Assembly (NCBI GenBank): GCA_020629035.1
Contig: JAHDEC010000005.1
Span: 1 to 64,000, forward strand
DNA from: Saprospiraceae bacterium
GTDB taxonomy: Bacteria > Bacteroidota > Bacteroidia > Chitinophagales > Saprospiraceae
Reading direction: 5' to 3'
DNA length: 64,000 nucleotides
The notes beneath the pieces are model-generated. The model was not told the DNA's origin. It saw only the letters and a program-made list of their open reading frames with translations, and made no database searches. This document shows, piece by piece, positions 1 to 64,000 of this stretch. A program made the translations under genes and the position numbers. Each line of letters opens with the position of its first letter. Positions within the stretch are counted from its first letter, which is position 1.

Positions 1-82
1 CATGTCTGAATTTCTAACAATTAAATTAACTAAAGCTCAACTTAAATTCTAATCAATAATTAATTAATGCTGGCAAAGAAGT

Positions 83-122
83 AAAAAATGGCTTACTATA
101 TATTTACAGTAAGCCATTTTTT
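83..122 (-). terminator. Rho-independent terminator after the POT transporter gene
   Basis: A perfect 15-bp inverted repeat (83-97 with 108-122) encloses a 10-nt AT-rich loop. The outer six pairs are A:T, so the hairpin is flanked by A and T runs and could terminate from either side. It starts 25 bp past the stop codon of the leftward POT gene, the only gene nearby it can serve. Confidence 0.85.
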
Positions 123-146
123 TATTATAAATCATGTGAATTAAAA

Positions 147-2033
147 TTATTTAATACCATGCATCCATCGAGTTATTATTGGAGCTAATAAAAGTAAGAG
201 TACTCCACATCCAACAGCAAAGAACCCTAATTTAGTAAATACTGATAAGCATTTTCCTAAAGATTGCTGCGATAAACATGCACCAATAACCTTTGCTGGG
301 CTTCCAGCAGATAAAGTCACTACATCTTGATTACTAAGCTCTTTCAACTGATTTATTTCTAAATCAGATGACCCCTTAAAAGAAACATCCTTTGTAACAA
401 ATGTTTTTATTTTGTTTGTTGAACCAGCAATTTTTGCTTTTGCCACATAATACTGTTCACCTGTTCTATTCTTAAAATCTGTCAAAAAATCTGTTGTTGC
501 AATACAACCATCAACTGACCCAGTTTCAAGACATTTAATAAATGTTGGTGCAGCCATGCAAGATTTTAGATTTGCATCGGTCATACAATTTTTAAAGCCT
601 TCACTTTCTAATAGTTCAGCTTCATTAATAGAAGTTAATCTAGCTATCGGTGCACCAACTTGATGTGCTACTGCCGATGACATTAACCAAAAACCCATAA
701 TAAAACCAACCATTTTAGCTGGAGATAATTTAGTAACCAATGAAAGTCCAACTGGTGATAAAGTTAATTCTCCTAAAGTGTGTAACAAGTAAAGTAAAAC
801 AATAAAAATACCTCCAATAGCTCCGGCAACGGCCCCCGCAGAACCTAAGTTCAAGACCAAAAACCCTAAACCCAATAAAATTAAACCTCCAGCAAACTTG
901 ACTGGGGCCGCAGGCTCCACTCCACTTTTATTCATTTTTATCCACATCCATGAAAAAATTGGTGCAAATAGCATAATAAATAATGGATTAACTGCAATAA
1001 AGAAAGTAGTAGTCAACTCCATTCCAAAAACTGTTTTATCAACGTTTCTGTCAGTAAATAAAGTTAATGCACTCCCAGCCAACTCAAAGAAGGACCAAAA
1101 GACGGCAGTAAAGAAAAATAGAGTTACTATTACCCACATTCTTTGTTTTGCAATTCTTTCCATCTTGGACGAAATGTATAATATATATCCTAAGGCGGCA
1201 ACAATTATAATTGGCAGTAAAACTTCAACGATATAATTATAATAGACTAGTCCCCACACAATTGGCAATACCAAAAATGAACCTAAATAAATTAGGTTTA
1301 GAGGCTTCATTCCAGCAATTTTTTTATTTTCATTTAACTTTATTGCTTCCTCACTTTGATATCCTTTATCTTCTAAAGCTCCATTCTTTTGAGCGAACCA
1401 AAAGATAATTAATCCAATAAGCATCCCAATTCCAGCCAGTGAGAATCCATAATGCCAACCTTCTAATTCACCAATGGTACCACAAGTCAGAGGAGTTAAA
1501 AATGCTCCTATGTTTATTCCCATATAGAATATGGTGAAAGCTCCATCTCTTCTAGGATCTCCTTCACCATAAAATTTTCCAATCATACTGGAAATATTTG
1601 GTTTAAAAAACCCATTACCTAAAATCAACAATGCTAAAGCTGCGTAAAAAATTATATAATGCTCAAATGCCATTGCAAAATGGCCTAAGGCCATAAGTAT
1701 AGCTCCCCACATTATTGCTTTCCGATACCCCATCACCTTTTCTGCTAAATACCCGCCTATCAAAGGAGTCGAATAAACCAACGCTCCATAAGCTGCGTAA
1801 ACGCCATAAGCTCTACTATCCTCATATCCAAATCCACCATCTAAAAGCTCGGATGTCATATAAAGTACTAGTAATGCACGCATTCCGTAGTAGGAGAAAC
1901 GTTCCCATAACTCAACGAAGAATAAATAGAAAAGTGCTTTGGGGTGTATCTTACGCTGGGTAAAAATTACAAAGGCTATCCAGCCTAAGCAAAATATCCA
2001 AGCTCCGATCATAAACTGATACGCAGGATGCAT
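147..2033 (-). CDS. POT-family proton-dependent peptide transporter (MFS) with Cys-rich periplasmic insert
   Basis: Inner-membrane symporter that probably imports di- and tripeptides with protons. The POT/PTR2 signature ExxERFSYYG is at residues 41-50 in the first core helix, and many hydrophobic segments follow. At 628 residues it is longer than the roughly 450-550 of simple bacterial POT proteins. The extra length includes a hydrophilic segment, residues about 466-598, placed just before the last membrane helix (599-620). That segment has six cysteines at 483, 492, 501, 510, 586 and 595, so neighbours within each cluster are exactly nine residues apart. It is presumably periplasmic. The start is ATG. 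The gene is monocistronic, with a strong terminator after it. The family call is firm; the substrate is inferred. Confidence 0.93.
   Translation of the reverse strand: MHPAYQFMIGAWIFCLGWIAFVIFTQRKIHPKALFYLFFVELWERFSYYGMRALLVLYMTSELLDGGFGYEDSRAYGVYAAYGALVYSTPLIGGYLAEKVMGYRKAIMWGAILMALGHFAMAFEHYIIFYAALALLILGNGFFKPNISSMIGKFYGEGDPRRDGAFTIFYMGINIGAFLTPLTCGTIGELEGWHYGFSLAGIGMLIGLIIFWFAQKNGALEDKGYQSEEAIKLNENKKIAGMKPLNLIYLGSFLVLPIVWGLVYYNYIVEVLLPIIIVAALGYILYISSKMERIAKQRMWVIVTLFFFTAVFWSFFELAGSALTLFTDRNVDKTVFGMELTTTFFIAVNPLFIMLFAPIFSWMWIKMNKSGVEPAAPVKFAGGLILLGLGFLVLNLGSAGAVAGAIGGIFIVLLYLLHTLGELTLSPVGLSLVTKLSPAKMVGFIMGFWLMSSAVAHQVGAPIARLTSINEAELLESEGFKNCMTDANLKSCMAAPTFIKCLETGSVDGCIATTDFLTDFKNRTGEQYYVAKAKIAGSTNKIKTFVTKDVSFKGSSDLEINQLKELSNQDVVTLSAGSPAKVIGACLSQQSLGKCLSVFTKLGFFAVGCGVLLLLLAPIITRWMHGIK
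240..638 (-). other. Cys-nonad insert within the POT transporter
   Basis: This stretch encodes residues about 466-598 of the transporter. Four cysteines are spaced C-x8-C-x8-C-x8-C, and a second cluster is C-x8-C. Each Cys is followed by Met, Leu or Ile, giving a degenerate nine-residue repeat. I do not recognise this module. A disulfide-linked periplasmic cap or a short helical repeat are possible readings. Confidence 0.6.
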
Positions 2034-2326
2034 ACTGTATTGTTTTTAGTTAGTTAATAGTTTTTCCTCATTAAGAGAATTCAAAATAGTTGATTTAGTG
2101 ATAAAGGACGAAAATTCTTTTTCATTTATTTATTAACAAACGAACATTTGGTGAATAAAATCACTGGAAATTAAAACCATTTAACTCTAATAATATTAGT
2201 TTACGTATAGCTTCACTAGATTTAATAAAAAGAGATAGTAGATTTCGTAATTTTGCCCTTTAGCATACGCAAAATAGTAAAATCATACCCGTATACAAAA
2301 TATAAATGAAGTACTGGAAATTTAGA
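2034..2326. other. Intergenic stretch of 293 bp with no gene
   Basis: The stretch is AT-rich, lies between two leftward genes and has no convincing ORF or RNA gene. A TAnnTTTG box occurs on the plus strand at 2248-2255, but no rightward gene follows it. The promoter of the POT gene should lie at the left end, yet I see no consensus box there. Confidence 0.5.
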
Positions 2327-2923
2327 TTAACCTTTTAGTTCATATTCCGCTATGCTGAGTCGCCATCCCATGGTCTCTAAGACTAGTTTCAACATAGAAA
2401 TATATTCTTCTTTTTGCTCTACGGCTCGCTCCATTAATTGACTATCAATGGCTTTATCCTGAATAAACTTTTTAGCTCTTTGTTGGATTTCTGTTAATTC
2501 TTCCTCTGAAAAGTTGTTAAAAGCTCCTTCTCGGATGTCATAATAATCGACATCATGATCTAAGGAAATAATGCTTGGATCTGGAAAAGAATCAATGCGA
2601 ATTTCATGATTTTTCTCATCAATTGTCATGGCTAATCCTTTAAAATCATAACCAGCAGAAACCTTAGCATTTACCCTAATTAAAACCTTTTTCCTAAATG
2701 GAAAAAAATCATAATAGTAATAATCTTTGTAGTCATATACTTCCGACAAATGGCCTTCTACGGTTACCAGCTTTGAGACTTTTTGAATACTATTTAGTAC
2801 TACGGTAGCACTCTCCTTCTTCTGCTTTATTTTCAATGCTTTAAACTGGGTATAAGCAAAGATTCCTAAGCCGACGTTGATACTTAATAATGCAAGGATT
2901 AATATTTTCGTGAGACTTCTCAA
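2327..2923 (-). CDS. DUF4230 family protein
   Basis: A 198-residue protein with one N-terminal hydrophobic segment (residues about 6-24), a signal anchor or signal peptide, followed by a soluble region resembling DUF4230. The start is TTG at 2923. It overlaps the TGA stop of the upstream DUF3108 gene by 4 bp, which supports this start, and there is no nearby ATG that would keep the signal segment. It is the last gene of a three-gene leftward operon (flippase-like protein, DUF3108, DUF4230). The function of DUF4230 is unknown. The protein probably sits at the outer face of the inner membrane. Confidence 0.8.
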   Translation of the reverse strand: MRSLTKILILALLSINVGLGIFAYTQFKALKIKQKKESATVVLNSIQKVSKLVTVEGHLSEVYDYKDYYYYDFFPFRKKVLIRVNAKVSAGYDFKGLAMTIDEKNHEIRIDSFPDPSIISLDHDVDYYDIREGAFNNFSEEELTEIQQRAKKFIQDKAIDSQLMERAVEQKEEYISMLKLVLETMGWRLSIAEYELKG

Positions 2924-3732
2924 AATAACTTATCTAAAGTATATTCAGCATCGACTAGTATGGCTTTAACTGATCCAACAGAGACTGCAGACTCAATTAA
3001 TAGGGGTACTTTGCTTTGATTGGCCGAAACAAAAATACTCATTTCGTTTCCTTCTTTAAATACATCTCCTGTGACTAGTTGAGGTGAAATATGAATCACT
3101 TCTTGAGAACCCAAACCTTTAATTTTTATACGTTCTCTTTCTAAAACATTGATATCCAAATTAAACAATTCTTTATCAAAAAATACACTAATAGGCAGTG
3201 CTGCATCTTCTTGGATATACGCATCATCTATATTCCGCAGATAATACATAATAGAAACCATGTCTTGCACACAACTTTTAAAACTAAAGTCATGACGCTT
3301 TATGTTGCTTTTATATTTGCCAATGTACTCTGTTGCTGTTTTATTTACTTGATCGAAAACTACAGAGTCATATCTCATATAATTGCCTTCTGAAATATCT
3401 CTAACGAAGGTTGTGGGCAGCATCGTTGACTTATCGATGGTACTTTCAAACCGATCTCTAACCTTGAAAAAACTATCGTAACTAGAATAAGTAGAACCCA
3501 AAGTCAGCATTTGATAAGTTGAGTCTGTTTCAAAAATTTCAAAGCTTACTTCTCCTGCAGGTATCCAAATAAATTGCCAATTATAATACACTTTGTAAAC
3601 CAGCTTCTCCCCAGGCTGAAAAGCCACATTTTGAATATCACAAGGCATTTGATCTAATTGCTGGGCAAGCATTGCTTGAGCCGAACAAAACATTAGACTT
3701 AAATAGATTATATGTTTAACAAAGCTTTTCAC
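2920..3732 (-). CDS. DUF3108 family secreted protein
   Basis: A 270-residue protein with an N-terminal signal peptide (cleavage probably after residue 23, before QQLDQ) and a DUF3108-like body rich in beta strand, beginning near FQPGEKLVYKVYY. Members of this family are periplasmic or outer-membrane-associated proteins of unknown function. The start is GTG at 3732, overlapping the TGA of the upstream flippase-like gene by 4 bp (GTGA), so translation is probably coupled. It overlaps the downstream DUF4230 gene in the same way. The family is recognisable from sequence; no function can be assigned. Confidence 0.82.
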   Translation of the reverse strand: MKSFVKHIIYLSLMFCSAQAMLAQQLDQMPCDIQNVAFQPGEKLVYKVYYNWQFIWIPAGEVSFEIFETDSTYQMLTLGSTYSSYDSFFKVRDRFESTIDKSTMLPTTFVRDISEGNYMRYDSVVFDQVNKTATEYIGKYKSNIKRHDFSFKSCVQDMVSIMYYLRNIDDAYIQEDAALPISVFFDKELFNLDINVLERERIKIKGLGSQEVIHISPQLVTGDVFKEGNEMSIFVSANQSKVPLLIESAVSVGSVKAILVDAEYTLDKLF

Positions 3733-4679
3733 TTAATTGGAAATAAGTTTATTTTCCTAATAAATACTAATCCGAAAAACGCAGGAAGAATCAAATTTAT
3801 TACCCACAAGGTCCATGTTGAAGCTAAAATTGTCCACTCACTTAATTCGAAGTTTCCTAAAACAAGCAAAGCAACACTACTCCTCGCAAGTACAGCCAAG
3901 CCTCCTGGTAATGGTATTCCAGATTGGACAAGATAGATAATTGATACACCTGCCGCACTTAAATGAAAGCTAATATCTGCTCCAAAAAAGTGCAGTAAGC
4001 ACACATATTGAATGCCGTAGCAAAAGTATCTAAGGCATGCATATACTAAAACGGCTAATTGGATCTGAAAATTCCATAATGCTATAGAATCAATGGTTTT
4101 TCGAATTAAACTTATCTTAATTTTTTTGAAAACTTGAACCCAAAATGGCAATGTGAAATAAAGCAACAGGAAAAAAAGAATGATTAAAAACAACCAGATA
4201 GTTTGTATATGTTCAACTTCGGATAGCTCTAAAAATCTATCTAAACTATAGCTGATAGCTACAAACCCAAAAACAAAAGTCACTAAGTTTTGGCTAATAC
4301 TAGACATTAAAGTGCTAGCCACTGAAAGAGACCTAGTCTCAGCTTTTTTCATTAAGAGCAAACGACCATAATATTCTCCTACTCGTTGAGGTGATATAAG
4401 CCCAAAAGTAATACCCATTAAAATGGATTGTAAGGCTTGTTTAAGGTTTATAGGCACTTGAATATTGATTAATAACTTCCATTTCTTTGCTTCCAGCAAC
4501 CAATTAATCGGTGCCAATATTATCATTAATAATAAAAAGTACCAACGCTCACCTAGCTGCGAGTGGTCATGATTAAACCACAAGTCGATGATATTAATCT
4601 TTACAAATAGTTGATAATATAATAAGCCGCATAAAGTAAAAAAGAGCAGCCACTTTAGTATGTATTGTAATCTTTTCAA
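3729..4679 (-). CDS. Lysylphosphatidylglycerol synthase TM region / flippase-like integral membrane protein
   Basis: A polytopic membrane protein of 316 residues with about eight hydrophobic segments. It contains the family motif near its C-terminus (IPLPGGLAVLARSSVAL), typical of PF03706 (the LPG synthase transmembrane region, or AglD/MprF-type flippase domain). It lacks the soluble aminoacyl transferase domain of MprF, so it is more likely a lipid or glycolipid translocation or membrane-associated protein than an LPG synthase. The start is TTG at 4679; no ATG lies near it. It is the first gene of the operon and overlaps DUF3108 by 4 bp. It diverges from ruvC with 53 bp between the starts. 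Confidence 0.82.
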   Translation of the reverse strand: MKRLQYILKWLLFFTLCGLLYYQLFVKINIIDLWFNHDHSQLGERWYFLLLMIILAPINWLLEAKKWKLLINIQVPINLKQALQSILMGITFGLISPQRVGEYYGRLLLMKKAETRSLSVASTLMSSISQNLVTFVFGFVAISYSLDRFLELSEVEHIQTIWLFLIILFFLLLYFTLPFWVQVFKKIKISLIRKTIDSIALWNFQIQLAVLVYACLRYFCYGIQYVCLLHFFGADISFHLSAAGVSIIYLVQSGIPLPGGLAVLARSSVALLVLGNFELSEWTILASTWTLWVINLILPAFFGLVFIRKINLFPIK

Positions 4680-4720
4680 AATGAAAGAAGCTAGTCAATA
4701 AAAGTACGCTTAATATTAAC

Positions 4721-4728
4721 TAAATTTG
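4721..4728 (+). promoter_or_regulatory. Bacteroidota -7 box (TAAATTTG) of ruvC
   Basis: Matches TAnnTTTG and ends only 4 nt before the ruvC ATG at 4733. Transcription would then begin at or within a base or two of the start codon, giving a leaderless mRNA. No TTG -33 element lies at the usual distance. Confidence 0.45.
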
Positions 4729-4732
4729 ATAT

Positions 4733-5293
4733 ATGTCAGAAAACTACAAAATCTTAGGCATAGATCCGGGTACTAATGTACTTGGTTACGGACTATTGGA
4801 GATTAGAGGTAAAGAGGTAAAGATTGTTGATTTAGGCGTAATACATCTAGAAAAGTACAAAGATCATCAAACCAAGTTAAAAGAAATATTTCTTCAATTG
4901 CAAGAAATCATAGAGGCTTACCTACCCAGAGAAATGGCTGTTGAAGCACCTTTTTTTGGTAAAAATGTTCAATCCATGCTTAAATTAGGTAGAGCCCAAG
5001 GAGTGGCTATGGCAGCTGCTATGACCATGGGAGTCAGTATTACAGAATATGCCCCAAAAAAGATAAAAAAAGCTATCACTGGCAATGGGAACGCTTCAAA
5101 GGAGCAAGTCTGGCAAATGCTAAACCGAATTCTGAAAACTAAGATCGAAACTAAATATTTAGATGCTACCGATGCATTAGCCGCCGCCTATTGTAAGTAC
5201 AACGAAATTAATAATCCGCTAGCAGATTTAAGTGGGGCAAAATCTTGGAAAAATTTTATCTCATCCAATCCTAGTAGGGTAAAAGGTTTATAA
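4733..5293 (+). CDS. ruvC: Holliday junction resolvase RuvC
   Basis: Dimeric endonuclease that cuts Holliday junctions made by RuvAB during recombinational repair. The RNase H-like fold is evident from GIDPGTNVLGYG at the N-terminus, and the four acidic catalytic residues are in place: D11, E71 (VEAPFFG), D144 and D147 (DATDALAAAYC). At 186 residues it is the usual length. The start is ATG at 4733, directly behind a TAAATTTG box. Its last 6 bp overlap the convergent HIT-family gene, with no terminator hairpin visible between them. ruvA and ruvB are not in the window. Confidence 0.96.
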   Translation: MSENYKILGIDPGTNVLGYGLLEIRGKEVKIVDLGVIHLEKYKDHQTKLKEIFLQLQEIIEAYLPREMAVEAPFFGKNVQSMLKLGRAQGVAMAAAMTMGVSITEYAPKKIKKAITGNGNASKEQVWQMLNRILKTKIETKYLDATDALAAAYCKYNEINNPLADLSGAKSWKNFISSNPSRVKGL

Positions 5294-5683
5294 AAATGAG
5301 GACGCTATTTCACTAGCTAGATTTGAAAAGGCTTCTTGACTCAACTCCACTCTCTTCTTCGTAAAGTCTAAATCGTGAATTTTGTTTATCGGCACAAGAT
5401 GTACATGAGCATGAGGCACTTCCAGTCCGATTACTGAAACCCCGATTCTTTCGCAGGTAACATTTTTTTCAATAGCAGCCGCTACTCTTTTACTAAAAGC
5501 AAATAATGCTAGATAAGCATCATCCTCTATATCAAAAACATAATCTACCTCTTTTTTGGGTATAACCAGGGTGTGTCCCATGGCCAGTGGGTTAATATCT
5601 AAGAATGCAAGATGATGCTCATCCTCTGCTATTTTATAGCATGGAATTTTTCCTTCTACAATTTGGCTGAAAATGCTAGCCAT
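5288..5683 (-). CDS. HIT family nucleotide hydrolase
   Basis: A 131-residue histidine-triad protein with the active-site motif H91-A-H93-V-H95 followed by LVPI, and the N-terminal F-x-x-I-x-x-x-x-I-P pattern of HINT/HIT proteins. Such enzymes hydrolyse nucleoside phosphoramidates or aminoacyl-adenylates; the substrate here is unknown. Its ATG shares one base with the greA stop codon (TAATG arrangement), so the two are co-transcribed and probably translationally coupled. The 3' end overlaps ruvC by 6 bp in convergent orientation. Confidence 0.93.
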   Translation of the reverse strand: MASIFSQIVEGKIPCYKIAEDEHHLAFLDINPLAMGHTLVIPKKEVDYVFDIEDDAYLALFAFSKRVAAAIEKNVTCERIGVSVIGLEVPHAHVHLVPINKIHDLDFTKKRVELSQEAFSNLASEIASSFL

Positions 5684-6156
5684 TATAAAGTGATGTCGAT
5701 TATTTTAAATTGAATAGAACCTCTTGGAGTAGTAACTTCTGCAAGGTCTCCTTTTTCTTTTCCTAATAATCCATCACCTATAGGTGAAGTAACTGATATC
5801 TTTTTTTGTGATATATCTGCCTCACTTTCTGAAACAAGTTGGTAGGTAACTTCTTTTTGAGTTTTTACATTTTGAATAGTAACCTTAGATAAGATGGTAA
5901 CTACGCTTGTATCTAATTGACTAGTATCTATTAATCTAGAGTTTGCCAATGTTAGTTCTAGTTTGTTAATTCTCATCTCTAAAAGACCTTGTGCATCTTT
6001 GGCAGCATCATATTCGGCGTTTTCTGATAAATCACCTTTATCTCTTGCTTCCGCAATTGCCTGAGAGACTTCTCGTCTCCCATTGGTCTTCATTTCTTCT
6101 AATTCAGCTTTGAGTTTGTCAAATCCTTCTTGAGTTAAATAGCTAATCTTACTCAT
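5683..6156 (-). CDS. greA: Transcription elongation factor GreA
   Basis: A 157-residue Gre factor that rescues backtracked RNA polymerase by stimulating transcript cleavage. The N-terminal coiled coil (residues about 8-75) contains the conserved acidic tip (DKGDLSENAEYDAA), and the C-terminal FKBP-like domain carries SPIGDGLLGKEKGD. Length and layout are standard. The start is ATG. It is the first gene of a greA-HIT operon. A hairpin at 6183-6211 lies just upstream, between greA and the PorV-like gene behind it. Confidence 0.96.
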   Translation of the reverse strand: MSKISYLTQEGFDKLKAELEEMKTNGRREVSQAIAEARDKGDLSENAEYDAAKDAQGLLEMRINKLELTLANSRLIDTSQLDTSVVTILSKVTIQNVKTQKEVTYQLVSESEADISQKKISVTSPIGDGLLGKEKGDLAEVTTPRGSIQFKIIDITL

Positions 6157-6182
6157 ATTGTTGTATTTATCTATTAAGCATC

Positions 6183-6211
6183 AAGACGCCCCTACAGAGT
6201 AGAGGCGTCTT
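6183..6211 (-). other. Intergenic hairpin between the PorV-like gene and greA
   Basis: A 13-bp stem with one mismatch (6183-6195 with 6199-6211) closes a 3-nt loop. It begins 50 nt past the stop of the PorV-like gene. It lacks a T-run, so it may be a factor-dependent terminator, an mRNA 3' stabiliser or a processing site rather than an intrinsic terminator. Confidence 0.45.
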
Positions 6212-6260
6212 GCATTTATTCTTCTTAAAACGGAATTTAAAACTATTTAGTTCAAATTTG

Positions 6261-7349
6261 TTAAAATAATAGTCCTAGTCCGAAATTGTGCGAACCACCA
6301 AAAGGATTGGTTGTTCTGTAAGCATAATTAAGACTCAAGATCGTGCTTTTGTCTTTCTTCATAGGGATATAAGCAGATGCTCCTCCCGCTAAACCAGTGT
6401 ATACATTTTGTGTATCTCCATCTCCTTGTCCTATCTCATATTTGTATGCTCCTCTTAAAGCAATAAGCTCATTGAAGTTAAATTCTAAACCTACTCCAAT
6501 TTGATCTCTTGAGAATGCGTTCGAAGTAAAGTTAGCCAGCGCTCTTAAATAAGCTACTGTTGCCGTCCTTCCTTCATCAGCATTTGCTGGAGTATTAATT
6601 ACATAAAAATCATAAGACATCCCAATGTTCAACATAGAAGGAAGTTCAAAAGTAGCAGGTTTTACAGCAAATTCAATTGGGTAATCTGGATTGTTTCCGC
6701 TTGTTACTACCGTTGGTCTAGAATTTCCATCTCCTGAAAACCTCATAGGTGTTCCAATATTTCTCAATGAAATACCTAGTTTAAAATTATCGTTTGCTCC
6801 TGAAACATACTGAACACCCGCGTCTAATGCTGCACCAAAGGCGCTAAGATTTGGAAGTGTTTCTGAAATGGCACGAACTAAGATACCCACTGAAATTTTA
6901 TTTTCATAGGTATACGAGTAACCTAAGCCCATGTTAAAAAAGCTTGGAGAGTATGTTGCTCCTGTTCCATCTGGAAGCACTTCTGTTGTTACAGGAATAT
7001 CACCAAAGTTTACACTCGCTAATGAAAAAGCAAAAGCTCCTCGTTCACCTCTTTTTTGCGCATAACCCAATGAATTTAGTTGGATTCCTGTTCCTTCATA
7101 GAGTCTAGCATTACCCAATTGTAATTCTCTGCCCTCTATTCTTCCAATTCCTGCTACATTTATTCGCATTGCTTCCACACCGCTTGCAAAAGAAGTGTTC
7201 ATACTATGAAAACCCGCGCTTCTGGCCCATGGATTAAATAATAATTCTGCAGCACCAGATTCACCTTGCCTATCAGGATTACCAGCAATTAAGGCTACCT
7301 GGCTACAAACGAAAATTCCTATTATTAAAAGTTGTATATATTTCTTCAT
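6261..7349 (-). CDS. PorV/PorQ-family outer membrane beta-barrel protein
   Basis: A 362-residue outer membrane protein with a signal peptide (residues 1-22), then a motif typical of PorV/PorQ proteins (GAAELLFNPWARSAGFHSMN) and many amphipathic strands ending in aromatic residues, with a terminal phenylalanine (GLGLLF). PorV is the T9SS shuttle that binds sorting domains and hands cargo on at the surface. Organisms of this group carry several paralogues, often beside a dedicated secreted protein, as here. It is the third gene of a cluster with a TonB receptor and a 1366-residue secreted protein. Which paralogue this is cannot be told from sequence alone. Confidence 0.8.
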   Translation of the reverse strand: MKKYIQLLIIGIFVCSQVALIAGNPDRQGESGAAELLFNPWARSAGFHSMNTSFASGVEAMRINVAGIGRIEGRELQLGNARLYEGTGIQLNSLGYAQKRGERGAFAFSLASVNFGDIPVTTEVLPDGTGATYSPSFFNMGLGYSYTYENKISVGILVRAISETLPNLSAFGAALDAGVQYVSGANDNFKLGISLRNIGTPMRFSGDGNSRPTVVTSGNNPDYPIEFAVKPATFELPSMLNIGMSYDFYVINTPANADEGRTATVAYLRALANFTSNAFSRDQIGVGLEFNFNELIALRGAYKYEIGQGDGDTQNVYTGLAGGASAYIPMKKDKSTILSLNYAYRTTNPFGGSHNFGLGLLF

Positions 7350-7375
7350 ATCCTTTATCTATTTTATTATAAATG

Positions 7376-7410
7376 GGGAAAGCAAACGTTTAACTAATGT
7401 TTGCTTTCCC
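7376..7410 (-). other. Strong intergenic hairpin before the PorV-like gene
   Basis: A perfect 12-bp inverted repeat (7376-7387 with 7399-7410) with an 11-nt loop lies 12 nt past the stop of the 1366-residue gene and 26 bp before the PorV-like start. There is no T-run on the transcribed strand. It could be an attenuator or an mRNA end-protector that sets different expression for the two neighbours. Confidence 0.55.
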
Positions 7411-7422
7411 TCATTATATATA

Positions 7423-10400
7423 TTATAATCCTGAAGGATCAAATTCTCTATTTAAACCAAACCACTTAAGTGTTCTTGATTCTCCTAACTCTGGAGCTTC
7501 AATATGAATTAAGTAGATTCCACTAGCTATCGGAATTCCAGCATAGTTTTTCAAATCCCAGTCTAAAGATGGAAGGGTTTGAGTTGTTTGAACCCCTGCA
7601 TTAGTTATTCCTTTTGCAGTAGCCATTTCATCTCTGTTAAACTCTCTAATAAACTTACCATCTAAACTATAGATTGTAACATCACAAACATCTGGTAAAT
7701 TCGTTATTCTAACTGTATTCTGGAATTGATTCGCTTCATAAGCAGACCAACCATAATATGGATTCGGTACTACATTAGTTTTTGCTAAAGCTCCTTCGTA
7801 TTCTTCTTGTTCCAAATCTGAAGGAGACTTACCTTCAATGACAAATTCATATCTTGGGTTTCCACCTATCGTATTACAACTAACTGCTTCATCCAAAATG
7901 AATTCTCTTTCTAAGCTATATTCATTATTAACTCTAAGCTTAACTGTTAGGTCGTTTGGAATTACTCCATTCTTATAAGAATCTAATGTTATGTTACCAC
8001 CTGGAAGCATAACCATTGAGCACCATGTTACTGAACGTAGCACATTTCTCATTCCGATCAAATTCGAAGCCAATGCTTCAGCAATTTCAGCACAACCATC
8101 ATAATCTTGACGCGTACAGTATACATTGTGTCCACCTCCCATCACTAGTTCTCTAATTAATGGGTTGGAAGGATCGAACAATGGTGTTGCGAATTGGCTT
8201 GATGGATTAAATAACATATCTCCACCTAATGGGTTACCATTGACTAATAGATCAACTTTATCTTCGTCAAAAATTGAGTTTTCACCAAAGAATATATTAA
8301 CTCGCTTACCAGTTTCTACATCAATAGCATATCCTGGGAACCAACTCATACCAACTGTTCCATCGTTCATTGGTTCACCATCTTTATCTACTGATGGAGA
8401 CTGACGCAATTGCATCATATCTGCATCACCAATAGTTGTTTCAATCTGACCAAGAACAGGCTCTAAATAATCTTCTGTTGCTGTTTCTACAACTACACAT
8501 CTTGACCATTTTGACTTGTCGCTAGTAAATACTATATCTACGTTATTCAGATTATACAAACCGTTGTCACTTAAGATTTGCTGGTGGAAACTAGAGTTTT
8601 TCCAAGCCGGAGTAATGTAAAAATCAAATAATGGATCTTGAGATTGTCTATAATCACACAGCCAGAATGGATACCAGTAACCATCTCCAAATGTGCTAAA
8701 AGCTCCACTCATATCATCACCAAAGTTGGATTGACCTTCATCAGTTTTCAAAAAGTCAAATACAGCTGCAAATGGACCTAATGGCTGATCTTCTGATTCA
8801 AAACCTGCACCATTATCTTCAATCGCCGCAAACCAAATAGATCCACCTTCATCTTCATAGCTTAATTCAGCAGATATCAAACCATTTGCTGGTGTTACAT
8901 TCGTTCCTGGTTCATCCGCTTGATTAATTTCTATACTGAAACCAAATTGTCCAAAAATCTGCTCGTTGATCTCATCAATAGTAGCAGTAGATTCGAATAC
9001 ATCACCTGTTTCCTTATGAGTTAATATCCAGGTAGCACTGTCTTGGAACTCACAAAGACCTCCACCTACAAACTCACCTATAATTTCTAATTCGTATGTG
9101 CCATCAACAACGTCTAAAGGATTATAAATTTTTACATTTATTGGCCCTCTTCCATCTACATATTGTAACTTCTCTATAGACTCTCCGTTCAGTATTTTTT
9201 CATACATTTCGTCAGTTAACTCCATTGAGTTTCCACCACTTCCTACTCCTTCTAATCTAAAGATTGTAGGTCCGTCACCATAAAATGAATTCATATTCTC
9301 ATAAACTATTGGTCTTGGAACGGCTGTATAGTTTTGGATATTTAAACGACCTTCTCTATAAGGTGTTTTTTGACCCAGGCCTGTCGCTACATCAAATGGC
9401 TCATATTCATTATAAGCGTATGCAATTACTGTAAAATAATATTCTTTATGATTAATAAGGGTTCTGTCACCCTCAGCAAAGGCATCTTCTAACACTTGGA
9501 AAGTATGAGCTACTCCTTCATCTTGCCCATTAACCATAATTTCGTAATTAAATACTAAATCTCCAGTTTCAGTGGTAGGGTTAACGGTAGATTCCCAATT
9601 ATACAGCTCAGTAATTCCATTTTTAACATCAACTTGTCTAATTAATTTTGCTCTTGTTACATCAGATAATTCCTGAGCAGAAACATTAGAGTGAGCCAAT
9701 TGATAAATTTTGTATCCTTCGAATACGTAGTCAATATTTTCTGCACCTTCATCTGCCAGGATATCTTCTTCTCTATAAGATTCATTAAGATTGTTTCTAG
9801 CAGGATCATTGCTTAGCACCAAAACAATTTCTCTATCTAATTCGATAACACATAAGTCTGGTGCATCAGGACCTCTTGGAATCTCAAAACAATTATCAAA
9901 TACAGCTTGAGCTAAATCATCTGCAGCTAATAATCTTGAAAGATCAGGGCATGGGTAAGTAATGTCCGGAACCCAAGGCACTCCAATAATAAGCTCATTT
10001 ACAGCACCCGGAGTTAATAAAAATGGTCCTGAAGCCTGAACAGTTCTTCTATCGCCAAAAGCAAGATCTGCCGTACACATTGACCATCCGTTACTATTTG
10101 GAGCGTCTGGAAATACATATTGAACGGTATCAACACTTCCTAGATTTAAACCACTACCACCAAAAGTAACAGCACCACCTTGCGGCCATAAACCTTGAAG
10201 TACATTATAATATCCTTCTGCTTCCTGTGGATCACAAGTCAATGGATCTGGAGTACCAACTCCGCAGTTATTTAAATATAGAAATGATGACATTCCCAAT
10301 TCTACTAATGTATCAAACGACCCACCAATTGGAGGGTTTACTAAAGTTGTGTCACCATTAGCATCAATAACAAATTGTTTTGGACCTAATGGACCTCTAA

Positions 10401-11523
10401 AATAATCTACCCCTAAAATTGGAACTCTGTCGCAATACGTCGGTACACCCGAGTCACAATTACATCCAGTAGAACCATCTGTAAGATCTTCGTTGTATAC
10501 ATACATTAAACTTCGTTCTACATTACAACCGATATAATCATCTGTATGACAACCTAAATCTGGGTCTACCCATAAAGCGAAGTATGCATCTCTAATATCT
10601 ACATCTGCTCTGTTAATTAATTTATATCGCTGAAATGTCATATCGTTCAATTCATCATTGGTTGCATAACCAAATGATTGAACTTGTACTTCCATATTAA
10701 TAGCATCTCCATTGGATAAAGCATGGGGAGCGCCTGCATCATTAAATATCCAGAAAATCATTTCATCTGGCACTAAAGTTTCTGCTTTTTTACGAGTATC
10801 AGGCTCACATCCTCTAATATCAATGATTGGAAAATCTCCCATCACTGGATCATATAACCCATCTTGATCTTCGTCCCAAAATGAGCCAAGTCCTTGGTCA
10901 TTAAATGGTAACTCAAAACCGTAAAAATCTGCAAATTCATCATTTCCTAAAGCTGGCCAATATCGCACATCGGGTGGAATTGAATCAATCGACAAATTAC
11001 AATCAGGGTTGTTTAAACAAGCATTGTAAATACCGATAGCTTTTAAAATGTCTTCTCCTTTTACTTCGAAGAATCTATCCCATTCATTACAAATTTCTAA
11101 ATCAGTTAGTCCAGTTTCAGGATCCAAAGGACCAGGGAAAAAATCCACTCCTCCTGTTCTATAATCTCCGGCAGCTACTTTTAAGTTTCCTGATGGATCA
11201 TATCCTCCTAACCATATTGAAGCAGCAAATATTGATGATACTTCAGGAACACCAGAACCCGGTTCTTGCTTTGGGACAATATATCTTCCTTCACCTTGTC
11301 CATCCCACCAAACATCACCACCTGTAAGAAGTCTCGCTCTTACATTATTAATACTTTGGTCAGTTTGCGCTGACGATGGAACACAATCTTCTCGAAAATT
11401 AATGTTCTCACTATTGTTGTTATTTGTTCCCTTATTACTTCTATTTGGATCAATGTGCGCATTGGCTGTAAATGCCGAAGACACAATCAATAATAGAGTA
11501 AAAAGCTTTATAATTCTATGCAT
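7423..11523 (-). CDS. Large secreted protein of a TonB/PorV cluster, with T9SS-like C-terminal region
   Basis: A 1366-residue protein with an N-terminal signal peptide (residues 1-22). It has a Ca-binding-like acidic loop (DEDQDGLYDP) near residue 220 and paired cysteines in the first half. Its C-terminal domain, beginning at VVPNPYYGWSAYE, resembles the FlgD-like or T9SS tail fold (IYSLDGKFIREF, then ASGIYLIHIEAPE). The extreme C-terminus differs from the usual short basic end of type A tails. It lies 26 bp behind the TonB receptor gene and 73 bp before the PorV-like gene, so the three probably form one transcription unit. I infer a surface-exposed protein working with its adjacent receptor. 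No enzymatic domain is recognisable. Confidence 0.75.
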   Translation of the reverse strand: MHRIIKLFTLLLIVSSAFTANAHIDPNRSNKGTNNNNSENINFREDCVPSSAQTDQSINNVRARLLTGGDVWWDGQGEGRYIVPKQEPGSGVPEVSSIFAASIWLGGYDPSGNLKVAAGDYRTGGVDFFPGPLDPETGLTDLEICNEWDRFFEVKGEDILKAIGIYNACLNNPDCNLSIDSIPPDVRYWPALGNDEFADFYGFELPFNDQGLGSFWDEDQDGLYDPVMGDFPIIDIRGCEPDTRKKAETLVPDEMIFWIFNDAGAPHALSNGDAINMEVQVQSFGYATNDELNDMTFQRYKLINRADVDIRDAYFALWVDPDLGCHTDDYIGCNVERSLMYVYNEDLTDGSTGCNCDSGVPTYCDRVPILGVDYFRGPLGPKQFVIDANGDTTLVNPPIGGSFDTLVELGMSSFLYLNNCGVGTPDPLTCDPQEAEGYYNVLQGLWPQGGAVTFGGSGLNLGSVDTVQYVFPDAPNSNGWSMCTADLAFGDRRTVQASGPFLLTPGAVNELIIGVPWVPDITYPCPDLSRLLAADDLAQAVFDNCFEIPRGPDAPDLCVIELDREIVLVLSNDPARNNLNESYREEDILADEGAENIDYVFEGYKIYQLAHSNVSAQELSDVTRAKLIRQVDVKNGITELYNWESTVNPTTETGDLVFNYEIMVNGQDEGVAHTFQVLEDAFAEGDRTLINHKEYYFTVIAYAYNEYEPFDVATGLGQKTPYREGRLNIQNYTAVPRPIVYENMNSFYGDGPTIFRLEGVGSGGNSMELTDEMYEKILNGESIEKLQYVDGRGPINVKIYNPLDVVDGTYELEIIGEFVGGGLCEFQDSATWILTHKETGDVFESTATIDEINEQIFGQFGFSIEINQADEPGTNVTPANGLISAELSYEDEGGSIWFAAIEDNGAGFESEDQPLGPFAAVFDFLKTDEGQSNFGDDMSGAFSTFGDGYWYPFWLCDYRQSQDPLFDFYITPAWKNSSFHQQILSDNGLYNLNNVDIVFTSDKSKWSRCVVVETATEDYLEPVLGQIETTIGDADMMQLRQSPSVDKDGEPMNDGTVGMSWFPGYAIDVETGKRVNIFFGENSIFDEDKVDLLVNGNPLGGDMLFNPSSQFATPLFDPSNPLIRELVMGGGHNVYCTRQDYDGCAEIAEALASNLIGMRNVLRSVTWCSMVMLPGGNITLDSYKNGVIPNDLTVKLRVNNEYSLEREFILDEAVSCNTIGGNPRYEFVIEGKSPSDLEQEEYEGALAKTNVVPNPYYGWSAYEANQFQNTVRITNLPDVCDVTIYSLDGKFIREFNRDEMATAKGITNAGVQTTQTLPSLDWDLKNYAGIPIASGIYLIHIEAPELGESRTLKWFGLNREFDPSGL

Positions 11524-11549
11524 TATTATAAATTTTCTGATTGATAAAA

Positions 11550-14500
11550 TTAAAAGTTAAATAGTACCCCAAGATAAATTCGTCTTGGTCTTGTATAATA
11601 GTCTGGATTTAATACTCTCCAGCTATGAGCAGCCAAAAAGCTTTCAACTTCTGCCCCTTGCTCTATAATTTGACGAATTTGATCTTGACCGAAAGAAGAA
11701 ACTAAATACCCATCATCTGCTGGATCTCCAGTAACTCTATAAACATCAACTACATTCTTCGTATTAAATAAGTTTTCAAATCTTAAGTATGCGTTTATAT
11801 TTAAGCTTCTTTTTGACTCTTGGTTAAACTTCACATTAAACTGACGATCTATTTTTAGATCTGTATTAAATACCCAAGGTTTTCTTGAACCATTAATGTT
11901 TAACAAACCAGATTCTCCTAATGCCGCATCAACTGTTTGATAGGCTGAATATGGTCTGCCGGAAATTGCCGTAACAATCGCATTTAATCCTGTATTTGCA
12001 AAAATCGGAATGTTTGAAATCGTCGGTCCTGTATACTGTTTTCCTGATCCATATCTATAATCAATGGTTCCAGCTATTCTATGTCTCTCATCATAACTAA
12101 GTGGGAATAACGTTCTTAAAACACCTCTCGAACTTAAACCTCTTGATGAGTTTGCATCTGATCCAGAACCATCTGCAAATTGTAATGTATAGTTAACCCC
12201 TAATTCGATATTTCCTGTTCTTCTCAAATCATATGCAAATGAAAATCCTTTCACAGTACCAAAATCTAGATTACCAAATGTCTGATATTGATTAACTGGA
12301 GCAGGCAAGTTAGTATAAACTCTCTGCTGAATCATATCTCTAAGCTCCTTATAATAAGCTGACATTTTGATAGCAGAAGAAGCCGAAACTTTTTGTTGGA
12401 AACCAACTTCATAATCAATTGTTCTTTCTGGTCTTAATGCTGGATTACCAGCAGCCGCATCATCAGAACTAAATCTAATTGGATTCTCAAAGTAATAATA
12501 GTTTAAAGCTGTTGCTACTGAATTAGATGGTGGTCTTTGTACCAATACATCATAGTGAGCAAAGAATCCTGCATCTTCTGAAATTGGGAATGAAAAGGCT
12601 AACCTCGGCATCCAATTTAATTGAGGAGTATAATCCTCGAAAGATACATCCGGATCGAAATCAGGATTGTTAATTTCTAGGATTCTGTTTTCTGCATCCT
12701 TATAATAAGGGAATACTAAACCTCCACCAAATATAGAAGCTCCACTACTAGCTGAAGAACCATTTGGAAAGAACCATTGGTCTCCATCTCTGTAGGCAAC
12801 TACATTTGTTGACCCCTCTGAATCAACATACACTTTATATGAGTCTTCAACTGAAGAAGGTTGTGTTAATTCTGAATTTATATCATAGAAATTTCCTGCT
12901 TCTTCAATTTCATATAGAGAATAAGGATCTTTAAGGATTCTAGCATTAGCATCAAAATAATCTGCTCTAATTCCTACTCTAAATATGATGTCTTTGTAGA
13001 TAAATTTATCCTGCAAGTATCCAGCTGCATAAATTGGCTGATGAGGTGCTACATTAAATGTACGAACACCATTTTCATCTCTAGCAGAGAAAAAATCATT
13101 AAAGGTTACATCTTCCGTCAATTTATTACCTAAATAGTCATAACCAAAGTAGTTTAGGTTTAATTGATCGAAGTTGTTTAACTCTCCAGCAGAAAACATA
13201 TCTAATGTTAACTGACTTGGATCTAAACCATCGACATTAACATATTCACCTAATGATTGATTAGTCATTTCACGTACTCTTCTAAAGAAGTAACTATCAG
13301 GAAACTCATCTTCCTGAGTAGCTGTACCATACTGTGTAAACTCAACCTCTCCATCTATTGGATTTAAGAATTGTGTAAATGAACCCGTAGCATTACTTAA
13401 ATCTACAGATGCTATGTGCTGATTAGCTCTTAATTGTGCTAGTGTCCACAATCTTCTTGGGTTCATTTCCCACTCTCTATTGGTTCTTAATTCACCTAAG
13501 AAACCAAACTGCACGCTATGTTTTCCATCAGAAGAACTTCCAGGGAAAATATCAAAACCACTAGATACTCTCACTGTATAAGTATCTTGCTCTCTTTTGT
13601 AAAATCTGTTATATACAGCACCAACATTATTAAATAAACCCCAAACATCATCTAAAGTCGGATCTTCAAATCCATTTTGATCATGCATCAATGATAAACC
13701 TGGGTTTATTGTGGTGTTAGGTGTAAACTCTCCAAGCTGCTCGGCATATCCTTGATGTGTCCATGGAATTCCTTGAAAATCTACAAATATCTGACCTTCA
13801 TAAGTCGAAGTATCCCCAGTAAATTGCGAAGCAACTGCCTCCCAACTTCTTGCTTGATCACCCCAATATCCATAGTTAAATAGATTATCCTCATGACGCT
13901 TATCAAAAGTAGATTGGAAATTTTTCTCATATCCAACTTGAATAGTATAGTTAGCATTTTGGATCAATGCCGAGTTAGCTTCTTGATCATCTGGATCATA
14001 TCCTTGTCTTCCAAGTTTATGACGGAATCTAAAGTTACCTCTATACCCACTCCTATAATAAGTAGGATTATTCACCCAGTTTAAAAGTGCCCAAGCATGT
14101 CCATTAACATTTTCATTGTTATCTACACCTCTAGGAGCAAATTGATCGCGACTATCGAAATAACTTCCTGACAAGCTTACATCGATATTATCACTGAGTC
14201 TTGCGTCAATTTTCCCATTAAATGAGTAATCAATATCCGTTTCATTAGGTCTTCTTTTCACTCTATCTCCTATTTCTAAATCTGTAAGTCGCTCAGCAGA
14301 TGGGAGTGTAGTTCCTGTTATTAAATAAGTAGGATCAGCTGTTAATTCATTAATCAACGCTTCACTAGCTCTGTAATTACCAAATTGAGAAGGATCATCA
14401 TCTGCAATATTTGTGTACTGAGCTGATAATCTAAAACCTAAAATGGATTGACCATCCTTATTTTTTAAAATCGGACCATTAATATTACCTGATAATAAGT

Positions 14501-15245
14501 TATATCCGTAACCATCTAAAAATTCAGAAGTCTCCACTTCAAATCCACCGCCAAAATTTTGGGAAGGTCCTTTTGTTGTAATTGAAATTACACCTCCAGT
14601 TACATCACCATATTTAGCTTCTATACCACCAGTAATAACTTGTAATTGATCAATTTCAGACTGTGGAACCAATCCATTAATGTTATCACCACTAACTCTA
14701 ACACCATCTACATAGTAGAAAGTAGAGTTTGTTCTAGAACCCCTTACCGATATATCTCCACCATCAATAGTGGATAAACCAGCAGTTGTACCAGCAATCG
14801 CTGTAATATTTTTTGTTGGTAAGTTTTTAATCGTTTCGGCTGTTACCACATTTCCTGATGATGTTTCATCAATGTTTATTAGTGGAACCTTGTAAGCTGT
14901 TATCACAACTTCATCCATAAGCTCTCCCTCTTCTTGCAATACAGCATTTAAATAATTGGCAGAACCGGCTTTAACAAGAACTCCTGTAGTTCTCGAAGTA
15001 GCGTAACCTAAAAATCGAACCTCTACGTCATAGGTACCAGGATCTAGGTTAGAAAAATTATAATTACCATCAAAATCTGTTTGTGTTCCGGTAATTAGGA
15101 CTTCATTTTTATACAAAATGACATCGGCAAATGGAATAAGCTCTCCACTTGCATCTTCAGAAATAGTTCCTTGTAAAGATGTTTGTGCTGTCATTACAGA
15201 CGTAGCAGCAAACAATACAAGCATAACTCGTAAAAATTTTAGCAT
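11550..15245 (-). CDS. TonB-dependent outer membrane receptor with carboxypeptidase-regulatory-like N-domain
   Basis: A 1231-residue receptor. Its order is a signal peptide (1-20), a CarboxypepD_reg-like beta-sandwich (about 22-105, including SGELIPFADVILY and the DFDGNYNFSNLDPGTYDV block), a plug domain (about 125-235 with VRGSRTNSTFYYVDGV), then a long 22-strand-type barrel ending in aromatic F (LGVLFNF). It energises uptake of a large or scarce substrate across the outer membrane through TonB-ExbBD. It has no SusD partner; instead a large secreted protein and a PorV-like barrel follow it, so it is not a classical polysaccharide locus. The substrate is unknown. The start is ATG. Confidence 0.9.
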   Translation of the reverse strand: MLKFLRVMLVLFAATSVMTAQTSLQGTISEDASGELIPFADVILYKNEVLITGTQTDFDGNYNFSNLDPGTYDVEVRFLGYATSRTTGVLVKAGSANYLNAVLQEEGELMDEVVITAYKVPLINIDETSSGNVVTAETIKNLPTKNITAIAGTTAGLSTIDGGDISVRGSRTNSTFYYVDGVRVSGDNINGLVPQSEIDQLQVITGGIEAKYGDVTGGVISITTKGPSQNFGGGFEVETSEFLDGYGYNLLSGNINGPILKNKDGQSILGFRLSAQYTNIADDDPSQFGNYRASEALINELTADPTYLITGTTLPSAERLTDLEIGDRVKRRPNETDIDYSFNGKIDARLSDNIDVSLSGSYFDSRDQFAPRGVDNNENVNGHAWALLNWVNNPTYYRSGYRGNFRFRHKLGRQGYDPDDQEANSALIQNANYTIQVGYEKNFQSTFDKRHEDNLFNYGYWGDQARSWEAVASQFTGDTSTYEGQIFVDFQGIPWTHQGYAEQLGEFTPNTTINPGLSLMHDQNGFEDPTLDDVWGLFNNVGAVYNRFYKREQDTYTVRVSSGFDIFPGSSSDGKHSVQFGFLGELRTNREWEMNPRRLWTLAQLRANQHIASVDLSNATGSFTQFLNPIDGEVEFTQYGTATQEDEFPDSYFFRRVREMTNQSLGEYVNVDGLDPSQLTLDMFSAGELNNFDQLNLNYFGYDYLGNKLTEDVTFNDFFSARDENGVRTFNVAPHQPIYAAGYLQDKFIYKDIIFRVGIRADYFDANARILKDPYSLYEIEEAGNFYDINSELTQPSSVEDSYKVYVDSEGSTNVVAYRDGDQWFFPNGSSASSGASIFGGGLVFPYYKDAENRILEINNPDFDPDVSFEDYTPQLNWMPRLAFSFPISEDAGFFAHYDVLVQRPPSNSVATALNYYYFENPIRFSSDDAAAGNPALRPERTIDYEVGFQQKVSASSAIKMSAYYKELRDMIQQRVYTNLPAPVNQYQTFGNLDFGTVKGFSFAYDLRRTGNIELGVNYTLQFADGSGSDANSSRGLSSRGVLRTLFPLSYDERHRIAGTIDYRYGSGKQYTGPTISNIPIFANTGLNAIVTAISGRPYSAYQTVDAALGESGLLNINGSRKPWVFNTDLKIDRQFNVKFNQESKRSLNINAYLRFENLFNTKNVVDVYRVTGDPADDGYLVSSFGQDQIRQIIEQGAEVESFLAAHSWRVLNPDYYTRPRRIYLGVLFNF

Positions 15246-15265
15246 AAATTGAATTTTTTGTGTTA

Positions 15266-15283
15266 CACCATTTAAAAATGGTG
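15266..15283 (-). other. Small palindromic hairpin ahead of the TonB receptor gene
   Basis: An 8-bp perfect inverted repeat (15266-15273 with 15276-15283) with a 2-nt centre lies 20 bp before the receptor start and 43 bp after the upstream dehydrogenase gene. It could be an operator or a 5' leader hairpin; there is no T-run to make it a terminator. Confidence 0.35.
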
Positions 15284-15325
15284 CACAATTTTACTAAATA
15301 ATGAATCGCCAACAAAATTTTTGTT

Positions 15326-16288
15326 TTACACAGTAGAAGAATAATCAAAAATTTCATCAAGTAACTTATCAATTTTTTCAGACATCACTTTTGATATCTT
15401 GAAAAACGAATCGTGGGTCCAACCTGCAATATGTGGACTCAATACAACATTTGGAAGCTGATACAGCTTCCTGTATACTTGATCTGTGGATTTTTCGATT
15501 GTGTGTGGTTTTTCATTTTCAAAAACATCCAAACAAGCTCCCTTGATTTGCCCATGGATTAAGCCTTCAAGCAAATCAGTGGTGTTGACAATAGGACCTC
15601 TCGAAGTATTTATTATTATTACTCCAGGTCTACATTCTTTCAAAAAATCAGCATCAACTATATGATGCGTTTCTTTCGTCAAAGGTATGTGCAGACTTAT
15701 TATGTCTGCATTTGTCTGTAGGTGTTTAAGAGAAACTTCCTCAATGTTATGAAATTCCTCGCAATAATGCGCTTTATATTTGTCATAACTTAGCACCTTT
15801 TGTGATAAACACGACATTTTACTGGCAAATAGACTACCTGTGTTACCGAATCCAATGACTCCAATAGTCAAATCAGTTATTTCTTTTCCCCTTAATTTTT
15901 CGCGATGCCAAATATAATTTCTGACTTCCTGGTCTGCTTTATTTAAATTATTGACTAAACTCAAAAGCATTCCTATAGCATGTTCAGCCACTGCATTTGC
16001 ATTGGCTTCCGGTGTTCTAACAAAATGAATATTACTTGCTGTTAAAAATTCGGTGTCTATGCCATCCATTCCGGAACCAAGTCTGCCGATTAATTTTAAC
16101 TTTTTTGCTTTTAGTATTAACTCTTTCGGCCATTTGATTTTGCTATTAACAATAATGATTTCATACTCATGACAAATTTCTTCAAAGGCATCAACCGTGA
16201 TACTAGGCTCGTATCTACACGGTATAGAGCGCTTTTCAAAATAGTCTAACAAAAAAGGATGGACGTGGTCAGTAACTAAGGCTTTCAA
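15326..16288 (-). CDS. D-2-hydroxyacid dehydrogenase (phosphoglycerate dehydrogenase-like)
   Basis: A 320-residue NAD-dependent dehydrogenase. The nucleotide-binding glycine motif G146-F-G148-N-T-G151 lies in the expected place. The catalytic trio is R230 (INTSRGPIVNT), E259 (DVFENEKP) and H286 (SPHIAGW). It belongs to the SerA/PdxB/glyoxylate-reductase superfamily and lacks the C-terminal ACT domain of regulated SerA enzymes. It may make 3-phosphohydroxypyruvate or act on another 2-hydroxyacid; context does not decide. The start is TTG at 16288, since no ATG lies close upstream and the N-terminus fits the family. It is divergent from carB. Confidence 0.85.
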   Translation of the reverse strand: MKALVTDHVHPFLLDYFEKRSIPCRYEPSITVDAFEEICHEYEIIIVNSKIKWPKELILKAKKLKLIGRLGSGMDGIDTEFLTASNIHFVRTPEANANAVAEHAIGMLLSLVNNLNKADQEVRNYIWHREKLRGKEITDLTIGVIGFGNTGSLFASKMSCLSQKVLSYDKYKAHYCEEFHNIEEVSLKHLQTNADIISLHIPLTKETHHIVDADFLKECRPGVIIINTSRGPIVNTTDLLEGLIHGQIKGACLDVFENEKPHTIEKSTDQVYRKLYQLPNVVLSPHIAGWTHDSFFKISKVMSEKIDKLLDEIFDYSSTV

Positions 16289-16374
16289 GCTTGGTTGGTT
16301 TTAGAAACAAGAATACAAATTCTAAATATAAATAATAGGCTATTTGGACCTTAGATTTATATTTTTCTAATGTA

Positions 16375-16382
16375 TATATTTG
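16375..16382 (+). promoter_or_regulatory. Bacteroidota -7 box (TATATTTG) of carB
   Basis: Matches TAnnTTTG and lies 24 nt before the ATG at 16407, predicting a leader of about 20 nt. The box overlaps the possible TTG start at 16380, so that codon would not be in the mRNA. A TTG at 16344-16346 is too far upstream to be a standard -33 element. Confidence 0.5.
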
Positions 16383-16406
16383 CAGCAAAATAATAAACCG
16401 ACCTTA

Positions 16407-19220
16407 ATGCCAAGAGATCATTCTATTAAATCCGTTTTGATTATTGGAAGTGGACCCATTATCATTGGTCAAGCCTGTGAATTTGATTACTCAGGAACTC
16501 AAGCTTCACGATCTATAAGAGAAGAAGGAATCGAAGTAAGTCTTATAAACTCAAACCCAGCAACAATTATGACTGATCCTCTAACTGCGGATCATGTCTA
16601 TTTACTGCCTTTGGATGTAAGCAGTCTTATCAAGATTTTGGAAGAAAGGTCTATTGATGCAGTACTTCCCACTATGGGAGGACAAACGGCATTGAACCTC
16701 GCTATAGAAGCCGGAAAACAAGGTGTCTGGGAAAAGTACAATGTTAAAATGATTGGGGTCGATTTAGAAGCCATAGACCTGGCAGAAAATAGAGAACGCT
16801 TCAAAGAGCATGTAATTAGTATAGGTTTGTCTCATGCGCCTTCTCAAATAGCCAATTCTTTTCTGGAAGGTAAAGAGGCTGCACAAAAAATTGGATTTCC
16901 ATTGGTGATAAGACCTTCTTTTACTCTAGGAGGAACAGGCGGTGGATTTGTGATGGATCCATCTGAATATGATGCAGCCCTACGTAGAGGATTAGATGCC
17001 TCACCTACCCACGAGGTAATGATCGATAAAGCGGTCCTTGGATGGAAAGAGTACGAACTGGAGCTCTTAAGAGATGCAAACGATAATGTTACCATCATTT
17101 GTACAGTTGAAAATTTAGACCCAATGGGAATTCATACAGGTGATAGTATTACGGTAGCACCTGCGATGACACTTTCAGATACTGCTTTTCAGCAAATGAG
17201 AAATGATGCAATCAAATTGATGAGATCAATGGGCGAATTTGCTGGTGGATGTAATGTACAATTTGCATTAAATCCTGAGACTGAAGAACTCATCTGCATT
17301 GAAATCAATCCAAGAGTTTCCAGATCTTCAGCACTTGCCAGTAAGGCGACAGGTTACCCAATTGCAAAAATTGCTGCGAAATTAGCCATCGGCTATACGC
17401 TGGATGAACTGAAAAATCAAATAACTAAAAATACTTCTGCATTTTTCGAACCGACATTGGATTATGTTATCGTAAAAATGCCACGTTGGAACTTTGAGAA
17501 ATTTTATGGTTCTGACAATACGCTAGGACTTCAAATGAAGTCGGTTGGTGAAGTAATGGCCATAGGTAGAAATTTCTTAGAAGCATTACAAAAAGCTTGT
17601 CAAAGTCAAGAAAATAATCGAGCTGGATTAGGAGCTGATAAAAAAGAATGGATTAGAACAGAAGATATTCTCGAACGTCTTGAAAAAGTAAGTGACGACC
17701 GTATTTATCGATTAAAGGATGCCCTTAGACTTGGAGTACCAACTAAAACGGTCCACAAGTTGACGAAGATTGACCCATGGTACATTTCGCAAATAAAGCA
17801 TTTAGTCGAACTAGAAAAAGAGCTTTTAAAGTACAATGTTGCTGAAGATTTACCAGAGGAATTTTTTAGACATTTAAAAGTTTGTGGTTACTCAGATGCA
17901 CAAATTGCTTGGCTACTGAGAATTAACGAAGAAGAAGTAACTCGACAGCGATATAAATTAGGCATCAGAAGAACCTACAAAATGGTGGATACTTGTGCCG
18001 CTGAATTCGAAGCAAAAACACCTTATTTCTATTCTACTTTTGATGCTGAAAACGAATCTATTGTTAGCGATAAAAAGAAAATAATAGTCTTAGGTTCAGG
18101 TCCTAATAGAATCGGTCAAGGTATTGAATTTGATTATTGTTGTGTGCATGGTGTAATGGCGATTAAAGAAGCCGGATATGAAGCCATCATGATTAATTGC
18201 AATCCAGAAACAGTTTCTACAGATTTTGACATAGCCGATAAATTATACTTTGAACCCATATTTTGGGAACACATAAAAGAGATTATAGACCTTGAACAAC
18301 CAGAAGGAGTAATCGTACAGTTAGGTGGTCAAACAGCATTGAAACTCGCCGAAAAGTTCAAAAAGCATGGTATCAAAATAATAGGGACAAGTTTTGATAG
18401 TATGGATCTTGCGGAAGATAGAGGAAGATTCTCTGATCGATTAAAAGATCTAGGAATACCTTATCCAAAGTATGGTGTTGCTGATGATGTGGATCAAGCC
18501 ATCGATATTGCAAATGAAGTAAATTACCCTGTGTTAGTAAGACCTTCTTATGTCTTAGGTGGTCAACGAATGAGGATTGTCATCAATGATGACGAATTGC
18601 AACGACAAGTACTTTCGATCTTTAAACACATGCCTGAAAACAAGGTACTCATAGATCAGTTTTTAGAACGTGCGAAAGAAGCTGAAATAGATGCCATTTG
18701 CGATGGAGAAGATGTCCATATTATGGGTATCATGGAACATATAGAACCTGCAGGAATTCATTCAGGTGATAGCTCTGCTGTTTTACCGACCTATAGTTTA
18801 AGTGACAATGTACTTGAACAAATGGCAAAGTATACTAAACAACTTGCCCTAGATTTAAAAATCAAAGGTCTTATTAATATTCAGTTTGCTATTAAAGATG
18901 AAAAGGTATACGTAATTGAGGCTAATCCAAGAGCGTCCAGAACTACACCTTTTATTGCTAAAGCTTATCAAGCTCCGTTTCTGAATATAGCTACTAAAGT
19001 AATGCTAGGTGCGAAGCTTAAGGATTTTGATATCAGCAAAAATCTAAATGGATATGCTATTAAAATCCCTGTATTTTCTTTCGATAAATTCCCTAATGTA
19101 GATAAACAATTAGGGCCAGAGATGAAATCTACAGGCGAAGCAATTCATTTTATTGAAGACCTTAAAGATCCAGTATTCTTAGAAATCGAGCGTCAAAGAT
19201 ATATGTATCTTACTCGCTAA
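16407..19220 (+). CDS. carB: Carbamoyl-phosphate synthase large subunit, short form
   Basis: Makes carbamoyl phosphate from bicarbonate, ammonia (from CarA-bound glutamine) and two ATP, for arginine and pyrimidine synthesis. Both ATP-grasp halves are intact: IIGSGPIIIGQACEFDYSGT opens the first and VLGSGPNRIGQGIEFDYC the second. I take the ATG at 16407 (MPRDHSIKS), which aligns with the usual CarB N-terminus, rather than the TTG at 16380 that falls in a promoter-like box. The product is 937 residues, against about 1073 in E. coli, because the C-terminal MGS-like allosteric domain is absent; short CarB proteins of about 950 residues are known in flavobacteria. It ends 2 bp from the convergent gene at 19223. 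carA is not in the window. Confidence 0.95.
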   Translation: MPRDHSIKSVLIIGSGPIIIGQACEFDYSGTQASRSIREEGIEVSLINSNPATIMTDPLTADHVYLLPLDVSSLIKILEERSIDAVLPTMGGQTALNLAIEAGKQGVWEKYNVKMIGVDLEAIDLAENRERFKEHVISIGLSHAPSQIANSFLEGKEAAQKIGFPLVIRPSFTLGGTGGGFVMDPSEYDAALRRGLDASPTHEVMIDKAVLGWKEYELELLRDANDNVTIICTVENLDPMGIHTGDSITVAPAMTLSDTAFQQMRNDAIKLMRSMGEFAGGCNVQFALNPETEELICIEINPRVSRSSALASKATGYPIAKIAAKLAIGYTLDELKNQITKNTSAFFEPTLDYVIVKMPRWNFEKFYGSDNTLGLQMKSVGEVMAIGRNFLEALQKACQSQENNRAGLGADKKEWIRTEDILERLEKVSDDRIYRLKDALRLGVPTKTVHKLTKIDPWYISQIKHLVELEKELLKYNVAEDLPEEFFRHLKVCGYSDAQIAWLLRINEEEVTRQRYKLGIRRTYKMVDTCAAEFEAKTPYFYSTFDAENESIVSDKKKIIVLGSGPNRIGQGIEFDYCCVHGVMAIKEAGYEAIMINCNPETVSTDFDIADKLYFEPIFWEHIKEIIDLEQPEGVIVQLGGQTALKLAEKFKKHGIKIIGTSFDSMDLAEDRGRFSDRLKDLGIPYPKYGVADDVDQAIDIANEVNYPVLVRPSYVLGGQRMRIVINDDELQRQVLSIFKHMPENKVLIDQFLERAKEAEIDAICDGEDVHIMGIMEHIEPAGIHSGDSSAVLPTYSLSDNVLEQMAKYTKQLALDLKIKGLINIQFAIKDEKVYVIEANPRASRTTPFIAKAYQAPFLNIATKVMLGAKLKDFDISKNLNGYAIKIPVFSFDKFPNVDKQLGPEMKSTGEAIHFIEDLKDPVFLEIERQRYMYLTR

Positions 19221-19222
19221 AT

Positions 19223-19738
19223 TTATCTTAATTCTTCAAAGGGTGTTGCTGCAGGAACTACAAAACCTTCAGGTATTTGCGGTAAAAATACACGTATACT
19301 CTCGCTTGAATGTTTTTGTAAATTTACAAATGACCAAGTGTTTCCCTCGTCCTTTGTACTTGCTAATATATAAGCCGTTGAGGTAAATTGTCCAGGACCA
19401 AAATTTACATTCCATCTATAGGGAACCAACATGACGATTCCATCTGCTGTAGCTATAGGATCACCAGCTGTTTGTACAATAGCTTCTCTTGTTGTTAAAC
19501 CTGATTCAGCTATTTGTTCTTTATCTAACTTAGCGTTTTCGATAAAATATTCTAATCCTCCGCCCATCTCTACAATAGTTGGGTAGGTCATCTTAGCTAA
19601 TGTCTCGTAATCATCAGAAAATAAAACATCTAGGTATTTTTGTGATGCTGTATGTACATCATCTGCCACTTCAGATTGTGCAAATGAAATGGAGGCTGCC
19701 AATAAAAGTATAAAGCTAAAAGTGAATTTTTTTACCAT
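19223..19738 (-). CDS. Small secreted protein of unknown function
   Basis: A protein of 171 residues with a clear signal peptide (VKKFTFSFILLLAASISFAQ). I prefer the ATG at 19738 to the in-frame ATG at 19798 because the longer form would put 20 polar residues before the signal peptide. The mature part begins with a helical stretch (TASQKYLDVLFSDDYETLAKM) and continues as predicted beta sheet, loosely reminiscent of NTF2/SnoaL-type folds, but I cannot place it in a family. It has its own TACATTTG box upstream, so it is probably separate from murI. It ends 2 bp from carB in convergent orientation. Confidence 0.75.
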   Translation of the reverse strand: MVKKFTFSFILLLAASISFAQSEVADDVHTASQKYLDVLFSDDYETLAKMTYPTIVEMGGGLEYFIENAKLDKEQIAESGLTTREAIVQTAGDPIATADGIVMLVPYRWNVNFGPGQFTSTAYILASTKDEGNTWSFVNLQKHSSESIRVFLPQIPEGFVVPAATPFEELR

Positions 19739-19807
19739 TTTTTCTCTAGTTATAGTTTTCGATTTTTTAGACGCTATTACAAACCAATTGGAACACATAT
19801 AGTCTCA

Positions 19808-19815
19808 CAAATGTA
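19808..19815 (-). promoter_or_regulatory. Bacteroidota -7 box (TACATTTG) of the secreted-protein gene
   Basis: Reads TACATTTG on the minus strand and would start transcription near 19803, leaving a leader of about 65 nt before the preferred ATG at 19738. The same eight bases precede the PAP2-like gene at 43548. No -33 TTG is seen. Confidence 0.4.
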
Positions 19816-19831
19816 TAGATTTAGTAATTAA

Positions 19832-20665
19832 TTAACCTTTCCAGATGTCATTCCACTCTAAATCGATTTCGTTTCGATAGAAATGTGCTGCTGTTCTTTT
19901 AAAGGAATCAGTTAAATCTGATACTAAAAACTTATGCTTACTGCTATTCTTGTTTGCTTGTTCAATGTTGTTTTTCTTCAACACTTCTTTTAATCTTAAA
20001 GCTGCAACAAGTGTGGAATCCAACACCTTAATTTGATTTCCTAAAATAGCTTGAATTTCATCTTTTATCAAAGGATAATGGGTACAAGCTAACAGTAGTG
20101 TTTCTACATCTTTAAACGAAGAATGAGCCAAGTATTTTTGTATGATTTCCTTACTTATATTGTTCTGATAAAAGCCTTCTTCTATCATCGGGACCAACAG
20201 AGGTGTGGCCATTTGTTTTACATTAATTTTGCTGTTTTTTGACAACAGTTTTTCTCGGTATCTATCGGATCGAATGGTTGCTCTAGTTGCAATAATTCCT
20301 ACTTCCGTAAAGCCAAGTTTAATGACTTCATCCACCAGCGGGTTTACAACATCTACAATAGGTACATTAATTAATTCGTCCGCAGCTAAACTCTCGTATG
20401 CTGCTGTAGCTGCTGTATTACAAGCAACCACTATGCATTTGCATCCTTGACTTATTAGAAAGTGACAAATTTTATGAGCATAATGCTTAATAGCAACGTC
20501 TGATTTTTCGCCATAAGGCAGATGTTTCGTGTCTCCAAAATAAATGATGGATTCATTAGGCAATAAATCAGTAATTGCTTTAGCAACAGTCAGACCTCCT
20601 ATTCCAGAATCAAAAATCCCAATCGGTCCGTTTTTCTTAAGTAGTGAATTTTCTCTTTTTTGCAA
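19832..20665 (-). CDS. murI: Glutamate racemase
   Basis: Interconverts L- and D-glutamate to supply D-Glu for peptidoglycan. All family marks are present: FDSGIGGLTV with D19, the first catalytic cysteine C82 (VACNTAAT) and the second, C194 (LLACTHYPLI). The length is 277 residues. The start is TTG at 20665, 3 bp behind the stop of the upstream OmpH gene, which indicates co-transcription. The pairing of Skp/OmpH genes with murI is common in Bacteroidota, where bamA often precedes them; here bamA is absent and hutH lies upstream instead. Confidence 0.95.
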   Translation of the reverse strand: MQKRENSLLKKNGPIGIFDSGIGGLTVAKAITDLLPNESIIYFGDTKHLPYGEKSDVAIKHYAHKICHFLISQGCKCIVVACNTAATAAYESLAADELINVPIVDVVNPLVDEVIKLGFTEVGIIATRATIRSDRYREKLLSKNSKINVKQMATPLLVPMIEEGFYQNNISKEIIQKYLAHSSFKDVETLLLACTHYPLIKDEIQAILGNQIKVLDSTLVAALRLKEVLKKNNIEQANKNSSKHKFLVSDLTDSFKRTAAHFYRNEIDLEWNDIWKG

Positions 20666-20668
20666 ATC

Positions 20669-21184
20669 CTACATACCTAACTTAGCCTTAACTAAGTTTC
20701 CTACATCAGCAGATTCGTCACCGTATAAGATAAAACCAGTACTATAGTCGAAAATATAATCGAAACCATTCTCTGCTGCAACCGCATCAATAGCGTTCTG
20801 GATTTTATCTCTAATTGGACTTAAAAGCGTTTCGCTTTTTTCCATAATCTTTTGCTGACTAGTTTGCTCAAACTCAAGAATCTTAGTTTCTTCTTCTTTT
20901 AACTTCTGAGCTTCAGTCTCTAATTGCACTGGAGAAATTTCACCTTGCGCTTGTTTTCTTTCCAAATCTTGATATTTGGTCTGGAATGATTGAAGCATTT
21001 CTTGACCTTTTTTCTGCAATTGAGTTTGGTAAGCTTCTATATTAGAATTTGCCTCTTTTACTTCGGGCAAACTTTGAATCAGTTCTTGTGTGTTTACAAA
21101 TCCAAATTTCTGTCCTGATACACTTATACTCAGTAAAAAGCAAAAGCAAAGTGATGCTATTTTAGTTATCGTTTTCAATGTCAT
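20669..21184 (-). CDS. OmpH/Skp-family periplasmic chaperone
   Basis: A 171-residue protein with a signal peptide (residues 1-24) followed by KFGFVNTQELIQSLPE, the opening strand-helix of Skp/OmpH, then a long charged coiled coil (about 45-130, rich in Gln, Lys and Glu) that forms the tentacle arms. Skp holds unfolded outer membrane proteins on their way to BamA. It is the second of two paralogues in tandem, 42 bp behind the first and 3 bp before murI. The protein ends in GNLVKAKLGM, close to the family C-terminal pattern. Confidence 0.9.
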   Translation of the reverse strand: MTLKTITKIASLCFCFLLSISVSGQKFGFVNTQELIQSLPEVKEANSNIEAYQTQLQKKGQEMLQSFQTKYQDLERKQAQGEISPVQLETEAQKLKEEETKILEFEQTSQQKIMEKSETLLSPIRDKIQNAIDAVAAENGFDYIFDYSTGFILYGDESADVGNLVKAKLGM

Positions 21185-21226
21185 GTTTTCTTATTTTATA
21201 ACGTGGCCGCAAAATTATGGAAAAAT

Positions 21227-21736
21227 TTAATTTCCAAGATTTCTTTTTACCTCTTCTGTTTTGTCATAATCCTCGCTTGCAAATAAAAGTCCTGCAGCAC
21301 TACTCTTATCAAATATTAAATCGTAGCCTTTATCAGTCGCATATTTTTCAATAGCAGCAAACACATTATCTTGAATAGGAGTTACTAGTTCTTGTCTTTT
21401 TGTAAATAAATCACCTTCAGGTCCAAATTTTTGCTTCTGCATTTCTCTTACATTCTTCTCCATTTCCATGATTTCGTTTTCACGCTGGACTTTTACCTCA
21501 TCACTAAGTAAAACTTGTTCTGCTTGGTATTTATTAAACATGCTTTTTATGTTATCATACTCCTGAGCAATTTCTTGTCTCCATTCCGCAGAAAGTTTAT
21601 CTATTTCTTTTTGAGCATTTATAAAATCATCATTTGATTCCAAAATCGAATTTACATCGACGATGGCGATTCGTTGTGCCTCGGCATTGAAAAACAATCC
21701 CATAAGCAATGCTAGTATAAGTGTCATCTTTTTCAT
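21227..21736 (-). CDS. OmpH/Skp-family periplasmic chaperone (first paralogue)
   Basis: A 169-residue paralogue of the next gene. Signal peptide 1-20, then RIAIVDVNSILESNDDF, a coiled-coil arm about 42-120, and the conserved GYDLIFDKSSAAGLLFASED block before the end. It presumably shares chaperone duty for outer membrane proteins, fitting the many barrels encoded nearby. It is the first gene of the operon with the second ompH and murI. A TATTTTTG box lies 73-80 bp upstream of the ATG. Confidence 0.9.
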   Translation of the reverse strand: MKKMTLILALLMGLFFNAEAQRIAIVDVNSILESNDDFINAQKEIDKLSAEWRQEIAQEYDNIKSMFNKYQAEQVLLSDEVKVQRENEIMEMEKNVREMQKQKFGPEGDLFTKRQELVTPIQDNVFAAIEKYATDKGYDLIFDKSSAAGLLFASEDYDKTEEVKRNLGN

Positions 21737-21808
21737 AATTCAAATTTTTCTAGTTTACAAAAATCAATGTTGCCATATCCTAAACGATGGTGGCGATTTT
21801 CAGTTGCA

Positions 21809-21816
21809 CAAAAATA
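21809..21816 (-). promoter_or_regulatory. Bacteroidota -7 box (TATTTTTG) of the ompH-ompH-murI operon
   Basis: On the minus strand this reads TATTTTTG followed by TGCAAC. It would start transcription about 65 nt before the ATG at 21736. No TTG is seen at -33 spacing. Confidence 0.45.
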
Positions 21817-22028
21817 CAATTTATTCATGCTTTTTATCATAACGTAAGTTTGTAGGTAGTTTAGTTTCATTATCAATTTTGTGTAAATCTTAAAAATAAA
21901 TTATAAACCATTGTAATTCAGTTGTTTACGTACATATTATAGATAAAAAATTATAAGTTTTTAACGATAGATTAACCACTAATTAGAATGATTTAACAAA
22001 TTTGTTCTCTGAAGCCAAAACCATAAAT

Positions 22029-23525
22029 ATGAAAAGCATCTTCAAGTTTACCTTAGAAGATTTTGATTTGATGACATTACGAAATGTCATAAATGAAAAT
22101 CATCAGATAGAATTAAGTGAAGACATACTAAAGAGAGTTCAGAAAGGGAATGCTTTTCTCCAATCAAAATTAGATAAAAAAGGAACCGTAATTTATGGTG
22201 TAAATACTGGTTTTGGCTCGTTGTGTAACACCATCATTGAACCTGCAAAATTAGCTGATTTACAATACAATCTCATTCGGTCGCATGCTTGTGGTACGGG
22301 TGATTTGGTACCATACACCATTTGCAAGCTCATTTTGTTATCTAAAATTCGAAACCTTTCTTATGGCTATTCTGGGGTTTCTCCTACCCTATTAACTGCG
22401 CTTGTACGTTTGTATAATCTTGACTTAATTCCGGTTATTTATCAACTAGGATCTCTTGGTGCATCAGGAGATTTAGCTCCGTTAGCCCACATGAGTTTGC
22501 CGCTCTTAGGTGAAGGGAAAGTCTATTATAAGGAAGCTATTTGTGATATGGCAGACATTATGGATCAGGTAGATTTTACACCTGTTTCTTTAGGTGCAAA
22601 AGAAGGACTTTCTTTACTTAATGGGACCCAGTTCTCACTATCATACGCCATCTGGAATGTATCACATAGTGAAAGGATTCTGCGTTTATCAAACTTGATT
22701 GCTAGTATTTCATCTGAAGCATACAATTGTATGATTGATCCTTATTTATCGCAACTACATAAGGTTAGAAATCAAAATGGCCAACAAGTTGTAGCCAATG
22801 AAATGTATGCACTACTTTCAGCAAGTCCGATTATCAATGGCCCTAACCATGATGTACAAGATCCATATTCCTTTAGGTGTATACCGCAGGTACATGGAGC
22901 AAGTTACGATGCCATTAAATATGTGCGCAACATTGTAGAAAATGAAATTAATGCCGTCACCGACAATCCGAATATTTTTCCGGATGATGACCTAATTGTT
23001 TCGGGAGGCAATTTCCATGCTCAGCCTTTAGCGCTTCCTTTAGATTTTTTAGCCATTGCACTATCTGAATTAGGTAACATATCTGAGCGTAGGACTTTTA
23101 AATTGGTTAATGGAGATAGAGACTTACCATCTTACCTGACTAAAAACCCAGGTTTAGAATCTGGATTTATGATTGCTCAGTATACAGCAGCCTCTATTGT
23201 TAGTCAAAACAAACAGCTTTGTAGCCCATCTTCCATTGATTCGATTACTTCATCAAAAGGACAAGAAGATCATGTGAGCATGGCAGCAAATAGTGCGACT
23301 AAATGTTATCGGATTGTAGAAAATCTTTACCGAATTTTATCTATCGAATTAATGGTTGCTGCGCAAGGTGTTTCATTTCGAAGACCTACTCCTTCTAATG
23401 AAAAGATTCAGCAATTTTTAGATAAATATCGTGAGATTGTTCCTCCATTAGAGAAAGATAGAGTCTTGCATACTGATATCGAAAAAGGCGTTTCTTTTTT
23501 GATGGATGCGGCCCTTACTTTCTAA
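22029..23525 (+). CDS. hutH: Histidine ammonia-lyase
   Basis: Deaminates L-histidine to trans-urocanate, the first step of histidine breakdown. The Ala-Ser-Gly triad that cyclises to the MIO cofactor is at residues 145-147 (GSLGASGDLAPL), and GVNTGFG and the SSKGQEDHVSM block match the family. I use the ATG at 22029 (498 residues) instead of the in-frame TTG at 22002, since conserved sequence begins after it. A PAL/TAL-like specificity cannot be fully excluded from sequence. No hutU, hutI or hutG lies nearby. The last 11 bp overlap the convergent mscS gene. Confidence 0.92.
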   Translation: MKSIFKFTLEDFDLMTLRNVINENHQIELSEDILKRVQKGNAFLQSKLDKKGTVIYGVNTGFGSLCNTIIEPAKLADLQYNLIRSHACGTGDLVPYTICKLILLSKIRNLSYGYSGVSPTLLTALVRLYNLDLIPVIYQLGSLGASGDLAPLAHMSLPLLGEGKVYYKEAICDMADIMDQVDFTPVSLGAKEGLSLLNGTQFSLSYAIWNVSHSERILRLSNLIASISSEAYNCMIDPYLSQLHKVRNQNGQQVVANEMYALLSASPIINGPNHDVQDPYSFRCIPQVHGASYDAIKYVRNIVENEINAVTDNPNIFPDDDLIVSGGNFHAQPLALPLDFLAIALSELGNISERRTFKLVNGDRDLPSYLTKNPGLESGFMIAQYTAASIVSQNKQLCSPSSIDSITSSKGQEDHVSMAANSATKCYRIVENLYRILSIELMVAAQGVSFRRPTPSNEKIQQFLDKYREIVPPLEKDRVLHTDIEKGVSFLMDAALTF

Positions 23526-24846
23526 GCCAAACTTCTCTTTGCGGAAACGGAATCTGGATATTATGCTCTCTAAATAATGCATCAATTTCAAAACGCATAT
23601 CGCTTTTGATGTCCTCAATGACTCGATAACTTTTTGAGAAAAAGTAAAGATTAAATACTAGTGAAGAATCTCCAAATGATTCAAATCGGACAAAAGCCGA
23701 GGGTTGTTTTAGAATGTAAGGGCTTTGTTCAGTAATTCCGATCAAAAGCTTCTTGACTAATTGAGTATCAGAGCCATACGCCACACCAATAGATATTTTA
23801 TGGCGGACTCGATCATTAAAATGAGTCCAATTTACTACACTGTCATTGACCAGTTTACTATTCGGAATTAAAACAGTTGTGCTGTCCCATATTTCTATAA
23901 TAGAAGACCGCAAACCTATCCTTTTTACTTCACCGACCATCTCGCCCACTCTGATCACATCTCCTACTTCGACTGATCTTTCAAAGAGTAAAACTATTCC
24001 AGAAATAAAGTCATTAAAAGTAGATTGCAAACCTAAACCAATTCCGACAAGAAGAGCAGCCGCACCACCTAGCAACAGCGTCATATCGATTCCTAAACTA
24101 TCTAAGGCCACTAAAACTGCAATCGTATAGACAACATATTTCAGGAGTTGATTAATAGAGTATTGGGCTCCTATGTCTATCTGGTCTCGTTTGTACAAAT
24201 TATATAAGAGCAGCTGTGTAAGCACCCAAATAAATAACCTGGCGCCCAAAATAATGAGGATAAATATTAGAATATTACTAATATTAAAAGTGATTATTCT
24301 TCCACTATCCAGCGTATTATGGAAAATAGCAAAGTCTAAATTTAGCATTCTAATAAATAGCAAAACAGCTAAAATGTAGACAAAATATTGGCCTATTTTG
24401 GTGGCCGAATCTTCTTGATTAATGGTAAATTGAGAAGGCTTTTCATTGGATCTATCTCGGTTTTGATAGTAGCTATGGATAAAGACATTCGAGGTAACCC
24501 AATTAAAAAATCTAGCAATTTGAAAGACCAAAATGGCGATTAATAAATAAATGGCTTTAACCGAAATTTCATCACCTTGGATAATGGTATAATCAATTCC
24601 AAAAACAACTAATACCAATAAGATTCCGAGAATTAAAAATATGTAATTCAGGATTTTCCTTACACTGGTCCATTTTTCATCAGAGATATCGTACTTATTT
24701 CTGAAATAAGGTAGAAATTTAACTTTGACAATCTTTCGAGCAAAAATCAGTATTGAAACAATCAAAATGCTCAATAAAATGTTGCCTGGAGTAATCTCTA
24801 TCGCTCCAATCTTTATAAGTACTCTATTTAACATTTCTGATAACAT
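23515..24846 (-). CDS. MscS-family mechanosensitive channel (four or more TM helices)
   Basis: A 443-residue inner membrane channel, longer than E. coli MscS (286), with extra N-terminal helices (hydrophobic segments near 20-38, 68-85, 98-115, 150-168 and 190-215). The pore helix pattern GGAAALLVGIGLGLQSTFND and the following beta-domain core (GDVIRVGEMVGEVKRIGLRS, then TVLIPNSKLVND) are classic. It opens under membrane tension to release solutes on hypo-osmotic shock. A second, shorter MscS protein is encoded at 55680. The start is ATG. The end overlaps hutH by 11 bp. Confidence 0.9.
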   Translation of the reverse strand: MLSEMLNRVLIKIGAIEITPGNILLSILIVSILIFARKIVKVKFLPYFRNKYDISDEKWTSVRKILNYIFLILGILLVLVVFGIDYTIIQGDEISVKAIYLLIAILVFQIARFFNWVTSNVFIHSYYQNRDRSNEKPSQFTINQEDSATKIGQYFVYILAVLLFIRMLNLDFAIFHNTLDSGRIITFNISNILIFILIILGARLFIWVLTQLLLYNLYKRDQIDIGAQYSINQLLKYVVYTIAVLVALDSLGIDMTLLLGGAAALLVGIGLGLQSTFNDFISGIVLLFERSVEVGDVIRVGEMVGEVKRIGLRSSIIEIWDSTTVLIPNSKLVNDSVVNWTHFNDRVRHKISIGVAYGSDTQLVKKLLIGITEQSPYILKQPSAFVRFESFGDSSLVFNLYFFSKSYRVIEDIKSDMRFEIDALFREHNIQIPFPQREVWLRK

Positions 24847-25123
24847 ATAAACAAGATAAATATAATCCTATAACATTAACAAGGATTTAAATATGGTAAA
24901 ATATAATATTTATCTGCGTGATCTAATTGAGTCCATAACTTGCTCTGTTTCAGTTATATTATAATAAATGGGTATATAACGAATAGATAAATTATTTATA
25001 TTAATTTTTTAAATATTAGGGGTATATTTGAGGGTTCTCAAAGTATGCATTAAATTCTGATAATATCAGATCAATTTACTTGTCTAATTTTTTTATTTAT
25101 CGATAAACCAAAATCTACCTAGA
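24847..25123. other. 277-bp divergent intergenic region upstream of the giant repeat gene
   Basis: Very AT-rich, with no ORF or RNA gene recognised. It must hold the promoters of both mscS (leftward) and the giant gene (rightward). One TATATTTG box is found at 25023-25030. Any regulation of the giant surface protein would act here or in its roughly 88-nt leader. Confidence 0.5.
25023..25030 (+). promoter_or_regulatory. Bacteroidota -7 box (TATATTTG) of the giant repeat gene
   Basis: Matches TAnnTTTG. Transcription would start near 25035, giving a leader of about 88 nt to the ATG at 25124. No -33 TTG is seen at standard spacing. Confidence 0.4.
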
Positions 25124-28100
25124 ATGATTAAAAGGCTACACTCTTTTATCCTATTTTTCTGCACTTTTTTAGCTTTGTCCAATATTGCTTTTGGACAAAT
25201 TCCTACTGTTATCGAACCTTTGCCTCCAGTATACGTGGAATGTGAAGAAGATATACCTATGAGTCCAGAAGTATCGGTCGATCCTAATTGCGACATTACA
25301 CAGTTGATTAACATGATGTGTTTAAACACTGGATATCCAACTTCCTTGTGTGATGCTGACTCAGCTCCTGATGAAGATGGAACAAACACTTGGTCTATGT
25401 GGTTACCTCAACTTTCTGATGCTGGTTATGTGCCATCAGAATATTGGGTGTTTGATGCTGCTGGATCTTCACTTGAATTTTATGATGGCGGCTTTGCCCA
25501 CTTAACCGGAACCATTGAAAATGTAGATGACCCAAGCTATGGATTCATTCTAGATATGTGGTTTAAAGATGGAAGAAATTGGACTGACTGGTCTGCTAAT
25601 GGTGGTGGTTTCAATGACCAACTGGGAGTAGCTTCTGCAAATGGCTGGTTCCAAGATTGGGACTATTACATTTTAATGGAAGTTGTATCTCAATTGAGAG
25701 GTATCAATGCTTTAGCTGGAAACAACCTTTTGCTCTCTCATAAGCCAGGTGATTTCTCACTAGGTTTCCAAAGTGGATTGGGAGCAAATAATAAAAACCT
25801 TGGAGAAGGTTTTGGAGGATGGTTCAATTTTGCTGGACATATTGATGGACAGTTTATAAATGGAAATGGAGATCTAGCAACAAATACGAGTTGTACTCCT
25901 GGTCCTGAAGAAGAGTGCCCTAATTGCACTGACATTACTTGTTTCTGGGAATTTGTTGATGAGTGTGGCAACTATGGTTGTGTAACTCAAGTAGTAGTAG
26001 TTCAAGATGAAACTGCTCCAACTTTTGATAATTGTCCAGCAAACGAGACAGTGGATTGCGATGAGATGTCAACAAGTGTACCGGATGTAACAGCAACAGA
26101 TAATTGCGATATGGGTTCGGTTACTGTGGAGTATTTAGGAGAAATCCTTGTGAGCGATATGAATTGTGCGAAGGTTTATGAACGTGAATGGAAAGCAACC
26201 GATTGCAAAGGACACATGACCAGTTGTGTACAAACTATTTCAACACAAGATACAAATGGGCCAAGCTTTACAAATGTGCCTGAAGATGTAACTATTGAAT
26301 GTGATGAAAGTCTACCAACTGATCTTGCAGAAGGTGAAGATGGATGTACCGATGTAACAGCTAGCTATGATGATGTAACCACTCCTGGTAACTGTCCTCA
26401 CGAATATGTAATTACTAGAACTCATACCTTGGAAGATGAATGTGGAAACGAAATAAGTGATGTACAAATCATTACCGTTCAAGATTCTGAAGGTCCTGTT
26501 TTTGATGCTTATGATCCAGAAATTACTTTTAATTGTAACGACATTGGAACACTAACTGACTTAACAGCAACTGATAATTGTGGAACAGTAACTATAGTTT
26601 GCACAACTGATGAAGTTTCAGGAGGCTGCGCTGGAAGTTATTTAAGAGAATGTGTTGCTGTCGATGAATGTGGTAATGAAACAACTGCTACTCAAGTAGT
26701 TAATATTGTAGATGATGAGCCACCAGTAACCAATAATCCAGATGACTTCACCATCGAATGTGATGATGATGTACCAACAGCTCCAGATGTTACTGCAACA
26801 GACAACTGTGATGATGATGTGACACCTACACTAGTTGTAGATACAGAAGTTGTCGATGATTGCACAACTATCATAACATGGACATGGACTGCTATCGATC
26901 ATTGTGATAATGAATCCACAGAAACAACCACTGTAACAATAACAGATACAACGCCTCCAGTTTGGGGTCCATATGATCCTGTAATTAATGTTTCTTGTGA
27001 TGATAATGTCGATGACTGCGATGGAAATCATCCAGATGTTACAGATAATTGTGATGATAATGTAGAAATATTCTGTTCGACTGAAGTGGTTTCGGGAGGA
27101 TGTATCGATAACTTAATACGTAAATATTGGGCAGTTGATGATTGTGGTAATTATTCAGATACCATCGAAGTAATAATAAATGTGATGGATGATGAAGCTC
27201 CAAGCTTTACGAATTTTCCAGATGACATGAATATAGAATGTGATCAAACAGCTCCAACTACCCAAGAGATAGAGGATATGATTACATACACTGATAATTG
27301 TACAACTGTAACTCTAGTTTTTGAAGGTGAAACTACAACTCCAGGAACTTGTGAAAATTCATACACTGTGGAAAGATGTTGGAGCTTGATCGATGCATGT
27401 GGCAACGAAAGTGAAATAATGTGTCACTATGTAAATGTAGGTGACAACACAGATCCAGTAATAAATGGAGTAGGTCCTGATGGAACTTATGCCTGTGGAG
27501 AGAATCCTGTTTTTTCTGAGCCTTCAGCTGATGATAACTGTAATTTAGTTTCTTTTGATTTTGTAGAAACAGTTACAGGTACTAATTGCGCAGGTGATGT
27601 AATCACTAGAACTTGGACAGCTACGGATGCTTGTGGTAATACGGCTACTGCTTCACAAACTATGAGCGCTACGGATGATGTAGATCCAACAATTACTGGT
27701 GTAGGTCCTGATGGAACTTATACATGTGGTGGAACTCCAGTATTTTCTGAACCTACAGCTGATGATAATTGCAACCTTGTTTCTTTTGAAAACAGTGATG
27801 TAGTTACAGATACTAACTGTGCAGGTGATGTAATCACTAGAACTTGGACAGCTACGGATAATTGTGGCAATACAACTACTGTATCTCAAACAATGACACC
27901 AACTGATGATATTGATCCAACCATTATTGGAGTGGGTTCAGATGGCACATATGAATGTGGCAGCGATCCAGTATTCTCTGAGCCAATTGCAGGAGACAAT
28001 TGTAACTTGGTTTCTTTTGAAAACAGCGATGTAGTTACTGATACTAACTGTGCAGGTGATGTAATCACTAGAACTTGGACAGCTACAGATAATTGTGGTA

Positions 28101-31100
28101 ACACAACTACTGTTTCTCAAACAATGACTCCGGTGGATGATGTAGATCCTAGCATTACTGGTGTGGGTCAAGATGGAACTTATAATTGCGGAGATAATCC
28201 GGTATTCTCTACACCTGATGCAAGCGATAACTGTAATCTAGTATCTTTTGAAAATAGTGATGTGGTAACTGATACTAATTGTGCGGGTGATGTAATCACT
28301 AGAACTTGGACAGCTACTGATAATTGTGGTAATACAACTACCGTATCACAAACCATGACACCGGTGGATAATGTAGATCCAACTATCACAGGTGTAGGTC
28401 CTGATGGAACCTTTGAATGTGGAGATAATCCAATGTTTTCAGAACCAGAAGGAAGCGATGATTGTAATTTAGTTTCTTTCGATTCAAGTAGTATTGTATC
28501 TGGAAGCAATTGTGCAGGTGAAATCATAACTAGAACTTGGACAGCTACGGATAATTGTGGTAACACAACTACTGCTTCTCAAACAATGACACCAGTAGAT
28601 AACACTGATCCAACAATTACTGGTGTTGGACAAGATGGCACGTATGAGTGTGGTGATGATCCAGTTTTCTCTACACCAGATGCTAGTGATAATTGTAATC
28701 TTGTTTCTTTCGATTCTCAAGATGTGGTTACTGATACTAATTGTGCGGGCGATATAATCACTAGAACTTGGACAGCTACGGATAATTGTGGTAATACTAC
28801 TACTGCTTCTCAAACAATGACGCCAGTAGATAATGTAGATCCAAGCATAACTGGTGTAGGTGCTGACGGGACTTATGAGTGTGGTGATGATCCTGTATTC
28901 TCTACGCCGGATGCAAGTGATAACTGTAACTTGGTTTCTTTTGATTCTCAAGATGTGGTTACTGATACTAATTGTGCGGGTGATGTGATAACTAGAACTT
29001 GGACAGCTACGGATAATTGTGGTAATACTACTACTGCTTCTCAAACAATGACGCCGGTGGATGATGTAGATCCAAGCATTACAGGTGTAGGTCAAGATGG
29101 TACTTACGACTGTGGTGACACACCTGAGTTCTCAACACCAGATGCTAGTGATAACTGTAACTTGGTTTCTTTCGATTCTCAAGATGTGGTAACTGATACT
29201 AATTGTGCAGGTGATGTGATAACTAGAACTTGGACAGCTACTGATAATTGTGGTAACACAACTACTGCTTCTCAAACAATGACGCCAGTGGATGATGTAG
29301 ATCCTACTATTACTGGTGTAGGTCAAGATGGTACTTACGACTGTGGTGACAATCCAGTATTCTCTGAGCCATCTGCGGATGACAACTGTAACCTTGTTTC
29401 TTTTGATTCTCAAGATGTGGTAACTGATACTAATTGTGCAGGTGATGTAATCACTAGAACTTGGACAGCTACTGATAATTGTGGTAACACAACTACTGCT
29501 TCTCAAACAATGACACCAGTAGATGATGTGAATCCTATTATTACAGGTGTGGGTCCTGACGGAACTTATGAGTGTGGTGCAAACGCAGTATTCTCTGAGC
29601 CGGATGCAAGTGATAATTGTAACCTTGTTTCTTTTGACTTTGACGATGAAGTAGTTGGATCTAACTGTGCTGGTGATATTATCACTAGAACTTGGACAGC
29701 TACTGATAATTGTGGTAATACTACTACTGCTTCTCAAACAATGACGCCAAATGATGATACGGATCCTACTATTACTGGTGTAGGTGCTGATGGTACTTAT
29801 GAATGTGGTGATGATCCAGTATTCTCTACACCGGATGCAAATGATAACTGTAACCTAGTTTCTTTCGACTTCGTTGAAGAAGTTACTGGTTCTAACTGTG
29901 CTGGCGATATTATTACTAGAACTTGGACAGCTATTGATAATTGTCAAAATACTACTACGGCTAGTCAAACAATGACGCCAGTAGATGATGTAGATCCTAG
30001 CATTACTGGTGTAGGTGCTGACGGTACTTATGAATGTGGTGATGATCCTGTATTCTCTACGCCGGATGCTAGTGATAACTGCAACTTGGTTTCTTTCGAT
30101 TCTCAAGATGTGGTAACTGATACTAATTGTGCAGGTGATGTGATAACTAGAACTTGGACAGCTACTGATAATTGTGGTAATACTACTACTGCTTCTCAAA
30201 CAATGACGCCAGTGGATGATGTAGATCCTAGCATTACTGGTGTAGGTCAAGATGGTACTTACGACTGTGGTGATGATCCAGTATTCTCTGCGCCGGATGC
30301 TAGTGATAACTGTAATCTTGTTTCTTTCGATTCTCAAGATGTGGTTACTGATACTAATTGTGCAGGTGATGTGATAACTAGAACTTGGACAGCTACTGAT
30401 AATTGTGGTAACACAACTACTGCTTCTCAAACAATGACGCCAGTGGATGATGTAGATCCTACTATTACTGGTGTAGGTCAAGATGGTACTTACGACTGTG
30501 GTGACAATCCAGTATTCTCTGAACCATCTGCTGATGACAACTGTAACCTTGTTTCTTTCGATTCTCAAGATGTAGTAACTGATACTAATTGTGCAGGTGA
30601 TGTGATAACTAGAACTTGGACAGCTACTGACAATTGTGGTAACACAACTACTGCTTCTCAAACAATGACTCCAGTAGATGATGTGAATCCTGTCATTACT
30701 GGTGTAGGTCCTGACGGAACTTATGAGTGTGGTGCAAACGCAGTATTCTCTGAGCCGGATGCAAGTGATAATTGTAACCTTGTTTCTTTTGACTTTGACG
30801 ATGAAGTAGTTGGATCTAACTGTGCTGGTGATATTATCACTAGAACTTGGACAGCTACTGATAATTGTGGTAATACTACTACTGCTTCTCAAACAATGAC
30901 GCCAAATGATGATACGGATCCTACTATTACTGGTGTAGGTGCTGATGGTACTTATGAATGTGGTGATGATCCAGTATTCTCTACACCGGATGCAAATGAT
31001 AACTGTAACCTAGTTTCTTTCGACTTCGTTGAAGAAGTTACTGGTTCTAACTGTGCTGGCGATATTATTACTAGAACTTGGACAGCTATTGATAATTGTC

Positions 31101-34100
31101 AAAATACTACTACGGCTAGTCAAACAATGACGCCAGTAGATGATGTAGATCCTAGCATTACTGGTGTAGGTGCTGACAGCACTTATGAGTGTGGTGATGA
31201 TCCTGTATTCTCTTCGCCGGATGCAAGTGATAACTGTAACTTAGTTTCTTTTGATTCTCAAGATGTGGTAACTGATACTAATTGTGCGGGTGATGTAATC
31301 ACTAGAACTTGGACAGCTACTGATAATTGTGGTAATACTACTACTGCTTCTCAAACAATGACGCCAGTGGATGATGTAGATCCTAGCATTACTGGTGTAG
31401 GTCAAGATGGTACTTACGACTGTGGTGATGATCCAGTATTCTCTGCGCCGGATGCTAGTGATAACTGTAATCTTGTTTCTTTCGATTCTCAAGATGTGGT
31501 TACTGATACTAATTGTGCAGGTGATGTGATAACTAGAACTTGGACAGCTACTGATAATTGTGGTAACACAACTACTGCTTCTCAAACAATGACGCCAGTG
31601 GATGATGTAGATCCTACTATTACTGGTGTAGGTCAAGATGGTACTTACGACTGTGGTGACAATCCAGTATTCTCTGAGCCATCTGCGGATGACAATTGTA
31701 ACCTTGTTTCTTTTGATTCTCAAGATGTAGTAACTGATACTAATTGTGCAGGTGATGTAATTACTAGAACTTGGACAGCTACTGATAATTGTGGTAACAC
31801 TACTACTGCTTCTCAAACAATGACGCCAGTGGATGATGTAAATCCTGTTATTACAGGTGTGGGTCCTGATGGAACTTATGAGTGTGGTGCAAACGCAGTA
31901 TTCTCTGAGCCGGATGCAAGTGATAATTGTAACCTTGTTTCTTTTGACTTTGACGATGAAGTAGTTGGATCTAACTGTGCTGGTGATATTATCACTAGAA
32001 CTTGGACAGCTACTGATAATTGTGGTAATACTACTACTGCTTCTCAAACAATGACGCCAAATGATGATACGGATCCTACTATTACTGGTGTAGGTGCTGA
32101 TGGTACTTATGAATGTGGTGATGATCCAGTATTCTCTACACCGGATGCAAATGATAACTGTAACCTAGTTTCTTTCGACTTCGTTGAAGAAGTTACTGGT
32201 TCTAACTGTGCTGGCGATATTATTACTAGAACTTGGACAGCTATTGATAATTGTCAAAATACTACTACGGCTAGTCAAACAATGACGCCAGTAGATGATG
32301 TAGATCCTAGCATTACTGGTGTAGGTGCTGACAGCACTTATGAGTGTGGTGATGATCCTGTATTCTCTTCGCCGGATGCAAGTGATAACTGTAACTTAGT
32401 TTCTTTTGATTCTCAAGATGTGGTAACTGATACTAATTGTGCGGGTGATGTAATCACTAGAACTTGGACAGCTACTGATAATTGTGGTAATACTACTACT
32501 GCTTCTCAAACAATGACGCCAGTGGATGATGTAGATCCTAGCATTACTGGTGTAGGTCAAGATGGTACTTACGACTGTGGTGATGATCCAGTATTCTCTG
32601 CGCCGGATGCTAGTGATAACTGTAATCTTGTTTCTTTCGATTCTCAAGATGTGGTTACTGATACTAATTGTGCAGGTGATGTGATAACTAGAACTTGGAC
32701 AGCTACTGATAATTGTGGTAACACAACTACTGCTTCTCAAACAATGACGCCAGTGGATGATGTAGATCCTACTATTACTGGTGTAGGTCAAGATGGTACT
32801 TACGACTGTGGTGACAATCCAGTATTCTCTGAACCATCTGCTGATGACAACTGTAACCTTGTTTCTTTCGATTCTCAAGATGTGGTTACTGATACTAATT
32901 GTGCAGGTGATGTAATCACCAGAACTTGGACAGCTACTGACAATTGTGGTAACACAACTACTGCTTCTCAAACAATGACTCCAGTAGATGATGTGAATCC
33001 TGTCATTACTGGTGTAGGTCCTGACGGAACTTATGAGTGTGGTGCAAACGCAGTATTCTCTGAGCCGGATGCAAGTGATAATTGTAACCTTGTTTCTTTT
33101 GACTTTGACGATGAAGTAGTTGGATCTAACTGTGCTGGTGATATTATCACTAGAACTTGGACAGCTACTGATAATTGTGGTAATACTACTACTGCTTCTC
33201 AAACAATGACGCCAAATGATGATACGGATCCTACTATTACTGGTGTAGGTGCTGATGGTACTTATGAATGTGGTGATGATCCAGTATTCTCTACACCGGA
33301 TGCAAATGATAACTGTAACCTAGTTTCTTTCGACTTCGTTGAAGAAGTTACTGGTTCTAACTGTGCTGGCGATATTATTACTAGAACTTGGACAGCTATT
33401 GATAATTGTCAAAATACTACTACGGCTAGTCAAACAATGACGCCAGTAGATGATGTAGATCCTAGCATTACTGGTGTAGGTGCTGACGGTACTTATGAGT
33501 GTGGTGATGATCCTGTATTCTCAATACCTGATGCAAGTGATAACTGTAACTTGGTTTCTTTTGATGTCAATGACGAAGTAACGGGTACAACTTGTGCGGG
33601 AGATGTAATCACTAGAACTTGGACAGCTACTGATAATTGTGGTAATACTACTACTGCTTCTCAAACAATGGAAGCAACAGATTCTATTGATCCAGTTATT
33701 AGTGATGTAGGACCAGATGGTACTTACCAATGTGGTGACACTCCATCTTTCTCTGATCCAACTGCCAGTGATAATTGTAATCTAATATCTTTTAGTAGCA
33801 CTGATTTAGTAACAGGTACTAACTGCGCAGGCGATATCATAACAAGAAGTTGGACTGCTGTCGATGCATGTGGAAATTCTGTTTCTGCTATTCAAACTAT
33901 GACTCCAGTAGATGAAATCGATCCAGTAATTACAGGAACGACACAGGATGGTACTTACCAATGTGGCGAAACAGCTGTATTTGATGATCCATCTGCAAGC
34001 GATAATTGTAATTTAGTTTCGTTTGAATTTGAAGATACAGTCAGTGGAACAAGTTGTGCTGGTGATATAATCACAAGAACTTGGACAGCTACTGATGGTT

Positions 34101-36793
34101 GTGGAAATACAGCTATCTACAGTCAAACAATGACACCGGTGGATGAAGAAAATCCAACAATCACAGGCGTAGGACCAGATGGCAATTATGAATGTGGTGA
34201 TAGTCCAATGTTTTCAAATCCTGCAGCTGATGATGATTGTAATTTAGTTTTGTTTGATTCTAATGATGTTGTTACTGGAACAAACTGTGCTGGTGATATT
34301 ATTACTAGAACCTGGACTGCGACGGATGGTTGTGGTAATACAACTACAGCTTCACAAACAATGACACCTCAGGATAATATTGATCCAGTATTTGATTGTG
34401 TAGCTTCTGGAACTTGTCCAGAAGATGAAACATTAGCTTGTAATGCAACTCCAGAAGATGTAAGTCTTACTGCTAGTGATAATTGTTCTGATGCTCCAGT
34501 GACTGTAGTTGAAAATATAACTACAGAAGGATGTACTCAAACCATTACAAGAACTTATACAGCAACAGATGCTTGTGGTAACACCGCTTCAATTAGTTAT
34601 ACAATTACTGTTAAAAATGATAATATAGCTCCAGTATGGGAAACTAGTATTGATCCAGTAATTTACATTGATTGTAATGATGGCGGAATCCCAACATGTG
34701 AAGAAACCACACCTGATTATTTCGATAATTGTGAGGAATGTCCAGTAGAAGTATTTTGTATGGACGAGTCAGTTTCAGGTGGGTGCATTGATGATATCAT
34801 TAGAAAGTACTGGTTAGAAGATGCATGTGGTAATGTTTCTGATACTATTGAACAAATCATCAAAATCGTTGATGAAGATGCGCCATTCTTCACAGATTTC
34901 CCTTCAGGTGGGATGTATGAATGTTCTGATAATACTTCTATACCTAGTGTAGAGGATATGGAGTCAATGATTACATATGATGATAACTGTTCCACAGTGA
35001 CACTTGTTTACGAAGGAGAGACGGTAGAACCGGGACAATGTGAAGATGCTGAAATTATTACCAGATGCTGGTCATTAATTGATGCTTGTGGGAATGAAAG
35101 TGATGAAATGTGTGTAGTGATTACTACCGAGGATACTACTGATCCAATATTTGACTGTGTTGCCAATGGCAATTGCCCAGATGATTTAACGATAGATTGT
35201 GCAGATGATGTGCCTGGTCCTATGGATTTGACAGCAACTGACAATTGTGATAATGATGTGATGGTAACCCTTGAAACAAACGAATCAAGTACGGATTGTC
35301 CTAAGACTATCACATACACATATACAGCAACAGATAATTGTGGAAATGTTTCTACATATCAGTATGCAATAAATGTTAATGATAACATTGCTCCAGTAAT
35401 TACACTTACAGGAATGGCTGAAATGACAATTGAATGTGATGATACAGTACCTGCAGAAGGAGCAACTGTAACTGATAATTGTGATACAGATGTGATGATC
35501 GATGTGATGGAAGTGACTAATTATCCTGACCAAAATTGCTTATCATGCTACACGATTACACGAACATATACAGCAGTAGACGAATGTGGAAATGCGGCAA
35601 CACCTGTTGTACAGACTATTACAGTTGATGATAATACTGCTCCAGTGTTTGTTGGTCCTTTACCTGAAAATATGGTTTTATCATGTGATGAATCTTTACC
35701 TGAAGTTCCAGATGTAGAAGCTACAGATAACTGCGATGATAATGTTACGGTGAGCTATACTGAAGAAACAGTGGGTGATGATATTCCTGACGGTGCTGTA
35801 GAATTCTGTTCATTAGAGCAACCAGATAACGCAGCAGAAACTGTTTGTTACGGAGATGGAGCACCTGCTTGGTCTATGTATCTTCCAAGTTTTGTTTATG
35901 GTGGATATAACTATTACACATTAGTTGACGGATCATACACTGTATTTGCAGATGGTACATCGCAAATCACAGCTACTTTACAAAGTGTAGATAATCCTGC
36001 TGGAGAATGGTTATTAGAACTAGATCTTAGTGTAGGATATAACTGGACTGATTGGTCTGCTTTAGGTGGCTCTTACAAAGATGATTGTGGAGTGGTAAAT
36101 AGTTCTAACAATTATAATGAAGATTGGATTTACTATGCCATTGAAAACACAAGTACTTTGACTGGTTTAGGTGATTTTGCTGGTTCACTACTGAGCATAA
36201 CACATGCACCAGCTAGTTATTACTATGGATATCAAGTAGGCATTGGAGCAAACAATGTAAACTCTAACTTTGGTAGTGGTGGATGGTTCTTCTATGAAGG
36301 GAGTTTTGTAGAGAACTCTACTAATACTGACATAGAAGTTGAGTCTGACTTAGGTGATTTTGCTTTCGAACATGATTGCTGCCCTAATTACAAAGTTGTT
36401 AGAACATGGTGTGCAACTGATTGTAAAGGAAATGAAGTTTGTCACGAACAATGCATAGAGTATGAAGGTTTTGAAGATCCAACTGGTGAAAGCAAGCCTG
36501 ATAATACTGGTAATAGTATTTATACTGGACCTACTGTTATCGATTACAAGCTATTCCCGAATCCATCAAATGGTATAGTGAATCTTGAAATCAGTACAAG
36601 CATTGATCCTACAATAACAGTAGAAGTGTTCGATGTAACAGGTGGATCCGTTTATAGAAAAACAATAAACAGAGAACAAATGGATGTTATTTTACCAATT
36701 GATTTGCAAACATTCAAGAGTGGAATATACTATGTACGATTAAAATCTGCTAGCAGTAACGTTCAAATGGAACAAATAATGATTGCTAAATAA
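25124..36793 (+). CDS. Giant secreted Cys-rich repeat protein with HYR-like modules and T9SS type A sorting tail
   Basis: A 3889-residue surface or secreted protein, probably an adhesin or matrix fibre. Order: signal peptide 1-24; an unrecognised domain about 88-250; divergent HYR/Ig-like modules about 270-776, each ending in a TWTATDxCGN-type block; 30 tandem 77-residue units (777-3086); further HYR-like modules about 3087-3550; a second copy of the unrecognised domain about 3560-3735; and a T9SS tail from residue 3807 (KLFPNPSNGIVNLEI, then SGIYYVRL, ending MIAK). Each 77-residue unit has four cysteines and many Asp residues, suggesting disulfides and Ca binding. The ORF is open throughout with no frameshift. 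A strong terminator follows. HYR-like and T9SS assignments rest on motif recognition; the biological role is inferred. Confidence 0.88.
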   Translation: MIKRLHSFILFFCTFLALSNIAFGQIPTVIEPLPPVYVECEEDIPMSPEVSVDPNCDITQLINMMCLNTGYPTSLCDADSAPDEDGTNTWSMWLPQLSDAGYVPSEYWVFDAAGSSLEFYDGGFAHLTGTIENVDDPSYGFILDMWFKDGRNWTDWSANGGGFNDQLGVASANGWFQDWDYYILMEVVSQLRGINALAGNNLLLSHKPGDFSLGFQSGLGANNKNLGEGFGGWFNFAGHIDGQFINGNGDLATNTSCTPGPEEECPNCTDITCFWEFVDECGNYGCVTQVVVVQDETAPTFDNCPANETVDCDEMSTSVPDVTATDNCDMGSVTVEYLGEILVSDMNCAKVYEREWKATDCKGHMTSCVQTISTQDTNGPSFTNVPEDVTIECDESLPTDLAEGEDGCTDVTASYDDVTTPGNCPHEYVITRTHTLEDECGNEISDVQIITVQDSEGPVFDAYDPEITFNCNDIGTLTDLTATDNCGTVTIVCTTDEVSGGCAGSYLRECVAVDECGNETTATQVVNIVDDEPPVTNNPDDFTIECDDDVPTAPDVTATDNCDDDVTPTLVVDTEVVDDCTTIITWTWTAIDHCDNESTETTTVTITDTTPPVWGPYDPVINVSCDDNVDDCDGNHPDVTDNCDDNVEIFCSTEVVSGGCIDNLIRKYWAVDDCGNYSDTIEVIINVMDDEAPSFTNFPDDMNIECDQTAPTTQEIEDMITYTDNCTTVTLVFEGETTTPGTCENSYTVERCWSLIDACGNESEIMCHYVNVGDNTDPVINGVGPDGTYACGENPVFSEPSADDNCNLVSFDFVETVTGTNCAGDVITRTWTATDACGNTATASQTMSATDDVDPTITGVGPDGTYTCGGTPVFSEPTADDNCNLVSFENSDVVTDTNCAGDVITRTWTATDNCGNTTTVSQTMTPTDDIDPTIIGVGSDGTYECGSDPVFSEPIAGDNCNLVSFENSDVVTDTNCAGDVITRTWTATDNCGNTTTVSQTMTPVDDVDPSITGVGQDGTYNCGDNPVFSTPDASDNCNLVSFENSDVVTDTNCAGDVITRTWTATDNCGNTTTVSQTMTPVDNVDPTITGVGPDGTFECGDNPMFSEPEGSDDCNLVSFDSSSIVSGSNCAGEIITRTWTATDNCGNTTTASQTMTPVDNTDPTITGVGQDGTYECGDDPVFSTPDASDNCNLVSFDSQDVVTDTNCAGDIITRTWTATDNCGNTTTASQTMTPVDNVDPSITGVGADGTYECGDDPVFSTPDASDNCNLVSFDSQDVVTDTNCAGDVITRTWTATDNCGNTTTASQTMTPVDDVDPSITGVGQDGTYDCGDTPEFSTPDASDNCNLVSFDSQDVVTDTNCAGDVITRTWTATDNCGNTTTASQTMTPVDDVDPTITGVGQDGTYDCGDNPVFSEPSADDNCNLVSFDSQDVVTDTNCAGDVITRTWTATDNCGNTTTASQTMTPVDDVNPIITGVGPDGTYECGANAVFSEPDASDNCNLVSFDFDDEVVGSNCAGDIITRTWTATDNCGNTTTASQTMTPNDDTDPTITGVGADGTYECGDDPVFSTPDANDNCNLVSFDFVEEVTGSNCAGDIITRTWTAIDNCQNTTTASQTMTPVDDVDPSITGVGADGTYECGDDPVFSTPDASDNCNLVSFDSQDVVTDTNCAGDVITRTWTATDNCGNTTTASQTMTPVDDVDPSITGVGQDGTYDCGDDPVFSAPDASDNCNLVSFDSQDVVTDTNCAGDVITRTWTATDNCGNTTTASQTMTPVDDVDPTITGVGQDGTYDCGDNPVFSEPSADDNCNLVSFDSQDVVTDTNCAGDVITRTWTATDNCGNTTTASQTMTPVDDVNPVITGVGPDGTYECGANAVFSEPDASDNCNLVSFDFDDEVVGSNCAGDIITRTWTATDNCGNTTTASQTMTPNDDTDPTITGVGADGTYECGDDPVFSTPDANDNCNLVSFDFVEEVTGSNCAGDIITRTWTAIDNCQNTTTASQTMTPVDDVDPSITGVGADSTYECGDDPVFSSPDASDNCNLVSFDSQDVVTDTNCAGDVITRTWTATDNCGNTTTASQTMTPVDDVDPSITGVGQDGTYDCGDDPVFSAPDASDNCNLVSFDSQDVVTDTNCAGDVITRTWTATDNCGNTTTASQTMTPVDDVDPTITGVGQDGTYDCGDNPVFSEPSADDNCNLVSFDSQDVVTDTNCAGDVITRTWTATDNCGNTTTASQTMTPVDDVNPVITGVGPDGTYECGANAVFSEPDASDNCNLVSFDFDDEVVGSNCAGDIITRTWTATDNCGNTTTASQTMTPNDDTDPTITGVGADGTYECGDDPVFSTPDANDNCNLVSFDFVEEVTGSNCAGDIITRTWTAIDNCQNTTTASQTMTPVDDVDPSITGVGADSTYECGDDPVFSSPDASDNCNLVSFDSQDVVTDTNCAGDVITRTWTATDNCGNTTTASQTMTPVDDVDPSITGVGQDGTYDCGDDPVFSAPDASDNCNLVSFDSQDVVTDTNCAGDVITRTWTATDNCGNTTTASQTMTPVDDVDPTITGVGQDGTYDCGDNPVFSEPSADDNCNLVSFDSQDVVTDTNCAGDVITRTWTATDNCGNTTTASQTMTPVDDVNPVITGVGPDGTYECGANAVFSEPDASDNCNLVSFDFDDEVVGSNCAGDIITRTWTATDNCGNTTTASQTMTPNDDTDPTITGVGADGTYECGDDPVFSTPDANDNCNLVSFDFVEEVTGSNCAGDIITRTWTAIDNCQNTTTASQTMTPVDDVDPSITGVGADGTYECGDDPVFSIPDASDNCNLVSFDVNDEVTGTTCAGDVITRTWTATDNCGNTTTASQTMEATDSIDPVISDVGPDGTYQCGDTPSFSDPTASDNCNLISFSSTDLVTGTNCAGDIITRSWTAVDACGNSVSAIQTMTPVDEIDPVITGTTQDGTYQCGETAVFDDPSASDNCNLVSFEFEDTVSGTSCAGDIITRTWTATDGCGNTAIYSQTMTPVDEENPTITGVGPDGNYECGDSPMFSNPAADDDCNLVLFDSNDVVTGTNCAGDIITRTWTATDGCGNTTTASQTMTPQDNIDPVFDCVASGTCPEDETLACNATPEDVSLTASDNCSDAPVTVVENITTEGCTQTITRTYTATDACGNTASISYTITVKNDNIAPVWETSIDPVIYIDCNDGGIPTCEETTPDYFDNCEECPVEVFCMDESVSGGCIDDIIRKYWLEDACGNVSDTIEQIIKIVDEDAPFFTDFPSGGMYECSDNTSIPSVEDMESMITYDDNCSTVTLVYEGETVEPGQCEDAEIITRCWSLIDACGNESDEMCVVITTEDTTDPIFDCVANGNCPDDLTIDCADDVPGPMDLTATDNCDNDVMVTLETNESSTDCPKTITYTYTATDNCGNVSTYQYAINVNDNIAPVITLTGMAEMTIECDDTVPAEGATVTDNCDTDVMIDVMEVTNYPDQNCLSCYTITRTYTAVDECGNAATPVVQTITVDDNTAPVFVGPLPENMVLSCDESLPEVPDVEATDNCDDNVTVSYTEETVGDDIPDGAVEFCSLEQPDNAAETVCYGDGAPAWSMYLPSFVYGGYNYYTLVDGSYTVFADGTSQITATLQSVDNPAGEWLLELDLSVGYNWTDWSALGGSYKDDCGVVNSSNNYNEDWIYYAIENTSTLTGLGDFAGSLLSITHAPASYYYGYQVGIGANNVNSNFGSGGWFFYEGSFVENSTNTDIEVESDLGDFAFEHDCCPNYKVVRTWCATDCKGNEVCHEQCIEYEGFEDPTGESKPDNTGNSIYTGPTVIDYKLFPNPSNGIVNLEISTSIDPTITVEVFDVTGGSVYRKTINREQMDVILPIDLQTFKSGIYYVRLKSASSNVQMEQIMIAK
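25385..25861 (+). other. N-terminal copy of an unrecognised paired domain
   Basis: Encodes about 160 residues beginning NTWSMWLPQL and containing LTGTI, the NWTDWS block with GGGF after it, DWDYYIL, LLLSHKP and GLGANNKN before a GGWF motif. The same ordered motifs recur near the C-terminus of the same protein (35864-36318). Tryptophans, glycines and the GANN motif suggest a beta-sandwich or lectin-like fold, but I cannot name a family. Confidence 0.6.
27452..34381 (+). repeat. Tandem array of 30 units of 231 bp (77 residues each)
   Basis: The array is exactly 6930 bp, that is 30 x 231, with no indel in any unit. Each unit runs from (D/N)P through ITGVG, DGTYECG, SDNCNLVSF, NCAGD and ITRTWTATDNCGN to SQTMTP. 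The first few (units 1-5) and last four (27-30) units are more diverged, while units 6-26 are nearly identical, as expected for an array that expands and homogenises in its middle. Unit n starts at 27452 + 231(n-1). Long ORFs on the opposite strand here are by-products of the repeat. Confidence 0.95.
28838..33457 (+). repeat. Higher-order repeat: four copies of a five-unit, 1155-bp block
   Basis: Units 7-11, 12-16, 17-21 and 22-26 form blocks starting at 28838, 29993, 31148 and 32303. Within a block the five units differ in a fixed order: ADG-type, QDG-type, QDG/SEPSAD-type, NP(V/I)ITGVGPDG/GANAV-type, and ADG/STPDAN-type with IDNCQN. The first unit of blocks 3 and 4 is identical over its length at DNA level as far as I compared it, while third units form two alternating sequence types. 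Unit 27 starts like a fifth block and then diverges. Confidence 0.93.
35864..36318 (+). other. C-terminal copy of the unrecognised paired domain
   Basis: Encodes PAWSMYLPSF, an ITATL segment, NWTDWSALGG, EDWIYYAI, LLSITHAP, GIGANNVN and SGGWFFYEG, in the same order and spacing as the N-terminal copy at 25385. Sequence identity between the two is low to moderate, so the duplication is old. The T9SS tail follows about 160 residues later. Confidence 0.6.
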
Positions 36794-36812
36794 TCTGTAT
36801 AATAGATAAGTT

Positions 36813-36845
36813 AAAAAGGGAGCTCGTACTGAGCTCCCTTTTTTT
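36813..36845. terminator. Bidirectional intrinsic terminator between the giant gene and the DCC gene
   Basis: A GC-rich perfect 8-bp stem (36818-36825 with 36831-36838), extended by A:T pairs, has a 5-nt loop and A-run and T-run flanks. It lies 20 bp after the giant gene and 16 bp before the end of the convergent DCC gene, so it can serve both. Confidence 0.9.
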
Positions 36846-36861
36846 ATGTTTTAATGTCAAA

Positions 36862-37269
36862 CTATTCTTGATAATTAACTACACACTGGTCTGTCTTTCC
36901 AAAAATCTTATAACGATGTTTAGCTATGAAAGAATAAGCCATATCTAATACTCCATTGGGCAAAATACTTAAGAGACTCAATAAACTCCAAGGAAATTTC
37001 ATCTCTTGAATTAAGCTTAATACAGCTTTGGACTTAGTATAGCATTGTCCATCTTTTAGAACAATAATGGAGTCTAGCCCATCTTGTACTGCCTGCTTCT
37101 TAATATACTGTAATGCCTCTTTGCTAGCTAAGGGTACATACCTAATGCTTTGTGCTTTCCGTCGAGGATGGTAAAACTGAATAGATGTATTACATAATTT
37201 ACAAACACCATCAAACAAGACAATCGTTTGATACTCAATATCTCTTGATTGATTCTGAATAAGCTTCAT
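36862..37269 (-). CDS. DCC-family thiol-disulfide oxidoreductase-like protein (DUF393)
   Basis: A protein of 135 residues from the ATG at 37269. The DxxCxxC signature is D20-G-V-C23-K-L-C26, followed by the typical RYVPLAS and KSKAVLSLI blocks of the DCC (DUF393) family. These small thioredoxin-like proteins are thought to act in redox reactions, but the partner is unknown. The longer in-frame start at 37308 would overlap the upstream HerA-like gene by 38 bp; the ATG at 37269 sits 1 bp after that gene's stop and is preferred. It shares a bidirectional terminator with the giant gene. Confidence 0.88.
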   Translation of the reverse strand: MKLIQNQSRDIEYQTIVLFDGVCKLCNTSIQFYHPRRKAQSIRYVPLASKEALQYIKKQAVQDGLDSIIVLKDGQCYTKSKAVLSLIQEMKFPWSLLSLLSILPNGVLDMAYSFIAKHRYKIFGKTDQCVVNYQE

Positions 37270-37270
37270 A

Positions 37271-39745
37271 TTATCTTCTTGCAGCCACCTTATTTCCTTG
37301 GTCATCAACCCAGTAAGGATGCCAGACTAAAATAATTTCGTCCACCTTAATATCAGTTTTTCTGGGCGTTATTTCTTTTTCAATGACGCCTACTGTTATT
37401 TCTTCCCACTTAGCTCTCACCTCTCCTAAAGCCTCACTTAAATCGCGCTCTAGTAATTCTCTATCTTCTGCAAGATCCATCAGATCTGATTTACTTTCTT
37501 CTAACTTTTGTGTAGCTTTTTTTCTCATTCTACTTTTGGAAGTAGCACTACTAATGGATCGAGATCTTCCTTTAACAAAAACAGAGAAAATGGTTTCTGC
37601 CATCCCTACTACTTCACTAGTTCTTCTGCTTCTTACTTCAGCTTTTGCTTCTTCTAAATCAAATTGCTCTTTGCGTATTTTATCTTCTACTCGATCTAAC
37701 TTGTCTTCAAATTTATCTTGAATCTTATCTAATTCTTCGTCACGCAATTCTCTGGCTAACTGCTGAACCCTCATTTGGAAAGCGCTTGCTGTTTCGCCAT
37801 TTTCTTGAAAAATCTTGAGTTTAGGATGTTCATAAATGCTCGTTTTTTCATGTTGGTATAACCAATTTGCAAATTCCTTTGAAATAGTTTTTACTTCTTT
37901 TAAAGTATCCATGGAATCTGGAACTGCACTATAACTTACACTTAAGGTATCTGGATGATCAGCCGTCTCAATGAGCTTTTTCTGCCAATCTTCTATACCG
38001 ACAGAATGCTCCCAATCAATCCTACCAAAATCATCTGGACCTAAGGATAAATATGCCACATCTTTAATAATATCTACCCCTCGTTTAGCATTATAAAAAC
38101 GCACCTTTCCTATGGATAAAACTAGGGGATCATATCGTAAGGAAGGATTGCGACTTCCTAATTCCTGCTCAGCTTCAGAAGCTGACTTCCAAACCCCAAA
38201 GTAACGTTGCGCAATATTAGGATCTAAATTAGGTGCTTGGCTCTTAGTATCAACCAACATTGATGCTGCTTCGCTGGTATTATCTGGTTTACTTTCTTTT
38301 GTTGTTAATACTGGCTTCTTTCGAGCGTCCTTAGTTGCTGCCATCAATGTTTTTACCTGAGGACGTGTGAGTGGCCCGCGTAAATAAGACATAACCCAGC
38401 GTGTATGATAAACAACAGGTTCTGCTTCATGGACATTGTGATATAGAAACACTCTGGAGCCCAACGAACTTATTAATGAATCAAAATTCTTAGATATGGA
38501 TGAACCAGCTTCAGCAATGGCACCTTTTAGACCATCAACAACCCGCATTTTATCTCTTTCTGTCTGCAATTTTCCTATAAACCAGGTACCAGCATTGGAC
38601 AAACCCTTATAATCTATGTCTACTGGGTTTTGTGTGACCAATACCGCGCCAACACCAAAAGCTCTTGCTTGCTTTAAAATAGTAAGCAATGGTTTTTTAG
38701 ACGGTGGGTTTTTGGTAGGAGGAAAGTATCCAAAGATTTCATCAAAATACAATAAGCTTCTTAAGCTTGAAGTACCTGATTGGCTTCTCATCCAAGTGAT
38801 TAGGCTATTCAATAATAAAGTAACAAAAAACATCCGCTCGCTTTCCGAAAGGTGGGCTATATAAAAAATACTATGCCTAGGTTTACCCTCTTCAGTAAAA
38901 TAGATCTTTTCAATATCTAATGAATCTCCCTGTAGCCAATATCTAAATTGGGGTGATGCCACTAAGGTGTTAAAGTCCATAGCCATTTTAAACCGATCCT
39001 TTTGTGGATAAAATGTATCTACGTCGAAAACACCTAATTGCGCAAATGGAGGTTTCTGAATACCATTTATCAATTTTGCTAGATCTAAATCTTCCCCTAA
39101 TCTCCAATAATGTTCAAACAAAGTAGCGAGTAGAATTCCTTCTCTACTTCTAGCTGGGTCTTCTTTGCTTCCTATCATTCCTAATAAGGCAGCCACTGTA
39201 CCTTGTATCCTCTCTCGAAGCATTTCCGCATCATCATCAAAATGTATACTAGGTGCCGCAAAAGAACCCATGATATTGATGGGTATGCCGGAGTCTGACC
39301 CCGGCGTATATATAGTATATTCTACAGCATCTTTTAATGCTTTTATTCGCTCCTTACCTTGTCCCCAATTTCCCAAACCATTTTCCCACATTTCTGCGGT
39401 ACTCTTTGAATATTCATCGACAGTCTTTCCTTTACGATTAGCGTCATCTGGATTAATCCATTGCTTAAATGAAGTTGGATCTAAATCTTCAAATTGCAAT
39501 AGTAGATTTGTCATATCGCCTTTAGGGTCAATGATGATTGCTGGCACCTTGTCCAGAGCCGCCTCCTCAAGTAAACCTATGCACAAGCCTGTTTTACCAC
39601 TCCCTGTCATGCCTACACAAACTGCGTGCGTAGTTAGATCTCTGGAATCATAATTAATAGCTTCACCCGTTAACTGCTTCTTTGCAATATCATATTTTCC
39701 GCCCAAATAAAATGAGCCTAGTTTTTCAGGAGGACATGGTATCAT
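37271..39745 (-). CDS. HerA/FtsK-like P-loop ATPase with C-terminal coiled coil
   Basis: An 824-residue cytoplasmic ATPase of the HerA/DUF87 type. Walker A GMTGSGKT is at residues 45-52, followed by IIDPKGDMTNL, a segment shared with HerA-like DNA translocases, and a Walker B-like LLYFDEIFGYFPP near residue 335, then VLVTQNPVDIDYKGL. Residues about 640-780 are highly charged and predicted coiled coil (repeated DKIQDKFEDKLDRVEDKI-type heptads). No NurA nuclease or restriction/defence gene accompanies it; the only operon partner is the DCC protein 1 bp downstream. Related stand-alone ATPases exist in many bacteria, with no settled role. DNA pumping is an inference. Confidence 0.78.
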   Translation of the reverse strand: MIPCPPEKLGSFYLGGKYDIAKKQLTGEAINYDSRDLTTHAVCVGMTGSGKTGLCIGLLEEAALDKVPAIIIDPKGDMTNLLLQFEDLDPTSFKQWINPDDANRKGKTVDEYSKSTAEMWENGLGNWGQGKERIKALKDAVEYTIYTPGSDSGIPINIMGSFAAPSIHFDDDAEMLRERIQGTVAALLGMIGSKEDPARSREGILLATLFEHYWRLGEDLDLAKLINGIQKPPFAQLGVFDVDTFYPQKDRFKMAMDFNTLVASPQFRYWLQGDSLDIEKIYFTEEGKPRHSIFYIAHLSESERMFFVTLLLNSLITWMRSQSGTSSLRSLLYFDEIFGYFPPTKNPPSKKPLLTILKQARAFGVGAVLVTQNPVDIDYKGLSNAGTWFIGKLQTERDKMRVVDGLKGAIAEAGSSISKNFDSLISSLGSRVFLYHNVHEAEPVVYHTRWVMSYLRGPLTRPQVKTLMAATKDARKKPVLTTKESKPDNTSEAASMLVDTKSQAPNLDPNIAQRYFGVWKSASEAEQELGSRNPSLRYDPLVLSIGKVRFYNAKRGVDIIKDVAYLSLGPDDFGRIDWEHSVGIEDWQKKLIETADHPDTLSVSYSAVPDSMDTLKEVKTISKEFANWLYQHEKTSIYEHPKLKIFQENGETASAFQMRVQQLARELRDEELDKIQDKFEDKLDRVEDKIRKEQFDLEEAKAEVRSRRTSEVVGMAETIFSVFVKGRSRSISSATSKSRMRKKATQKLEESKSDLMDLAEDRELLERDLSEALGEVRAKWEEITVGVIEKEITPRKTDIKVDEIILVWHPYWVDDQGNKVAARR

Positions 39746-39882
39746 CTTGAGTAATATTTTTTTTTTTGTTGAAGTCCTTGGTGGAATTTGACCAATGAAT
39801 GCTCTAAATTAATAAATCAACATAATCTATAGACCGTACTTTATCAATAATAGAACATCTATCTTTATTCTATAATTTCACT

Positions 39883-41016
39883 ATGCCCGATAAAAATAGT
39901 ATATCGTCTTTCTTTGATTTAATTCAGCAAGCCCTTAAAGACCAAAGCCTGGTATCACTTACCGCAAGTAAACCTTGGACAAAATCAAGCCACAAAAAGT
40001 TGTCATTCAAACCTGTAATGCTAAAAGGTAGATACCATATTTCCCTAAGTTACCTTGATAATAAACAACAGTTTACTGAACCATTAAACCCTTCAACGTT
40101 TAGCGAAAAACTAGCATCGATCCTAAAACAATACAAACAAATAAACGCACAACTACTCCATAAATCTGCACAACTCCTCATCAACAAAAAAGGAGAAGGT
40201 AGCCTTCAAATAAATAATAAAAGCCAAAGGCTAACACTGGAACACAACAAAGAAAAAAAGTATGCCATTCCACCCGATGCAGGCTTTCTTTTTGACTTAG
40301 ATCTAAGCACAAAGGATGGAAAGATTAAGGATAAAGCTCAAAAAAAATATCGCCAAATCAACAAATTTATCGAGGTCATAACACCACATATCGAAGCACT
40401 TCCTGACCAAGCAAACATATATGATTTTGGATGTGGGAAAGGATATTTAAGCTTTGCCATGGATGAATATTTTAACCAACAACTCGATAAAAACTTCAAG
40501 ATTAAAGGCATTGATCTTAAAGAAGATGTTATTCGTAAAATTCAAAAAATATCCGTTGATCGACCCGGTTTAGATTTTATTTGTGGAGACATTAACAACC
40601 AACAACCAGCTTCTATCGATGCCTTGATAGCTCTTCATGCTTGCGACACAGCAACCGATGTAGCCATAGCAAAAGGTATAAAACAAAACGCTCAATTAAT
40701 CATCGTCGCCCCTTGTTGCCAAAAACAAATCCGTAAAGAAATGAAGGCTTTTGCTGCTAAGCATCCGATGCTCAAACATGGTATCCTTTTAGAAAGGCAA
40801 GCGAGTTTACTCACAGATACTATCCGAGGGCTCATCATGGAGTCAAACGGATATAAAACTAAAATCTTTGAATTTATTTCCACTGAGCATACCGCTAAAA
40901 ACATCATGATCATAGGAGAAAAAACCGCTAGAAAGCAAGACCAAGCACTTGCTATACAACAACTAAAAGAACAGTATGGCATCAAAGAACATGCTTTGGA
41001 AAAACTGCTTGCCTAA
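39883..41016 (+). CDS. Class I SAM-dependent methyltransferase (Methyltransf_32-like)
   Basis: A 377-residue protein. The SAM-binding motif I, YDFGCGKGYLSFA, begins at residue 180, and an acidic motif (KGIDLKEDVI) follows. The LHACDTATDVAI block with the APCCQKQIR motif about 20 residues later is typical of PF13679 (METTL25/RRNAD1-like) methyltransferases. The N-terminal 150 residues are lysine- and glutamine-rich and may bind nucleic acid. The target is unknown; rRNA is the commonest guess for relatives. The reading frame uses many CAA, AAC and ATC codons compared with neighbours, which may hint at transfer but is weak. The start is ATG. Confidence 0.8.
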   Translation: MPDKNSISSFFDLIQQALKDQSLVSLTASKPWTKSSHKKLSFKPVMLKGRYHISLSYLDNKQQFTEPLNPSTFSEKLASILKQYKQINAQLLHKSAQLLINKKGEGSLQINNKSQRLTLEHNKEKKYAIPPDAGFLFDLDLSTKDGKIKDKAQKKYRQINKFIEVITPHIEALPDQANIYDFGCGKGYLSFAMDEYFNQQLDKNFKIKGIDLKEDVIRKIQKISVDRPGLDFICGDINNQQPASIDALIALHACDTATDVAIAKGIKQNAQLIIVAPCCQKQIRKEMKAFAAKHPMLKHGILLERQASLLTDTIRGLIMESNGYKTKIFEFISTEHTAKNIMIIGEKTARKQDQALAIQQLKEQYGIKEHALEKLLA

Positions 41017-41067
41017 GTCTTGTCTAAGGCTTACCCAAGGTTCACTTAGGGCTTACATAACACTTAA

Positions 41068-42051
41068 TTAAGCTAAGTACTTATCTTCTCTAAGCAAGCG
41101 AATCTTTGTAGTTCCATCTTTCTCAGTCACAAAGAAGGAATACAAATTATCACCTATGTCGATGGTATATTCAGCAGAAGCATCTAAACTGCCTGAGTCA
41201 ACTTTGAATGATCTTGACCATTCCTCATTAGACATAAAATCTATTTTGGTTAACTGCATTCGTTTATCTGATAGGACTTCATATTTAAAGTAAGCTCCTA
41301 TACCTTCACAATCGACCCATTGTCTATCTGGATACTCTTTAAATACCTTATCATAATATCCAGGATTTCGTTTGCCATTATAAAATCGAATGTGATCTAG
41401 AAACTTTTGAGATACTTCATGATTTTGCTCGTTTTCATAGACTTGATAGCCACGCTTTCTATCTAATAAGAATACATTATCTACAGGCGTAGGTGTTATT
41501 ACACCAAACCTAAAGGCAAAATCCAAGGATCCGGGTTTTCTTCCCTCGATAAGAACTGAGCGTACAAATCTCGAACAATTAGAATTTTTACTGCCGAAAA
41601 TATTGTAATGCATAAATCCTTTTTCACAAAATGCTTTTGCCAAATCAAAGGACTTTTTAAAAGAACAGTTAGCCAGCACCTTATAAATTAAAGGACCACC
41701 AGACATATGTATATTAAACGCATCATAAACCCATTTTACGATCTCCAAAATATTGTCAATCTTGCCATCCTTAATCACCGCTTTAAACGGGACCTTTAAT
41801 AATGGATCTTCGATATACATCCTTGCTCTACCCATGGTAGGAGCCACACAGTATCTTCCAAAATCTGCATAGACAATTTCACCATCAGCAGCATTGACCA
41901 TCACAATTAAAGAATGACCTAAACCAGTTAGTCCGTCTTTATTAAATCCTAAACGCTGTAAAATAGGTTTATACCACTGATCGGGTAGGTAAATTTTCCA
42001 ATTTGGAAAACCCATAGGTATTAAAAAATCTTGGTAGGTGGAACTAGACAT
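41068..42051 (-). CDS. Uncharacterised protein, possible permuted papain-fold (NlpC/P60-like) domain
   Basis: A 327-residue cytoplasmic-looking protein without a signal peptide. I recall similar Bacteroidota proteins filed under DUF6695, but cannot confirm it. A GLGHSLIVMV segment with H46, followed much later by NSNCSRFVRSVL with C159, is in the His-before-Cys order of permuted NlpC/P60 (YiiX/LRAT-like) enzymes. The C-terminal third carries a separate beta-rich part. It lies 12 bp behind dapD in an operon with the PAP2-like gene. An enzymatic role on lipids, peptides or ubiquitin-like amides is only an inference from the fold guess. Confidence 0.6.
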   Translation of the reverse strand: MSSSTYQDFLIPMGFPNWKIYLPDQWYKPILQRLGFNKDGLTGLGHSLIVMVNAADGEIVYADFGRYCVAPTMGRARMYIEDPLLKVPFKAVIKDGKIDNILEIVKWVYDAFNIHMSGGPLIYKVLANCSFKKSFDLAKAFCEKGFMHYNIFGSKNSNCSRFVRSVLIEGRKPGSLDFAFRFGVITPTPVDNVFLLDRKRGYQVYENEQNHEVSQKFLDHIRFYNGKRNPGYYDKVFKEYPDRQWVDCEGIGAYFKYEVLSDKRMQLTKIDFMSNEEWSRSFKVDSGSLDASAEYTIDIGDNLYSFFVTEKDGTTKIRLLREDKYLA

Positions 42052-42063
42052 AATCCTCTAAAA

Positions 42064-42879
42064 TTATACAGCTACACTATGATCTCTTAATGCCTGATTC
42101 AGTGATGTCTTTTTATCAGTAGATTCTTTTCGTTGCCCGATTATAAGCGCACAACTAACCTGATAATCGCCTGCAGGGAATGACTTTGTATAACTGCCTG
42201 GAATCACAACTGAATTTTCTGGCACCTCGCCACGATAGATTTTCTCTTCGCCTCCAGTTACATCTATGATCCGAGTAGATTTAGTTATCACAACATTGGC
42301 ACCTAAAACTGCTCCTTTTCTAATCCTTACACCTTCTACAACTATACATCTAGACCCGATAAAACAATCATCTTCTATAATGGTTGGTGTCGCTTGCAAT
42401 GGTTCTAAAACTCCGCCTATTCCTACTCCCCCACTCAAATGGACATTCCTTCCTATTTGAGCACAAGATCCGACTGTTGCCCAGGTATCAACCATAGTTC
42501 CAGCACCTACCCATGCACCTAAATTTACATAGCTTGGCATTAGGATAGCACCAGATTCTACATAGGCTCCATGTCGCACAACGGCTGGAGGAACCACTCT
42601 AACACCTTGTTCTTTGTAGTTAGTTTTTAAAGGTATTTTATCATGATACTCATAAGGACCTACCTCGATAGTTTCCATCTGTTGGATTGGGAAATATAAT
42701 ACAACTGCTTTTTTAACCCATTCATTTACTTTCCAATCACTTCCATCTGGCTCTGCAACCCTTAAAGTACCTTTATCTAATTGTTCTAATACTTCTCGTA
42801 TGGTAGCTTGAGTTTCAGCATCTTCTAGGTAATTTCTATTTTCCCACGCTGTCTCAATTATCTTTTTCATCTTTTCCAT
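42064..42879 (-). CDS. dapD: 2,3,4,5-tetrahydropyridine-2,6-dicarboxylate N-succinyltransferase
   Basis: Transfers succinyl from succinyl-CoA to tetrahydrodipicolinate in the succinylase branch of diaminopimelate/lysine synthesis, needed for peptidoglycan. At 271 residues it matches the family. The helical N-domain is followed by a left-handed beta-helix of hexapeptide repeats from about residue 95 (VVPPAVVRHGAYVESGAILM, then the NLGAWVGAGTMVDTW region). The start is ATG. It sits 4 bp behind the PAP2-like gene and 12 bp before an uncharacterised gene, so the three are probably co-transcribed. Confidence 0.96.
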   Translation of the reverse strand: MEKMKKIIETAWENRNYLEDAETQATIREVLEQLDKGTLRVAEPDGSDWKVNEWVKKAVVLYFPIQQMETIEVGPYEYHDKIPLKTNYKEQGVRVVPPAVVRHGAYVESGAILMPSYVNLGAWVGAGTMVDTWATVGSCAQIGRNVHLSGGVGIGGVLEPLQATPTIIEDDCFIGSRCIVVEGVRIRKGAVLGANVVITKSTRIIDVTGGEEKIYRGEVPENSVVIPGSYTKSFPAGDYQVSCALIIGQRKESTDKKTSLNQALRDHSVAV

Positions 42880-42883
42880 AAAC

Positions 42884-43537
42884 TTATAATATTATACGTA
42901 AGGCAATCACTTGTCCCAATACACCTACCACAAATCCATGATAAATCTGGCTGAGATTATGTGCGCCTAAATACATTCTACTACTTAAAACTAAACCTGA
43001 TAAAACTAATATCAAAATTACTAATGCAATTATATGTAATGAAGATCCACCAAACCACATAACATAGCCGTATGACCAGTTCATTGCCATGATAATGCTG
43101 CCCATGATAAGTCCACCGATACCTACCGCATGTAGACTTACCTTGAAAAAATTATTTAGAAAGAAAGCAATAAATAAAGCTAAAGTCGCTCCAATAGTCA
43201 CTAAGGTGATTGGATCCGGAACATTGCCATTACTCCGATAAAAATTAACACTTAACCAAGCGTAAAGCATACCTGTTATGATCAATGGTCCAATCCGTTC
43301 ATACCGACTTTCCATCTCATTAGTCTTTACTAATTCTAGTTTTTTTAATAAGACTATTCCCACTAATGGAAGAACAACGGCAGACACAATAAAGTAAACG
43401 ATTAGTTGGACCAATGCCATATCATCTATTAAGTCAAACAAGTGAGTACAACTGATCCAACAGAAGAAAAACAGATACGGTAAAATAAAAATCGGGTGAA
43501 AAACAACCGAAAAGCCTTTAGCTAGCATCTTAGTCAT
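42884..43537 (-). CDS. Integral membrane protein with a PAP2-like C-terminal motif
   Basis: A protein of about 217 residues with six hydrophobic segments. The segment SRMYLGAHNLSQ, continuing into YHGFVVG, resembles the last PAP2 phosphatase signature (SR-x5-H), with an earlier LHAVG. The first PAP2 signature (K-x6-RP) is not evident, so activity is doubtful; similar short proteins are widespread in Bacteroidota. The preferred start is the ATG at 43537, 3 nt behind a TACATTTG box; a TTG at 43543 would lie inside the box. It is the first gene of the operon with dapD. A phospholipid or undecaprenyl-phosphate substrate is a guess. Confidence 0.7.
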   Translation of the reverse strand: MTKMLAKGFSVVFHPIFILPYLFFFCWISCTHLFDLIDDMALVQLIVYFIVSAVVLPLVGIVLLKKLELVKTNEMESRYERIGPLIITGMLYAWLSVNFYRSNGNVPDPITLVTIGATLALFIAFFLNNFFKVSLHAVGIGGLIMGSIIMAMNWSYGYVMWFGGSSLHIIALVILILVLSGLVLSSRMYLGAHNLSQIYHGFVVGVLGQVIALRIIL

Positions 43538-43540
43538 ACC

Positions 43541-43548
43541 CAAATGTA
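43541..43548 (-). promoter_or_regulatory. Bacteroidota -7 box (TACATTTG) of the PAP2-like/dapD operon
   Basis: Reads TACATTTG on the minus strand and ends 3 nt before the ATG at 43537, which predicts a leaderless mRNA, or a 9-nt leader if the ATG at 43528 is used. No -33 TTG is seen. Confidence 0.4.
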
Positions 43549-43640
43549 GCTTCTTCTAGAGATTTAAAAGATTTTATGTTTAATATTTTGACAACATATT
43601 ATTAAGTAACAATTTTACATTACAGACGTTCTATACACAG

Positions 43641-44273
43641 ATGAAAAAAACAATACAACTTTTCTTGTTCATTATCCTGGCCTCAAATCTATTTGGCCAA
43701 AATGATGATTTAAATATTTTTGAAACTCAGATGGATGGAATTGTTGTCACCGCCCTAGTTACAGAAGAGGGTGATACCTTGATACTGGCAGATCTAGACG
43801 ACATAAGTATAACCTCACTAAGAAGTTTTAAATCGGATGAAGATTATCGCAAATACATGAAATTTAAGCGATATGCAGCTAAAGTATATCCACTTGCTAA
43901 AGAGGCCATTAAAATTTTTAGAGAAGCAGAATATGCTACTCAAAACATGAGTAAGCGTAAGCGCAAAAAATACATGAAAGGACTCCAAAAAGAACTTAAA
44001 ACAGAATTTGAAGGACCCTTAGTAAAGCTCACTAAATTGCAAGGAAAGATCCTTATGAAGATGATCGAAAAGGAGTTAGATAAACCTATGTATGATTTGA
44101 TCAAAGGAGTAAGAGGAGGTTTTACTGCCAGCTATTGGCATAGCTTCGGGAAATTGTATTCCTATGATTTAAAAGAGGGATATACTCCTGGAACCTATAT
44201 AATTTTAGATGCTGTCTTAAATGATTTTGATGTTTCCTACCGTATGGAACACGACGAAAAACAAGGAAACTAA
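43641..44273 (+). CDS. DUF4294 family secreted protein
   Basis: A 210-residue protein with a signal peptide (1-19, ending FGQ). Its body matches DUF4294: TALVTEEGDTLILADLDD near the start, then the very basic segment MSKRKRKKYMKGLQKEL around residue 115, and the GGFTASYWHSFGKLYSYDLKEGY block near the end. The family is confined mainly to Bacteroidota and has no known function; export suggests a periplasmic role. It is the first gene of a likely operon with mvaD (6 bp downstream) and the rhodanese. Confidence 0.82.
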   Translation: MKKTIQLFLFIILASNLFGQNDDLNIFETQMDGIVVTALVTEEGDTLILADLDDISITSLRSFKSDEDYRKYMKFKRYAAKVYPLAKEAIKIFREAEYATQNMSKRKRKKYMKGLQKELKTEFEGPLVKLTKLQGKILMKMIEKELDKPMYDLIKGVRGGFTASYWHSFGKLYSYDLKEGYTPGTYIILDAVLNDFDVSYRMEHDEKQGN

Positions 44274-44279
44274 TTGTAA

Positions 44280-45341
44280 ATGATTTTACCTGCTAATGAT
44301 TCTGGTTCTGTAACTTGGCAAAGCCCATCTAATATTGCTCTTGTAAAATATTGGGGTAAAATACCCGTACAAATACCACAAAATCCTTCGATCAGTTTTA
44401 CGTTATCTAATGCCTATACTGAAACAAGTATTCAGTATAGATATGATCACATGCTGAAAGACGGTCCACACATAGATTTTCGTTTTGAAGGACAAGAAAA
44501 ACCGGCATTTGCAAAACGTATCAAACAATTTGTAGCTACCTTAATAAGTAGCTTTACTTGGCTTTCCCATTGTCATTTGCACATCGATTCAAGCAATTCG
44601 TTTCCCCATTCTTCAGGGATAGCATCTTCAGCTTCAGCCATGTCTGCACTAGCATTAGGCTTATGTGATATTGCTCAAAAAATCGAAGGCAAAGCCTGGG
44701 AAGAAAAACGCTTTTTAGCAAAAGCATCGGACATTGCCAGGCAAGGAAGTGGTTCAGCAAGTCGAAGTGTTTATCCACATCTTGCCATGTGGGGATTACA
44801 CAAGGATTTAAAAGAAAGTTCGAATGAGTATGCCATACCTTATACGAAAGGTTTTCACCCTAGGTTTCTGACTTTTCATGATGATATAATGATTATTTCA
44901 CCAAAAGAAAAGTCTGTATCTTCCACAGTGGGTCATCAATTAATGGAGAACAATCCTTACGCCAGTACAAGATATGCTCAAGCTAATGAAAACTTAGCTG
45001 CTATAATCCAAGCCATGCAAGCCAATGATATGGACACCTTTGGAAGGATAGTGGAAGAAGAAGCAATGACTTTACATGCCTTAATGATGGCTTCAAGACC
45101 TGGTTATATGCTTATGGAACCAAATACCATAGAAGCTATTAATTCGATTCGATCGTTTAGAGCAGAAAGCAATATTCCTGTTTACTTTACCCTTGATGCG
45201 GGTCCGAATATTCATTTGCTTTATCCTGATGACGTGTCTGGCGAAGTACAAGCTTTTCGGGAATCAAGTTTGAGAACTTTGTGTTATAATAATACCATAA
45301 TTGAAGATCATGTTGGAAAAGGTCCTAAAAAAATTAGCTAA
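44280..45341 (+). CDS. mvaD: Diphosphomevalonate decarboxylase
   Basis: A GHMP-family enzyme of 353 residues that converts mevalonate 5-diphosphate to isopentenyl diphosphate, the last step of the mevalonate route. The family N-terminal motif SNIALVKYWGK is intact, as is the GHMP phosphate-binding loop (HSSGIASSASAMSALA) and the ARQGSGSASRS motif that holds the catalytic residues. A mevalonate pathway instead of MEP is known for several Bacteroidota, but the other pathway genes are not in this window. It starts with ATG 6 bp after DUF4294 and overlaps the rhodanese gene. Confidence 0.92.
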   Translation: MILPANDSGSVTWQSPSNIALVKYWGKIPVQIPQNPSISFTLSNAYTETSIQYRYDHMLKDGPHIDFRFEGQEKPAFAKRIKQFVATLISSFTWLSHCHLHIDSSNSFPHSSGIASSASAMSALALGLCDIAQKIEGKAWEEKRFLAKASDIARQGSGSASRSVYPHLAMWGLHKDLKESSNEYAIPYTKGFHPRFLTFHDDIMIISPKEKSVSSTVGHQLMENNPYASTRYAQANENLAAIIQAMQANDMDTFGRIVEEEAMTLHALMMASRPGYMLMEPNTIEAINSIRSFRAESNIPVYFTLDAGPNIHLLYPDDVSGEVQAFRESSLRTLCYNNTIIEDHVGKGPKKIS

Positions 45342-45864
45342 AAAGGGGAGCATATTGCTCGTATTTCTATTTTCTTTTAGTTTGGCCAATGTTGGGCAAT
45401 CTCAAGTGGCTGCTTACTGTTCTAACCCTAGCTTTGAAGATAAAATAGCTTCTACGATTCAGTTTTCTGTGCCTGTTTTAAGTGTACATGAACTAAAGCA
45501 AATGGATAGGTCTGATATCCTTTTATTAGATGCTAGAGAATTAGAAGAATATGAAACCAGCCATATCCAAGGAGCCACATATTTTGGATATGAAAACCCA
45601 GACTTTGATTCATTAAACGACATTGACAAAGAAAAAACCATCGTTTTATATTGCAGTATCGGCTATCGAAGTGAGAAAATCGGGGAAAAGCTACAAGAAA
45701 ACGGATTTGCAAATGTTTACAATTTGTACGGAAGTATCTTCGAATGGTCTAATGCAGGCTATCCTATCTATGACAAACTAAATGTCGAAACCAAACAAAT
45801 CCATACCTACAATAAAAGATGGAGTAAGTGGGTGTTTAACGAGGAACTTGAAAAAATTTGGTAG
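45310..45864 (+). CDS. Exported rhodanese-like domain protein
   Basis: From the ATG at 45310 it has 184 residues: an N-terminal hydrophobic signal (about 13-32) and one rhodanese domain (about 55-150) with LLLDARELEEY and the active-site loop C115-SIGYRS. Periplasmic rhodaneses bind or transfer sulfane sulfur; the acceptor is unknown. The gene overlaps the end of mvaD by 32 bp. A TTG at 45301 is in frame 9 bp upstream and cannot be excluded as the start. It is the last gene of the DUF4294-mvaD group. Confidence 0.82.
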   Translation: MLEKVLKKLAKKGSILLVFLFSFSLANVGQSQVAAYCSNPSFEDKIASTIQFSVPVLSVHELKQMDRSDILLLDARELEEYETSHIQGATYFGYENPDFDSLNDIDKEKTIVLYCSIGYRSEKIGEKLQENGFANVYNLYGSIFEWSNAGYPIYDKLNVETKQIHTYNKRWSKWVFNEELEKIW

Positions 45865-45935
45865 TTAAATAGAATAATACCTACTTATTTCTGTTTTACT
45901 TATAACAAAACACTAATATGTATGTATATATATAT

Positions 45936-45943
45936 TAGGTTTG
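45936..45943 (+). promoter_or_regulatory. Bacteroidota -7 box (TAGGTTTG) of pckA
   Basis: Matches TAnnTTTG, followed by C as in many Bacteroidota promoters. It lies 23 nt before the ATG at 45967 and downstream of the in-frame ATG at 45922, so it argues for the shorter protein. The leader would be about 18 nt. No -33 TTG is seen. Confidence 0.5.
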
Positions 45944-45966
45944 CGACTTTAAATCAACCTATTGAA

Positions 45967-47571
45967 ATGAATCATATGAAAAACGCTCAGTTTAGCTTAG
46001 CTACTGTGGGCTTAACCAATCCAAACGTGCATTGGAATCTTTCTCCGGCTGTATTAGTGCAAAAAACACTATCCAATGGTCAGGGACAACTTACCAATGC
46101 AGGAGCTCTATCCATAGACACAGGAAAATTTACTGGACGATCTCCAAAAGACAGATACATTGTCGAAGACGAAACAACTAAAGAGACAGTACACTGGGGA
46201 GACATTAACATCCCTATGACCACCGATCAGTTTGATCGTCTACACACAAAAGTGCTTAAGCATTTAAACGCCAAAGATGAATTATATGTCCGAGATGCGT
46301 ATGCTTGTGCAAACCTTAAATACAAATTAGACATTCGAGTAGTTACTGAGTTCCCGTGGCAAAATCTATTTGCTTACAACATGTTCCTCAGACCTACTCC
46401 TAATGAGATCGAAGATTTTAACCACGAGTGGCTAATTCTTGCGGCTCCAGGTTGTATGGCTGATCCCCTAGAAGATGGAACTAGGCAAGAAAATTTTGCG
46501 GCTATAAACTTTACTAAAAAGACGATAATTATCGGAGGTACAGCTTATACTGGTGAAATTAAAAAAGGTATTTTCTCAGTACTTAATTTTACCTTACCGA
46601 CTGAAAATAATGTGTTCCCTATGCACTGCTCTGCAAATGTAGGTCAGCATGGAGATACAGCGCTTTTCTTCGGATTGTCAGGAACTGGTAAAACGACTCT
46701 ATCCACCGATCCTAATCGAAAGTTAATTGGGGATGACGAACATGGTTGGTCTTCAACCACCGTTTTTAATTTCGAAGGAGGATGTTATGCAAAAACCATC
46801 AATCTATCCGCTTCTAAAGAACCAGAAATCTATAAGGCCATAAAGTTTGGAGCTATGGTCGAAAACATGAACTTTAAAAACAAGGATACGCATACCCTTG
46901 ATTTTGAAGATTCATCAAAGACACAAAATACCAGAGTTAGTTATCCGATCGATCACATCGATAATATTGTGTTCAATTCTAGAGGGAATGTTCCATTAAA
47001 TATTTTCTTTTTGACTTGTGATGCATTCGGTGTATTACCTCCTATTTCAAGTCTTAATAAAGAACAGGCAATGTATTATTTCTTGCTTGGTTATACAGCA
47101 AAAGTTGCAGGAACTGAGGCTGGTATAGACGAACCACAAGCAACGTTCTCTTCTTGTTTTGGGCTTCCTTTTCTACCCTTAAATCCTACCAAGTACGCAG
47201 GTATGTTAGGACAAAAACTTGAAGAGGCAGAAAAAAGTGGTAAACCGATAAAGGTATGGCTAGTAAACACTGGTTGGACCGGTGGACCTTGTGGTGTAGG
47301 TGCTAGAATGGAGCTTCAGTATACAAGAAGGATGATAAAAGCAGCTTTAAACGGCGAGCTAGACAATATAGCTTTTGAAAAGGAAGCATTTTTTGGTTTA
47401 CATATTCCGACTGAATGTCCAGATGTTCCCAAGAATATTTTAAATCCAAGAAAAACCTGGAGAGATGCTAGTGCTTATGATGAGAAAGCTCAATATATGG
47501 TAAACCTCTTTAAGCAAGAGTTTGAGGTATATGCTTCGACCGTTAAAGAAGAAGTAAACGCAGTGCTTTAG
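45967..47571 (+). CDS. pckA: Phosphoenolpyruvate carboxykinase (ATP)
   Basis: Converts oxaloacetate and ATP to phosphoenolpyruvate, CO2 and ADP; it is the entry step of gluconeogenesis. The P-loop GLSGTGKT is at residues 236-243 and the metal-binding kinase-2 motif IGDDEHGW at 254-261; FTGRSPKDRY and the final substrate loop (NTGWTGGPCGVGARM) are also intact. I take the ATG at 45967 (534 residues, the family length) because a promoter-like box at 45936-45943 lies after the upstream in-frame ATG at 45922. Its stop overlaps the convergent trmB stop (TTAG, 4 bp). Confidence 0.96.
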   Translation: MNHMKNAQFSLATVGLTNPNVHWNLSPAVLVQKTLSNGQGQLTNAGALSIDTGKFTGRSPKDRYIVEDETTKETVHWGDINIPMTTDQFDRLHTKVLKHLNAKDELYVRDAYACANLKYKLDIRVVTEFPWQNLFAYNMFLRPTPNEIEDFNHEWLILAAPGCMADPLEDGTRQENFAAINFTKKTIIIGGTAYTGEIKKGIFSVLNFTLPTENNVFPMHCSANVGQHGDTALFFGLSGTGKTTLSTDPNRKLIGDDEHGWSSTTVFNFEGGCYAKTINLSASKEPEIYKAIKFGAMVENMNFKNKDTHTLDFEDSSKTQNTRVSYPIDHIDNIVFNSRGNVPLNIFFLTCDAFGVLPPISSLNKEQAMYYFLLGYTAKVAGTEAGIDEPQATFSSCFGLPFLPLNPTKYAGMLGQKLEEAEKSGKPIKVWLVNTGWTGGPCGVGARMELQYTRRMIKAALNGELDNIAFEKEAFFGLHIPTECPDVPKNILNPRKTWRDASAYDEKAQYMVNLFKQEFEVYASTVKEEVNAVL

Positions 47572-48263
47572 TCTATTAATTGCGCTTGAATAAATTTTAT
47601 CGTTTTATTCTTTTTTAGATGATCTTGCTCATAATATGTTTTGATTTCAAGATCGTCCATTAAAAAAGGCGCTCGATAAATATCTGCATCATGATAAAGT
47701 ATTCTAAAGCGCTTGTGTTCAGAAAGCGTATCTAGCGAATAATAATATAAGATGGGACTGTCAGTTTTAATATTGAGCAGCCCATCTTTTTTTAAAATAT
47801 TAGCATATCTATCTAAAAAGCCTAAAGCTGAAAGTCTTCTATTTTCTTTACGCTCTTTTACAAAGGGATCTGCAAAGGTTATCCATAACTGCTCTACCTC
47901 ATTTTTCTCGAAAAACTCATCGATAAACTCGATCCGGGTCCTTAAAAAAGCAACATTATCTAGATTATTTTCCTTAGCTGTTGTAGAACCTTGCCAAATT
48001 CTTGCTCCTTTTACATCGACACCAATGAAGTTTCTTCCACTGTGCTTTTTTGCCAGTCCTATAGCGTATTCTCCACGTCCGCAAGCTAGCTCTAAAGTGA
48101 TGGCTTGATCATTTTTAAAATGTAAATCATTCCATTTTCCTTTCATCACCAATTCCTTGTTTTCAGCTATGGTAAGCACATTGGACTTAGGATTAAAGTT
48201 TTCGTAGACATTATCTGCATGAAGCAGATCATTAAATTTGACTAATTTGTTTCTTTTACTCAC
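47568..48263 (-). CDS. trmB: tRNA (guanine-N7-)-methyltransferase
   Basis: A 231-residue SAM enzyme that methylates G46 in the tRNA variable loop. It shows the family order: SAM motif LACGRGEYAIGLAK, the acidic loop GVDVKGARIWQGS, and FADPFVKERKENRRLS, the TrmB-type DP-x-KxRxxxRRL block. Here VKERKEN replaces the common P-K-K-R-H form, as in other Bacteroidota. The start is GTG at 48263. The stop overlaps pckA by 4 bp, and no hairpin lies between the two genes. Confidence 0.92.
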   Translation of the reverse strand: MSKRNKLVKFNDLLHADNVYENFNPKSNVLTIAENKELVMKGKWNDLHFKNDQAITLELACGRGEYAIGLAKKHSGRNFIGVDVKGARIWQGSTTAKENNLDNVAFLRTRIEFIDEFFEKNEVEQLWITFADPFVKERKENRRLSALGFLDRYANILKKDGLLNIKTDSPILYYYSLDTLSEHKRFRILYHDADIYRAPFLMDDLEIKTYYEQDHLKKNKTIKFIQAQLID

Positions 48264-48380
48264 AGCTTTGTCGTCAATTAAGCCCTCAATTTAGTATTTA
48301 TTGATTTATTCGAATAAATAAGTAGCTTCTAAAAAGAATTTTTCCAACTTTGCGTTCTATTTGTAGTTTAAACGAATCGC

Positions 48381-49229
48381 GTGAAAAAATTAATATTTAT
48401 TCTTTTGTTATTCCCTGCTCTTGTTTGGTCTCAAGGATCAAAATTTGGTGTTAGAGCTGGAATCGATTTTTCAAAATTTCTAGGCGAATTAGAAGTTGGG
48501 GAATCATATGATTATAGTAATGGCTTTCACTTTGGCATTAACTACACATATTATGTAACGGATTATTTTGGTTTTGGTGGTGAAGTGATTTACCAGCAGA
48601 AAGGAACTAAAAGAAATTTTAATGGAAGCGGATTTTATCCTATCCATAAACCTGCAGAATCTGAATACACCTTTGTAGATGGAGAAATGGATATGTCCAT
48701 AGATATTTCCAATGCATACATTTCTGTCCCTTTGACCGTTTCACTAAAGCCCTTTTCAAAGCTAGAATGGTTTGCAGGCGTGAGTCCTAATTTTTTGATC
48801 CTACCTATTGGTAGTGGTTCACAAACGTTTGTTCATGATGAAGAAACCCTCTTTTTTGATCAGACCTTAACGTATCAATATTATGAAGACACGAATGAGG
48901 AAGTATTATTTTCCACCTTTAATCCGGCTGTCTTCTGTGGGGAAGATGTAGTAAATATTCAGGGAACCATCGGAGCATATTATCATTTTGATTCAGCTGC
49001 TGAGGAAGAAAAAATGTTTAAATGGTTTGATCTTACTGCGCTAACAGGGCTTAATTATTACTATAATAAAAGTCTTTATCTAGGTGCAAGAGTAGAATAT
49101 GGTCTTCTGGATTTAACCAATCAAAAAGTGGATTATTCCATGGCTGAAAGAAATGGAAATAGCTTCATTTTTAGAGATGATAGAGATGTCCAATTTAGCA
49201 TTCAGGCATCGATAGGATTTAAATTCTAA
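48381..49229 (+). CDS. Outer membrane beta-barrel protein (porin-like)
   Basis: A 282-residue protein with a short signal peptide (1-17, VWSQG) followed by GSKFGVRAGIDFSKFLGEL and alternating amphipathic strands, ending in F (SIGFKF) as outer membrane barrels do. It resembles the OmpA/OprF-type or PorT-like outer membrane beta-barrel families of Bacteroidota; its substrate is unknown. The start is GTG at 48381. A near-consensus CAACTTTG (one mismatch to TAnnTTTG) lies at 48355-48362. It is single, and its end overlaps the convergent gene at 49219 by 11 bp. Confidence 0.78.
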   Translation: MKKLIFILLLFPALVWSQGSKFGVRAGIDFSKFLGELEVGESYDYSNGFHFGINYTYYVTDYFGFGGEVIYQQKGTKRNFNGSGFYPIHKPAESEYTFVDGEMDMSIDISNAYISVPLTVSLKPFSKLEWFAGVSPNFLILPIGSGSQTFVHDEETLFFDQTLTYQYYEDTNEEVLFSTFNPAVFCGEDVVNIQGTIGAYYHFDSAAEEEKMFKWFDLTALTGLNYYYNKSLYLGARVEYGLLDLTNQKVDYSMAERNGNSFIFRDDRDVQFSIQASIGFKF

Positions 49230-49788
49230 TCCCTAAATAAATAGAGACTGGTGGTATTACTTGCAGTGAAAATCCACCATTAAATCCAAGGAACAAATTG
49301 CTTTCTGTCCCTATAAATACCAGGTCATGGACAAAGTATTGTAGACCTAAACCAGTAGATAAACCTATAATTCCTCCACTGTTATTAGCATCGTTAGGCA
49401 AGTTTAAACCACCACCTCCAATCCAAAAATCAAAGGTCGAATAATAGCGGAGTTTGGGTGATAGACTTTTATTATTCTCATAACCAATTCTAATGACGCC
49501 TCTAGACTGAACATCACTACTAGAATTTACTCTAAAGCCTAAACCAAGTCTAAATGCATGTTGCTTGTATCCCCAAGCATAGGCCAGATCTATAGGTCCT
49601 GATTTTGTAGGACTTTGTTTAAGCGGAATAAGCTCAAACAATAATGGGCTCACATTAAAGGATAAGGAAGAAAAATTATGGTTTTCATATTCTTCTAATT
49701 CATTTTCTAATGATGTAGCATCATCGTTTTGTGCAAAAACAACATTGGCAAAAACCCAAAAAAAGGCGAAAAATAGTATTGCTCTCAT
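49219..49788 (-). CDS. Small outer membrane protein of unknown function
   Basis: A 189-residue product from the ATG at 49788, preferred to the in-frame ATG at 49818 because the signal peptide (RAILFFAFFWVFANVVFAQ) begins there and the ATG follows the upstream stop by 2 bp. The mature part shows strands typical of a small barrel (YAWGYKQHAFRLGLGFRV, then SGGIIGLSTGLGLQYF). It is the last gene of the kinase-TonB operon. The function is unknown. It overlaps the convergent barrel gene by 11 bp. Confidence 0.7.
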   Translation of the reverse strand: MRAILFFAFFWVFANVVFAQNDDATSLENELEEYENHNFSSLSFNVSPLLFELIPLKQSPTKSGPIDLAYAWGYKQHAFRLGLGFRVNSSSDVQSRGVIRIGYENNKSLSPKLRYYSTFDFWIGGGGLNLPNDANNSGGIIGLSTGLGLQYFVHDLVFIGTESNLFLGFNGGFSLQVIPPVSIYLGIRI

Positions 49789-49790
49789 CC

Positions 49791-50411
49791 TTAAAATTTG
49801 ATAACTAGGTGAAGCCACTGAGGCGGAATTAATGATGTTTCAAATCTAGACTGATTATCACTCATATCTGAGCCTGACACAGTCAAAAATCGTGTTTCCT
49901 CAGCTCTATTTGCATATAAGACATAAGCTGTAGATTCAATTTCTAAGGCAATTCGTTTCTTAACCAAAAAATGAAGACCTAAAAACAGATCACCTCCAAT
50001 TCTCTTTTCATTATCGTATAACTCTACTACACCATTGCTTACCGTATTTTCCTCATATCCCGCAAAACCATCAAAACCATAATTAAAAAGTAACCTATCC
50101 GTAATATTTTTCCTCCACTCTAAACCCATTTTTAAATCACCTTGGACAACTTGCTCATCTAGACTAATAACATTATCCACTTGGCTAACCCTAAAGCCAA
50201 TAGCTGTGCGCAAGTATCTTCCCTTTTTCGAAAGAAGTCGTTTATAAGTTATTGGAAAGTTGGAAGCTTCAAAACCTGCTTCATTACCGAGTGAGCGGAC
50301 GAGCACATTCGTGATATTCACCCCTAATTCGTGTTTATACAAGGAAGAAGATTGCCCAAACAGCGAAAGGGAAAAACAAAAACTAATGAAAAAAAAGATA
50401 AATGATTTCAT
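49791..50411 (-). CDS. Outer membrane-like protein of unknown function
   Basis: A 206-residue protein with a signal peptide (1-19, SLSLFGQ), then a predicted all-beta body with alternating aromatic strands (e.g. YLRTAIGFRVSQVDN, GGDLFLGLHFLV) and a C-terminal phenylalanine. It looks like a small outer membrane barrel and resembles its downstream neighbour in style more than in sequence. The start is ATG, 2 bp behind the TonB receptor and 2 bp before the next gene, so co-transcription is very likely. No family is recognised. Confidence 0.7.
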   Translation of the reverse strand: MKSFIFFFISFCFSLSLFGQSSSLYKHELGVNITNVLVRSLGNEAGFEASNFPITYKRLLSKKGRYLRTAIGFRVSQVDNVISLDEQVVQGDLKMGLEWRKNITDRLLFNYGFDGFAGYEENTVSNGVVELYDNEKRIGGDLFLGLHFLVKKRIALEIESTAYVLYANRAEETRFLTVSGSDMSDNQSRFETSLIPPQWLHLVIKF

Positions 50412-50413
50412 AT

Positions 50414-52861
50414 TTAAAGATGTACTGATAAAGATAGCTTAAAGTTTCTTCCGCCTCCATTTACTCCAGAAGCAAAAGGTCTATAAAATTGATCTAATAC
50501 ATTGTCTACGCCTAATGATATGGAAAACAAATCAATTGGTTGATAATTCAGCCTTGCATTAACTAAATGATAAGACAAACTACCTTCAGGTGTGGCTAAA
50601 TCCGGATTATCCACACTTCCTCCAAAATCATTAATGTCTTTTGCTGCAAAGAATAAATGGCTTAGCCCAAATTCAAAAGATTTCATAGTGTAATCAACTG
50701 ATGCTTTGCTAAATATGGGTGGGATATGACCAAGGGGCGAAATAGATGCGCCATCCTCATTAATAATTTGGCCTTCCGTTATATTTATGCTCAATCGGCT
50801 GCGTAATTTTTCAGTCCAAGTAGACGCTAATTGAATTGAGCTGCCTTGGATCCTGGCTCTATCTGCATTCACATTTGCCGTAACTTGAAGGTCCTCTCCA
50901 TCCACTTCAAAAGTAGTAGAGCCATCTGGAAGACTGAATGATTCTCGCACAATGGCATCATTTAAAAGTGCTTGATAAACCACTACTTGAAAGGATTGAT
51001 GTTTAGAAGTCCACTCGTAAGCAAATTCGATATTCTGGGTTTTTTCTGGATTTAAATCAGGGTTTGGAATGGTTATCTCGTTTCCATTAACTCTAACTTT
51101 CGCTAAATCATCAATATTAGGCGCTCTAAAAGCAGTCCCTAATCCCATTCTAATGGATGATCGCTGAATATTATATCGTCCGTAGACATTCCAAACAAAT
51201 GCTCCGGTATTACTCTCAATACCTTGATAATAAAAATCTGGCCATTCTATTTGAGTACTCTGCTCATAATTTAAAAACATCTGCTGGATGGTTTGTCTTA
51301 CACCACCACTCAACTTTAAGGCCTCATTTTTACTGTACCAATCAGTTTTAAAATACAAACCTGCATTCCATAATCTATTAGTGCCGTCCGCATATCGGCT
51401 TAGTATATCATTACTTTGGACTGAGCTTATAATGTTTTCACTATAGGCTGAAGATATAACTGTGTTATGTTGAAAATCTGCTCCATAGTGAATAGAAAAA
51501 GAACGTGGCAATACTTTCCTAAAATCTAGATTTACACTACTCACATTTACGTCTTCTTCATTATGCTCCCTACTCAGAGATTGGTAGCGCCTTGTGATAC
51601 GATCTTCGTCAATGCGCTGATATGCTACTAAAAGTGAAGAGTGATCTGCAAATGGCTTTTTCAGATTCCAAGCCAATTTTGCACTCAGCAATAATCTATT
51701 TTGAGGCCCATAATTCCATTCGGAAAACCTCAAGGTATCATCCGATCGTTCTATTAAGGCATCATACCTTGGTACATCGGTCGATCCAGAATATTGAATA
51801 TTTGCAATGGCCTTTGCCGCCTTACCAAGTTTAAATGAAAGCTTTTGCTGGATATCAAATTGACTATATCCCGAGCCTATCTGAATCGAAGGATCAGTGT
51901 TTTGTAGTATGCTGTCTACTCCATTTATCGTAGAAACATAATCAGGTCTAAGTCCGAATTCTGGGTATTCGGTCGGTCTATTACTCCTACCTGAACGAAG
52001 ATCGCCAAAGGAATTAAAACTTAGGCTTGAGTAACTGCTGAATTCTGGACGCTGTAAAGTATAATCTAAGTGACTTGTGAAGCCATTATTTACCGTATTG
52101 TATCCTCCAACCACATTCAATGAAGTTTTAGAACCGTTTTCAATAAAGGCTGGCGTTTTTGTTCTAAAATGAATGACCCCTCCCAGTGCATCTGAGCCAT
52201 AAATTAAAGAACCGGGACCAAATAACAACTCTAATTGCTGTAAACTTTGGTGATCAACTGTAATGGCGTTTTGAAGATGTCCGTTGCGATAAATTGCATT
52301 GTTCATGCGTACTCCATCGATTACAAGAAGTAGTTTATTTGCTTCAAAACCACGCATAATGGGACTTCCGCCTCCGTATTGACTTTTCTGAACAAAGACT
52401 TCTCCACTTTGAGAAAGTACATCGGCAGAATTTTGAACTTGGAGAGACTTAATTTCCTTACTACTTATCGTTTCTACTTTGCCAATGATGTTTGACTTCT
52501 TAACGTTATTTCGTCCCACGATCATTACCTCTTCTAGTAAAATATCGGATGATTGCAAGACTAATTTGATGGGAAATGCAGAGTTTTTATCTAAAACTAT
52601 GCGTTGAGTTTCGTATCCCAAATAGTTAGTCTCTAAAGTTATTGGCTCTTCTAATGAAGTACTAATGGTAATTTCTCCATCCAAGTTAGATTCCCAAATA
52701 TTGGATGCCTCTTCATCAAACATTTGTACACCTATTAAAGGCATGCCATCCGCATCCACTATTTGTATGGTTTGCTGTCCAATAGCACAAACAAAAGGCA
52801 AACAAAAAACAAAACTAATCCAGCACCTTTTCCAATCTAATCGTAAACGTTGTTCCTTCAT
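50414..52861 (-). CDS. TonB-dependent outer membrane receptor (operon with sensor kinase)
   Basis: A product of 815 residues from the ATG at 52861. Order: signal (about 10-28), a CarboxypepD_reg-like domain (QIVDADGMPLIGVQMFDEEA onward to about 105), a plug (about 120-235, with PIMRGFEANKLLLVIDGVRM), and a barrel ending LSLSVHL. It resembles the iron/vitamin-type receptors more than SusC. The ATG lies inside the 3' end of the kinase gene (47-bp overlap), so the two are coupled. A TTG at 52882 would give a longer N-terminus and is less likely. The ligand is unknown. Confidence 0.9.
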   Translation of the reverse strand: MKEQRLRLDWKRCWISFVFCLPFVCAIGQQTIQIVDADGMPLIGVQMFDEEASNIWESNLDGEITISTSLEEPITLETNYLGYETQRIVLDKNSAFPIKLVLQSSDILLEEVMIVGRNNVKKSNIIGKVETISSKEIKSLQVQNSADVLSQSGEVFVQKSQYGGGSPIMRGFEANKLLLVIDGVRMNNAIYRNGHLQNAITVDHQSLQQLELLFGPGSLIYGSDALGGVIHFRTKTPAFIENGSKTSLNVVGGYNTVNNGFTSHLDYTLQRPEFSSYSSLSFNSFGDLRSGRSNRPTEYPEFGLRPDYVSTINGVDSILQNTDPSIQIGSGYSQFDIQQKLSFKLGKAAKAIANIQYSGSTDVPRYDALIERSDDTLRFSEWNYGPQNRLLLSAKLAWNLKKPFADHSSLLVAYQRIDEDRITRRYQSLSREHNEEDVNVSSVNLDFRKVLPRSFSIHYGADFQHNTVISSAYSENIISSVQSNDILSRYADGTNRLWNAGLYFKTDWYSKNEALKLSGGVRQTIQQMFLNYEQSTQIEWPDFYYQGIESNTGAFVWNVYGRYNIQRSSIRMGLGTAFRAPNIDDLAKVRVNGNEITIPNPDLNPEKTQNIEFAYEWTSKHQSFQVVVYQALLNDAIVRESFSLPDGSTTFEVDGEDLQVTANVNADRARIQGSSIQLASTWTEKLRSRLSINITEGQIINEDGASISPLGHIPPIFSKASVDYTMKSFEFGLSHLFFAAKDINDFGGSVDNPDLATPEGSLSYHLVNARLNYQPIDLFSISLGVDNVLDQFYRPFASGVNGGGRNFKLSLSVHL

Positions 52862-53966
52862 TTGGTTTTGAACTTTTAACAAATATCTTTCCGTTGTGAT
52901 AATTTTCGATAATCCGCTGTGCTAAAGATAATCCTAAGCCCCAGCCTCTCTTTTTAGTAGAATAACCGGGCTGAAAAACGGTTTTATGTTTGGAAGCAGC
53001 AATACCTTTTCCTGTATCTGACAAATCAACATTTATGTAGCCACCATCATGGTATATGTAGGCCGAAATAGTTCCGGTGCTCTCCATTGAATCTAAAGAA
53101 TTCCTCAATAGATTTTCTACCACCCAAGCAAATAAATGCTGGTTTAAAAATCCATTATAATAAGCCGAACTATCATCTGTAATCGTGAATTTTACATGCT
53201 TAGGCGCTCTTCGTTCCATATAAACAAAAGCCGTCTCTATCTCACTTTTCACATCGAACGATTCCAATTTAGGTTTAGAACCAATCTTAGAAAATCGATC
53301 AGCAATTAATTCAAGTCGTTCCACATCATTTCTTAATTCACCCACTATTTCTTCTTGTTCATCGTTAATTCCACTCACTTTTAAGTGTTCTATCCAGGCG
53401 ATTATAGCACTTATAGGTGTACCTAATTGGTGAGCCGTTTCCTTGGCCATTCCTACCCAAACTCTATTTTGTTCCGCCTTCCGAGACGAAGAAAAACCTA
53501 AATAACCAAATCCAACAAAAGCTCCAAGTAATATCATTTGCACAAATGGAAATAGAGTAATTAGTTTGTAAAGCCTAGAGTTTTCAAAATAGATATATCG
53601 TGCATAACCAGTTGTTTCTACTGGTTTTTTACCTGCATTCAGGAATTTTTCCTTCCTTTTCTGATAATATTCTTGAGAGTGTTCATGGTCAGCATCACCT
53701 GAGCTAAATACGCCGGCTTCGCTTTCCATGATTACTGGAATGTTATTGTATTTCTCTAATATATCCGCTTCAAACTGAACATCAGCATCTAATGATTTTT
53801 CATAGATAGATTCCATTGCTTTTGCATAAAGAATCACCTTATTCTTTTCATTTTCGGCTAACTTATTAGCAAGATAACCTGAGTAAATTATCGTAATGAG
53901 TACGATAATAGATCCTGCAATCAAAAAATAAAGCTTCCACCTTGATTTCCTAGAATAGATATCCAT
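52815..53966 (-). CDS. Membrane sensor histidine kinase
   Basis: A 383-residue kinase with two membrane helices (about 13-29 and 136-158) enclosing an extracytoplasmic sensor of about 105 residues, then an H-box with H179 (ETAHQLGTPISAI) and an ATP-binding domain carrying the N-box (VVENLLRNSLDSM), DTGKGI and GWGLGLSLAQRI. It phosphorylates itself in response to an unknown external signal and passes the phosphate to a regulator. No response regulator gene adjoins it; instead a TonB receptor gene overlaps its 3' end. TATCTTTA, one base off the -7 consensus, lies a few bases before the ATG. Confidence 0.9.
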   Translation of the reverse strand: MDIYSRKSRWKLYFLIAGSIIVLITIIYSGYLANKLAENEKNKVILYAKAMESIYEKSLDADVQFEADILEKYNNIPVIMESEAGVFSSGDADHEHSQEYYQKRKEKFLNAGKKPVETTGYARYIYFENSRLYKLITLFPFVQMILLGAFVGFGYLGFSSSRKAEQNRVWVGMAKETAHQLGTPISAIIAWIEHLKVSGINDEQEEIVGELRNDVERLELIADRFSKIGSKPKLESFDVKSEIETAFVYMERRAPKHVKFTITDDSSAYYNGFLNQHLFAWVVENLLRNSLDSMESTGTISAYIYHDGGYINVDLSDTGKGIAASKHKTVFQPGYSTKKRGWGLGLSLAQRIIENYHNGKIFVKSSKPNEGTTFTIRLEKVLD

Positions 53967-54029
53967 GAACTGTAAAGATAATTTCTATATCTAAAACGAA
54001 GGCGAACTGATGATTCATATAAATAACTA

Positions 54030-54037
54030 TACTTTTG
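54030..54037 (+). promoter_or_regulatory. Bacteroidota -7 box (TACTTTTG) of rlmN
   Basis: Matches TAnnTTTG and ends 4 nt before the GTG at 54042. Transcription would start at the GTG, giving a leaderless mRNA on a non-ATG start. No -33 TTG is seen. Confidence 0.45.
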
Positions 54038-54041
54038 TGTT

Positions 54042-55094
54042 GTGGAGGAGACATTAGATAAACTAGATATTAGGCGATTTGATTTAGCAAAAATCAAGGA
54101 AGCCATCATTAGCATGGGACAGCCTGGTTTTAGAGCTAAACAAATTTATGAGTGGTTGTGGCAAAAAGGCGCAAAGGACTTCGATGATATGACCAATTTG
54201 CCTCTGGCGCTTAGAACTCAGTTGGCAGCGCGTTATCGAATTAACTTCATAAAACTCGATCAAGCACAATTTAGCAATGATGGCACCATTAAAAGTCGAT
54301 TCTTATTGCACGATGGTGCCTTGATAGAATCAGTCCTCATACCTGTTCCAAAGGATAAACGATTTACCGTGTGTGTCTCTAGTCAAGTGGGCTGCAGCCT
54401 TAATTGCAGTTTCTGTGCTACAGGCAAAATGAAAAGAGTAAGGAATTTGGACGCTTCAGAGATTTACGACCAAGTAGTGGAAGTCAATAAACAGTGCTTG
54501 GAAAAATTTGGACACGGACTCACCAACATAGTATATATGGGTATGGGTGAGCCCTTACTTAGCTACCAGAATGTAATGGATAGCATTAGACACATCAGTT
54601 CCCCAGAAGGTTTAGGTATGTCGGCTCGAAGGATCACCATAAGTACGGCTGGGATAGCGAAGATGATAAAAAAACTAGCCGATGATGAATCAAAGGTAAA
54701 TCTTGCACTCTCATTACATGCGGCTGATGATGTTAAGCGGAATGAGATTATGCCGATAAACGAGCAAAATGATTTGAAACGCTTAATGGAAGCTTTACGG
54801 TATTATTATCAAAAAACCAAGAATAAGATTAGCTACGAATACATCACATTCGCTGGTTTTAATGATTCGCTTGAAGATGCAGATCGACTGGCTAAATTAT
54901 GCAAATCTTTTCCGGTTAAAGTAAATATTATAGAATATAATCCCATTGCAGGATTTGATATGGTGAAGTCCAATGTCGATACCATTGATCAGTTTGCTCA
55001 ACGATTGCGAAAGCATGATGTAATGGTAACAGTGCGACGATCAAGAGGTAAAGATATTGATGCAGCTTGTGGACAATTAGCTAATAAGGGTTAA
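54042..55094 (+). CDS. rlmN: 23S rRNA (adenine-2503-C2)-methyltransferase / tRNA A37 methyltransferase
   Basis: A radical SAM enzyme of 350 residues that methylates A2503 of 23S rRNA and A37 of some tRNAs. The cluster cysteines C118, C122 and C125 (GCSLNCSFC) and the C-terminal catalytic C343 (DAACGQLA) are all present. MGMGEPLLSYQNV and LALSLHAADD match the family. The start is GTG at 54042, immediately after a TACTTTTG box; the conserved N-terminal domain starts too early for the next in-frame ATG. The stop overlaps the convergent recX stop by 4 bp (TTAA). Confidence 0.95.
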   Translation: MEETLDKLDIRRFDLAKIKEAIISMGQPGFRAKQIYEWLWQKGAKDFDDMTNLPLALRTQLAARYRINFIKLDQAQFSNDGTIKSRFLLHDGALIESVLIPVPKDKRFTVCVSSQVGCSLNCSFCATGKMKRVRNLDASEIYDQVVEVNKQCLEKFGHGLTNIVYMGMGEPLLSYQNVMDSIRHISSPEGLGMSARRITISTAGIAKMIKKLADDESKVNLALSLHAADDVKRNEIMPINEQNDLKRLMEALRYYYQKTKNKISYEYITFAGFNDSLEDADRLAKLCKSFPVKVNIIEYNPIAGFDMVKSNVDTIDQFAQRLRKHDVMVTVRRSRGKDIDAACGQLANKG

Positions 55095-55570
55095 ATGCTC
55101 GGCAAAAAATCAGCTAATTCAGCATAACTATACCCTTTTCGCATCATAAACTCTTGTACCTTTTTTCGCTTGATAAACTGGTTTTTCTCGGAACTAAGGC
55201 TCCTTAATTTTTTATCGATTAGATGTTCAATGTTGCTAAAATATATTTCATCTTCGATCTGATTTAAACCCTTTTTTATGTTGTAGGCTGAAATTTGGCG
55301 CCTTTTTAATTCTTGTAAAATTTTAGCCCTACCCCATTTTTTCATTTTATATTTTCCCCGTACAAAGCCTTCAGCAAATCTCGTCTCATTTAAAAAATTC
55401 TCGGTAATTAGATCACTGATAATCTCATCTTGCGTATCACCATAAATAGATAAATCAAACAACTTTTGTTTGACTTCCTGATGGCAACGCTCTTGATACG
55501 CACAATATTTGCGCAATTTTTCCATCGCTTGGTCAGGAGTATATGTTTTTTTATATGGTTTTCGCTCCAC
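55091..55570 (-). CDS. recX: RecA regulator RecX
   Basis: A 159-residue helical protein of the RecX family, which binds RecA filaments and limits their activity. Family features are TPDQAMEKLRKYCAYQERCHQEVKQKL at the start and YADLADF-like repeats at the end. It is built of the usual three-helix repeats: FAEGFVRGKYKMKKWGRAKI is the second repeat. The start is GTG at 55570; the ATG at 55525 would delete the first conserved helix. recA is not in the window. The stop overlaps rlmN. Confidence 0.88.
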   Translation of the reverse strand: MERKPYKKTYTPDQAMEKLRKYCAYQERCHQEVKQKLFDLSIYGDTQDEIISDLITENFLNETRFAEGFVRGKYKMKKWGRAKILQELKRRQISAYNIKKGLNQIEDEIYFSNIEHLIDKKLRSLSSEKNQFIKRKKVQEFMMRKGYSYAELADFLPSI

Positions 55571-55679
55571 CTTAGTTAGAAAATGCTGTTTAAAAATTAT
55601 TTAATGCAAATTGAAGTTACCTCCTACTTTTTATACGTCTCTAAATAGACTCTTTAATTAACCAAAATTTTAAATATTT

Positions 55680-56501
55680 ATGCAAATCGATCTTAGTAAA
55701 ATTGTCGATCAAGGATTAGGCTTAGCAATGAACTATATCCCTATGGTTGCACTGGCCATTTTAACCCTCATTATTGGAAACAAAGTTATCAAATGGTTAG
55801 TTGCCAGAATAGGTAGAATTATGGATAGAACTGAAACTGACGAATCTTTATCCAAGTTTCTTATGTCCTTACTCGGCATTGGACTAAAAATAATGCTGAT
55901 ACTCTCTGTGGCTGCCATGTTTGGTATAAATACCACTGCTTTTATAGCCATTTTTAGTGCATTAATGGTTGGTGTCGGTATGGCTTTAAATGGTACCATC
56001 GGGCATTTTGCCAGTGGAGTGATGCTCTTAATCTTTAAGCCTTTTAAGGTAGGTGATTTAGTTACGATTGGGGTGGGCAGAACAGGCACAGTGGAAGCCA
56101 TTAACGCCTTTAACACAACGCTTAAAACACTTGATAATCAACGTATTATCATAGGAAATAGCAACGTGACCGGTAATGATGTCATTAATATTTCTGGCCA
56201 AGAAATTGTGGGTGTTGAATTGGATTATGGTATCGGTTATGATGACGATATTGACAGAGCAAAGAAAATAATCTTAGAAGTGGGAGAAGCTTGTCCTTAC
56301 ATATTAAAAGATCCTAGTCAGGGAGTAGTTGTTTCGTCATTAGGCGATAGTGCTGTTGTATTGTCTACTAGACCTTTTTGTAAAAGCGAGCATTTTTGGG
56401 ATACCAAATTTTACATGCAAGAACATGTGAAAAAAGCCTTTGATAAGCAAGATATCGGTATACCGTACAATACATTAGATATTAAAATGATCAATAACTA
56501 G
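55680..56501 (+). CDS. MscS-family small-conductance mechanosensitive channel (short form)
   Basis: A 273-residue channel with three N-terminal helices (about 18-40, 62-82 and 88-118) and an MscS beta-domain (FKVGDLVTIGVGRTGTVEAINAF). The pore helix region MVGVGMALNGTIGHFASG follows the MscS Gly/Ala pattern with some changes, such as N instead of the usual Q. It is about the size of E. coli MscS and is a second channel beside that at 23515. The start is ATG. A bidirectional terminator follows before the convergent lytic transglycosylase gene. Confidence 0.9.
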   Translation: MQIDLSKIVDQGLGLAMNYIPMVALAILTLIIGNKVIKWLVARIGRIMDRTETDESLSKFLMSLLGIGLKIMLILSVAAMFGINTTAFIAIFSALMVGVGMALNGTIGHFASGVMLLIFKPFKVGDLVTIGVGRTGTVEAINAFNTTLKTLDNQRIIIGNSNVTGNDVINISGQEIVGVELDYGIGYDDDIDRAKKIILEVGEACPYILKDPSQGVVVSSLGDSAVVLSTRPFCKSEHFWDTKFYMQEHVKKAFDKQDIGIPYNTLDIKMINN

Positions 56502-56515
56502 TATCTATAAACTAA

Positions 56516-56541
56516 AAAAGCCAATCCTAGGACTGGCTTTT
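56516..56541. terminator. Bidirectional intrinsic terminator between mscS and the lytic transglycosylase gene
   Basis: An 8-bp stem (56516-56523 with 56534-56541), interrupted by one mismatch and then three more pairs around a tiny loop, is flanked by A and T runs on both sides. It sits 14 bp after mscS and 19 bp before the end of the convergent gene. Confidence 0.75.
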
Positions 56542-56560
56542 CTATATATCTTAAAGCTAT

Positions 56561-57646
56561 CTATCTATCGAACACACTGCGCTGTCGCATTGAACTCACC
56601 TTAGCAATGTAATTATTGGCTAAGCGATGGATAGACAATATACTGTCTCTACTTTCTACAAGATCCTTTCTCTGCGCTTCCTCTCTTTTCTCTAGCATTA
56701 TAGCAAATGAAGCTTTATCATAAATTCTGAAATAATCAAACAATCGATTTACAGGCAAAATGAGTGGATAATCTCCATTAGCAGGTATAAATCCCTTACT
56801 GTATGATGGATTTAACTTCTTTAATACATCTACATGTACATTTAAGTTTTCACTTAATTCTGATAACGAAAGTCTTTGATTCGTTTTTACTTCAATTGTA
56901 GATTGTAATAAATCTTCAGGAACTCTAGGCTGCAAGTCATGAGAATGATAATAGTTCATTAAATACATAGAAGCTATTACTCGAGGAACGTATGCTTGAG
57001 TTTCTTTCGGTAAATACTTACGCATTTTCCAAAAATCTTTACTTCCAGACTTTCTAATAGCCTTTCTCACATTACCCGGACCACCGTTATATGCAGCTAT
57101 TGCAAGAGTCCAATCATCAAACATCTCGTATAAAGACTCCAAATAGTCTATCGCCGCACTTGTCGATTTTCTAGGATCTCTTCTTTCGTCAATAACGTCT
57201 GAGATTTCCAGTCCTTGCATTCTACCAGTAGACTTAATAAACTGCCATAAACCAGCAGCACCCACGCTAGAAGTTGCACTTGGACGTAATAATGATTCTA
57301 TTACCGCCACGTTTTTAAGTTCAGAAGGCAAATTTCGCTTAGAAAGCTCTTCATCAAACAATGGGAAATATAGCATTGCTCTACCAATTAAATTTTCGGT
57401 AGCTTGACGGTGATACACCGTGTATTGTAAGATTCTTGTTCGAACCTCTGAGGTATATTTTACTGAAATCGCAGTTTGAAGGTTACCTAACCTACTCTCA
57501 ATATCTTCATCACTAGGCTTCTGCACCTTGATATTTATATTGAATTCTGCTGCCTCATTGACATGTGCCAATGCTTTGGATGGGTTAAAGCCGATTAGGG
57601 CAAAGAATATCACCATCACTGTAGGTATACAATGAATTCTGTTCAT
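56561..57646 (-). CDS. Secreted lytic transglycosylase with SLT and LysM domains (MltD-like)
   Basis: A 361-residue peptidoglycan-cleaving enzyme. Order: signal peptide (1-27), an SLT goose-lysozyme-like domain (about 103-215) with catalytic E117 (VIESLLRPSA), GAAGLWQFIKSTG and AIAAYNGGPGNVRKA, then one LysM (about 258-305, RLSLSELSENLNV). It cuts MurNAc-GlcNAc bonds to form anhydro ends. It belongs to the membrane-bound MltD group, although the N-terminus has no obvious lipobox. The start is ATG. Its promoter-like box at 57778-57785 would give a long (about 125 nt), hairpin-rich leader. Confidence 0.9.
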   Translation of the reverse strand: MNRIHCIPTVMVIFFALIGFNPSKALAHVNEAAEFNINIKVQKPSDEDIESRLGNLQTAISVKYTSEVRTRILQYTVYHRQATENLIGRAMLYFPLFDEELSKRNLPSELKNVAVIESLLRPSATSSVGAAGLWQFIKSTGRMQGLEISDVIDERRDPRKSTSAAIDYLESLYEMFDDWTLAIAAYNGGPGNVRKAIRKSGSKDFWKMRKYLPKETQAYVPRVIASMYLMNYYHSHDLQPRVPEDLLQSTIEVKTNQRLSLSELSENLNVHVDVLKKLNPSYSKGFIPANGDYPLILPVNRLFDYFRIYDKASFAIMLEKREEAQRKDLVESRDSILSIHRLANNYIAKVSSMRQRSVFDR

Positions 57647-57661
57647 AGGACCACACTTGTA

Positions 57662-57681
57662 ATTTCCGTTTAACGGGAAAT
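57662..57681 (-). other. Leader hairpin of the lytic transglycosylase gene, nearest the start
   Basis: A stem of six pairs (57662-57667 with 57676-57681), extended by three more inner pairs with one bulge. It lies 15 bp before the ATG, close enough to affect translation. Confidence 0.4.
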
Positions 57682-57700
57682 GAAATAATCAAATAAATTT

Positions 57701-57714
57701 CTGACAAAAGTCAG
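57701..57714 (-). other. Leader hairpin of the lytic transglycosylase gene, middle
   Basis: A 5-bp perfect stem (57701-57705 with 57710-57714) with a 4-nt A-rich loop on the plus strand (T-rich in the RNA). Short, but it lies between two others in the same leader. Confidence 0.3.
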
Positions 57715-57738
57715 GTTAACAAAATAAAATTCGGATTA

Positions 57739-57772
57739 CATATAGTTATAATTTGTTATACATAACTATATG
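57739..57772 (-). promoter_or_regulatory. 11-bp inverted repeat at the predicted transcription start of the lytic transglycosylase gene
   Basis: A perfect 11-bp inverted repeat (57739-57749 with 57762-57772) with a 12-nt spacer begins 5 bp after the -7 box at 57778-57785, so it covers +1 to about +34. It could be an operator for a dimeric repressor or a 5' RNA hairpin. Confidence 0.5.
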
Positions 57773-57777
57773 AGGTG

Positions 57778-57785
57778 CAAATATA
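57778..57785 (-). promoter_or_regulatory. Bacteroidota -7 box (TATATTTG) of the lytic transglycosylase gene
   Basis: Reads TATATTTG followed by C on the minus strand. Transcription would start near 57773, leaving a leader of about 127 nt before the ATG at 57646. No -33 TTG is seen at normal spacing. Confidence 0.5.
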
Positions 57786-57998
57786 AACGACTTTTCAATT
57801 TAGTGCACAGTATTTTAAATATTAATTTTTTATTTAATATGTTAATGCAAATAGCGTGCCATGACTGAAATCGCCAAATATAATTCGCCTTATGGTTAAA
57901 ATAAACGTTGGGGATAGGCTGAAAGTATAATCAGCACGGGGTTTTTACTTAATATTGTGTTAATACTAAATGGACTTGATACAGCCCATTACAATAAC

Positions 57999-59342
57999 TT
58001 AGCCTTTTAGGAAAGAAATGAGTTTTTCAATGCTCTTAGTCTGTTGTTCGCCGGTGCTCATGTTTTTAATAACATAATTACCTGATTCCATTTCATTATC
58101 ACCTACTATAATGACAAAAGGAATGGATCGATCACCAGCATATTTCATTTGCTTTTTCATTTTAGCTGGTTCAGGATAAATATCACAAGAGATTCCATTC
58201 GCTCTAAGTTTGGTAACTAGACCGAAGCTATGCGTTAAAGCTTTATCGTCAAATGATACAATTATAGCAGCAATCGTTTTTTCTAAAGTCTTAGGGAAGT
58301 TATCCAAGGTCATCATTACATCGTAGATTCGCTCTGCCCCAAATGACACACCTACACCAGACACATCCTTTAGACCAAAATTTGCTGTCAAGTCATCATA
58401 TCTACCTCCACCACCTATACTACCCATTTCCACATCATTGGAAACCACCTCGAAAATACAACCAGTGTAGTAGCTTAATCCTCTTGCCAAGCTAATGTCA
58501 AACATTAAGCCTTGATTTAAGTCTGCATGTTCGAGTAAATTAAAGACCTCTTTTAATTCATGATATCCTTTAATGCCTGTTGCTGCATTGTCAAAATAAG
58601 CTGGCAGTTCCTCGATATCCTTAATCTTTATTCCTTTAAAAATAGAATCAATAGCTTCATCACTGATGTTTCGATTTCGCATTTCTTCGGCTACCTTTTC
58701 CTCACCTATTTTATCAAGCTTATCTAAGGCAATAGTCATTTGCATAAACTGGTCTTCTATGCCTGAGCGTTCAGCGATTCCATAAAGTACCTTACGATTG
58801 TTAAGCTTAGTAGTACTTTGTAAGCCAAGCTTTGTAAATACTTCATCATAAATTTGAATTAACTCTGCTTCATAAATGAGCGATTTCGAACCAATTACAT
58901 CTACATCGCATTGGTAGAATTCGTTGTATCTGCCCTTTTGTGGTCGGTCTGCTCTCCAAACAGGTTGTATTTGGTATCGTTTATACGGAAACTTTAGGGC
59001 ATGATTATTCATCACTACATATCGAGCAAAGGGGACCGTTAAATCATACCTAAGTCCTCGTTTAGAAATACTAGATACCAGTTTAGCGGAGTTTTTTTCT
59101 TCCAAAGCTACTTTATCAGCTTTTTGTAGGAAATCTCCATTATTTAAAACTTTAAACAAAAGGGCATCCCCTTCTTCTCCATATTTTCCAGTTAGAGTGC
59201 TCAGGTTTTCCATGGAAGGAGTCTCCAATGGTCCAAAACCGTATTTCTCAAATACCGTTCTAATGGTATTAAAAATAAACTCTCGCTTTATTATTTCTGT
59301 AGCTCCAAAATCACGGGTTCCTTTGAGAATGCTAGGCTTCAT
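57999..59342 (-). CDS. hisS: Histidyl-tRNA synthetase
   Basis: A class II synthetase of 447 residues that charges tRNA-His. Class II motifs are present: motif 2 in KRYQIQPVWRADRPQKGRYNEF, the histidine-binding blocks (FYQCDVDVIG; LARGLSYYTGCIFEV) and motif 3-like GGGGRYDDL. A C-terminal anticodon-binding domain follows (about 355-447). The N-terminus (PSILKGTRDFGATE) is typical. The start is ATG, 1 bp behind the pheS stop, so the two synthetases are co-transcribed. Confidence 0.95.
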   Translation of the reverse strand: MKPSILKGTRDFGATEIIKREFIFNTIRTVFEKYGFGPLETPSMENLSTLTGKYGEEGDALLFKVLNNGDFLQKADKVALEEKNSAKLVSSISKRGLRYDLTVPFARYVVMNNHALKFPYKRYQIQPVWRADRPQKGRYNEFYQCDVDVIGSKSLIYEAELIQIYDEVFTKLGLQSTTKLNNRKVLYGIAERSGIEDQFMQMTIALDKLDKIGEEKVAEEMRNRNISDEAIDSIFKGIKIKDIEELPAYFDNAATGIKGYHELKEVFNLLEHADLNQGLMFDISLARGLSYYTGCIFEVVSNDVEMGSIGGGGRYDDLTANFGLKDVSGVGVSFGAERIYDVMMTLDNFPKTLEKTIAAIIVSFDDKALTHSFGLVTKLRANGISCDIYPEPAKMKKQMKYAGDRSIPFVIIVGDNEMESGNYVIKNMSTGEQQTKSIEKLISFLKG

Positions 59343-59343
59343 A

Positions 59344-60381
59344 TTAATAGGCTGAATTAAACTGTTTTAGAAATCGCACATCGTTTTCGAATAAAAGTCG
59401 AATATCTTCTATTTTGTATTGAAGCATAGCTTGTCGTTCGATTCCCATTCCGAAAGCAAATCCTGTATATTCTTCAGGGTCAATGTTGCAATTCTTGAGA
59501 ACATTAGGATCGACCATCCCACAACCTAAAATTTCTAACCATCCAGTACCTTTGGTAATCCGATAATCAGCTTCACTTTCTAAGCCCCAATACACATCCA
59601 TTTCCGCGCTGGGTTCTGTAAAAGGAAAGTAGCTGGGTCTCAATCTTATTTTAGTATCAGGACCATACATCTCTCGAGCAAAATAAAGCAGGGTCTGCTT
59701 CATATCTGCAAATGATACATTTTTATCTACATATAAACCTTCCACTTGATGAAACTGACAATGAGATCTAGCGGATATGGTTTCGTTTCTATACACTCGC
59801 CCAGGCGCAATAATTCGAATGGGCGGTTTTGTGCTGGTCATCACACGAGCCTGTACTGAGGAGGTGTGTGTCCGCAATAAGTTGGTGACACTATTCTTAA
59901 GGTAGAAGGTATCCTGCATATCTCTTGCCGGATGATCTTCAGGCGTATTCATTGCCGTAAAATTATGCCAGTCATCTTCTATTTCTCTTTCTTCTTCTAC
60001 CGCAAAACCTATTTTTTCAAAGATGTTTATAATTCGATTCATCACCAGTGAAACAGGGTGTCTAGAACCAATGTTTTGTGAAGCTGGAGGTGCCGTAAGA
60101 TCCAACTGATCATAAGATGCTTTACTAGCAGCCTGGCTTAGCGTTGATTTGTTTGTATGAAATACTTCTTCAGCAGCTACCTTTAAAGCATTCATGCGCT
60201 GGCCAAACTCTTTTTTATCTTCATTGGCAACATTGCGCATTTCTGCAAAGAGTGGTTTAATTATGTTCTTGCTACCTAAATACTTAATTCTAAAGGTTTC
60301 TAACTCTTCCAAACTTGTAATGCTAGCCGACTTAATGGCTGCTAACATTTGATCTGTTTTATCAAAAATTGGATTACTCAT
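59344..60381 (-). CDS. pheS: Phenylalanyl-tRNA synthetase alpha subunit
   Basis: The catalytic subunit (345 residues) of the alpha2beta2 class II enzyme. An N-terminal coiled coil (about 1-95) binds tRNA, and the catalytic core shows HPVSLVMNRI, FYLKNSVTNLLRTHTSSVQ and the motif 3 region (GFAFGMGIERQAML). pheT is not adjacent and must be elsewhere. The start is ATG, 18 nt after a TACCTTTG box. It is the first gene of a pheS-hisS operon. Confidence 0.96.
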   Translation of the reverse strand: MSNPIFDKTDQMLAAIKSASITSLEELETFRIKYLGSKNIIKPLFAEMRNVANEDKKEFGQRMNALKVAAEEVFHTNKSTLSQAASKASYDQLDLTAPPASQNIGSRHPVSLVMNRIINIFEKIGFAVEEEREIEDDWHNFTAMNTPEDHPARDMQDTFYLKNSVTNLLRTHTSSVQARVMTSTKPPIRIIAPGRVYRNETISARSHCQFHQVEGLYVDKNVSFADMKQTLLYFAREMYGPDTKIRLRPSYFPFTEPSAEMDVYWGLESEADYRITKGTGWLEILGCGMVDPNVLKNCNIDPEEYTGFAFGMGIERQAMLQYKIEDIRLLFENDVRFLKQFNSAY

Positions 60382-60399
60382 TATTCACGTTTAACAGCC

Positions 60400-60407
60400 C
60401 AAAGGTA
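60400..60407 (-). promoter_or_regulatory. Bacteroidota -7 box (TACCTTTG) of pheS-hisS
   Basis: Matches TAnnTTTG on the minus strand. It gives a leader of about 14 nt before the pheS ATG at 60381. No -33 TTG is seen. Confidence 0.45.
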
Positions 60408-60542
60408 AGCACTTATAATAAGAAGAAGCCCTTGATGTCCGCAAATTCAATGCAGGTGTTTTTCTTTTTGTGTTTATACTTTAGACTTTAACAGCTTACC
60501 TTAGCGTTTGATAAAAAAACCAACTAGACTTTTAAACAATAC

Positions 60543-61784
60543 ATGGGGTTTAAGCAGAGATTTTTAGCATTGAGGCCGTGGATAGATCATCGATTGTTTA
60601 TCCTTTTTACGATTTGTTTTTTATGGGCCATTATATACGCTAAGTTTTTACTGTCTGTAATGATGTTTGCCTTAAGTATTCTAGTGGTCATCCAGTTGGC
60701 TTATAAGGACTATTCAGTTAAACGAACTCACGGTATTTTTTTGTTGTTTCTTTTACCATTTATTGCTGTCGTTTTATCGGGTGTTAATTCGAGTGATTTT
60801 CCCTCCTATCTTCATCATGTAAAAATGAAGTTGCCATTCCTTATTTTGCCACTAGTTTGGTCTTATAAAAGAAGCTTTTTTGCCAAGTATTATAAAGCAA
60901 TTTTGTTTGCCTTTATTGCTCTTTCGCTAGCTTCTATCTTTCCAGTCAGTTTTAATTATCTCAGTAACTTTGAAGCTATAAATACTGCCATAACTAAGGG
61001 ACAAGCGATGCCCACTCCCATGGGTCACATTATGTATAGTTTGTGTTTAACAGGGGCTTTAGGTGCTAGTTTATATTTGGCACTCTACCCTAACAAACAG
61101 TTCTCTATTCCAGTTTGGTTTTTGGGACTGGCCGCTTTATTGATTTTTATCTTTCAGCACATTTTGGCGAGTCGTACAGGTGTGGTATTAAGCTATTTTT
61201 CTATTGTTTTAATTGCAGGTCATTATCTGTTTATGCAGGGTAAATACATCACACTCTGTGTTATTCTAGGACTTATTTTTATTAGTCCAATATTGGCCAT
61301 CAATACAATACCAAGTTTTAAAAACAAAATCGCTTATGCCAATTGGGATCTAAAAAGTTATTTTGAAAATAAGGGCGAAGGTTACTCAGATTCTGAGCGA
61401 ATATTAAGCTACCAAGCCGCCTGGGTTTTAATACAACAAAGTCCAATACTAGGCACAGGAATTGGTGACCTGAGAACCTGTATGAAAGAGACCTATAAAA
61501 ACCATCTAGATCATGAGAGCGACAAATATCCACACAATGAATATTTGTTCCATTTAACGGGAATGGGCATCGTGGGTTTTCTCTTACTCCTCATGACCTT
61601 ATTCGTTCCATGGTGGTACTTCCGAAAAGAAATGGACATCTTTTTCCTTTGTTTCCAAAGTGTTTTTATGTTGGCCTTTTTAGTGGAAAACACGATTGAA
61701 CGCCAACAAATGATTGCCTATTATTTGTTCTTTTCTTTGTGTGGTATTGCTTATATGGAAGCAAATAAAAAGGGCGGAAATTAA
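60543..61784 (+). CDS. O-antigen ligase / polymerase-like membrane protein
   Basis: A 413-residue polytopic membrane protein (about 11-12 hydrophobic segments) of the Wzy_C/WaaL type. The long periplasmic loop (about 285-340) carries the family pattern ILGTGIGDLRT and HNEYLFHLTGMGIVG, where WaaL-type enzymes bind undecaprenyl-linked sugar. It would ligate or polymerise surface glycan. T9SS species also need such enzymes to attach A-LPS to cargo proteins, but nothing here ties this gene to that job. No other glycan genes lie nearby. The start is ATG. Confidence 0.78.
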   Translation: MGFKQRFLALRPWIDHRLFILFTICFLWAIIYAKFLLSVMMFALSILVVIQLAYKDYSVKRTHGIFLLFLLPFIAVVLSGVNSSDFPSYLHHVKMKLPFLILPLVWSYKRSFFAKYYKAILFAFIALSLASIFPVSFNYLSNFEAINTAITKGQAMPTPMGHIMYSLCLTGALGASLYLALYPNKQFSIPVWFLGLAALLIFIFQHILASRTGVVLSYFSIVLIAGHYLFMQGKYITLCVILGLIFISPILAINTIPSFKNKIAYANWDLKSYFENKGEGYSDSERILSYQAAWVLIQQSPILGTGIGDLRTCMKETYKNHLDHESDKYPHNEYLFHLTGMGIVGFLLLLMTLFVPWWYFRKEMDIFFLCFQSVFMLAFLVENTIERQQMIAYYLFFSLCGIAYMEANKKGGN

Positions 61785-61815
61785 GAAGCACGATTATCAG
61801 ATGCTGAAGAAATAA

Positions 61816-61843
61816 AAAAGGCCGGATTTTCATCCGACCTTTT
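61816..61843. terminator. Bidirectional intrinsic terminator between the O-antigen ligase gene and dsbD
   Basis: A 12-bp stem with one mismatch (61816-61827 with 61832-61843) and a 4-nt loop. The leftward reading runs into T6 and is the better terminator (for dsbD); the rightward reading ends in TTTT. Confidence 0.8.
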
Positions 61844-61847
61844 CACT

Positions 61848-64000
61848 TTATTTTAATTGCTTATTAGCAGCAAGTCCACAATTCATGAATTCTAAATAAC
61901 CTTCAATTCCTTCTTCATAAGCTCTTGGTGGAAGTAATACCTCCTGATTATTAGACATTGGTATATAGAGTGGTTGTGAGTTACTCTTGAAATTCACAAT
62001 TTGAAAATCAGCCCATTTAGAACCTATCGTTCTTACTTTTTCTTTATCTTCTCCTCGAATGGCTAAATATGTTTTATCTAACTTCTCCTTGTCATCTACA
62101 TAAAGTGAAACTAGGACATAATCATCATTCAAAGATTTCCTAACTGCTGGATCTACCCATATGTGTTCTTCTGTTTTACGACAGTTTACACATCCATAAC
62201 CAGTAAAGTCTACAAACATTGGTTTGTTTACTTCTTTTGCATAAGCTAAACCTTCATAATAATCTTTAAAGCAATCTATATTATTAGCACATTTTGTAAA
62301 TGACGGATATCTAGCTTTTATGTCTTTATTTACATCTGGCCCAGCTAAAAAGAAATTGTAGGTTGCGGGTGGTGCAAGTCCTGAAGTTATTGCAGGTGTA
62401 TGATATGATTTAACTTCTTCATTATACCTAAAACCTAGAGCAAGGTAAATCGTAACTGCAATACTTAATAAGGCAAATATCCAACGAACCGGCGTCATTT
62501 TAGCTTTTGGAGGATCGTGTGGAAATCTAATAAATCCTAATAAATATAGACTCATTGCAATACCTATTAAAACCCATAGTCCCAAGAATAACTCATATCG
62601 TAACCATCCCCAATGGCTTGTCATATCAGCCACTGATAAGAATTTAAGTGCTAATGCTAATTCCAAGAAACCCAGCACCACCTTTACTGAAGTCATCCAT
62701 GACCCAGATCTTGGTAATGAATTTAACCAGCTAGGAAAAGCGGCAAATAGACCAAACGGAATCGCTAAAGCCGTAGAAAAACCAAGCATTACTGCAGCAG
62801 GCCCTAAATAACTACCTGAAGAAGCTACTTGAACGATCGCTGTACCAATCAAAGGTCCAGTGCACGAAAAAGATACTATGGCTAAAGTTGCTGCCATAAA
62901 AAAGGTCCCAAGCAAACCTCCCTTATCTGCCATGGCATCCGTTTTAGTAGACCAGGAACTAGGCAAGGCTATTTCAAAGTAGCCGAAAAAGGATATAGCA
63001 AAAGCAACAAATATGACAAAGAATAAAACGTTTGCTATCGAACTTACTGAAAGTTTATTCAAGGCTTCAGGTCCTAGTAAGGTTGTAACAGCTAATCCCA
63101 ACCCAACAAAGATGACAATAATGGACAAACCATAAATCAATCCATTAACCCATCCTTTTTTGTTATTCCCTTTTGTAAAAAAACTTACCGTAATTGGAAT
63201 CATTGGGAAAATACATGGTAGCAAAATGGCTAAAAGCCCCCCTAAAAATCCACCGATAAAGATACCCCAAAGACCTTCTGACTTCTTTACTTGTGCTTCT
63301 CCACAGCTGCCTAATGGTTTTTCATGAGTTTCTTGGATTATGGAAATATTTTGATCTAAAATATTGCCTTTTATATTGGCTCCTGCGACTGCTGTATTTT
63401 TGTTTTTTCTATTAGTTGGATCGTATGCTTCTCCAGTTTTAGGGTCAAACATAAAGTCTACATCTTTTGGAGGAAGACAACGTTCCTTATCGCAAGTCAT
63501 GTAGGTTAAGTAACCCTTTATAGGTCCATCACCCGCTTTTACTTTTTGTGTAATACTAAAGTCTTCATCTCCAAGGAACTTAATCACATTTACATTATCA
63601 AATAAGGCATCTGGACCTTCTTTTTTATGTCCTTTTTCAATGGATGTACCTTCTAAACTTGCCCCACTTAATTCTTCATATTCTATCGTTGTAGGTACTG
63701 GACCATCATCACTAGTAAACTGAGAATAAACGGTCCACTCATCATCAATAGCTGCTGTATAGATGAGATTATACATCCCATCACCTAAGTCATCCATTTT
63801 AAAATCCCAGCTAACGGGATTTAAAATACCTTTCTTCTTTTTTGCCTTTGCTGGTTTGCTATCTTGGTCCACTCCAGATACTCCGGAAATGCTCGATATA
63901 TTACTTGATTGAGCTGCTTTTGCTGATTCGCTTGTCTTTGCTTCATTGTTAGCACTCGCTCCTCCCAATTGAAAGCTAAAATCCACATCTTTTGGTGGTA
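61848..64000 (-). CDS. Thiol:disulfide interchange protein DsbD-like (5' end cut by window edge)
   Basis: Moves electrons from cytoplasmic thioredoxin across the inner membrane to the periplasm. Order in the visible part: an Asp/Lys linker, an N-terminal DsbD-alpha-like domain with MTCDKERCLPPKDVDF, an eight-helix DsbD membrane core with the redox cysteines LLPCIFPMIP and FSCTGPLIG, and a C-terminal thioredoxin-like domain with active site CVNC (FTGYGCVNCRKTEEH). The reading frame stays open to the window edge, past a GTG at 63986, so the N-terminus is missing. The last visible codons read PPKDVDFSFQ, the same PPKDVDF as in the internal domain, which implies a second copy of that domain upstream. 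Confidence 0.88.
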   Translation of the reverse strand, partial: PPKDVDFSFQLGGASANNEAKTSESAKAAQSSNISSISGVSGVDQDSKPAKAKKKKGILNPVSWDFKMDDLGDGMYNLIYTAAIDDEWTVYSQFTSDDGPVPTTIEYEELSGASLEGTSIEKGHKKEGPDALFDNVNVIKFLGDEDFSITQKVKAGDGPIKGYLTYMTCDKERCLPPKDVDFMFDPKTGEAYDPTNRKNKNTAVAGANIKGNILDQNISIIQETHEKPLGSCGEAQVKKSEGLWGIFIGGFLGGLLAILLPCIFPMIPITVSFFTKGNNKKGWVNGLIYGLSIIVIFVGLGLAVTTLLGPEALNKLSVSSIANVLFFVIFVAFAISFFGYFEIALPSSWSTKTDAMADKGGLLGTFFMAATLAIVSFSCTGPLIGTAIVQVASSGSYLGPAAVMLGFSTALAIPFGLFAAFPSWLNSLPRSGSWMTSVKVVLGFLELALALKFLSVADMTSHWGWLRYELFLGLWVLIGIAMSLYLLGFIRFPHDPPKAKMTPVRWIFALLSIAVTIYLALGFRYNEEVKSYHTPAITSGLAPPATYNFFLAGPDVNKDIKARYPSFTKCANNIDCFKDYYEGLAYAKEVNKPMFVDFTGYGCVNCRKTEEHIWVDPAVRKSLNDDYVLVSLYVDDKEKLDKTYLAIRGEDKEKVRTIGSKWADFQIVNFKSNSQPLYIPMSNNQEVLLPPRAYEEGIEGYLEFMNCGLAANKQLK

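Follow-up and report, generated by a model that had tools for sequence, protein, structure and literature searches.

One open reading frame in the window, by which we mean the whole stretch of 64,000 nucleotides analysed here from a Saprospiraceae bacterium, encodes a giant protein that carries two copies of a single domain of about 180 amino acids (residues 76–257 and 3562–3752), one near each end of a long stalk of HYR-like modules. We refer to this domain as the knob. The giant is probably a two-headed cell-surface adhesin exported through T9SS, with its heads held on a stabilised HYR stalk. Its predicted export and architecture are supported by the sequence, and we infer surface anchoring, disulfides, calcium, ligand binding and adhesion. 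The conserved bookend of unclassified nested knobs, which was absent from the preliminary description of this DNA, is the part worth following; the repeat array of the giant is ordinary for the group.

Table 1. Features of the giant gene, with their positions in the window and the evidence for each.
Feature	Position	Strand	Evidence
Giant repeat open reading frame	25124–36793	+	3889 aa, no internal stop
Putative Sec signal peptide (MIKRLHSFILFFCTFLALSNIAFG/Q)	25124–25195	+	Translation inspected by eye
HYR-like module, first half, host of N-terminal knob	25202–25348	+	Weak HYR-profile fragment preceding the knob
N-terminal knob domain, residues 76–257	25349–25894	+	Homology to C-terminal knob; no Pfam/NCBIfam match
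Split HYR-like module, second half, at N-knob	25895–26008	+	HYR-profile fragment, model positions 45–77
Divergent HYR_4C modules, N-knob to array	26009–27445	+	PF23237, six stretches in 26045–27450, 62.4 bits
HYR_4C array, 30 units (231 bp, 77 aa) with four Cys apiece	27446–34375	+	PF23237, 29.3–30.8 bits, cut-off 27
Five-unit super-repeat (1155 bp) in four copies, units 7–26	28832–33451	+	Lag identity, exact 962-bp match
Divergent HYR_4C modules 3' of array	34376–35620	+	PF23237, four stretches, 98.5 bits
HYR_4C module, first half, host of C-terminal knob	35621–35806	+	HYR profile positions 1–49, ending at the knob, 33.1 bits
C-terminal knob domain, residues 3562–3752	35807–36379	+	AlphaFold2 pLDDT 93.8, pTM 0.89; alignments; no Pfam/NCBIfam match
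Split HYR_4C module, second half, at C-knob	36380–36469	+	CPNYKVVRTWCATDCKGNEVCHEQCIEYEG read by eye; HYR fragment equally placed in related genes
T9SS type A C-terminal sorting domain	36551–36784	+	PF18962, residues 3810–3887, 40.8 bits vs 27; TIGR04183, 30.5 vs 23

The preliminary description was accurate as regards the layout of the gene (Table 1). The 3889-residue frame is uninterrupted in translation, HYR-like modules are present, with PF23237 stretches flanking the array on both sides, and the T9SS type A tail scores above the cut-offs of two models. The 30 units are indeed of exactly 231 bp and in exact register, without an indel, in agreement with Tandem Repeats Finder (period 231, 29.9 copies), and each of the 30 contains four cysteines, so that the array holds 120 (about 120 had been claimed) of the 204 cysteines of the protein. 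An array unit has on average 13.3 acidic and 1.0 basic residues, and the pI of the mature protein is ~4.05.

That description also took the unit to be unusual and the length of the array to be exceptional, neither of which held. The comparison with Pfam that it had proposed showed the unit to be covered by HYR_4C (PF23237, 'HYR-like domain with 4 cysteines'; curated cut-off 27 bits): the whole giant protein yields 33 stretches and 483 bits, and every single array unit tested passes the cut-off on its own (29.3, 29.8 and 30.8 bits). The array units share with the family a near-full-length model match and the four cysteines, and differ from it merely in sequence detail and in their very regular 77-aa spacing. 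A characterised protein with such an array was not found, and a literature search for HYR_4C, or for HYR combined with T9SS, returned nothing. HYR-type giants occur widely among aquatic Bacteroidota. Of 61 related genomes, 41 contain HYR_4C, frequently in arrays kept in register at 231–240 bp, and the HYR_4C-bearing frames of relatives reach 9868 and 7568 aa; together with the PF23237 match, this makes both the unit and the long arrays known in kind. The genome from which the window comes has further HYR-bearing open frames of 7297 aa (G000:C39, near 74446–87774) and 4908 aa (G000:C51, near 66381), neither with a knob match. The OmpL47 barrel model NF047446 was rejected as an assignment, as its 43.6 bits (cut-off 40) were reached without any single stretch passing; the match probably reflects a shared Ig-like pattern. 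The Leptospira OmpL47-type equivalog NF047441 scored 40.7 bits, below its cut-off of 250.

Within the array, units 7–26 form four copies of a five-unit super-repeat with an exact 962-bp match at a lag of 1155 bp; the mean identity of units is 0.893 at lag 5 versus about 0.80 at the other lags up to 9. The ortholog from the same genus (L034 in genome G001; 3504 aa counted from the matching ATG) has its longest exact repeat at a four-unit lag. Its last three units pair one to one with those of the window, the middle units are closer to their neighbours in the same genome than to the units of the ortholog, and the two flanks align without gaps at 84% and 83% identity. In a third genome (G002), the array is interrupted by contig ends. 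Unit number is labile, because the ortholog has 25 units versus 30, and it is also uncertain in the draft assembly: with an exact repeat of 962 bp and a draft of 63 contigs, the exact copy number is possibly an assembly result. Between units, dN/dS is low, at about 0.2 for the window and 0.12 for the ortholog, so purifying selection constrains the protein sequence of the unit, and 64 units from the three genomes retain the 231-bp spacing with zero indels and zero stops.

The two knobs share 34% identity in a 254-column alignment of the wider region (E 3e-36), and the N-terminal knob is 84% and 67% identical to its counterparts in two genomes of the same genus. Scans of both knobs against Pfam and NCBIfam gave no matching model, and comparison of the knob with PDB by sequence gave no usable hit (best no better than E 0.6). 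The knob is rare: of 120 relatives 12 have it, and an even sample of 395 genomes from across the phylum yielded 8 with it. A scan of GTDB species genomes, built on a closer sequence set, placed it at 24 loci, all in MAGs, labelled Saprospiraceae, Flavobacteriales, Crocinitomicaceae, Cytophagia, Chitinophaga and Sphingobacteriales. Some small Flavobacteriales genomes have up to 15 knob matches. Ten matches were seen in a 2.5-Mb MAG titled Chryseobacterium gleum (L044, CALQJP020000002.1), whose species label looks doubtful.

The knob breaks the HYR_4C profile at positions about 41–51, which is where the Cys3 (TNCAG) loop lies in an ordinary unit. The clearest cases of this nesting are the C-terminal knobs of four related genes (L064 at 3097, L065, L079 and L072), in which the HYR profile runs to positions 45–51, is followed by the knob and resumes at positions 41–46. 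In the window, the first half of the C-knob host (positions 1–49) is clear and the second half was read by eye (CCPNYKVVRTWCATDCKGNE); at the N-knob, both HYR halves were detected, weakly. Because the knob emerges from the Cys3 loop of HYR_4C, its host module is a split domain. Two cysteines at the neck of the knob are nearly always both present, and both are absent in a few related N-knobs, as read from the alignment with a loose counting rule; this pattern fits a putative disulfide at the neck. Knobs outside HYR modules are found in L082, L086 and L088–L090, and nesting in a HYR module is usual, not universal.

The plan of signal peptide, knob, HYR modules, knob and T9SS tail recurs in 18 complete genes, each with exactly two knobs, from several Bacteroidota families, including Saprospiraceae and Flavobacteriales MAGs (the window, L034, two in L064, L065–L068, L070, L072–L075, L077, L079, L084, L085 and L088). 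Many of them were fetched for showing two knob matches, so the set is no census; three of the 18 belong to two genomes of the even phylum sample (G175 and G449), in which two families with this plan were drawn blind. In these genes, about 50–80 aa separate the end of the C-knob from the T9SS tail, and the frames of relatives range from 1819 to 3901 aa. Genes with a single knob and a tail also occur (L078 at 991, L089). Twin-knob genes are often arranged in tandem (L064 1–14730, L066, L067 and L078; three in a row in G120), with a tail of their own where complete, and those at L078 3180–9435 and in L076 are apparently split by frameshifts that separate the N-knob part from the C-knob part, with sequencing error and phase change as candidate causes.

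A tree was built from 36 knobs in 18 genes, two of which are truncated at contig ends. In it, the N-knobs group together and so do the C-knobs (support 87/85; 85% of bootstrap trees), and the pair is therefore old. Forcing the N and C knobs of the genus of the window together was rejected (p-AU 0.024), and with it a separate knob duplication within that genus. It follows that the knob duplication is older than the split between the Saprospiraceae and Flavobacteriales genes, or else that the whole two-headed gene moved between these groups.

AlphaFold2 predicts the knob alone as a mostly beta structure with long final strands (pLDDT 93.8, pTM 0.89), and the C-knob with its host module is predicted at pLDDT 90.2. 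A Foldseek search of PDB with the knob model gave no hit at E ≤ 0.001 (best E 0.18); among the non-significant hits were avidin, lipocalin/retinol-binding protein, nitrobindin, GID4 and designed barrels, none with a query-normalised TM-score above 0.35. A viral fold library likewise gave nothing significant. With the knob plus host module, the peptide-binding/split domain of FrhA ranked first, non-significantly, and other RTX adhesin parts were among the top hits. No homology to FrhA or RTX adhesin parts is claimed, as a TM-score of at most 0.18 for FrhA and E-values of 7.8e-3 and worse are too weak.

Besides the type A tail, T9SS export is supported by SprA (1546.6 bits, cut-off 200) and PorV (426 bits, cut-off 250) encoded in the same genome. 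On visual inspection of the translation, the N-terminus looks like a typical Sec signal peptide. Passage through T9SS, cleavage and surface anchoring by a type A C-terminal domain is a known pathway. The surface fibre proposed in the preliminary description stands as far as T9SS export and a long Cys/Asp-rich stalk are concerned (tail, SprA, PorV and composition); adhesion stays a matter of interpretation, better grounded because knob domains have been found. The neighbours of the giant gene (an MscS-type channel, an aromatic amino-acid lyase and a HerA-like ATPase) carry no functional hint; the HerA/TrwB-like ATPase (37274–39745, minus strand) lies directly downstream in convergent orientation. 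Elsewhere on the minus strand of the window, a 1366-aa protein (7426–11523) that lacks a Pfam match and has a weakly PorZ-like C-terminus (E 8e-4) adjoins an outer-membrane protein of the PorV/PorQ family (6264–7349; 105.5 bits, cut-off 90), and the two are possibly a T9SS accessory pair. A 327-aa protein (41071–42051, minus strand) contains a TseH-like domain (PF25218, 122.6 bits vs 27) within this Bacteroidota genome.

In the proposed mechanism, the signal peptide would bring the giant into the periplasm, from where its type A C-terminal domain would route it through T9SS, followed by cleavage and anchoring at the surface. The 30 HYR_4C units and about 14 divergent ones would form a long Ig-like stalk, presumably with intra-unit disulfides, and a beta-rich knob near each end would bud from a Cys3 loop. 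The knobs would serve as binding heads, for which a glycan, a peptide or the knob of another cell are candidate ligands, one head being placed near the cell surface and the other at the far tip. The stalk would set the spacing of the heads, and the number of units would change by recombination within the array.

We know of no ligand, structure or phenotype for any knob protein, which counts against the adhesin reading. The Foldseek null, the HycP knock-out (PMC3723904), the knobs outside HYR modules and the rarity of the knob also speak against it. A less likely explanation is a structural matrix or sheath of HYR fibres packed laterally or end on, with the knobs serving as polymerisation contacts (knob with knob or knob with stalk) and not as heads for foreign ligands, although the old N and C knob types at both ends would suit head-to-tail assembly and some MAGs have several tandem copies. 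There is no direct evidence of assembly, the spacer varies widely in length among relatives (1819–3901 aa frames), and proteins with a T9SS type A tail are normally anchored to the outer membrane as single chains. The namesake of HYR, sea-urchin hyalin, is a protein of an extracellular layer, as cited in PMC3723904, and would also agree with a matrix.

We consider it quite improbable that the giant captures soluble ligands instead of acting as an adhesin, its knobs being barrels that bind small molecules or nutrients. Up-and-down barrels are among the best knob hits in Foldseek (avidin, lipocalin/retinol-binding protein, nitrobindin, GID4), but none passes E 0.001 or exceeds the TM-score given above, a 0.4-MDa stalk would be a costly carrier, and no uptake genes directly adjoin the giant gene. 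Similarly improbable is a generic HYR surface protein in which array length is mainly the outcome of unequal recombination and unit number has little function. Such recombination would account for the five-unit super-repeat in the window, the four-unit lag in the ortholog, the 30 versus 25 units and the greater resemblance of middle units within a genome, and the genome's many further HYR_4C matches would fit a generic protein; against this, the units of three genomes without indel or stop, their low dN/dS, the 83–84% identical flanks and the conserved knob pair all point to a maintained function.

The adhesin reading may be extended, at somewhat less than even confidence on our part: the knob could be an undescribed ligand-binding family, possibly with a new up-and-down barrel arrangement, and could define an ancient class of two-headed adhesins exported by T9SS, whose membrane-near and membrane-far heads, each on a split HYR module, would work as a pair kept at a distance by a stalk that recombines and is adjustable in length. 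With the knob, HYR-type giants gain a specific, testable working part, some 180 aa long and confidently predicted in structure, and the principle of display on split domains, known from RTX adhesins, is extended to T9SS. Since the N and C knob types are old and separate, both heads can be argued to be needed, and their function can therefore be tested on small recombinant pieces.

SprB-type gliding adhesins of Flavobacteria are giant repetitive T9SS cargo with a type B tail. The giant shares this nature but carries a type A tail above cut-off; no type B model was among its matches, and type C was below cut-off. HycP comes from a Gram-positive host, has a C-terminal, non-nested CBM3 and does not involve T9SS. 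Like the giant, it combines tandem HYR-type modules in a giant protein with a separate domain; in Clostridium cellulolyticum it contains 23 HYR modules and CBM3, and its knock-out had no cellulose-adhesion defect (PMC3723904). In RTX adhesins, ligand-binding domains bud from Ig-like split domains (PMC12077191; see also PMC10865825), and those of A. hydrophila (AhLap) and V. cholerae (FrhA) likewise have a long Ig-like stalk with an inserted domain that splits one module (PMC12077191, PMC10865825). By interrupting HYR_4C at about 41–51 the knob follows the same design principle, which is not homology, and may bind a ligand. No RTX families were found in the giant in the Pfam or NCBIfam scans, a T9SS tail takes the place of a type I secretion signal, and the knob has no significant sequence or fold similarity to known RTX adhesin heads. 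It is because the knob agrees with the split-domain architecture in an unrelated secretion system that we read the giant as a stalk with two heads. RTX adhesins use type I secretion and display one distal head cluster, whereas the giant would be exported by T9SS and carry heads at both ends.
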